Source of the DNA: Candidatus Poribacteria bacterium
GTDB taxonomy: Bacteria; Abyssobacteria; SURF-5
DNA: 28,243 bases
NCBI GenBank assembly: GCA_016215705.1
Contig: JACRIR010000171.1
Coordinates: 1 to 28,243 of the forward strand
Direction: 5' to 3'
Shown here: piece after piece, positions 1 through 28,243 of the stretch
Numbering within the stretch: the stretch's first letter is position 1
How the letters are laid out: every line of letters starts with the position of its first letter
Notes under the pieces: model-generated
Seen by the model: only the letters and a program-made list of their open reading frames with translations
Database searches by the model: none
What the model was told of the DNA's origin: nothing
Position numbers and translations under genes: made by a program

Positions 1-19
1 ACCCATCCGCATTATTCGT

Positions 20-35
20 GTTCCAAAGTTGGAAC
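20..35. repeat. short perfect inverted repeat (7-bp arms)
   Basis: GTTCCAA and TTGGAAC face each other across a 2-base centre (AG). The hairpin is too weak and too far from any gene to call a terminator. It is most likely one of the small dispersed palindromes that fill these spacers. Confidence 0.4.
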
Positions 36-474
36 TATTTATTAACAAAAAGTTCATTGACCAACTCTCCAGGCAACCGTAGACTATAGAAAAGAGGCTG
101 TTTGTCATGCTCACAAAGGAAAGGAAGACCACTGATATGTTTTTTTCTTCCCATATCCACAATCGCCTCTCTTCTGTCTCCAGTCTCCAGCCTCCCGTCT
201 CCGGTCTGCTCAAATTCGTCTCCTTCGCGGCGCACTTCGCGCATGCCATTCATATTCCATCTTCTTCTTTTCAACCCAAAATCCAAAATCCGAAATCAGA
301 CCATTCCAGTCCAAAAATTTGTGAAGAGAAACTTGAATTCTTGCGTCATTTGTGTCATTTGCGTCATGGCTTCTCAAAAACCCGCACCAGAGCGTTCGCT
401 CAGACGCTACGGAAATACTTGCAAATACATTACTTGTACATCCCCTTTCGCCCTTCGCCCTTCGCCTTTCGCCT

Positions 475-492
475 CCCCGATCTTTATCGGGG
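475..492. repeat. small hairpin, 7-bp stem with 4-base loop
   Basis: CCCCGAT-CTTT-ATCGGGG forms a perfect 7-bp stem. No T-run follows on either strand, so a terminator role is unsupported. It sits directly after the TTCGCCC word array. Confidence 0.4.
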
Positions 493-507
493 CTTTGCGT
501 CATGCTT

Positions 508-554
508 GCGTCATTTGCGTCATACCCCTGTGCATCAAAGACTTACAAAGGAAG
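508..554 (+). repeat. diverged direct repeat, copy A (pair with 858-904)
   Basis: This 47-base segment aligns without gaps to 858-904, exactly 350 bases downstream, with about 80% identity by eye. Shared cores include TGCGT, CCCTGTGC, CAAAG and TTACAAA. A shorter relative of its GCGTCATTTG start lies at 343-366. It is not coding. Confidence 0.55.
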
Positions 555-857
555 AACCAAGAAATCGCCCGGTAGAATTCGTGTCCATTTCCCGAGATTC
601 GCGCCTTTCGTGTTCCAACCTTTTCTTTCTCTTTTTCTTTTCTCTCATCATTCATCCTTCATCGTTCATCATTCGTTGCCAGCCCCCTTTCGTCTTTCAT
701 CTTGTTTCTTTCCCCTCTCCTGTCCCGCGCGCTCCACACTCGCGTTCGGCTTCTACTCTTGTTCTCCCTCTTCCCCATTTCCCCCGGCGGCGTCAGCGGC
801 CATTCTCCTATCGCCTATATTTTTTCTTGGAGTGCTAATCGAAAAAATGCCTTTCAT

Positions 858-904
858 GCGTCACATGCGTCACAGCCCTGTGCGACAAAGAGTTACAAAA
901 GAAA
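858..904 (+). repeat. diverged direct repeat, copy B (pair with 508-554)
   Basis: This is the second copy of the 47-base intergenic repeat, ungapped relative to 508-554. The divergence argues for an old duplication or for independent copies of a dispersed family, not for a recent event. Confidence 0.55.
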
Positions 905-1047
905 GCCGTCGATTCGCCTTAAGTTTCTCGCCTCAAACTCAGTTCAAATTCCAAAATCGGAGGCTTTGGGAGGCTTTATGTTCCAGCTTTCCAACCATGA
1001 ACCAGGAACCAGGAACTCGGAACCCCGCGCTTCGCGCGATCCGTCTC

Positions 1048-1077
1048 TTGGATTTTCCGGCTCTTTCCTGTTATCAT
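1048..1077 (+). promoter_or_regulatory. possible sigma70-type promoter for the signalling cluster
   Basis: TTGGAT (1048-1053) and TATCAT (1072-1077, 5 of 6 consensus bases) are separated by 18 bases. They lie about 90 bases upstream of the first gene, after the repeat words end. The -35 match is only moderate, so this is a weak prediction. Confidence 0.3.
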
Positions 1078-1170
1078 AAAATGGGACGTTGGGAAAGGAT
1101 CGCAGGAAATTTTAGTCCGTTTTGCCCTTTCCCCGTTTCCCCTTTTCCCCGTTGTCTCTTGGGAGTATGC

Positions 1171-3708
1171 ATGGTTATCTTCGGGAAGAAAAAGAAAGAT
1201 TTGCAAATTCGGACGCGCTTGCGTGAAAGGTACTTCTCCTTCAAGCAGATTCTGGACGCGAACAACGAAGTCCTCGAGCAGATGGCGGATATGAGGCATC
1301 GCCTGAATTTCGACGAGGGACTCGACATGGCATACGTTCGCGCCGCATGCACCTCCACAGCGGTAGGTGTTTTCCGCATCATCTCCAACCTGGGCAAGAT
1401 CACAGACTCGCAGGAAGATATTCTGTCGCAACGATTTGAGGAAATCACCCGCAGAATCTCCTCTTGTCTTGACCCGAAGGCGGAAACCGGTGGACAGCCG
1501 CTCGCGCTGTCGCTCGAGGAGATTGACGCCGGCAGCGAGTTTCTTGTCGGCAAGAAGATGGCGTCGCTCGCCGATCTTGTCCGGATTTCTTCTGCCAGAG
1601 TGCCCACCGGATTTGTGCTCACGACTGAGGCCCATCTGCTGTTTGTGAGGCGGAACGGATTGGAGCAGACGATAAACAAGGAACTGTTGCGACTGCGCGA
1701 AAGCAACGAGCGAGAACTCGATGCAATAAGTGAGACCATTCAGAATATGATTCTTGAAAAACCGGCGCCGGAGGAGATCGTCCGGGCGGCAGAGCCATAT
1801 CTCGATCGGATCGAAAAGCAGCATGGCAGGAACACGCGTTTCGCCCTCCGCAGCAGCGCGTCCGTCGAGGACCGGCCCGGCCAGTCGTTCGCGGGACAGT
1901 TTTCCACGTTTCTCAACGTCGTTCGGGAAGATTTCTATGAGCGCTACAAGCAGGTGCTCGCGAGCAAGTATTCGCCTCACGCCATTCTTTACAGGAAGAA
2001 ATTCGGCGGCGTGGATGAAAATATCCGTGTGGCCGTGGGATGTATGGTTATGGTTTCGCCACGGGCCGCAGGCATCGTGTTCACCCAGGACCCGCGCGGG
2101 TCACGTGACAGGATGGTGATAAACGCAGCGCCGGGCCTGGGAGCGCCTGTGAGCGACGGCTCGGCAATCGTGGATCAATTTCACGTTACGCGCTCGCAGC
2201 CGCTCACAATCAGGAAACGTTTCATCCCTGAGAAAAAGACAATGTGCGTCGAGAAACAGGGGGGCGGCGTGGCGGTTGTTGAAGTCCCTGCCGGGCTGCA
2301 AGCAAATCCCTGCCTGAGCGACGCGCAGATTTTCGAGATAGCCGGGACTGCGCTCTCGATTGAGCAGTATTACGGAACACCTCAGAATATTGAATGGGCA
2401 TATGACCACGAGGGAAGGCTGTTTATCCTGCAAAGCAGAGGACTTCAAATCGCGGAGAACCGCGAAATACCTTCCGAAGCCGTGCACGAAGAGAAAATCC
2501 TTGTGAGAGGCGGGCACGTTGCTTGCCCGGGAATTGCGACGGGCAAAGCATTTGTCGCCCATGATGTCGCGGAGGCAAGCGCCATTCCTTCCGGCGCCGT
2601 TCTCGTGATAAGGCAGACGTCTCCTGCTTACTCACGCGCGCTTTTGAAGGCATCGGCTCTTGTTTCGGATATCGGGGCTGTCACGAGCCACCTGGCGCTC
2701 ATCGCGGCGGAAATGGGGCTTCCGACAATCGTCGGCATGCGGGAGGCCACAACGCGGATACACCCGGGAGATACAATTACCGTTGATGCAGTGGAGGGAG
2801 TAATATACTCGGGAGAACCCCCTGTGCGCCCGCCGGAGACCGTTCGACCGCGACCATACTCCGACACTCATGTCTCAAGAATCGCCAGAGACGTCCTCAA
2901 ACACATAGCCGGACTGACTCTCACAAATCCGCAATCGCCCGCATTCAATGCCTCCGCCTGCAAGACATATCACGATATCACACGGTACGTCCACGAGGTG
3001 GCGATCCGCGAGATGTTCAAGATCAATGACAATGTCTCGGCGAGAACGGGAGTAGTGCGCCGGCTTGAGGTAGGCATCCCGCTTTCAATTTTCGTCATCG
3101 ACCTGACCGAGCGCGGAGAGGAGGCCGGCAAAGATAAGGTAAAACCTACCGACATCACATCGGTCCCCTTCCTGTCGCTGCTGGAAGGGATGTGCACGGA
3201 AGGAATACGATGGGCGGGCTTCGTGCCCATCGACATGAAGGGTTTTTTTTCGGTGATGGCCAACACTCTGTATGACCGCTATCAGGGCGACCGCGCTCTA
3301 GGCGAGGCCAGCTACGCCATAATTTCCGAGAACTACGTGAATTTCAGCTCGAGGCTCGCCTATCATTTTGCCACCGTAGATTCATATTGCGGCGAAGACC
3401 GCCACAGCAATTACATCACGTTCCGCTTCATGGGCGGAGGCGCCTCGATGGACAAGAAGACCCGGAGGGCACAGTTTATCAGCAAGGTTTTGAAAGCGCA
3501 TGAATTCCTCGTCGAGCAAAAAGAGGACCTCGTGAATGCAACTCTTCGGAAACGAACGTCAAAGGTCATCTGTGAGAAACTCGTCGTGCTCGGCCAGCTT
3601 ATGGGCGCAACGCGACAAATAGATGTGACCATGGTCAGCGACGCCCTTGTCGACCGGTACGTGCAGGAATTTCTTCGAGGCAATTTCACTCTGGGAATCA
3701 AACGGTAG
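1171..3708 (+). CDS. PEP-synthase-like phosphotransferase protein 1 (ATP-grasp + phosphohistidine domain)
   Basis: 845 aa, likely cytoplasmic. In order: a helical N-terminal region (about 1-130); a PEP-synthase/PPDK ATP-grasp region with the family signature around residues 223-245 (RFALRSSAS, then SFAGQFSTFLNV) and a closing PQNIEWAYDHEG...LQSRG block; a swivelling phosphohistidine domain with TSH at His507 (normally the phosphorylated His) followed by a GLPTIVG tail; and a C-terminal domain of about 250 residues beginning near the YHDITR motif (residue 600) that I do not recognise. The catalytic PEP/pyruvate TIM barrel of true PEP synthase or PPDK is absent, so it probably transfers phosphate from ATP to His and on to something else. 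Start choice: ATG 1171 has GGGAG at 1161-1165, while the upstream open frame translates intergenic repeat words. A paralogue lies at 4497-7046. A receiver gene follows after 30 bases. Substrate or partner unknown. Confidence 0.85.
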   Translation: MVIFGKKKKDLQIRTRLRERYFSFKQILDANNEVLEQMADMRHRLNFDEGLDMAYVRAACTSTAVGVFRIISNLGKITDSQEDILSQRFEEITRRISSCLDPKAETGGQPLALSLEEIDAGSEFLVGKKMASLADLVRISSARVPTGFVLTTEAHLLFVRRNGLEQTINKELLRLRESNERELDAISETIQNMILEKPAPEEIVRAAEPYLDRIEKQHGRNTRFALRSSASVEDRPGQSFAGQFSTFLNVVREDFYERYKQVLASKYSPHAILYRKKFGGVDENIRVAVGCMVMVSPRAAGIVFTQDPRGSRDRMVINAAPGLGAPVSDGSAIVDQFHVTRSQPLTIRKRFIPEKKTMCVEKQGGGVAVVEVPAGLQANPCLSDAQIFEIAGTALSIEQYYGTPQNIEWAYDHEGRLFILQSRGLQIAENREIPSEAVHEEKILVRGGHVACPGIATGKAFVAHDVAEASAIPSGAVLVIRQTSPAYSRALLKASALVSDIGAVTSHLALIAAEMGLPTIVGMREATTRIHPGDTITVDAVEGVIYSGEPPVRPPETVRPRPYSDTHVSRIARDVLKHIAGLTLTNPQSPAFNASACKTYHDITRYVHEVAIREMFKINDNVSARTGVVRRLEVGIPLSIFVIDLTERGEEAGKDKVKPTDITSVPFLSLLEGMCTEGIRWAGFVPIDMKGFFSVMANTLYDRYQGDRALGEASYAIISENYVNFSSRLAYHFATVDSYCGEDRHSNYITFRFMGGGASMDKKTRRAQFISKVLKAHEFLVEQKEDLVNATLRKRTSKVICEKLVVLGQLMGATRQIDVTMVSDALVDRYVQEFLRGNFTLGIKR

Positions 3709-3738
3709 CAGAAGGCGAAAGGGAGCGGATGAGCGACA

Positions 3739-4137
3739 ATGGGCTGCAGCGTGCTCGTCGTTGACGATGAGACAGAGTTCGCGAGAGACCTGAGCGGTCA
3801 GTTGAGGTCTTTCGGACACAGCGTCGATATCGCGTATGGAGGCGCGGAGGCGCTCGACATGCTCAAGCAGCGCGAGTATGACGTCGCGCTCGTGGATATG
3901 CTGATGCAGCAGATGGACGGAATGCAGACTGTGCGCGGAATCAGGAAGATGAGCCCATTGGTCGAAGTGATTGTCCTGACTGGACACGCCTCGATTACAT
4001 CGGGAATCGAAATCATGAAGCTGGGGGCCTTCGACTATCTCCTGAAGCCCTGCAGCATTGAGTTCCTCTCGAGGAAGATCGATGAAGCGTGTGAGAAGAG
4101 AGAGATGGCCCTCCAGAGAGCCGGCCGCGTGAAGTGA
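3739..4137 (+). CDS. stand-alone response regulator receiver domain protein
   Basis: 132 aa, essentially one CheY-like receiver. The acidic pocket is Asp9/Asp10, the phospho-acceptor is Asp53 (in ALVDMLMQQMDG, where the usual MPG after the Asp is replaced by MQQ), the switch Thr is Thr81 and the conserved Lys is Lys103 (LLKP). There is no output domain, only about 20 charged residues at the end, so it should act by protein contact or as a phosphate carrier. It starts 30 bases after the first PEP-synthase-like gene, with GGGAGCGG about 10 bases upstream, so the two are probably co-transcribed. Its natural donor may be the kinase at 7043-9316. Which partner it signals to is inference. Confidence 0.9.
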   Translation: MGCSVLVVDDETEFARDLSGQLRSFGHSVDIAYGGAEALDMLKQREYDVALVDMLMQQMDGMQTVRGIRKMSPLVEVIVLTGHASITSGIEIMKLGAFDYLLKPCSIEFLSRKIDEACEKREMALQRAGRVK

Positions 4138-4245
4138 AGCGCTCGTTCAGCCGTTTAGGGTTCCCGCTGTTATCCTGAGCAGCCGACCCCCTCTGCGTCA
4201 GGGTCATTTCGCGTTTCCTTGCACAGCCTATCCCCATGAGAAAAC

Positions 4246-4275
4246 TTGAATTACAACAACCGATAAAGATATAAT
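4246..4275 (+). promoter_or_regulatory. sigma70-type promoter upstream of the second PEP-synthase-like gene
   Basis: TTGAAT (4246-4251) and a perfect TATAAT (4270-4275) are separated by 18 bases, in a locally AT-rich stretch. Transcription would begin near 4282, giving a leader of about 215 bases before ATG 4497. This suggests the second half of the cluster (4497-11930) can be expressed separately from the first two genes. Confidence 0.5.
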
Positions 4276-4426
4276 AAAATGTTCTTGCGACTTGGCGGGA
4301 ATTTGTCCGGGCGATTCTCCATTGAGCCTTGCGAAATTGCAATTGCACCCCGAACCGGAACCCAGGCAATTGGCGGCCGGACAACTCCGAGGGTCTTGTG
4401 TCTTGTTCTATTGCAGGCCGGACAGC

Positions 4427-4455
4427 AAGAGATGCTTCGCTGCACTCGCAATGAC
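4427..4455 (+). repeat. dispersed GCTTCGCT...GCAATGAC repeat, copy 1
   Basis: The segment reads AAGAGATGCTTCGCTGC then ACTCGCAATGAC. Related copies occur at 15307-15331 and 15381-15412. This motif class is common between genes in several uncultured and subsurface bacterial lineages. It lies in the untranslated leader of the following gene. Confidence 0.5.
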
Positions 4456-4496
4456 AAACTACGTGCCCATGCCCCAATGGGAAAGTGCAGGACCAC

Positions 4497-7046
4497 ATGA
4501 AATGGCTTCGTAATGTTTTCCGGAGCGGGCAGGAAGAAGCCCATGCGAGCTTGAGAGCGCTGCACGAGAAGTTCAGTGATTTTCTCACACTCCTTGAGAC
4601 AAACAACCATGTCCTGAAGATAATCTCCGATATGGAAGAGAAGTCTCAAGGCGAATACCTTTTTGATATCAACTACATTCGTTCCAGCCTCGCCGAAGTG
4701 CGAATCGGCGTTCGCGAGATAATCGATAAAATGATCGCTCTCGGAGGAGAACCGTATGAGGCCCTCAGAGAGCAGTATGCGGCAATAGACGCCGAAATCG
4801 AGAAGGCTCTGCCGGGCAATCGGCGCATCGAGCGGGACGACTTCACAATCCCATTCGATAAGTTGGGCCGCGAGCGCGCATCAAGCGTCGGGAGCAAGAA
4901 CGCCCAACTCGGCGAGATGCGAAAACTCGGGCTGCCGACTCCGGATGGATTTGCAATCAGCGCATGGGCGTATAAATATTTTGTTGACGCAAATAGTCTG
5001 CAGGCGCGCATAAGCAAGCGCATCGAGTCGCTGGACATCAAACATTACAGTGACCTTATGCGAGTGAGCGAGGAAATTCGCGCTCTCGTGGTCTCGAGTC
5101 CGGTTCCGGATGAGCTTGCAGAGGCCATTCAGAAAAGCTACTCCGAGTTGTTCAAGGGGACTTCCTCAAGAAGGTTCTCGCTGCGTTCAAGCGCTATCGG
5201 AGAGGACACGCTGTTCAGCTTTGCCGGCCAGTACGCAACCTTCCTGAATGTAGGGGAAGACGAACTGATTGCGCGGTACCGAGAGGTGTTGGCAAGCAAG
5301 TTCACGCCACAGGCAATCTACTATTTTCTCAGCCATTCCTTGACTGAATCCGAGTTGGCCATGAGTGTCGGCTGCGTCGAGATGGTGGACGCCGCCTCGA
5401 GCGGAGTGGTCTACACGCGCGACCCCGTGAAACCGGAGAATGGATGCGTGCTCATAAACTCGATTTTCGGACTGGGCAAATACCTTGTGGACGGCACGCT
5501 CAGCCCCGATGTCTTTTGCGTGTCGCGCGACGACAAGACTCTCAGAGAGTCGCGCCTTGCGAAAAAAACAGTTCGCCTGACGGCTCCGGCTCAAGGGGGT
5601 ACAGTGGAGGAGTGCGTGCCCGACTCGATGCAGCAAACAGCCTCGCTCACGGAGGAGCAGGCAACGTTGCTTGCGGATTTTGCCCTGAGACTTGAAAAGC
5701 ATTACGGCGGACCGCAAGACATCGAATGGGCGATTGACCACGAAGGCAAGTTGTTCCTCCTTCAAACAAGGCCGCTCCGAATCGTGAGCCCGCGAACAAC
5801 AGCCGCTCCGCCCGACGTGTCAGGGTTCCGCCTCCTTATGGCCGGCGGAACTGTTGTTTGTCCCGGCGCCGGAAGCGGCCCCGTTTTTCACGTCGCTTCC
5901 ACCCAGGACCTTGCAAAAGTTCCGGACGGAGCGGTGCTTGTGGCGCCCCATCCGTTTCCCGGACTCATAACGGCAATAGGCAGGGCAAACGCGCTCGTCG
6001 CAAGGACCGGAAGCGTCGCCAGCCATATGGCAACCATAGCCCGCGAATATTGCATCCCGACGCTGGTCGGCCTCGAAGACGCAGGCGCGCTTCCTGCCGG
6101 CGAGTCCGTGACCGTTGACGCCACGGGAGCGGCGATCTATGCAGGAGCGCATCCGGAACTGGCTATGGCTCGTAGGCCGGAGTGCGAGCTGTTCGATGAT
6201 ACCGCAATTATCGGCCTGTTGAACAAGACCCTCATTCACATTTCTCCGCTTAATCTGGTTCATCCGGGCGATTCTGACTTCATTCCGCAAAGCTGTCGTA
6301 CGTTCCACGACATCACACGCTTCGCCCATCAGAAGGCGATGGAAGAAATGTTTTCGACCGGCAAGGATGTGAAGCACAAGGAGCGATTCAGCCTGCGTCT
6401 GAAAAGCGATATTCCACTTCAGTTGAACATCATTTATGTTGATCAGGACTTTTCGCAGTACGGCGGCAAAAGCCAGATCGGGGAAAATGAGATCGAGTCA
6501 ATCCCCATGAAAGCTTTTTGGGACGGTTTCCGAAAAGAAAAATGGCCGGTGCGTCCACCATCGGGCGATTTCAAAGGATTTGTGACCGTCATGACGAGCG
6601 GCATGACCGCGCAAGGGCAGCCGGAATTCTCCGAGAACAGTTTTGCGGTATTGAGCAAGGAGTATATGATACTCAGTCTCCGCATGGGTTTCCATTTCAC
6701 GACCATAGAGGCAATGTGTACGCAGGAGCCAAGCAAGAACTATATCCGCATGAAGTATAAGGATGGAGGAGCGTCCATAGACCGTCGCGTCCGCAGGATC
6801 AAATTGATCGTGGACGTTCTTTCAAAGATGGGTTTTGAGAACTCGAGTAAGGGCGACTTCCTTGACGCGATGATTTCGTACATAGGCGCAGACACTGTTT
6901 GCGAGAAATTGCGCTTGCTCGGGCGTATCAACATGATGACAAAACAACTCGATATGGCTCTCTCGAATGACGCCATCGCCGAATGGTACACCCGGGACTA
7001 CATCAAGAAACTCGGGTTACAGGACGCAAAGGATGGTGGCTCTTGA
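4497..7046 (+). CDS. PEP-synthase-like phosphotransferase protein 2 (paralogue of 1171-3708)
   Basis: 849 aa with the same architecture as its upstream paralogue: a helical N-terminus (about 1-125), an ATP-grasp region with FSLRSSAIGED (Arg230) and SFAGQYATFLNV, then PQDIEWAIDHEGK...LQTRP, a phosphohistidine domain with ASH at His510 and IPTLVG, and the unrecognised C-terminal domain starting at FHDITRF (His604). Key positions differ by only three residues between the two proteins, so they are ancient tandem duplicates with low overall identity. The PEP/pyruvate TIM barrel is again missing. ATG 4497 is preferred (AGGA at 4489-4492). A GTG four codons upstream at 4485 is possible. The stop overlaps the proposed TTG start of the histidine kinase, implying translational coupling. 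Likely a cytoplasmic phosphocarrier or regulator; substrate unknown. Confidence 0.85.
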   Translation: MKWLRNVFRSGQEEAHASLRALHEKFSDFLTLLETNNHVLKIISDMEEKSQGEYLFDINYIRSSLAEVRIGVREIIDKMIALGGEPYEALREQYAAIDAEIEKALPGNRRIERDDFTIPFDKLGRERASSVGSKNAQLGEMRKLGLPTPDGFAISAWAYKYFVDANSLQARISKRIESLDIKHYSDLMRVSEEIRALVVSSPVPDELAEAIQKSYSELFKGTSSRRFSLRSSAIGEDTLFSFAGQYATFLNVGEDELIARYREVLASKFTPQAIYYFLSHSLTESELAMSVGCVEMVDAASSGVVYTRDPVKPENGCVLINSIFGLGKYLVDGTLSPDVFCVSRDDKTLRESRLAKKTVRLTAPAQGGTVEECVPDSMQQTASLTEEQATLLADFALRLEKHYGGPQDIEWAIDHEGKLFLLQTRPLRIVSPRTTAAPPDVSGFRLLMAGGTVVCPGAGSGPVFHVASTQDLAKVPDGAVLVAPHPFPGLITAIGRANALVARTGSVASHMATIAREYCIPTLVGLEDAGALPAGESVTVDATGAAIYAGAHPELAMARRPECELFDDTAIIGLLNKTLIHISPLNLVHPGDSDFIPQSCRTFHDITRFAHQKAMEEMFSTGKDVKHKERFSLRLKSDIPLQLNIIYVDQDFSQYGGKSQIGENEIESIPMKAFWDGFRKEKWPVRPPSGDFKGFVTVMTSGMTAQGQPEFSENSFAVLSKEYMILSLRMGFHFTTIEAMCTQEPSKNYIRMKYKDGGASIDRRVRRIKLIVDVLSKMGFENSSKGDFLDAMISYIGADTVCEKLRLLGRINMMTKQLDMALSNDAIAEWYTRDYIKKLGLQDAKDGGS

Positions 7047-9316
7047 GCTCGATGATCGCGCGTCTTCGTGATATCGTCAACTACCTCCTCAACATCCGCA
7101 ACATGGTTGTAACGAGCTCGGTCCTTTTCTTTTTCACGGTCGGGGTGGCTTTCTTCATGATTTATCAGAATGCGGGCCTCATGCGCGACCAGATCAATGA
7201 TGACTTCAACGAACAGCAGCTCATTCTTGGCCGGCAGGCGGCGGCGCAGATTGACGCAATGCTTCACGACATAGAAATCGAAATGGAGAGCGTGAAGCGC
7301 CTGCTGGTTCAGGAGTCGGGCAAACCCCGCAGGGAGGCGATGCAAGCTGTGCTCGAGCGAACTCGCTCGAAGGGTCTGATGGAAATCGGTATAATGGATT
7401 CTGAAGGCCGAATAATAGAATCATACAGTGACGCCGACATTGCGAGGCCGGCGCCCTTGCCTGAAATGCGGGATGAATGCAAGGAGGGCGATTCGGCCCA
7501 CGTGGCCCTGGGCCCACTTCGCGTGTTGCAAATCGGCCCGGACCGATACATGGTTACGAGCGTCTTTTGCTCGCCGATAGCCTTTGAAGACGGTCACAAG
7601 GAGGTTCTCTTTGCGCGGGTAGACGTGTCGCGACTTGTGGCAAGCGTCACCGGAAACATTCGTTCCGGAAAGACGGGCTACGCATGGGTCATCGATGAGA
7701 AGGGAACGTTCCTATACCATCCGGAACAGGAATTTATCGGCATGAATGCCTTCACCGTGCGCAAGGAGCGCAAGCCCTACATCAGTTTTGTTCAGATCAA
7801 TCGCATCATGAAGGACAGTATGCTCAAGGGAGAAGAAGGCACGGCAACGTACGTGAGCGGATGGCACAGGGGCATTCAAGGCAAGATGACGAAGCTCATT
7901 GCGTTCACTCCGGTAAGAAGCGCTTCTCTTTCAGACGGCCACGCATGGGCGGTGGCGGTGGTGGCGCCTACGAGCGAAGTCGCCGAGGCCGTGCACAAGG
8001 TTTATAGCCGCCATATCAAGGCCGAGGCGGCGTTGATTGCGGGCATGTTCGTGTTCGGGGTGTTGGCTGCGATATATCATCAGCGCATATCTCAGGCGCT
8101 CAAGGAGCGAGTGAAGCGGACCGAAGCCGATTTGCAGGAGACGGAGCGCACCTACCAGCGCGTCGTGGAACAGGCGACTGACCTGATCTACATACTCGAC
8201 CCTGATATGCGCGTGGTCTTGCTCAACCGGCACACGATCCAGACTTTTTCGAACCTCGTGGTGACCGAGACTGAGGGGGGCGCAATTCCCGCAGACGCGG
8301 ACCTTACCCGGGCGGAGCTTTATGTGGGCCGCAGGCTCGACGAACTCTTCCGGCCGGTGGACGCCGCGTTCATGCGAAAGCAGATAGACAAAGTGCTGGA
8401 ACTCCGGTCAAGTCATTCTTACGAACACACGCTGGATATCAAAGGGCGCAGGATAAACCTCAACACCAAGTTGGTCCCTATACGTGGAGACCAGGACGAA
8501 GTACGCCAGATTCTGGGAATCAGCCGGGACGTAACCGAGAAACGCGAGATGGATCAGCGGATTTACAACACTGAGAAACTCGCGTCGATAGGAACGTTGG
8601 CGGCCGGCGTGGCGCACGAGATCAATAACCCGCTCGCGGTCATCCTGGGGTTCACTGACCTGCTCCTGGACCAATTCAAAGAGGGGGCCCCCGAATACGA
8701 AGACTTGAAGGTAATCGAGTACAATGCCAATAGCGCCAAGAAAATCGTGGAAAAGATGCTGGGGTTTGCCCGTATCACGGAAGGTTTGGAGGACACGGTA
8801 GACATATATCACAGCGTGGACACCGTCACTAACATCGTCAAGAACACACTCATGACAAAGAAAATCGATCTTGTTATGGACGTGCCGGAAAAACTGTCGC
8901 GAGTTCGCGGCGACCCGCGCGAGTTTCAGCAGGTCATTTTCAACCTTATCAATAACTCGGTCGCCGCTATGGAAGAAAAAGGGGGAACTCTGAGGCTATC
9001 CGCCACAGATGACAACGGCTGGGTGCATGTGAGCATTTCCGATACGGGAGTCGGGATTCCCGACAAGCTCAAACCGCAGATATTCGACCCGTTTTTCACG
9101 ACGAAGAAAGTGGGTGAAGGCACCGGACTGGGATTGTCACTGTGCTACGGCATTGTGAAGAAATACGGGGGCAAGATCAACTTTACGAGCACCAGCGCGC
9201 AGGATAACCCCAATATACCCAGTGGGACTACCTTCACGGTATCGATGCCGGTACAGATGCCCGTAGAATGGCGAAAGGAGGGGATGAATGAAGCAGCGAA
9301 TTCTCGCGGTGGATGA
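7043..9316 (+). CDS. membrane sensor histidine kinase (Cache-PAS-HisKA-HATPase)
   Basis: 757 aa. Membrane segment 1 (about 21-41) and segment 2 (about 329-346) enclose an extracytoplasmic Cache-type sensor with the family motif GKTGYAWVIDEKGTFLYHP near 208-226. Inside the cell follow a PAS domain (about 370-490), a HisKA domain with the phospho-acceptor His525 in AAGVAHEINNPLA, and a HATPase domain with N-box (FNLINNS), G1 (DTGVGIP) and G2 (GTGLGLS) motifs. There is no attached receiver. The start is uncertain: TTG 7043 overlaps the previous stop and has AAAGGA nine bases upstream, ATG 7052 is the alternative, and ATG 6983 would overlap by 64 bases. The gene overlaps the following response regulator by 29 bases. 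It probably senses a small organic ligand, as Cache kinases do, and phosphorylates the adjacent receiver proteins (inference). Confidence 0.92.
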   Translation: MSSMIARLRDIVNYLLNIRNMVVTSSVLFFFTVGVAFFMIYQNAGLMRDQINDDFNEQQLILGRQAAAQIDAMLHDIEIEMESVKRLLVQESGKPRREAMQAVLERTRSKGLMEIGIMDSEGRIIESYSDADIARPAPLPEMRDECKEGDSAHVALGPLRVLQIGPDRYMVTSVFCSPIAFEDGHKEVLFARVDVSRLVASVTGNIRSGKTGYAWVIDEKGTFLYHPEQEFIGMNAFTVRKERKPYISFVQINRIMKDSMLKGEEGTATYVSGWHRGIQGKMTKLIAFTPVRSASLSDGHAWAVAVVAPTSEVAEAVHKVYSRHIKAEAALIAGMFVFGVLAAIYHQRISQALKERVKRTEADLQETERTYQRVVEQATDLIYILDPDMRVVLLNRHTIQTFSNLVVTETEGGAIPADADLTRAELYVGRRLDELFRPVDAAFMRKQIDKVLELRSSHSYEHTLDIKGRRINLNTKLVPIRGDQDEVRQILGISRDVTEKREMDQRIYNTEKLASIGTLAAGVAHEINNPLAVILGFTDLLLDQFKEGAPEYEDLKVIEYNANSAKKIVEKMLGFARITEGLEDTVDIYHSVDTVTNIVKNTLMTKKIDLVMDVPEKLSRVRGDPREFQQVIFNLINNSVAAMEEKGGTLRLSATDDNGWVHVSISDTGVGIPDKLKPQIFDPFFTTKKVGEGTGLGLSLCYGIVKKYGGKINFTSTSAQDNPNIPSGTTFTVSMPVQMPVEWRKEGMNEAANSRGG

Positions 9317-9854
9317 CGAAATCCACATGCTCAGACTTCTGGAGCGAATCATTTCGGAGAAGACACCGTATCAGATAACGACGACGAACAATTCGCTCGA
9401 GGTGCCGGAGATTCTCGGTAAGGACCATTTCGACCTGATCATAACCGACCTGAAAATGCCGGGGATGGACGGCATCGATATTCTGCGGATGGTCAGGGAG
9501 AAGGGCCGGCCCGAAGAGGTGATAATCATTACCGCCTTCGGTTCATTGGAGACCGCGATCGAGGCGCTCTCGCGTGGCGTGTTCGATTACATCACCAAAC
9601 CATTCAAGAAGGAGCAGATAATCTTCACGGTCGACCGAGCGATGCGCTGGCAGAATCTCAAGAGAGAGGCCGCGCGAATGTCGGAGATTTTCAGCCGCGA
9701 GCCATACGAAAAAGCGCGTCGGGCTTTTGAACTGGAATACGTGCGGCTTCTCGCAGAGCGCTGCGGCGGAAGTGAGAGCGCAATGGCTGAGCGCTCGGGC
9801 CTGCCGCCTGATTTTATCAACGCCGCTATGAAGGAAAATGAGGAGAAACCATAA
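9288..9854 (+). CDS. response regulator, receiver plus degenerate Fis-type helix-turn-helix
   Basis: 188 aa. The receiver occupies about 1-125 with Asp9/Asp10, phospho-acceptor Asp54 (ITDLKMPGMDG), Thr82 and Lys104 (ITKPF). The C-terminal 45 residues (FELEYVRLLAERCGG then SGLPPDFINAAM) resemble the Fis-like DNA-binding tail of NtrC-family regulators, but the AAA+ sigma54-activator domain is missing and the recognition helix is atypical. It may bind DNA weakly or act by protein contact. A perfect AGGAGG lies six bases before ATG 9288, inside the kinase gene. Its stop shares one base with the next start (TAATG). Cognate partner of the kinase by position. Confidence 0.92.
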   Translation: MKQRILAVDDEIHMLRLLERIISEKTPYQITTTNNSLEVPEILGKDHFDLIITDLKMPGMDGIDILRMVREKGRPEEVIIITAFGSLETAIEALSRGVFDYITKPFKKEQIIFTVDRAMRWQNLKREAARMSEIFSREPYEKARRAFELEYVRLLAERCGGSESAMAERSGLPPDFINAAMKENEEKP

Positions 9855-10381
9855 TGGAATTGAAACGGGCAGGAAATATCATGATCCCTTTGGACAGATA
9901 TCCCCATATCCCATACTGGTTCACTTTGCGTCAGGCGATAGCGGAGATGGAGAAATCGGAACTGGAGACGAACGGCCGCAAGTCGTTGCCGCGCATTCTG
10001 CTGGTGTTTGACGAAGCTTACAAGCTCCTGGGAATGGTCCGTCGCCGCGACATCTTGCGCGGACTCGAGCCGAAGTTCTTGACGAGCGAGCCGCTCGAGT
10101 ATCGCAAGAAGCTGTTCAACGTCAAAGTGGACCCGACGCTTTTCGAGTTGTCATCGGAGAAAATGGTGAAGGGCATCCGCGAACAGGCTGAGCGCCCCGT
10201 CAGCGAAGTGATGCTCCCCATCGTGGCGACCGTGGATTACGCTGACAACATAATCAAAGTAATCTACGAAATGGTCGACAACAATGTGAGTTTGCTTCCC
10301 GTGCTGCAGGATCAAAAAGTCGTTGGTGTCGTGCGCTCTGTAGACGTGTTCCACGAAGCGGCCCGAATTCTGCTGGAATGA
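9854..10381 (+). CDS. CBS-pair domain protein
   Basis: 175 aa, soluble, two CBS motifs and nothing else. CBS1 spans about 5-75 (IMIPLDRYPHIPYWFTLRQA ... LLGMVRRRDILRGL) and CBS2 about 115-172 (VSEVMLPIVATV ... LLPVLQDQKVVGVVRSVDVF). Such pairs bind adenine nucleotides and regulate enzymes or transporters. The start overlaps the regulator stop by one base, and the permease starts 22 bases after the stop, so it is embedded in the operon. A role as nucleotide-responsive gate for the adjacent permease, or as a partner of the PEP-synthase-like proteins, is a reasonable inference but unproven. Confidence 0.88.
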   Translation: MELKRAGNIMIPLDRYPHIPYWFTLRQAIAEMEKSELETNGRKSLPRILLVFDEAYKLLGMVRRRDILRGLEPKFLTSEPLEYRKKLFNVKVDPTLFELSSEKMVKGIREQAERPVSEVMLPIVATVDYADNIIKVIYEMVDNNVSLLPVLQDQKVVGVVRSVDVFHEAARILLE

Positions 10382-10403
10382 AAACTGAGAAAGGATATTT
10401 CGT

Positions 10404-11930
10404 ATGGTGGAGGAGAGGAAGACTGCTGAACCCCGGCGGGGTGGCTTACCCCCCATGCCCGCCGACATATACCTGGCCAAACCAGTCAAGAGGATTGATT
10501 GGAGAAGGCTATTCTTCATTTTTCTTGGAATCGCATTGTTTGCCGTGGTTTACTTTTCGCCTCCCTGGCATGACGCAGTTGATCCTATGGGCAAGCATTT
10601 TGCATTGACGCGGGAAGGCAAAGCGGCGCTGGCATTGTTCGCGTTTACCATTGTTTGGTGGGTGTTCGAGGTGCTGCCCATCGGGGTGACGAGTGTAGCG
10701 GTCGCGGTGATTCAAGCGTTTTTTCTGATCCGGGACCCCAAGGCCGCCTTCACCGACTTTATGGACCCGTCGGTGTGGTTTATCTTCGGGTCTCTCGTGA
10801 TTGGGATGGCGTTCACGCGCACCGGCCTTACGCAGCGCCTCGCCTACAAGATGTTGAGCGTAGTGGGCGACCGCACGAGCATGATCTATCTGGGATGCTT
10901 CGGTATGATCGCGATTTTGACTCTAATGATGGCGCATACCGCGGTCGCAGCCACAGCGTTCCCATTATTCATGGCCGTTTACGGTCTCTATGAAGAGGAC
11001 TCCGTGCCCACGAAGTTTGGAAGGGGACTTTTTACCGGCATGGCATACACGTGCGGCGCCGGCAGCATTGTCACCCTGCTCGGTTCAGCGCGCGCGCCGG
11101 TGGCATTGGGCTTTTTCAAAGATATGGCAGGCCGCGAAATATCTTTCTTCGAGTTGACGTATTATATGCTGCCGCTCGGATGGGCGATGGTGCTCATGTT
11201 GTGGGGGCTTATGATGATTCTTAACAAGCCCGAAAAGAAGACCATTCCGGGTTTGCGTGAACGAGTGAAGGCCCTTAGCGCAAGACTCGGCCCCATGAAG
11301 CGCACCGAACTGCTTACACTGGTGATCGTTTTAGCGGCCATCACGGTAATGGCGCTCAGGTCATTCATACCGGCGCTCAAGCCGCTGGACAAAAGCGCCA
11401 TTATGCTCACTTGCACCGTCCTATTCTTTCTGCTCAAGATTCTTACGGTCAAGGACCTCGAAGAAATTCCGTGGAACATAGTTCTACTCTTCGGTGGAGC
11501 AATGAGCATCGGCTTTTGCCTGTGGCAGACAGGCGCAGCCAGTTGGATTGCGGTGCAATGGCTCGCCCTATTCCAGAAGGCGCCGTGGTTTGTCTTCGTT
11601 ATGGGCATAGCGTTCTTCGTCCTTGTCTTAACGAACTTCATCATGAATGTGGCTGCCATAGCGATCACGCTGCCCGTGGCGCTGGTGATTGCCCGGTACC
11701 TGGGCGTGGCGCCCGAGGTCATTATGTTTTCGTCGCTCGCAGCCGCGGGCATGCCGTTCATGCTCCTTATCGGACAAGCGCCCAACGCAATCGCCTATGA
11801 AAGCAAACAGTTCACATCGGGACAGTTCTTCATGATGGGCTTGCCCGCCACCATCATGATTATGGTCGTGCTCGGCATCTTCGTGTGGATCATTTGGCCG
11901 CTCATGGGGATGCCGATTCTGGCGCATTGA
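10404..11930 (+). CDS. DASS/SLC13-family permease (dicarboxylate/sulfate-type)
   Basis: 508 aa, with about 11-13 hydrophobic segments after a cytoplasmic N-terminus of about 35 residues. The overall pattern (ALFAFTIVWWVFEVLPIGVTS at the first DASS helix region, the SVWFIFGSLVIGMAF block, two inverted halves) matches the divalent anion:Na+ symporter family. The two Ser-Asn-Thr signatures that normally shape the Na+/substrate site are changed: the first region reads MMAHTAVAATAFPL and the second FIMNVAAIAITLP. Substrate and ion coupling may therefore differ from the studied citrate and succinate carriers. AAAGGA precedes ATG 10404 by eight bases. It is the last gene of the plus-strand cluster and ends 63 bases before a strong palindrome. 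Confidence 0.88.
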   Translation: MVEERKTAEPRRGGLPPMPADIYLAKPVKRIDWRRLFFIFLGIALFAVVYFSPPWHDAVDPMGKHFALTREGKAALALFAFTIVWWVFEVLPIGVTSVAVAVIQAFFLIRDPKAAFTDFMDPSVWFIFGSLVIGMAFTRTGLTQRLAYKMLSVVGDRTSMIYLGCFGMIAILTLMMAHTAVAATAFPLFMAVYGLYEEDSVPTKFGRGLFTGMAYTCGAGSIVTLLGSARAPVALGFFKDMAGREISFFELTYYMLPLGWAMVLMLWGLMMILNKPEKKTIPGLRERVKALSARLGPMKRTELLTLVIVLAAITVMALRSFIPALKPLDKSAIMLTCTVLFFLLKILTVKDLEEIPWNIVLLFGGAMSIGFCLWQTGAASWIAVQWLALFQKAPWFVFVMGIAFFVLVLTNFIMNVAAIAITLPVALVIARYLGVAPEVIMFSSLAAAGMPFMLLIGQAPNAIAYESKQFTSGQFFMMGLPATIMIMVVLGIFVWIIWPLMGMPILAH

Positions 11931-11993
11931 TTGAGAAGATGGTTTATGGTCACTCGGGTAGCTCTCTCTCTTTTCCGTTGATTCGTTCTTTGC

Positions 11994-12031
11994 GCCCCGG
12001 GTCTCAGACCCTCGGGTCTGAGACCCGGGGC
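11994..12031. terminator. 18-bp perfect inverted repeat between convergent genes
   Basis: The arms 11994-12011 and 12014-12031 are perfectly complementary with two bases between them. Each arm also contains its own palindrome GGGTCT-N-AGACCC, so the element is two head-to-tail small palindromes forming one large one. It lies between the permease (plus) and the DUF72 gene (minus), where a bidirectional terminator is expected. There is no T-run, so it may be factor-dependent or simply a REP-like palindrome. Confidence 0.5.
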
Positions 12032-12069
12032 GGCGAGATAAAGCTGTTTTGGACAGCAGCGTTTTGAAG

Positions 12070-12780
12070 TCACTTTACGCTTAGGCCGGCAAGGTCATGA
12101 AAGCGTATCGCCATTTCAGGCGCTTTGCCTTCTTCCTCGTGCTTGAAGAAAACGAAAGCCCTTTCCCATTCTTGTGAAAAGATTCTTTCCATCCATTGCG
12201 ACAGATCGGCGTCCGTATAATCGGAGCGGCGCAGGCGCAAGTATCCCCATGACGCCGTACTGGTGATTTTATTTGTCGGATTCTCATCTGCATCTGCGAT
12301 GCACAGACTGCATCCCCTTTCACGAAGGAGGTCCAGAATTGCGGCATCGAGCCAGGACGGGTTGCGGAACTCGAATGCGCACGACACATTGCCATGAATC
12401 TCATCGAGAAAATCTTTCAACGCCGCTCGGTCCGCGCGGAAACTCTTCGGGAATTGAAAGAGAACCGGCCCCAGTTTCCTGTCCAGAACCGACAGAGTTC
12501 TGAAAAGGTAGCCGGTCTCCTCGCCCGCGTCTTTCAACCGCTTCACATGCGTTATGACCTGAGGCGACTTGAGCGCAAAGACAAAATCGTCGGGGACCTG
12601 TTCTGCCCATGATACGAGGACGCTCTCTTTGGGCATTCGATAGAAAGTATTATTGATCTCTACCACGTCGAAGCGTTCCGAATACGAGCGGAGCATTTCC
12701 TTGGGCGAGATTTTTTCAGGATAGAATTTCCCTTTCCACTCCTTATACGCATACCCGCTTGTGCCGACATAGATTTTCAT
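12070..12780 (-). CDS. DUF72 family protein (YecE-like TIM barrel)
   Basis: 236 aa. The start KIYVGTSGYAYKEWKGKFYP and the later VEINNTFYRMP, FALKSPQVITH, GPVLFQFPKSF, FEFRNPSW and WGYLRLRR blocks are diagnostic of DUF72/YecE, a TIM-barrel family of unproven activity. The length is normal for the family. ATG 12780 has AAGGAAGGTGAG directly upstream. It is the last gene of the minus-strand NHEJ operon, 12 bases after the ligase stop, and DUF72 genes are found near DNA-repair genes in other genomes. A repair-linked role is inference. Confidence 0.9.
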   Translation of the reverse strand: MKIYVGTSGYAYKEWKGKFYPEKISPKEMLRSYSERFDVVEINNTFYRMPKESVLVSWAEQVPDDFVFALKSPQVITHVKRLKDAGEETGYLFRTLSVLDRKLGPVLFQFPKSFRADRAALKDFLDEIHGNVSCAFEFRNPSWLDAAILDLLRERGCSLCIADADENPTNKITSTASWGYLRLRRSDYTDADLSQWMERIFSQEWERAFVFFKHEEEGKAPEMAIRFHDLAGLSVK

Positions 12781-12792
12781 AGCTCACCTTCC

Positions 12793-14346
12793 TTAATCCT
12801 CGCGCAGCCTTAAGAAAACGGGCTGCCTCATGACGGTGTCTTCAGTCCAGCCGGTAAAAGAAACCTCGCAGACCAGTTTCGGCTTTAACCAGGTGACCGG
12901 GGTATTGGTTTCCGGCCTCACCCTAAACGGACATTCTTTTTGAATCAGAGGTTCCAATTGTTCGCGAATTTCCTTCAGGTCTTTTGCAGTGAATCCGCTT
13001 CCGCAATGACCGATGTAGATCAGATCGCCCCGTTTGAATACGCCTAAGACGAGAGCGCCGAAATGTCTTCTGCTCCCTCGCGGTTCTGTGAATCCTGCGA
13101 TCACGCCCTCCTGAGTAAGCCGCGTCTTCACCTTCAGCCACCGCCGACTCCTTCTCCCCATCCTGTACGCGCTTTGAGAGTGTTTGGCAATGATCCCCTC
13201 GAGCCCTTTTTCTTTGGCGGCGTTGAAAAACAGGACGCCCTCTTTCCTTACGTGATCGCTGAATCTTATTTTCGGGGCGGCCGGGAGGATTCTTTTCAGG
13301 AGTTCCTTTCTCCCGAGCAGGGGCAGATTCGTCAGATCATGTCCCTGGAAGTATAGGAGATCAAAGGCGTAGTAGAGCAAATGTCCGCTCCCGGATTTTG
13401 AGTAATCCTGCAACATCTGGAAATCAGGACTTCCCTGATCATCTACCACAACAATTTCGCCGTCCAGAACGGCCTCGAATCTGAATTCGCGCAGCGCGTC
13501 CACAATAGGAGAGAACTTCCTACTTAACGAAATCAGGTTCCGTGAATAGAGCGAAACGTTCCCGTTCGCGATTTCAGCGATTGCGCGATATCCGTCCCAT
13601 TTCACCTCAAAAATCCAATCCGGATCATCAAACGGTTCTTTGACGAGGGTCGCGAGCATCGGTTTTATGCCGTGCGGCATTGGTCTGACCGGCGCATCCT
13701 TCAGGTCTTCGCTTTCCATCGCTTCCCGAAGACGGATTTGGTTTATCTTCTTTTTTCCGGAAGACGGCGTCGGTATGCCATCGGAAACCTCCTCCAGAGT
13801 TTTGCCGGACACTACGGAACGATTCTCCTTCAGGATTTCGCCATTGCTCGCATATTGGTCCTTTTTCTTCAAGAGCAGCCACGATTTCTCGTCCTTCCCC
13901 GTTTTCACCAGCGCAAATTCACCCCGGAGTTTCTCCCCCGCAATGACAAACTTCACATTCCCTTTTCTTAATCCTTCGAGAAGAAGCCTCTCACTGTCCT
14001 TTCTGTCTCTGGCGGAGGGGTGGTGATAAAAGCCCCTGTCCCAGATGATAACGCTACCGGCGCCGTAATTGCCTTCCGGGATAACGCCCTCAAAATCCCT
14101 ATAATCAAGCGGATGATCCTCCACCATAACGGCCAGTCTTTTTGTGGAAGGATTCATCGAGGGGCCCTTCGGGACAGCCCAACTCTTGAGAACCCCTTCC
14201 ATCTCGAGCCTGAGATCATAATGGAGCCTACGGGCGGCGTGTTTTTGAATAACAAAAATGAGATGGTTTGCCTCATGGCGAAGGCCCGGCTTCGGTTCGG
14301 GCGTCTTCTCGAATTGCCGCTTGGATTCGTATTCCTTTAGTTCCAT
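12793..14346 (-). CDS. ligD: LigD 3'-phosphoesterase + ATP-dependent DNA ligase
   Basis: 517 aa. The N-terminal phosphoesterase domain (about 1-165) keeps the metal-binding and catalytic residues His36, His42, Asp44 (KHAARRLHYDLRLE) and His78 (VEDHPLDYRDFEG). A linker leads to the ligase domain, with the nucleotidyl Lys249 in EVKWDGYR, then LDGEIVVVD, LEGIIAK and RWLKVKTR, and the C-terminal OB fold. It trims and seals ends in non-homologous end joining. The polymerase domain usually fused in LigD is a separate gene immediately upstream. ATG 14346 gives the usual family start (MELKEYESKR). GTG 14355, one base after the upstream stop, is the alternative. Either way the two genes are nearly contiguous and probably coupled. 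Confidence 0.93.
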   Translation of the reverse strand: MELKEYESKRQFEKTPEPKPGLRHEANHLIFVIQKHAARRLHYDLRLEMEGVLKSWAVPKGPSMNPSTKRLAVMVEDHPLDYRDFEGVIPEGNYGAGSVIIWDRGFYHHPSARDRKDSERLLLEGLRKGNVKFVIAGEKLRGEFALVKTGKDEKSWLLLKKKDQYASNGEILKENRSVVSGKTLEEVSDGIPTPSSGKKKINQIRLREAMESEDLKDAPVRPMPHGIKPMLATLVKEPFDDPDWIFEVKWDGYRAIAEIANGNVSLYSRNLISLSRKFSPIVDALREFRFEAVLDGEIVVVDDQGSPDFQMLQDYSKSGSGHLLYYAFDLLYFQGHDLTNLPLLGRKELLKRILPAAPKIRFSDHVRKEGVLFFNAAKEKGLEGIIAKHSQSAYRMGRRSRRWLKVKTRLTQEGVIAGFTEPRGSRRHFGALVLGVFKRGDLIYIGHCGSGFTAKDLKEIREQLEPLIQKECPFRVRPETNTPVTWLKPKLVCEVSFTGWTEDTVMRQPVFLRLRED

Positions 14347-14356
14347 GTTACACACG

Positions 14357-15262
14357 TCATAGATGAGGAAGTTTCTGTTTTTTCACGGTTACCTCTCGAA
14401 AGAGGTCACCGTTCTTTTCGACTCTGTTTACGGCTTCCGAATACATGACGCAGAGCTTTTCCGGGTCGTCCTGCCCGGCTGAATTCTCCAGTTCCTCCCA
14501 TGCAAGGGGAAACGAAACAACAGGTTTTTCGCCGGCCCGCAAGGAATAGACGCATATCATCGTCTTTGAAGAATCGTTTTGAGACCAGTCGATGAATACC
14601 TTTGCTTTCCGCTCTTTCTTTGCCATTTTTGCAGTCACCATATCCGGATAATTCTTCTGCATGATTTCCGCCACGGCCCTTGAGAATCTCTTGGTATCCT
14701 CAAAGGTTGTCTCTTTGCGGTTCAAGGGCACATATAGATGGAGTCCTTTCTTGCCCGAGGTCTTCACATAGCTTGTAAGCCGTAACCGGGAGAGCAGGTC
14801 CCGAATTATCAATGCCACCCGGGCGCAGTCAAGAGTATTTGCCTCCTCGCCGGGGTCCAGATCGAAGACCATGGAGTCGGCTGTCTCAGGAGAACCGGCC
14901 TTGGCCAGAGGCACATGGAGCTCAAGAGACGCGAGGTTCTCCGCCCACATCAGCGTTTCAAGATCGTTGACCAGGCAAACCGTCATTCGCTCTCCCCCAT
15001 CCCGGCGCACCTCCGCTGTTTTCACCCAGGCCGGGCGATGAGAAGGACATCTCTTCTCGAAAAAGGAAACCTTTTCCACTCCTTCCGGATAACGCTTTAG
15101 GGTCAATGCCCGGTCTTTCAAATGAGGCAGGATGAACTTTGAAATCCGGCGGTAATACTCCAGGATATGGGCCTTCGTAAAACCGTAGGACGGATAGAGG
15201 TCCTTTTCAAGGTTCGACAAAGCGAGCCTTCGCTCCCCTATCTCGACAATTTTTCGGCTCAT
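14357..15262 (-). CDS. LigD-type polymerase/primase (NHEJ polymerase, stand-alone)
   Basis: 301 aa, an archaeo-eukaryotic primase-type polymerase. The catalytic Asp134 and Asp136 lie in MVFDLDPG, the nucleotide-binding motif is TSGKKGLHLYVPL (His175), and the third Asp is Asp225 in KVFIDWSQN. It fills gaps and adds ribonucleotides at broken ends. It covers the whole POL module of LigD and nothing more, so LigD is split into POL and PE-LIG proteins here. AGGAG lies five bases before ATG 15262. The ligase gene follows within 10 bases. Confidence 0.93.
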   Translation of the reverse strand: MSRKIVEIGERRLALSNLEKDLYPSYGFTKAHILEYYRRISKFILPHLKDRALTLKRYPEGVEKVSFFEKRCPSHRPAWVKTAEVRRDGGERMTVCLVNDLETLMWAENLASLELHVPLAKAGSPETADSMVFDLDPGEEANTLDCARVALIIRDLLSRLRLTSYVKTSGKKGLHLYVPLNRKETTFEDTKRFSRAVAEIMQKNYPDMVTAKMAKKERKAKVFIDWSQNDSSKTMICVYSLRAGEKPVVSFPLAWEELENSAGQDDPEKLCVMYSEAVNRVEKNGDLFREVTVKKQKLPHL

Positions 15263-15306
15263 CGGTTCTCCTAAATATAGAGGCGAAAGGGAAGAAACTC
15301 AAATAA

Positions 15307-15331
15307 AAGAGATTGCTTCGCTCCGCCCGCA
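15307..15331 (+). repeat. dispersed GCTTCGCT repeat, copy 2
   Basis: AAGAGATTGCTTCGCTCCGC starts this copy. The right end diverges (CCGCA in place of TCGCAATGAC). It is the closest of the three copies to the usual GATTGCTTCGCTCCGC form of the motif. Confidence 0.45.
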
Positions 15332-15380
15332 CAGAGGCGAAAGGCGAAAGGGCAAAAGCGAAAGGGAGAGAAGCCAAGAA

Positions 15381-15412
15381 AAAGAGGTTGCTTCACTCCG
15401 CTGGCAATGACC
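15381..15412 (+). repeat. dispersed GCTTCGCT...GCAATGAC repeat, copy 3
   Basis: AAAGAGGTTGCTTCACTCCG followed by CTGGCAATGACC. It has one change in the GCTTCGCT core and keeps the GCAATGAC end. It lies in the untranslated DNA between the Ku and polymerase genes. Confidence 0.45.
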
Positions 15413-15459
15413 ATAGTAGATTGAGCCTTCCCTTCACGATTAACCATGGCCCGCTGTGG

Positions 15460-16287
15460 TCAGGCGTTCTTCGCTTTCCGCATGCTCTTCTCCAGGGCCG
15501 CGACCAGATCGGCTGGACCTTCCCCTTCTTCCGCCTCTACTTCCGGCGACTCCACGGGAGTTTCTGCTTTCGCCATTTTTTTCAGAAGCTCCATGATTTT
15601 TTTCTGGCGCTCGTCCGCATATTTCCCGGGGTTAAAGTCCGCCATCATTTTCTTGATGCTTTTTTTCATACGGCTCTTGTCTTCGACATCGACCACTTCC
15701 TCCTTCGGGGAGATGTCTTCATCGGGGAGTATCTCCTGGCTGTAATGCAGCGTGTACAAAGCCAGCGCTCCTTCCCTGCTTTCAACGGCTACGAAATACT
15801 CACGCTCGCCCAGCACGAATTTTGCCAGCCCGGCTTTCTTTGTCCGATACATCACCTCCACCAGCAGTCGATAGGATTTCTCGCCCCCTTTCAAAGGAAC
15901 GAGATAGTACGGGTGATCATAGTAGATCGAATCCACTTCCTTCGTATCGATGAACTCGACAATCTCGATCGTGCGGCTCCGCTCGGGCGAAATGGATTCC
16001 AATTCCTCGTCCGTCAGCTCGATGTATTTGTCCGGCTCGATTTCGTATCCCCTGATAGTCTGTTCCGGGGGGACAATCTTTTCTCCTGCCGGACAGAACA
16101 TTTTTCTCGCGAGCGGAGAGTAGTCCTCGCTGTGAAGCATGCGAAAAGAGACGCGGCCGCTCTCGACGGCCTTAACCAACTGCACCGGAATCGCCACCAG
16201 GCTGAAACTGATCGTCCCGCTCCATATTCCGTGGGGAGATGTCTCATTCTCCCTGATTGATGACGACTTCGACTTATTCTTATTCAT
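15460..16287 (-). CDS. ku: Ku DNA end-binding protein, second in operon
   Basis: 275 aa. Prokaryotic Ku core: GIWSGTISFSLVAIPVQLVKAVE at the N-terminus, the CPAGEKIVPPEQTIRGYE block, IEIVEFID...IYYDHPYYLVP and KKAGLAKFVLGEREYF. The end is an acidic stretch (VEAEEGEG) and a basic tail (SMRKAKNA), where bacterial Ku proteins contact LigD. It forms the ring that holds broken ends. ATG 16287 is chosen because GGAGTG lies upstream. Extending to 16365 would translate the palindrome at 16312-16354. A second, diverged Ku gene lies immediately upstream. Confidence 0.93.
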   Translation of the reverse strand: MNKNKSKSSSIRENETSPHGIWSGTISFSLVAIPVQLVKAVESGRVSFRMLHSEDYSPLARKMFCPAGEKIVPPEQTIRGYEIEPDKYIELTDEELESISPERSRTIEIVEFIDTKEVDSIYYDHPYYLVPLKGGEKSYRLLVEVMYRTKKAGLAKFVLGEREYFVAVESREGALALYTLHYSQEILPDEDISPKEEVVDVEDKSRMKKSIKKMMADFNPGKYADERQKKIMELLKKMAKAETPVESPEVEAEEGEGPADLVAALEKSMRKAKNA

Positions 16288-16311
16288 GTGTGTCACTCCG
16301 CAAGTGTGGCT

Positions 16312-16354
16312 CTTAATTCGGGGACACCATGCGGCATGGTGTCCCCGAATTAAG
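16312..16354. repeat. REP-like perfect palindrome (21-bp arms)
   Basis: The arms 16312-16332 and 16334-16354 are perfectly complementary around a single central base. The core is AATTCGGGGACACCAT, a motif class repeatedly found as REP-type sequences mobilised by Y1/RAYT-type transposases in uncultured bacteria. It lies between the two Ku genes, inside the operon. No transposase is present in this window. The hairpin could cause partial termination or stabilise the upstream transcript. Confidence 0.75.
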
Positions 16355-16387
16355 GGCCGCCGCACGGTCGGATCGTGATTTCTTCAT

Positions 16388-17167
16388 TTAGGCCACTTTC
16401 TTCAGACTTGCTTCAAGGGCTTGAAGCAGCTTATCTGATGTTGTGGGCTTCAGGCGCTTGGGACGCGGAACCACAACTTGTTCTCCGCGCGCTTTCTTCT
16501 CGATCAAACGTTGCAGCTTCTTCTGGTGTTCGTCTTCGAATTTCTGCGGCTGAAAAGGAGCGGACAACTGATTGATGAGGTCGCACCCGATTTTCAGTTC
16601 CTTTTCAGACAAAGGGATTCTCTGAACTTTCTGTAGTTCGAGAGCGTTCACAGGAATCACTTCGTCGGCATACCGCAGAGTATTCAGGCGAAGAATCTTC
16701 CCGCTTGGCTGCAGCGCCCCGAGATACGACCGCTTTCGCATGGTCCACGTGCAGATACCCTCCACCTCCATCTCCTTCAACGCTCCGACAAGCGCGTTAT
16801 ATTCCTTCAATCGAGTATCCGGCTCCAGGTAGTAAACGCGATCAAAGAAGATGGGATCGATTTGGTCGGTTTCGACGAATTCGTGGACTTCGATCACCCG
16901 GCTGCTTTCAGGGACAGCCTGTTCGAGTTTTGAGGGATCGACGATGATGTATTTTCCATCCTCCACTTCAAACGCTTTGACCTGCGTTTCCGTAGGCGCC
17001 GGTTTTTTCTCATATGCGCAGACCATCTGTTGGCGCAATCTCACATGATCGCGTTTGTGAAGGAGGTGAAACTGAATCCGCTCTTCCTTGACTGCGGTAT
17101 GCAGCTTCACGGGAACATCCGTCTCCCCAAAGTGAATATATCCTTTCCACATCGTGCGTCCCGCCAT
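16388..17167 (-). CDS. ku: Ku DNA end-binding protein, first in operon
   Basis: 259 aa. Ku core: TMWKGYIHFGETDVPVKLHT at the start, FHLLHKRDHVRLRQQMVC, VIEVHEFVETDQIDPIFFD and YYLEPD, then WTMRKRSYLGAL and LRYADEVIP. The C-terminus is basic (RPKRLKPTT) with a final helix, unlike the acidic tail of the neighbouring Ku. The pair is strongly diverged, so they may form a heterodimer or act at different times. ATG 17167 has GGGAGGA upstream. It is the promoter-proximal gene of the minus-strand operon. Confidence 0.92.
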   Translation of the reverse strand: MAGRTMWKGYIHFGETDVPVKLHTAVKEERIQFHLLHKRDHVRLRQQMVCAYEKKPAPTETQVKAFEVEDGKYIIVDPSKLEQAVPESSRVIEVHEFVETDQIDPIFFDRVYYLEPDTRLKEYNALVGALKEMEVEGICTWTMRKRSYLGALQPSGKILRLNTLRYADEVIPVNALELQKVQRIPLSEKELKIGCDLINQLSAPFQPQKFEDEHQKKLQRLIEKKARGEQVVVPRPKRLKPTTSDKLLQALEASLKKVA

Positions 17168-17396
17168 TGAAAATCCTCCCTAAGAAAAGGGAAAGACGAA
17201 AGGAACAAGACGAAAGGGAAAATCCAAAAAAGAAGAAGAATCGTCTTTGGTCCCCAATCTTCACCTTTCTTCCACAACTAACCCTCTGCAGTGGGGTCAG
17301 GTGCTCGTAAGAGCGCGGAACTTGCTCTGCCCTTCTATTAGCTTCACTTATACAAGTATCGCATAAAGTCCTTCTTGAGGAAACGGAGGTCAGGCG

Positions 17397-17414
17397 TTCT
17401 TGACATGTTAAGAA
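17397..17414. promoter_or_regulatory. imperfect 18-bp palindrome overlapping a -35 box, possible operator
   Basis: TTCTTGACATGTTAAGAA is self-complementary except for one mismatched base pair in each half. It covers the TTGACA of the plus-strand promoter at 17400-17429, the usual position for a repressor operator. A binding protein is not identified. Confidence 0.35.
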
Positions 17415-17429
17415 TTGATGCGATACGAT
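17400..17429 (+). promoter_or_regulatory. sigma70-type promoter for the ankyrin lipoprotein gene
   Basis: A perfect TTGACA (17400-17405) and TACGAT (17424-17429, four of six consensus bases) lie 18 bases apart. Transcription would begin near 17436, upstream of both copies of the duplicated ribosome-site/start segment. Confidence 0.45.
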
Positions 17430-17467
17430 TGCAGCAACTATAGCAGCAACGAATTTATGGAAAAGCA

Positions 17468-17564
17468 AGGAGTCAAAAATGCGAAGGGGACTGTCCCTAT
17501 TTACGGGCCGCGTTTCTTAAGCCGTAGAATGGGGATTGTCCCCGAAGCTTAGGAGTCAAAAATG
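17468..17564 (+). repeat. REP-like insertion flanked by 14-bp direct repeats that duplicate RBS and start codon
   Basis: AGGAGTCAAAAATG occurs at 17468-17481 and again at 17551-17564. The second copy is the ribosome site and ATG of the ankyrin gene. The 69 bases between them hold GGGGACTGTCCCT (17486-17498) and GGGGATTGTCCCC (17531-17543), REP-type palindromes. The arrangement looks like an insertion with target duplication. The first copy now starts a 13-codon open frame ending at TAA 17518-17520. Confidence 0.6.
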
Positions 17565-19040
17565 TCACGTTTTTTGGCGGTTGCCTTGTCGCTTTCTCTC
17601 ACGATTCAGATCATGGCATGCAGCACGATGCCCCGGGACGAGAAAGACCCCGGAGCAGCTCGCAGACAACTGGAACAACTAAACATCCCGTTCACAGAGG
17701 ATGAATTCGTAAAGCTAGTCGGACAAGGCGACACCATAACTGTACAGACATTCCTGGAAGCAGGAATGAATCCGAATGCCACGAATACAAATGGCACGCC
17801 GGCGGTAGTGGCGGCGGCATCATGCGGCCGAGGTGAGGATATTCCCGATGTCATTGAAATACATCTTGACGATCGTGAAGCCTCTTTGCGAAAGATGAGA
17901 GTGTGCCGTACAGGAATTTTGGAGGTCCTCCTCGACCATGATGCAGATCCGAACAAATCCAGCAGTAACGGCGCTACGGCACTCATGTTTACCGTTCTTA
18001 GAGGTGATGTTGCCGGAACAAATGCATTGCTTAGCGAAGGCGCAGACTCAAACGCTGAAGACCAGCAGGGCAAAACGCCTCTCATGTTAGCTGCCTCCAC
18101 TGGCCGTGCAGAGATTGCAGAAATCCTGGTTAGGGCAGGCGCCGACGTAAATGCAAAAGATAAAGGGGGCGGAACGCCCCTGGATTACGCAGCAATTGGC
18201 GGAAATGTTGACCTGGTAAGACTCTTGATCGATGCAAAAGCGGATGGGAGTAATTCGCTTTTCCCCGAGAATTCGGCTCTTCTCTTTGCCGCCGCAGTCG
18301 GCGGGGATATTGATACATTGGAGCGCATGCTCGACCAAGGGGCTGATGTGAATTCGAGAATAGTTGGAGGCATGACGCTACTGGACTTCGCTGTTCTCTA
18401 CGGAGGGAATATAGAAACTGTAAGACTGCTTTTGAAGAGAGGCGCTGATGTGACTCACACTATTGAGGATGGGTTCCCGGCATTATGTTCTTCGGCGCGC
18501 AGGGGCGACGACAAGGCGGTGAAACTCCTGTTAGAGGCAGGAGCAGATGTAAATATCCGAGGATTGTTTGGAGAAACGCCTCTTATGGCGGCTGCGGATG
18601 CCGGTCACATCAAGACTTTGAAAATCCTTTTGGATGCCGGAGCGAATATTGATGCAAGAAGCGATGGTTTCTTCGGCCCGGGACAAACTGCGCTGGAAAG
18701 AGCGGCAGGGAATGGTGACGAGAAGACAGTGAAGTTCTTGTTGGAAAAAGGCGCTCACACCGAAATGGCTCTGATTAGCGCAAGCGGCGCTGGGCAAATC
18801 GGAGTCGTAAAGCTTCTGCTTGAAAGAAGCATTGATGTTAATCAGAGAGATTCAAGGGGAACAACAGCATTGATGGCGGCGGCAGCAGCGGGTCATCTCG
18901 AAATTGTGAAAACCTTGTTGGCCGAAGGAGCCGATGTTAATATAGAAAACAACAACTGTGACGCAACCCTTATACTTGCGGAAAGGAATGGTCATCACGA
19001 AATCGCCCAATTGCTCAGAGAGGCCGGGGCTGAGCAATAA
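17562..19040 (+). CDS. ankyrin-repeat lipoprotein
   Basis: 492 aa. The N-terminus (MSRFLAVALSLSLTIQIMAC) is a lipoprotein signal with Cys20 as the modified residue and Ser at +2, so an outer-membrane-attached or periplasmic-facing location is expected. The rest, from about residue 50 to the end, is a continuous stack of about a dozen ankyrin repeats (consensus pieces GxTPLMxAA, VxxLLxxGADVN), with a short insertion after the first repeat and some degenerate units. No enzymatic domain is present, so a protein-binding scaffold is likely. AGGAG lies eight bases before ATG 17562. The start region was duplicated by a REP-like insertion. The partner is unknown. Periplasmic ankyrin proteins in other bacteria include catalase-associated and inhibitor-type roles, but nothing here selects between them. 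Confidence 0.9.
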   Translation: MSRFLAVALSLSLTIQIMACSTMPRDEKDPGAARRQLEQLNIPFTEDEFVKLVGQGDTITVQTFLEAGMNPNATNTNGTPAVVAAASCGRGEDIPDVIEIHLDDREASLRKMRVCRTGILEVLLDHDADPNKSSSNGATALMFTVLRGDVAGTNALLSEGADSNAEDQQGKTPLMLAASTGRAEIAEILVRAGADVNAKDKGGGTPLDYAAIGGNVDLVRLLIDAKADGSNSLFPENSALLFAAAVGGDIDTLERMLDQGADVNSRIVGGMTLLDFAVLYGGNIETVRLLLKRGADVTHTIEDGFPALCSSARRGDDKAVKLLLEAGADVNIRGLFGETPLMAAADAGHIKTLKILLDAGANIDARSDGFFGPGQTALERAAGNGDEKTVKFLLEKGAHTEMALISASGAGQIGVVKLLLERSIDVNQRDSRGTTALMAAAAAGHLEIVKTLLAEGADVNIENNNCDATLILAERNGHHEIAQLLREAGAEQ

Positions 19041-19096
19041 AGTGATGTTTACAGATAGTTTGATGCCGCAGGCCCTCACTGTTGACCGAAATCGCC

Positions 19097-19125
19097 TTGA
19101 CAGAATCGTTGCCACAAAGTATTGT
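19097..19125 (+). promoter_or_regulatory. sigma70-type promoter for the MFS gene
   Basis: A perfect TTGACA (19097-19102) and TATTGT (19120-19125, four of six) lie 17 bases apart. Transcription would start near 19132, about 75 bases before ATG 19206. This argues against any MFS start near 19122. Confidence 0.45.
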
Positions 19126-19205
19126 CATGCTCACCGAATGCCCGGTCCCGGCATAGGGCGTCATATTGGGCAAGCGGCGGCAAGGGGAACGGCAGTCTTA
19201 ATCAG

Positions 19206-20477
19206 ATGAAAGAATCGGACGAACGCGCAGCATGGTATGTTGTGGCGGCTGGATTCCTCAGCCTGACAGTTGCAGGCGGAATCGGATGGTTTGTATTTCC
19301 CGTATATCTCACTTCGATCCAGAATGATTTGGGGTGCAGCCGTACGCAATTGTCGGCCGCCGTGGCGGTATGGGCGATCGTGGGCGGCGTATTTTCTCCA
19401 TTGGTGGGAATATGGATCGATAAATACGGCCCGCGAAAAGTGATGATGCTTGCAACGATGGGCCAAGTCGTCGCGGCTTTCTTCCTGGGCCGCATGACCG
19501 CCCTGTGGCATCTATACCTCCTTTTCATCCTGTCGTCGCTTGCCACCACTGCGAACACCGGCATTCCTGTCGCAACGGCGATCTCGCAGTGGTTCGAGGG
19601 GAAACGCGGGACTGCGATGGGTATTGCGCTTGTTGGAATGGGTTTTGGCGGATTCGTGATGCCTATTCTCGCCAATTATTTTCTCGAGCACTACAATTGG
19701 AGGACCGGTTACTTCGTTTTCTCCTTTTTCCTGCTGGCGTTGCTCGCGCCGATTCAGCTATGGATTCGACAAAGACCCGCCAAGTCAAACTCTCCGGCCG
19801 AAAGAGGAGCGCATGCCGGAGCGGAGGCCTTACGGGAAGCCAATACCAGGACCGAGAAGCTTATTTACCGAAGCATGAATGTCGCCGAAGCAGCGAGAAC
19901 GCGCAGCTTCTGGGGCCTGAGCCTCGGCGATTTCCTCATCAGCATTGTATTCACATCGGTCATCGTCCACATGGTGGCATTTACGACAGACGCGGGGGTC
20001 TCGCAATCTTCCGCGACGCATGCCTATAGCACGCTTCAAGCCGTAATATGCCTCGGCATTCTCGTTTTCGGAGCCGCCTCCGACAGGGTCAAGCTCCGCT
20101 GGATGATGGTTTTCTGCTACGGTATCCCGGCGATCGCGATGCTGTTCCTTTTCCGGCTGCAATCACCTTGGTTGCTGTACACATTCGCAATAATCTTTGG
20201 CGTATCGGGTGGCGGCCGGAATGCGCTTTGGCCGCTCGCGCTTGCAGAAAGCTTCGGTGTCGCGAACCTCGGCTCGCTTCTCGGATGGCTCAACATTCCC
20301 TATACAATCGGCAATGCAATCGGCCCCACACTTGCCGGCCACATCTACGACACGTCTCACAGCTACCGCCGGCTTTTCATAATCTGTATCGCCGTCTCGG
20401 CATGCTCCGCCGTCTTCATCTCGCGCATACGCAACGAACGGCCGCCGCTTGGGTCCTCCGCGAACACGTCGGCATGA
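19206..20477 (+). CDS. MFS transporter (monocarboxylate / oxalate-formate-type)
   Basis: 423 aa with about 12 hydrophobic helices in two halves. The MFS signature between helices 2 and 3 is GIWIDKYGPRKVMM, and the helix 4-5 region reads GKRGTAMGIALVGMGFGGF. The early FPVYLTSIQNDLGCSRTQLS motif is typical of the monocarboxylate-porter/OFA side of the superfamily, so a small organic acid is the likely substrate. A central cytoplasmic loop (about 195-225) separates the halves. ATG 19206 is chosen because the longer open frame begins inside the promoter at 19097-19125 and its extra 28 residues are non-membrane filler. The ribosome site is weak (GGGGAA about 15 bases away). It stands alone, 165 bases after the ankyrin gene. 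Confidence 0.87.
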   Translation: MKESDERAAWYVVAAGFLSLTVAGGIGWFVFPVYLTSIQNDLGCSRTQLSAAVAVWAIVGGVFSPLVGIWIDKYGPRKVMMLATMGQVVAAFFLGRMTALWHLYLLFILSSLATTANTGIPVATAISQWFEGKRGTAMGIALVGMGFGGFVMPILANYFLEHYNWRTGYFVFSFFLLALLAPIQLWIRQRPAKSNSPAERGAHAGAEALREANTRTEKLIYRSMNVAEAARTRSFWGLSLGDFLISIVFTSVIVHMVAFTTDAGVSQSSATHAYSTLQAVICLGILVFGAASDRVKLRWMMVFCYGIPAIAMLFLFRLQSPWLLYTFAIIFGVSGGGRNALWPLALAESFGVANLGSLLGWLNIPYTIGNAIGPTLAGHIYDTSHSYRRLFIICIAVSACSAVFISRIRNERPPLGSSANTSA

Positions 20478-21021
20478 AGCTGCGCTCATTGCGGTTTACT
20501 TCTATTTCTTCCAATCCGCAATCCAAAATCGACTCTGCCGTTCCCCTATTTAACCGCATCTCCATTTCTCCCGCGAAGCTAGCCCCTTTTCGCCTCGATG
20601 TGAGGTCTTTTGGACGTATTTATCAAAGACGGATGCCGGTACTTGACAAACAACCAATAATGTGATACAAATTCCTTCACCATTTCTTAGCTCCATTTAT
20701 CTTGGTTGTTCATTCTGCAGTCCTTATTTCGCCGGTTTTGGGAGGGGTCGTGCTCGCCGTGATTCAATCCACCAACCCCGTAGTACTCCCCTTGCGTCCT
20801 CGGAACTTTAGGGCGACGATATCCTTTCGTGAGGCGTCCCGAGAGGAGAATTGGCGATATATCTCGTGCTAGGTGGCGGAGAATCGTTTCTACCGATGCG
20901 TCGACTAGATGGGAAGAGCGGGTTGACTTGTTTTTTCGCGGGAAAGGGGGACAAAGAGTCCTATCTAATGTGAAACTGTCCAGGTCAAAGGGCGGCGAGG
21001 TGGAGCACAAGGAGGGTTGCA
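20478..21021. other. long leader/spacer before the giant gene
   Basis: 544 bases without a supported gene. The left part contains CAATCC words (20511-20530) like those near 280-298. A promoter-like pair lies at 20643-20671, leaving an apparent untranslated leader of about 340 bases. I see no recognisable riboswitch or strong hairpin in it. The last bases, AAGGAGGG (21009-21016), form a strong ribosome site for the gene at 21022. Confidence 0.5.
20643..20671 (+). promoter_or_regulatory. sigma70-type promoter upstream of the giant gene
   Basis: A perfect TTGACA (20643-20648) and TACAAA (20666-20671, four of six) are separated by 17 bases in locally AT-rich DNA. This would produce a leader of about 340 bases, unusually long, before ATG 21022. 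Confidence 0.4.
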
Positions 21022-24000
21022 ATGACCGAGATCAGAATACCGGATGGGCTCAGCGAAATTGGATATGACAAGGACTTCATCTCTGCCATCGAGAACATTG
21101 CGCCCCAGTTGTATGCGTGCTGGCAAGAGTTATATCCTTTTCACAATCTTTGGAGCATACATACAAACGCCATCCTTAAGCATATTGCAGAGTTTCTGAA
21201 AATCGCAAACTCGGCGGAACCGACAGATGTCTCGAAAAAAGCGACGGGGCTTCAAATCACAGAACCTGAATGCACGATAATCATTGCGACTGCCATCCTT
21301 CACGACGTCGGGAAAGCTCTTCCCTCGCTCTTGCCTGAGTTTCGAGAGAAGGAATCAACTGCGGCCAGACTTGAGGAAGTCCATCACATTATTGCCTTCT
21401 GTCTCTTGGATCACTTGTTCAATCCGAGACTGAAAGAAAACTTCGCTGCCTACAGCAAAATCTTTCCCGTAAAGGGAGACCGTAGCGCAAAAGAAAGCTT
21501 CATTACCCTAGCTAATCAAACATGGTCACAGAAAGAGGAATGGCAGCACTATTTTCGTTGCATTGCATGGTTGTCGCTCTGGCATAAAGAGGTTACTGAC
21601 GAGCAATTGCAGATTTTCAAGGACGTTCTTCGCGAGCATCTTGATCCCCTTGATCCCGGCGAAGCGCCGACCGATCCTGAAAAACCAAGGGATATTAACA
21701 GATCTCTTAGAAAATTCAAGAATTCAGAGAGTTGTCCCGATTTGAGAATGATCGAACAATGGTTACAGGTGGAGGGGAAGGTCAAGACGTATGGGCTTCC
21801 GTCTGACCGGTTCAAGATTCTCTCGGCGTTACTGCAACTTGGTGATAGGCTAGACATATCCGAAAACAGACTCCTAGAAAAATGGTTCCACTTGGCCGTG
21901 TTTCTTGATGATATCGATGTTCCCGAATGGCGTGAGGGTTTTCCGCATCCCGACGCCATGGCTCGGTGGTATCAATTCCACTACACAAGAGAACCGCGAA
22001 TGGAAATGGACAAATCGCGAAATAAGCTTGTTATCACGTTGCCATATTGTTACCCAGAAAACCTCAAGGATGACTTCCCATATTTTAGATATCAGGCTGA
22101 AAAGGATTTTGAGGATTTGCAGATTCTTTCAATTTTGGAAAAAGCAATTCAGGAAGAAAAATGCGATGAAGAATATAGGGTCGTTATTCAGCGAACCGAG
22201 AATAAGGCCACAGACCAAGATTATGATCAGCAGGAACAAGCGGACAAGGAAAGTCCGCCAAGACGAATCCGGGGGATAGATCGACGCTATGAACGAATGC
22301 TATATTGTCTGCGGAAAGTCTGTGAGTCATGCACTGCGAATGACACTGCCGAAGCCGAATCCATGCGGGAATTTGTAAACAGAAAAATCGACACATATGT
22401 TGATGATCCCCAAATTGCTGGGAGAGAGCACTTTCCATGTAAGAAAAAGGACAGAAGTAATGTGGAGCCATGGAAAAGTTGTCTGCTCCTCGGGCTTGTC
22501 GAGCGAACGTTTGCTCAAGCCAGCCAATCGCCCATCTGTGAGGATTGGAAGGATGCCCCTGTAAGGAGTCTGCGTCATGTCGGCCGAGCCATTTGCCCCC
22601 GGTCTACCGATGCTCCGAGAACAAAAGACGAGGAAAGGGTTAATAACCTGCTTAATAAGATCGCAGATGATGTAAAATCCGGACGAGCGGTGCTTGGTTT
22701 GTCTCGCAGGGCAGTGAAGGGACTCGACTCATGGAAGAACGAGGTGGCAATTCAACGCGGTAGACTTGCAGCCGGGGACCTGTTCTATCCGCCCGACAGA
22801 GAAGGCAGGCAGATTCCAGTAAGCCTTGATGTTACCTTCATCCTTAACCTTTTTCGAAACCAGCCCCACCAGTCGCTCACAATCAAGGATATCGTCAGCT
22901 TGTCCGGCCTCGACCAGGGGAGAAGTCGCATGCACTGCGGACGGCTGGAGCATAAAGGTTTTCTATTGTTCGACCCGCAACGCGAGACATACAGGCTCAA
23001 TCGGAACAGGTATCTGGAAGTAGAAAGGATTCTTAAACCTTTTGACGGACGGCGATCAGAACTAGTGGCTAAGGTGCGCGACATAGAGCGACTGGGTAAA
23101 CCGCTTGCTCTCTATTCTGATCTCGATGAGAAGACGCTGGACACGGGTCTCGAAGGACTAAATGAGATTCTCTCCCCATTCGAGGAAGATACGCGCTGGG
23201 AGAAGAAACAAAAGGGATTGCCTCTTCGAAAATCGATCCTCATCGTCGGTCCTCCCGGCTCGGGCAAAACTACGCTTGCGCTTGAGATCGTGCGGCAGGT
23301 AAGGAGGAGAAGACTCCCAGAGGAAACTGCTCTCTATCTCACCTTCGAAGAAGATATTCACAAGTTGGCGGAAAACTGCAAGCCTTTCAGATGGAAACTT
23401 GAGGATATGCTGCGGTGTGTGCGCTCTCTGAGCTTGCTGCAGAATGAAACCTACCAGAAAAATTCGGAGGAGTTTCTGAACCGTTTTCTTGACATTCTGG
23501 ATGAATTCTCCCCTGACATTGTGGCTTTGGACAATCTGGACTGCTTCCTCTGCCTCGTTCCTGCAGAGGAAAGAAGGAAGGTCTTCAATAGACTGCTTCG
23601 AATTTTCACGGTAAGAGGAATTACCTCTCTGCTGCTCGGCGAGAGCCTCCTTAACAGTAGCGCATTCGAGACTTATGACGTCGATGGAGTAGTCAATCTC
23701 GGCTACAAACAGGGACGGAGATGGCTTGAGATTACCAAGATGCTTGGACGCGAATTCGCTGGAGGCCGCCATTCGTTTCGGATTCGCGGAGATTCCGAGA
23801 AATCCACGATAGAGAAGAAGCAAGATGCCCCAAGAGAACGAGAAGAGCCAATTATTCAGGTTTTTCCGAACATTCAGATGCACATTGCGAAGGCCGAGAG
23901 AGAGAAACTTTTGCTGAAACCCGCAGAATCACCGCCCGATGAACCCATACTCACCGGAATTGAGGGACTGGATGGGCTTTTACCATTTTCTCCCGACAAG

Positions 24001-27000
24001 AAAGGGCTGGAACAAGGTGAGATTGCGCTGGTCCTCGGGAGTCCGGGAGCCGGAAAGACCTTACTCGGTCTCCACTTTCTGAAGGCTACGATGGACTCTA
24101 AAGACGAGAAGGCTGAGACGAACCCTAAGGATCGCATCCTGTGGGTCTCGTTTGACAGTGACAAGGACGGCCTTAAGCTGGCGACACGGAGCTTTGGAGA
24201 TGGGGCGGGATTCAACAAGCTAATAAAAGGCATGAAGACAAAGGCGGACAAGGACTTCGAAGTCGCCGGAGCCAAGTTTATCTACTATCCTCCCGCCCAA
24301 CTCGAACCCGACGAGCTTGTCAATGAGTTGCTAAGGGCATGCAAACCTAAAAACGGAGAAAAACGGGGACTGGATAGGTTCGTCCTCGACAGCGTCACCG
24401 ACCTCGAGCAGGTTTTCTCCACAGAGATGGGTTTCAAGTCGTTTATGACCTCGCTTGTGCAACTCTTGAGGGAACGCAGAGTCACGACCATGTTTCTCTA
24501 CCGGACAAGAGGTTTCTTTGGAAAAACCGAGGACATTGGCCGCGTCCTCTCCTCGGTGGTTGACATAATCATTTGTCTCAAAGTTCTTGAGATAGGCAAC
24601 GCGATACGGAAAGGGCTCTTCTTGCTCAAGGTGCGCGGTCGGGAGCACAAAAGCATGCTTCACTCGGTCGATTTCGACCAAGACAAGGGCATGATTGTTT
24701 TGGACCGCGGTTGGACCATGAGCGGACTCATCAGCGGGGAAGCTGGCGAGATCAGGGAACCCCGAGTATCTGTAAAGCTATTCTACGAGAATCCGAATGA
24801 AGGCCGTATTAACCAACTTATCGTGGGTGAGTATAGCAGAAGGTTTAGAGGCGGGCCAACATCTTTTGTGGAAGTTGTAAAACCGCAAATATACTCAGAA
24901 TTCTGGAGTTTTCGTGGCGCATCAGGCGCCGGCCATTCGAATGTGCGCGTACTTTCTCTTTGCGATTACTGGGCGACTTTATTCTACGACCAGCGTAAGT
25001 TGTACGACATGTCGGAATATGTGAGCCCGGAAACACAAAGACTTGTCCGTAAAGACGAATTCTTGAGGCGTTGCGCCAGTTTTGAGGATCACAAGTTCAA
25101 GATATTCGCACTCCCGAACTACGTTGATATCGGTGTCTTGGCCTTTGATGAAAGGATCATAGAGTTAACAGAATTTTGGCGCATTTTCGGACTTGGCGAC
25201 AAGCCTTCGGGCGACGACTCTGTCGAGGCTGCAAGACAAAGCCTCACCAGACTGACGTGGAACAAGTTGCAGGACATAAGTGACGAAGACCTGAAAACGC
25301 TTCTTCGCGAGAAGTCCGACACAGACGGAGGAGCATGCACTGATTCCACGAACGCGAGCAAAGACCATGTCAGACGGAAAGATGCAGAGAAGGAAGACCG
25401 CCCCCCCACGTACTTATTCGCCATGCCCGCGCTTGCGGATACACCTGCATTCGTCTCTTTTTTCCTTGAGCTTTACTGGTCTTTTGGAGGAGTGATTCTC
25501 GATTTCAGGCCCGTTTTTGACGCATACGCCGGAGACTGGCTTGCCTGGTACGAGAGTGTCCCAGGAGAAGTGGAGTCCTTCTCATGTGCGGCTTCGATGC
25601 CCCCGCCATTGTACGAGTTGCCTGGTCAGAAGGAGGGCGAACAGAAAGAGAATACAGGCAGAGCAAGGAAAGAAGACTCATCTGCACCTAATGCGCCGAA
25701 GGATGAAGAGAAGGATGAAAAGAAGAAACCAAGTCCGCGAATGCAGTTCCTGGCCCAGATTCTTCTTCTTATTCCAGAACGAATCCTCAACGGCGCTATC
25801 CAACACATGAATGAGTGCGAGCCCGACTTTGTTGGTGACATTCGCGCTTATGGAGAGGAGCTGTTAGGCCAGATTCTGGGACGGCAGGGTGAAGTTAAAT
25901 CCGTGAGTGCATATACGGGAAAGACGGCCAAAATGTTCTTCGATAAGTACAAGGATAAGAAGAAAGAATCCGTTCCCCAGAAACATGCTGTCCTCGTTTT
26001 CATCGAGCGGTTGACAAAGTGCCTGGCTGAGGACGCAATCTGGAAGAGTACACACGAAGATAATCTGCGAAAGGCAGTAGAGAAGGCGCAACCGCTGATC
26101 AATAGCATCCTTGCATGTTTCTACAATCCACCGAAAGGGGAAGAAGCACTCAGGGCCGATAAGGATCAGCAGACACTCCTATTGATCCTTTTCAGCGTTG
26201 TGAGCCGCGTCGTTACAAACCGAGAACGCTATCAGCGTCTCCTCAAATGGTGCTCTGACAAACGGGACACTTCCAAACACCCTAGTCAGACAACCGAGAA
26301 GCCAGCAGAGCAACCCGGCGTGTCAACCGGAGGATTGCGGGAGCATTTCAGGAGCCTTGTGAGCATTAATAGAGAGAATCCTTTTGCCAGGCGGACATTT
26401 GAGTTTCTTTTCAACCTAGTCCGCAGAGAAATCGCTCCCAATCCGAATAGGGGCGACCTTAGCAAGCAGGCATATCTCGCCCGAAAATGGTCAGGCGACC
26501 TTGCCCCGAGACCCAAGAAAGAGCCGTGGGAAAAGGAAGAGGGGCTTCGAGCCGCTTTTCAAGGAAGCGCACCAATGGATCAAGGAAAAGAAGACAGTGT
26601 TCGAATCGTTATTGATGAAACCGCACAAGCTTCTATTAAAGCAACCGTAGAGGAGCAAGATCCGGAGCGAACGCACTACCGAATTGCTCCCTTGCCGTCT
26701 TATGACCGAGGCAGAATCACCTCTAATAACCCACTGGGTGGAAAGTGGAGCTACGCTGTCCTTGGTTGTTGGAGTCTCGGGATAGCGTGGCCGGCGGTAT
26801 CGCCCGAGATAGGATGGATATTCATTGACGCCCTCACAGAAGATCATTATGTAGAACTGAGAGCGCGGAAAGGTTGGGGACTTCCGGCCAAGACTCCTCT
26901 GTACAGCCGAACGAGTATTCGCGAAGCTCAGCCGGACATTTACCGCACCTTTGATTCAGAGGGCAAGAGGGGAGGAATAGTACACTTGTATCAGATTGCT

Positions 27001-27381
27001 TCCCAGGATAAACCCCTTGGCCATGCAGCGGAAGTGGGTAAAGAAGATTTCTACCGCACGAGAGAACGTTCTGCAATTCCTTACTACTATAAGATCGAGG
27101 AAATCCTGAGCGAGGAGCTCAAACGATTTTTCGATGATTCCTTCTTCAAGGTACTCAGAAAAGCATGGGACGAGAAGAGGAAAGAAGACGGAAAGAAAGG
27201 GGAATTGAGAAAAGAGGATAACGAAGATGATAATCAGTGGAACACTCTTATTGGTGATATGCTCGATCGAATCAACATCGGAATAACGAATTGTCTCATA
27301 GAGCACCCTAGGAGGAAGGATGCGGCCTTATCAAAACAGTCCGGCCAAGTCTTACAACAGGAGGGTCTCAAGATAGACTAG
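21022..27381 (+). CDS. 2119-aa HD hydrolase - winged helix - dual KaiC-like ATPase - solute-binding-protein-like fusion
   Basis: No signal peptide or clear membrane segment, so probably cytoplasmic. Domains in order: an HD phosphohydrolase (about 40-290) with His47, His94-Asp95 (ILHDVGKA), His121/122, His188 and Asp275/Asp278 (LGDRLDIS); a region rich in Cys and charge (400-590); a winged helix (about 600-662); KaiC/RecA-like domain 1 (about 705-925) with Walker A GPPGSGKTT (743-751), TFEED (776-777 the paired Glu) and VALDNLD; KaiC-like domain 2 (about 972-1230) with GSPGAGKTL (1006-1014), FVLDSVTD and LLKVRGREH; and a C-terminal part resembling an ABC-type solute-binding protein, with ALPNYVDIGVLAF (1363-1375), LELYWSFGG (1482-1490), GGKWSYAVLG (1906-1915) and IPYYYKIEEILSEEL (2019-2033), interrupted by a charged helical insertion (about 1535-1880). 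AAGGAGGG lies five bases before the start. Its function is unknown to me. Sensor-ATPase-effector logic is inference. Confidence 0.85.
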   Translation: MTEIRIPDGLSEIGYDKDFISAIENIAPQLYACWQELYPFHNLWSIHTNAILKHIAEFLKIANSAEPTDVSKKATGLQITEPECTIIIATAILHDVGKALPSLLPEFREKESTAARLEEVHHIIAFCLLDHLFNPRLKENFAAYSKIFPVKGDRSAKESFITLANQTWSQKEEWQHYFRCIAWLSLWHKEVTDEQLQIFKDVLREHLDPLDPGEAPTDPEKPRDINRSLRKFKNSESCPDLRMIEQWLQVEGKVKTYGLPSDRFKILSALLQLGDRLDISENRLLEKWFHLAVFLDDIDVPEWREGFPHPDAMARWYQFHYTREPRMEMDKSRNKLVITLPYCYPENLKDDFPYFRYQAEKDFEDLQILSILEKAIQEEKCDEEYRVVIQRTENKATDQDYDQQEQADKESPPRRIRGIDRRYERMLYCLRKVCESCTANDTAEAESMREFVNRKIDTYVDDPQIAGREHFPCKKKDRSNVEPWKSCLLLGLVERTFAQASQSPICEDWKDAPVRSLRHVGRAICPRSTDAPRTKDEERVNNLLNKIADDVKSGRAVLGLSRRAVKGLDSWKNEVAIQRGRLAAGDLFYPPDREGRQIPVSLDVTFILNLFRNQPHQSLTIKDIVSLSGLDQGRSRMHCGRLEHKGFLLFDPQRETYRLNRNRYLEVERILKPFDGRRSELVAKVRDIERLGKPLALYSDLDEKTLDTGLEGLNEILSPFEEDTRWEKKQKGLPLRKSILIVGPPGSGKTTLALEIVRQVRRRRLPEETALYLTFEEDIHKLAENCKPFRWKLEDMLRCVRSLSLLQNETYQKNSEEFLNRFLDILDEFSPDIVALDNLDCFLCLVPAEERRKVFNRLLRIFTVRGITSLLLGESLLNSSAFETYDVDGVVNLGYKQGRRWLEITKMLGREFAGGRHSFRIRGDSEKSTIEKKQDAPREREEPIIQVFPNIQMHIAKAEREKLLLKPAESPPDEPILTGIEGLDGLLPFSPDKKGLEQGEIALVLGSPGAGKTLLGLHFLKATMDSKDEKAETNPKDRILWVSFDSDKDGLKLATRSFGDGAGFNKLIKGMKTKADKDFEVAGAKFIYYPPAQLEPDELVNELLRACKPKNGEKRGLDRFVLDSVTDLEQVFSTEMGFKSFMTSLVQLLRERRVTTMFLYRTRGFFGKTEDIGRVLSSVVDIIICLKVLEIGNAIRKGLFLLKVRGREHKSMLHSVDFDQDKGMIVLDRGWTMSGLISGEAGEIREPRVSVKLFYENPNEGRINQLIVGEYSRRFRGGPTSFVEVVKPQIYSEFWSFRGASGAGHSNVRVLSLCDYWATLFYDQRKLYDMSEYVSPETQRLVRKDEFLRRCASFEDHKFKIFALPNYVDIGVLAFDERIIELTEFWRIFGLGDKPSGDDSVEAARQSLTRLTWNKLQDISDEDLKTLLREKSDTDGGACTDSTNASKDHVRRKDAEKEDRPPTYLFAMPALADTPAFVSFFLELYWSFGGVILDFRPVFDAYAGDWLAWYESVPGEVESFSCAASMPPPLYELPGQKEGEQKENTGRARKEDSSAPNAPKDEEKDEKKKPSPRMQFLAQILLLIPERILNGAIQHMNECEPDFVGDIRAYGEELLGQILGRQGEVKSVSAYTGKTAKMFFDKYKDKKKESVPQKHAVLVFIERLTKCLAEDAIWKSTHEDNLRKAVEKAQPLINSILACFYNPPKGEEALRADKDQQTLLLILFSVVSRVVTNRERYQRLLKWCSDKRDTSKHPSQTTEKPAEQPGVSTGGLREHFRSLVSINRENPFARRTFEFLFNLVRREIAPNPNRGDLSKQAYLARKWSGDLAPRPKKEPWEKEEGLRAAFQGSAPMDQGKEDSVRIVIDETAQASIKATVEEQDPERTHYRIAPLPSYDRGRITSNNPLGGKWSYAVLGCWSLGIAWPAVSPEIGWIFIDALTEDHYVELRARKGWGLPAKTPLYSRTSIREAQPDIYRTFDSEGKRGGIVHLYQIASQDKPLGHAAEVGKEDFYRTRERSAIPYYYKIEEILSEELKRFFDDSFFKVLRKAWDEKRKEDGKKGELRKEDNEDDNQWNTLIGDMLDRINIGITNCLIEHPRRKDAALSKQSGQVLQQEGLKID

Positions 27382-28006
27382 ACCGATTGCTGTTGCCCTT
27401 ACCAGCTATTGATCTAGGCGGTGTGTGCCGCTGCCTCTGTGGAACATTTTGACACCGTGCTCATGAAACTCTGCCAGTTCGTTGTCCGCGTTCTCGACGT
27501 ACTTCGCCACGTGGTGTATGCCTTCACCGTGGCGTTTCAGGAAAACAGTATGGAGCGAAGTACCTTCCCTGATTTCGATTAATGGTCGCCTAGACTTGAG
27601 TGCTGCCTATTTGGTCAAGCTGATCGCGATCCCGTGATTCAGAATGAAGGCCGCAAAACTGGCGGGCTCAGCGTGGGTCGGTGCTTCGGCTGGAAGGAAA
27701 TGAGTTTCCAGACGGTCGCCGGCTTCTTTCTGAACCCGGGCGATGAGCCCCGATCGCTCCCTTCGCCTCCTTGTTGACCTTTGAGTTTCGACCCGGTCTC
27801 TTTCACTCTTCACTCCTCACACTTCACTCGGGTATGCGACCCTTTGCGGGGAAAACAAGGCCTTTGGGACGGTAGTGATCCCCGATCCCAAGTCGAGGAC
27901 GTGCTTTGGACTGTAAAGGAAGAAAGAAGAATCCGCGAAATGCGCGGAGATCAGGGAAATGGACGCAGATATTCTCATAAATTTAAGTGCACTTGACTCA
28001 AAATAG
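27382..28006. other. gene-poor tail with gene remnants and repeat words
   Basis: It contains a VOC-family remnant on the minus strand (27414-27606), CACTCTTCACTCCTCACACT words near 27805-27830, and an ATCCGCGAAATGCGCGG...GACGCAGAT word string at about 27932-27970. No intact gene is supported. Confidence 0.45.
27414..27606 (-). pseudogene. VOC (glyoxalase/bleomycin-resistance superfamily) gene remnant
   Basis: Translated on the minus strand, this segment gives LKSRRPLIEIREGTS, then FLKRHGEGIHHVAKYV and HGVKMFHRGSGTH. This is the second half of a VOC-fold domain, with the GEGIHH metal-site motif typical of epimerase/isomerase-like members. There is no start codon in a proper place. An in-frame stop lies just upstream at 27607-27609, the N-terminal half is not recognisable, and a stop follows the SGTH block before the usual end of the domain. 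It is therefore a decayed fragment. The minus-strand reading upstream (27607-27813) ends FILNHGIAISLTK, which may be the eroded preceding part. Confidence 0.5.
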
Positions 28007-28243
28007 GTATTATGTCCCCGGATTTCGGTAATGGCGTGGTGTTTCGAGGATGAGGGGAATGCCTATGCCGAAGCCGTTCTCGAAACTCTCGAAAGCTGCG
28101 AAGCGGTTGTTCCCTCGATCTGGCCGCTGGAGGTCGGCAATATACTGCTTGTGGCGGAGCGGAAGAAGCGTCTGAGCGAGGCCGATGTCGTCCGTTTTCT
28201 CGCTCTTTTGAGCAACCTGCCCATCATGGTCGAACAGGAGAGC
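28007..28243 (+). CDS. PIN-domain (VapC-type) toxin, partial, 5' end damaged and cut by window edge
   Basis: The frame is open from 28007 to the end of the window. The first ATG is 28031. From there 71 residues read MAWCFEDEGNAYAEAVLE, VPSIWPLEVGNILLVAERK and LSEADVVRFLALL, a close match to VapC-family PIN ribonucleases, with the internal Glu of PLEVGN. In intact relatives a short start ending in a catalytic Asp (of the type VLDxS) precedes the AWCFEDE block. Here that place is taken by REP-like DNA (TATGTCCCCGGATTTCGG), and no equivalent Asp is encoded, so the gene is probably 5'-truncated. No antitoxin gene is recognisable just upstream. The 3' end lies outside the window. Confidence 0.6.

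Follow-up and report, generated by a model that had tools for sequence, protein, structure and literature searches.

What do two proteins built like PEP synthase, here called PEPL1 and PEPL2, do in a gene cluster that also encodes two-component signalling proteins, a CBS-domain protein and a permease? The cluster lies on the forward strand of a 28,243-nucleotide stretch of DNA (contig JACRIR010000171.1), which we refer to as the window, from a bacterium of the Abyssobacteria. An earlier note on this DNA proposed that the two proteins form a second phosphotransfer branch that controls or responds to permease activity. Our analysis leads to a reading that we hold at about even confidence, namely that PEPL proteins would be phosphohistidine proteins charged by ATP which, jointly with two-component receivers, act on a secondary transporter of anions.

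The observation in the earlier note is confirmed, its gene parts being recovered with Pfam. Both PEPL1 and PEPL2 match PPDK_N and PEP-utilizers, neither matches the PEP/pyruvate barrel (PF02896), and His507 of PEPL1 and His510 of PEPL2 both fall inside the swivel-domain motif. The named neighbours were also found: receivers, a Cache/PAS/HisKA/HATPase kinase (dCache_1 at 36.3 bits, cut-off 45), a CBS protein and a Na_sulph_symp/DASS permease. The last, a sodium-coupled anion permease, belongs to the DASS family by its score on TIGR00785 (207.4 bits, cut-off 198.6) and keeps a GGLPPMP motif at its N-terminus in the ortholog alignment; AHT and MNV stand where SNT motifs would presumably be expected. 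For the protein described as receiver-HTH, the receiver is confirmed and the HTH is a weak Fis-type match below the cut-off (HTH_8 in four orthologues, 13–19 bits versus 22). The overlapping starts and stops described from position 7043 are present at the PEPL2–kinase, kinase–receiver and receiver–CBS junctions: the kinase frame is open from an ATG at 6983 and its TTG start at 7043 overlaps the PEPL2 stop (7044–7046), the kinase end (9316) overlaps the receiver start (9288), and the receiver end coincides with the CBS start (9854). REC1 starts 31 bases past the PEPL1 stop, and 22 bases separate the CBS and DASS genes.

Table 1. Genes and protein parts of the PEPL cluster (positions in the window)
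Feature	Position	Strand	Description
PEPL1	1171..3708	+	845 aa; helical N-terminus, ATP-grasp 125-431, phosphohistidine swivel domain 472-543 (His507), third domain ~555-845; Pfam and alignments A1/A2
REC1	3739..4137	+	lone receiver domain, 132 aa, without output domain; Pfam Response_reg 91 bits
PEPL2	4497..7046	+	849 aa (853 from GTG 4485); helical N-terminus, ATP-grasp, swivel domain with His510, third domain
PEPL2 third domain	6171..7043	+	~290 aa
Sensor histidine kinase	7043..9316	+	dCache-like periplasmic region, PAS_4, HisKA, HATPase_c; Pfam
Response regulator	9288..9854	+	188 aa; receiver and weak Fis-type HTH tail; Pfam
Tandem CBS-domain protein	9854..10381	+	175 aa; two Pfam CBS stretches
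DASS-family permease	10404..11930	+	508 aa; NCBIfam TIGR00785 above cut-off and ortholog alignment

Judging from their conserved residues, PEPL1 and PEPL2 are probably loaded with ATP-derived phosphate at a histidine. The swivel histidine of PEPL2 (510 counted from ATG 4497, 514 from GTG 4485) lines up with the phosphohistidine of solved PEP synthases and is invariant across 77 homologues, PEPL1 among them, as are K134, R230 and E410 of the ATP-grasp domain. The two proteins are distant paralogues (31% identity), the tree places PEPL1 among TauE-linked proteins, and the AlphaFold model of PEPL2 has a pLDDT of 89. The PQ[D/N]IEW motif of the ATP-grasp domain has D in PEPL2 and PEP synthases and N in PEPL1, a substitution that would fit an ATP/AMP sensor, in which the fold is retained as an allosteric scaffold without phosphate transfer; CBS domains, which commonly bind adenosine nucleotides, share operons with PEPL genes and point the same way. 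We consider such a sensor very improbable, given that the invariance of the catalytic Lys, Arg and Glu and of the swivel His is unlike a decaying enzyme.

The third domain is absent from Pfam and has no PDB relative by sequence profile search. The best Foldseek match, 2plg_A, has an E-value of 9.7e-4 but a TM-score of only 0.23, and the best VIA-align Z-score, 6.9, is in the range that the tool calls unspecific; with no clear match, no fold was assigned. H604, D605, R608, H611, H733, R767 and D819 of PEPL2 are invariant in the 77 homologues, and this His/Arg/Asp set looks like an active site. Such a site could belong to a small-molecule dikinase, in which the third domain binds the acceptor and PEPL phosphorylates an imported solute or its metabolite. 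The invariant H604, D605, R608, H611 and H733 suit that role, small molecules are the acceptors for the characterised relatives that we found (pyruvate, rifampin and hydroxyphenylethanones for PEP synthase, rifampin phosphotransferase and HpeHI, respectively; PMC4844700, PMC12167813), and the neighbouring permeases are compatible with uptake and activation. Several features of the gene neighbourhoods nevertheless make a dikinase unlikely in our view, as set out below.

The survey of conserved adjacency suggested in the earlier note was run with alignment A4, alignments A1 and A3 being too divergent for a collection scan; since A4 biases the scan toward PEPL2-like proteins, a whole-genome survey and control regions were added. 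The grouping recurs in many phyla, and permeases and two-component genes proved to be enriched at PEPL loci over controls. Of the 23 PEPL genes in a combined whole-genome and family sample, 14 lie within 6 kb of a DASS/TauE permease gene and 19 within 6 kb of a two-component gene; the figures for 20 control regions are 2 (Fisher p = 0.0006) and 7 (Fisher p = 0.002). Of 95 PEPL genes, many of them at loci from one family and not independent, 79 have a two-component gene no more than 6 kb away and 61 have DASS or TauE in the vicinity, the opposite of homologues mostly lacking kinase or permease, which the earlier note had regarded as fatal to its proposal. The exact order PEPL2-kinase-receiver-CBS-DASS was seen at eight loci, that of the window among them; they come from Abyssobacteria, Zixibacteria, Acidobacteria and Ignavibacterium and span at least four phyla. 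Among 33 PEPL2-like loci with enough flank, a two-component gene lies downstream in 28 and a CBS gene is present in 21. In a Desulfococcaceae locus, PEPL is located between kinases and CBS-DASS; a search covering three genomes of the phylum of genome G041 added nothing. PEPL2-type proteins usually occur without PEPL1, which rules out the pair as a conserved unit.

The permease partner can be of either of two kinds: at other PEPL loci the place of DASS is taken by a permease of the unrelated TauE/SafE type, and the permease family varies while the PEPL neighbours stay the same. This alternation of unrelated permeases next to related PEPLs speaks against a small-molecule dikinase, as does the lack of any recurring catabolic enzyme in the cassettes among the limited set of families labelled. 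Of 386 genomes, 9 have an orthologue of the window's DASS permease, and 6 of these belong to the 12 PEPL genomes (p = 1.7e-8); a CBS gene is immediately upstream in 9 of 9. In the other three (G008, G373 and G286) PEPL was not detected, and in two of them CBS and two-component genes adjoin DASS; PEPL is therefore not essential to the permease, and the idea that DASS requires it is ruled out. Such PEPL-less CBS-DASS cassettes, together with the roughly one-third of PEPL loci that have no DASS/TauE gene within 6 kb (some of them truncated by contig ends), would be expected if the genes shared transcriptional control only, PEPL being metabolic or regulatory without protein-level coupling to kinase, receiver or permease. 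We regard this as improbable: adjacency and order persist over phyla and permease types, and PEPL also occurs fused to Alph_Pro_TM.

Fusions of this kind (receiver-DASS, seen in two genera, receiver-CBS and Alph_Pro_TM-PEPL) tie the cassette parts together, and a receiver is also fused to a cytidylate-kinase-like domain. The receiver-DASS fusion was not found in the family of genome G025, where the long DASS has another N-terminus, one that Pfam does not match. What is joined is receivers, CBS, permease and a membrane protein, not PEPL and metabolic enzymes, which again disfavours the dikinase.

Published genetics bear on both alternatives. Korte et al. (2014) described a "nitrate cluster" in Desulfovibrio (DVU0251-DVU0245/Dde_0597-0605), in which isolated mutants with insertions in TauE, DVU0250, the lone receiver DVU0247 or the PEP-like DVU0246 each showed similar growth whether 100 mM nitrate was present or absent (PMC4001038). 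The order TauE-hypothetical-PtxB-kinase-receiver (~119 aa)-PEPL-phosphatase was found again in our sampled family, and the PEPL in this order has the ATP-grasp domain, the swivel His and the third domain; the match of DVU0246 itself to PEPL is based on the order and sizes of the genes and not on its sequence. At locus L136 (genome G025), where the order is PtxB-kinase-receiver-PEPL-DSP, the alignment of the PEPL with PEPL2 spans 739 columns, third domain included, and shows 32% identity; L136 has no adjacent TauE, and the comparison of gene order therefore drew on other genomes of the family. The mutants suggest that PEPL proteins may be needed for the permease to work. Loss of DVU0246 protects from nitrate as loss of TauE does, which is not obviously expected of an enzyme acting downstream of uptake, and a lone receiver without output domain has the same phenotype as the PEPL and TauE mutants, which shared transcription would not readily explain (PMC4001038). 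The core of the earlier proposal, a phosphohistidine branch coupled to the permease, is supported by cross-phylum adjacency, by fusions and by the mutants of a same-order cluster (PMC4001038).

Coupling of PEPL and receivers to the permease could proceed as follows, on the basis of domains, conserved residues, conserved gene order and fusions. An external or periplasmic signal would be sensed by the Cache-PAS kinase, leading to phosphorylation of the receivers. The PEPL ATP-grasp domain would load the swivel His from ATP with release of AMP and Pi, a step modelled on PEP synthase and rifampin phosphotransferase, and the charged swivel domain might then dock on the third domain and pass on a phosphoryl group or a conformational signal. 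PEPL, receivers and the CBS pair would together determine how active the DASS or TauE permease is; in parallel, the receiver with the HTH-like tail may tune transcription. A bolder version, which we advance only tentatively and think more likely wrong than right, is an ATP-driven, PTS-like regulation in which phosphohistidine proteins loaded from ATP by an ATP-grasp domain, and equipped with a new acceptor domain, would pass on phosphate or a signal jointly with two-component receivers and so directly gate DASS and TauE/SafE permeases, in many phyla whose members are mostly anaerobes. Strains that already have mutants make it directly testable how a receiver lacking an output domain influences a transporter.

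As for the transported substrate, the host genome encodes AprA, above the cut-off, and two of its contig ends carry a dsrA-like fragment. We take the host to be a probable sulfate reducer and for that reason rate a sulfur anion no less likely than an organic acid to be the substrate; AprA and the dsrA-like fragment fit sulfate without proving it. Control of sulfate or thiosulfate uptake is relevant to oil-field souring and to carbon turnover in sediments.

Among known systems, PEPLs resemble PEP synthase and pyruvate phosphate dikinase in the ATP-grasp and phosphohistidine swivel domains (PF01326 and PF00391 in both PEPL1 and PEPL2), with a fold match to 2ols at 31% identity over 458 columns. 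They differ in that the PEP/pyruvate barrel is missing and the third domain shows no sequence relationship, and the PpsA model TIGR01418 covers just residues 113-557 of PEPL1 (314 versus 740 bits). Rifampin phosphotransferase (RPH) and the HpeHI dikinases are, likewise, barrel-less phosphotransferases with ATP-grasp and swivel His, but the His domain is central in PEPL and C-terminal in RPH (His825; PMC4844700), and scores of 239 and 218 bits on the RPH model NF041857 (cut-off 999) place PEPLs outside that family. Identity with PTS enzyme I was rejected, as there is no barrel and the PtsI model matches the mobile-domain region of PEPL1 alone (residues 464-546); no HPr or EII was found among the window proteins scanned. 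PEPL is a widespread unnamed family tied to transport, now defined by sequence through its ATP-grasp domain, swivel His and new third domain. The closest described DASS/CBS/two-component cluster, in Desulfosarcina and other sulfate reducers, likewise brings together a DASS permease, sensor kinases, response regulators and CBS proteins; its kinases are of the Cache type, for which the window's kinase has the sub-cut-off dCache_1 match given above. That cluster has been assigned to sulfate in a paper whose main text makes no mention of PEP-like proteins (Sci Adv 2025, PMC11887813). In the Desulfovibrio nitrate cluster, too, a PEP-like protein has a lone receiver, a kinase and a permease as neighbours; where the window has DASS and CBS, this cluster has TauE/SafE and a PtxB-like binding protein, and it contains a single PEPL and a dual-specificity phosphatase as its final gene. 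The PEPL module links these two published and unexplained clusters, one for nitrate resistance in Desulfovibrio and the other the DASS/CBS/two-component cluster of sulfate reducers.

The signaling-transport module around two PEP-synthase-like (PEPL) proteins, recognized in the earlier note with correct coordinates and residue numbers, is real and widespread. Domain searches found a PPDK_N ATP-grasp and a PEP-utilizers mobile domain in both PEPL1 and PEPL2 and detected no PEP/pyruvate barrel in either protein, and matches to the NCBIfam PEP synthase models were limited to their first two thirds. In alignments with solved PEP synthases, the PEPL2 histidine falls at the phosphohistidine position. 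In the second receiver protein, described as receiver-HTH, the receiver was recovered, and across four orthologues the HTH came down to a weak match.

Coordinates of the clustered genes in the window
Feature	Positions	Strand	Remark
PEPL1	1171-3708	+	
Lone receiver	3739-4137	+	
PEPL2	4497-7046	+	
Histidine kinase	7043-9316	+	
Receiver protein (second receiver)	9288-9854	+	HTH: weak Fis-type match
CBS pair	9854-10381	+	
DASS permease	10404-11930	+	

C-terminal to the swivel domain lies a conserved third domain of ~290 residues, which had no match in Pfam or among PDB sequences; its confident AlphaFold model (pLDDT 87, pTM 0.78) gave no clear match in comparison with solved structures. The model of full-length PEPL2 matched PEP synthase, rifampin phosphotransferase, and PPDK. 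Invariant positions across 77 full-length homologues are the ATP-grasp Lys, Arg, and Glu, the swivel His, and third-domain residues H604, D605, R608, H611, H733, R767, and D819 (PEPL2 numbering); when the comparison is widened to 89 third domains, some of these seven are nearly rather than strictly invariant. The N-terminal region, a likewise conserved helical stretch of ~110 residues, received no assignment in the family search.

A scan for relatives of the PEPL2 third domain yielded 80 named loci from Zixibacteria, Acidobacteria, Deltaproteobacteria, Ignavibacteria, Nitrospirae, Latescibacterota, Omnitrophota, and others, including Candidatus Abyssobacteria SURF_17 (L069). The exact order PEPL2-kinase-receiver-CBS-DASS occurs at eight loci, and several more show it with one gene truncated or overlooked by simple gene picking. 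Among PEPL2-like loci with enough downstream sequence, same-strand downstream genes included two-component genes in 28/33 and CBS genes in 21/33. Within 6 kb of PEPL, two-component and DASS or TauE permease genes were found in 79/95 and 61/95 cases in the named set and in 19/23 and 14/23 in the whole-genome and family sample, against 7/20 and 2/20 control regions (PEPL sample versus controls, Fisher p 0.002 and 0.0006, respectively, with many loci from one family). Phylogenetically, PEPL2 is placed among proteins linked to DASS-CBS and TauE, and PEPL1 clusters with TauE-linked proteins (local support 0.93), positions implying that the two paralogues are old. Permease type varies while the PEPL/two-component association persists.

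In the reciprocal direction, DASS orthologues (61-77% identity) were present in 9/386 sampled genomes, 6 of which fall among the 12 PEPL genomes (p 1.7e-8; 3 of the 6 come from the window's family, its own genome included); the two genes adjoin in 4 of these 6. A CBS gene immediately precedes DASS in all 9. In G001 (sister genus), G008, and G373, the CBS-DASS pair lies amid two-component genes with no local PEPL, and the genome survey detected no PEPL anywhere in G008, G373, or G286. CBS-DASS thus forms the constant part of the cassette, with PEPL as an addition to it. Protein-level contact among receivers, CBS, and permease is argued for by fusions: receiver-DASS proteins, with the receiver N-terminal, in the genome of the window (691 aa; L235, 4704-6776; contig C97) and the sister genus (704 aa; L236, 6998-9109), and receiver-CBS proteins (L083, L200, L228). 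Likewise, an Alph_Pro_TM-PEPL fusion (L059, 4906-8292; membrane protein N-terminal, TauE gene upstream) argues for contact of PEPL with a TauE-associated membrane protein. Cytidylate-kinase-like-receiver proteins occur in neighborhoods of the same kind (L080, L084, L104, L228).

Window positions 1-141 are the exact reverse complement of the end of C97 (1-141, L234), and the exact sequence is on no third contig of the genome. The match looks like a one-k-mer assembly overlap, which would probably place C97 directly upstream of the window. C97 holds both remaining third-domain PEPL genes, three TauE genes, a CBS gene, Alph_Pro_TM, a cytidylate-kinase-like BON protein, the receiver-DASS fusion, and several kinases and receivers; so placed, it would bring all four PEPL genes detected in the genome into one ~60 kb region. 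Positions 100-1150, upstream of PEPL1, have 57 partial matches elsewhere in the genome and are probably a dispersed intergenic repeat. Beyond the module, 12070-17167 is a predicted end-joining repair cluster (DUF72 protein, LigD split into ligase/phosphoesterase and primase-polymerase genes, two consecutive Ku genes), followed by an ankyrin-repeat protein (17562-19040), an MFS transporter (19122-20477), and a protein of 2119 residues that matches KaiC-like and AAA ATPase families (21022-27381).

AprA, encoded in the genome, and a dsrA-like fragment located at contig ends mark the host as a probable dissimilatory sulfate reducer. The same cassette also occurs in some hosts that are not known to reduce sulfate (Ignavibacteria, Anaeromyxobacter). 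The closest described DASS/CBS/two-component cluster has been assigned sulfate as substrate (PMC11887813).

Coupling of a phosphohistidine branch to the permease, as proposed earlier, is the best-supported reading, with odds about even between it and all its rivals together (a small-molecule dikinase and weaker ones). In D. vulgaris, 100 mM nitrate made no difference to the growth of isolated insertion mutants of DVU0251 (TauE), DVU0250, DVU0247 (a 360-bp lone receiver), and DVU0246 (PEP-like), unlike that of the DVU0245 (phosphatase) mutant, and Korte et al. suggested a leaky thiosulfate transporter (PMC4001038). Genomes sampled from the family of G025 repeatedly carry a similar cluster, TauE-hyp-PtxB-kinase-receiver-PEPL-dual-specificity phosphatase, with genes of comparable size, and the third domain is present in L136, a member of this PEPL group. 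If DVU0246, matched by gene order, belongs to the PEPL family, then PEPL, lone receiver, and permease are all required for one transport-related trait, which would fit a regulatory role and would not easily be accounted for by a metabolic enzyme acting downstream.

Follow-up and report, generated by a model that had tools for sequence, protein, structure and literature searches.

Solute-binding proteins (SBPs) such as the trehalose/maltose-binding protein 1eu8 and MalE3 (6dtq) are exported receptors of transporters. SgrR-type regulators of E. coli carry an SBP-like sensor in the cytosol; their sensor belongs to another SBP family than the one considered here, and they have neither a KaiC nor an HD domain. 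Tandem KaiC domains are found in the double-domain KaiC ATPases, which include circadian KaiC and its relatives. HD-CE phosphohydrolase domains score above the family cut-off in 9 of 192 sampled genomes, and the HD-CE proteins that were read (including L093, L091, and L097) are either stand-alone or fused to an Hsp90-like ATPase, NB-ARC, or CARF module; L097:673-3204 encodes an 844-aa protein with a Csm6-like CARF domain (PF09651) and HD-CE, which is matched by the PADLOC CARF_HD models. No KaiC-SBP or HD-KaiC-SBP protein is described in the literature searched, whose coverage leaves out many journals.

The window considered here, the whole stretch of 28,243 nucleotides that was analyzed, is one entire contig (C99) of a 5.47-Mb draft genome, from a phylum represented by three genomes in the sample. 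It carries a gene for a protein of 2119 aa, with the following parts:

21010..21016, forward strand: ribosome-binding site AGGAGGG, 5 bases 5' of the ATG (read directly)
21022..27381, forward strand: single open reading frame of 2119 aa (P0001), from the ORF listing, with a coding G+C pattern throughout
21160..22029, forward strand: HD-CE-like phosphohydrolase domain, residues 47-336, with H54, H94-D95, H121/H122, H188, and D275 (PF24391, alignment, hhalign)
22252..22833, forward strand: region of unknown kind, residues 411-604, without a match in family and structure searches
22834..23016, forward strand: possible winged helix, residues 605-665 (HTH_IclR, weak)
23140..23787, forward strand: KaiC domain 1, residues 707-922, with Walker A at 743-750 and TFEE at 774-777 (PF06745, 81.9 bits; motifs)
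23953..24705, forward strand: KaiC domain 2, residues 978-1228, with Walker A at 1006-1013 and FDSD where the Glu pair would stand (PF06745, 83.6 bits; motifs)
24769..25506, forward strand: first part of the SBP fold, residues 1250-1495 (profile segments 1305-1377 and 1478-1494)
25567..26331, forward strand: residues 1516-1770, a large insertion of the SBP fold that contains charged linkers and separates colinear SBP segments
26344..27246, forward strand: residues 1775-2075, the second part of the SBP fold, which has smaller insertions (hhalign 1884-2064; profile segments 1907-1974 and 2010-2037)

The initial annotation, made from the sequence, had described these modules as a single chain, and this is borne out by the open frame of 2119 codons, the ribosome-binding site, and G+C that is coding-like (position 1 above position 2) in every 200-codon block. 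The domain order that it gave (HD-CE-like phosphohydrolase, possible winged helix, two KaiC domains, SBP fold) likewise agrees with Pfam, motifs, and profile comparison.

The N-terminal domain matches PF24391 (HD-CE) with an E value of 2.6e-5 and 24.5 bits; since this lies below the Pfam cut-off of 27, the domain is called HD-CE-like here, a fair description from its sequence that claims no membership of the family. The HD-CE assignment suggested in the annotation is thus upheld by hhalign against five HD-CE proteins (91.4%; best of 100 shuffles 17.8%) and by the metal-binding residues, but not by the Pfam score. Alignment to HD-CE proteins places the metal-binding His/Asp set at H54, H94-D95, H188, and D275. 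The annotated H94-D95 and D275 are therefore present, but the first metal-ligand histidine aligns at H54, not at H47, and H188 is added; one of H121/H122, which the aligner left unplaced, is a probable further metal ligand. For the annotated winged helix the one indication is a weak match to HTH_IclR (E = 0.16, about residues 607-651), and it is kept as possible. Matches to the N-terminal part in other genomes proved, where read, to be unrelated proteins.

No full-length relative of the 2119-aa protein was found in the scans, which take in a portion of the public sequences, and the two other sampled genomes of its phylum hold no relative. Scans of plasmids, viral contigs, and genome contigs confirmed neither a full-length nor a partial relative; these scans demand exact short peptides, so that the absence is weak evidence. 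Viral-contig scans for relatives of KaiC-SBP, SBP, and HD-CE gave no match.

The gene stands alone on its contig. An MFS transporter gene lies upstream across a gap of about 545 bases, and about 650 bases downstream begins an ORF truncated by the contig end (28031-28243), which reads like a PIN/VapC toxin and has no Pfam match. The contig also encodes Ku, parts of a LigD-type ligase, two PEP-synthase-like proteins, and an ankyrin protein; at 12793-17167 two genes share the LigD functions and adjoin two consecutive Ku genes. This gene content looks unlike that of a defence island. This bears on an anti-phage role, in which the SBP and its insertion would detect a product of phage or stress, with nucleotide depletion or nucleic-acid cleavage left to the HD domain. 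Such a role would suit a protein of rare and patchy occurrence whose HD-CE counterparts are fused to NB-ARC, Hsp90-like, and CARF modules, but it is quite unlikely: no defence genes occur among the contig genes examined, PADLOC matches only the KaiC/P-loop part, and the phage and plasmid-type collections searched gave no relatives. The defence function that the annotation had raised thus finds nothing for it in the neighborhood.

Both KaiC domains score above the curated PF06745 cut-off of 26.6, and of the two Walker A/B pairs reported earlier the Walker A motifs, GPPGSGKT (743) and GSPGAGKT (1006), are indeed present and spaced by 263 residues. The TFEE of domain 1 holds what is presumably the catalytic Glu pair of KaiC proteins, which is gone from domain 2. 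The NCBIfam model for circadian KaiC is not reached (56.3 bits against a cut-off of 546). The nSTAND3 model scores 33.0 bits, above its own cut-off, with its best stretch confined to residues 735-764 around Walker A, and KaiC scores 154.9; an NTPase domain of NB-ARC/NACHT type, the mark of STAND/NLR proteins, was not found in the 2119 aa. The rest of the genome contains one further KaiC match, a weak one over 57 of 231 positions, so that only these two KaiC domains are full.

Of all the assignments, that of the C-terminal part to an SBP carries the greatest risk, and it was given the most tests. No Pfam or NCBIfam SBP model matches residues 1236-2119, and Pfam also gives none after removal of the insertions, which amount to about 400 aa. 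The de-inserted sequence matches a single chain, MalE3 (E = 5.6e-4), among 177,635 PDB sequences; its insertion boundaries were picked by eye, and evidence independent of the cutting was therefore sought. When the uncut C-terminal part is compared with 386 genomes, ordinary SBPs of 439-486 aa match repeatedly at the same place. The weak matches in other genomes number 21; eight or more belong to SBPs or KaiC-SBP fusions, and in seven of these the match lies at the same place; the best weak match (in G158) is an ATPase-type protein and no SBP. A profile that includes SBPs fetched by the query gives 35.4 bits (best of 2000 shuffles 6.4), a test that is partly circular because the query itself fetched some members. 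A profile of 13 SBPs that came from a different query scores 27.0 bits (best of 2000 shuffles 5.8) and aligns the four colinear segments listed above; its independence is good but imperfect, because the fetching query consisted of two KaiC-SBP proteins first noticed through the window protein. Comparison of the region by hhalign with eight SBPs, seven of them the query's own matches and the eighth a fusion reached through it, gives 96.7%, against at most 1.7% for 100 shuffles and 0.2% for the reversed sequence; the profile of these eight SBPs is in turn nearest to 1eu8 and MalE3. A profile of 12 SBPs from other, more distant subfamilies does not match the window protein, and the relation is therefore to the trehalose/maltose-like group. 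Two AlphaFold models have low pLDDT (33.7 for the SBP region with four sequences, and 39.2) because homologues are lacking. With the colinear segments and the shuffled and reversed controls, the SBP-like blocks claimed in the annotation are confirmed at the level of sequence: residues 1250-2075 show the signature of a type 1 SBP fold with large insertions.

This SBP fold has no export signal. The protein contains no hydrophobic segment of membrane-span length and none at the N-terminus; the best 19-aa Kyte-Doolittle mean is 1.7, at residue 1175 within KaiC domain 2, in accord with the absence of a signal peptide noted at the outset. The SBP region also sits C-terminal to domains of cytosolic type. 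Three motifs present in all eight of the nearest SBPs compared, RxWP, QGxx[YF]E, and LxC[NT], are absent from the window SBP. Their conservation suggests importance for binding, and the protein may therefore bind another ligand, bind in an altered way, or have lost binding. If binding were lost, the SBP and its insertion could be a scaffold or remnant, an arm of a KaiC/HD enzyme to which proteins dock; the missing motifs and the amount of inserted sequence point that way, but the rest of the fold signature is retained over the whole length and in order, and this explanation is rather improbable.

Five KaiC-SBP-AraC fusions occur in two other phyla, in G130, G267 (MAG UBP4_UBA6127), G162, G411, and G412 (genes at L059:7123-9522, L056:6928-9183, L102:754-3030, L130:4256-6523, and L131:5401-7878). 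Three came from the 386 genomes, two of them from the only two sampled genomes of one phylum, and two more from 40 genomes of the G162 phylum. Pfam finds SBP and AraC in all four fusions scanned and adds KaiC for those of G130 and G267; the KaiC part of the G162 and G412 proteins comes from sequence reading, and its Walker A is altered. The fusion genes adjoin carbohydrate, pseudopilin-like, or secreted-protein genes: near those of G162, G267, G411, and G412 lie a pseudopilin-like gene and a beta-helix-like one, and Pfam identifies a pseudopilin motif and Exo_endo_phos among the G412 neighbors. These proteins may form a family, so far undescribed, of regulators that respond to ligands in the cytosol. 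The window SBP is no closer to them than to ordinary SBPs, and a common origin of the fusion is therefore not established; one weak match to a fusion spans the KaiC-SBP junction (query 1145-1381) and gives a faint hint of shared origin. SBP frames of 760-900 aa in G130 and G267, considered as further candidates, read as SBP-permease fusions and not as sensors. Such one-chain fusions, identified by reading, occur both in the source genome and in G130/G267 (L129:2-2221, from the source genome, and L081, L082, L083, and L084). Contig C40 of the source genome encodes a 1047-aa SBP with a catalytic domain of glycoside hydrolase family 123 fused to it (L128:3011-6151).

Every other KaiC-SBP fusion encountered terminates in an AraC DNA-binding domain and neighbors genes of the kinds listed above. 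By analogy the window protein could be a one-component transcription regulator whose output is the winged-helix-like stretch at 605-665 and whose sensor for small molecules is the SBP, the HD domain having an accessory role or being inactive. That winged-helix match is weak, however, the HD residues look complete, and the solitary gene has no evident DNA target or co-regulated neighbor; a regulator of this type is unlikely.

The preferred reading, tentative and a little short of probable, is a cytosolic sensor in which the SBP would use the KaiC domains as a switch to control an HD and/or winged-helix (DNA-binding) output. The SBP, presumably two-lobed, would close on a small molecule or partner protein, and the closed form would act on the adjoining KaiC domain 2. 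KaiC domain 1 probably hydrolyzes ATP and domain 2 perhaps only binds it; the pair would change its assembly state and thereby switch the N-terminal HD hydrolase and/or winged helix. The intracellular ligand sensor proposed in the initial annotation fits the anatomy of internal SBP, KaiC, and HD domains, and the idea that an SBP serves a KaiC ATPase as its cytosolic sensor gains support from the existence of KaiC-SBP-AraC fusions elsewhere; control of the HD domain as effector, oligomerization of KaiC in this protein, and a sugar or peptide as ligand are suppositions. If the preferred reading is true, a fold known chiefly from the outside receptors of sugar transporters now serves inside the cell as a receptor coupled to KaiC ATPases and has two outputs, an HD hydrolase here and an AraC regulator in other phyla. 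This would be a new type of sensor for signaling ATPases and a testable input for KaiC-like proteins.

Compared with described systems, the window protein is an unusual architecture with partial precedent and no established system. Like the KaiC-SBP-AraC proteins, it has a KaiC-like domain directly before the SBP (SBP_bac_1/8 in those proteins) and no evident export signal; those proteins differ in having one KaiC-like domain (with a degenerate Walker A in G162) and a C-terminal AraC domain, for which the window protein gives no match, and in lacking HD and the large insertion. As in L093, L091, and L097, an HD phosphohydrolase is joined to an NTPase and/or sensor module, but these proteins use other NTPases and sensors and score well above the HD-CE cut-off, whereas the window protein falls below it. 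It has the colinear SBP fold signature in common with 1eu8 and MalE3, but its SBP is internal, carries insertions, and lacks the three conserved motifs. Tandem KaiC domains with TFEE in domain 1 are shared with double-domain KaiC ATPases; in contrast to circadian KaiC, the Glu pair is missing from domain 2, both termini carry large additions, and scores are far under the model cut-offs. The plan of effector, NTPase switch, and sensor resembles that of NLR/STAND proteins, with KaiC replacing NB-ARC and the SBP replacing the repeat sensor. That it represents an NLR-like class of single-chain switch, in which a transporter SBP fold captured as a cytosolic receptor drives KaiC ATPases that switch an HD hydrolase, is conceivable though doubtful.
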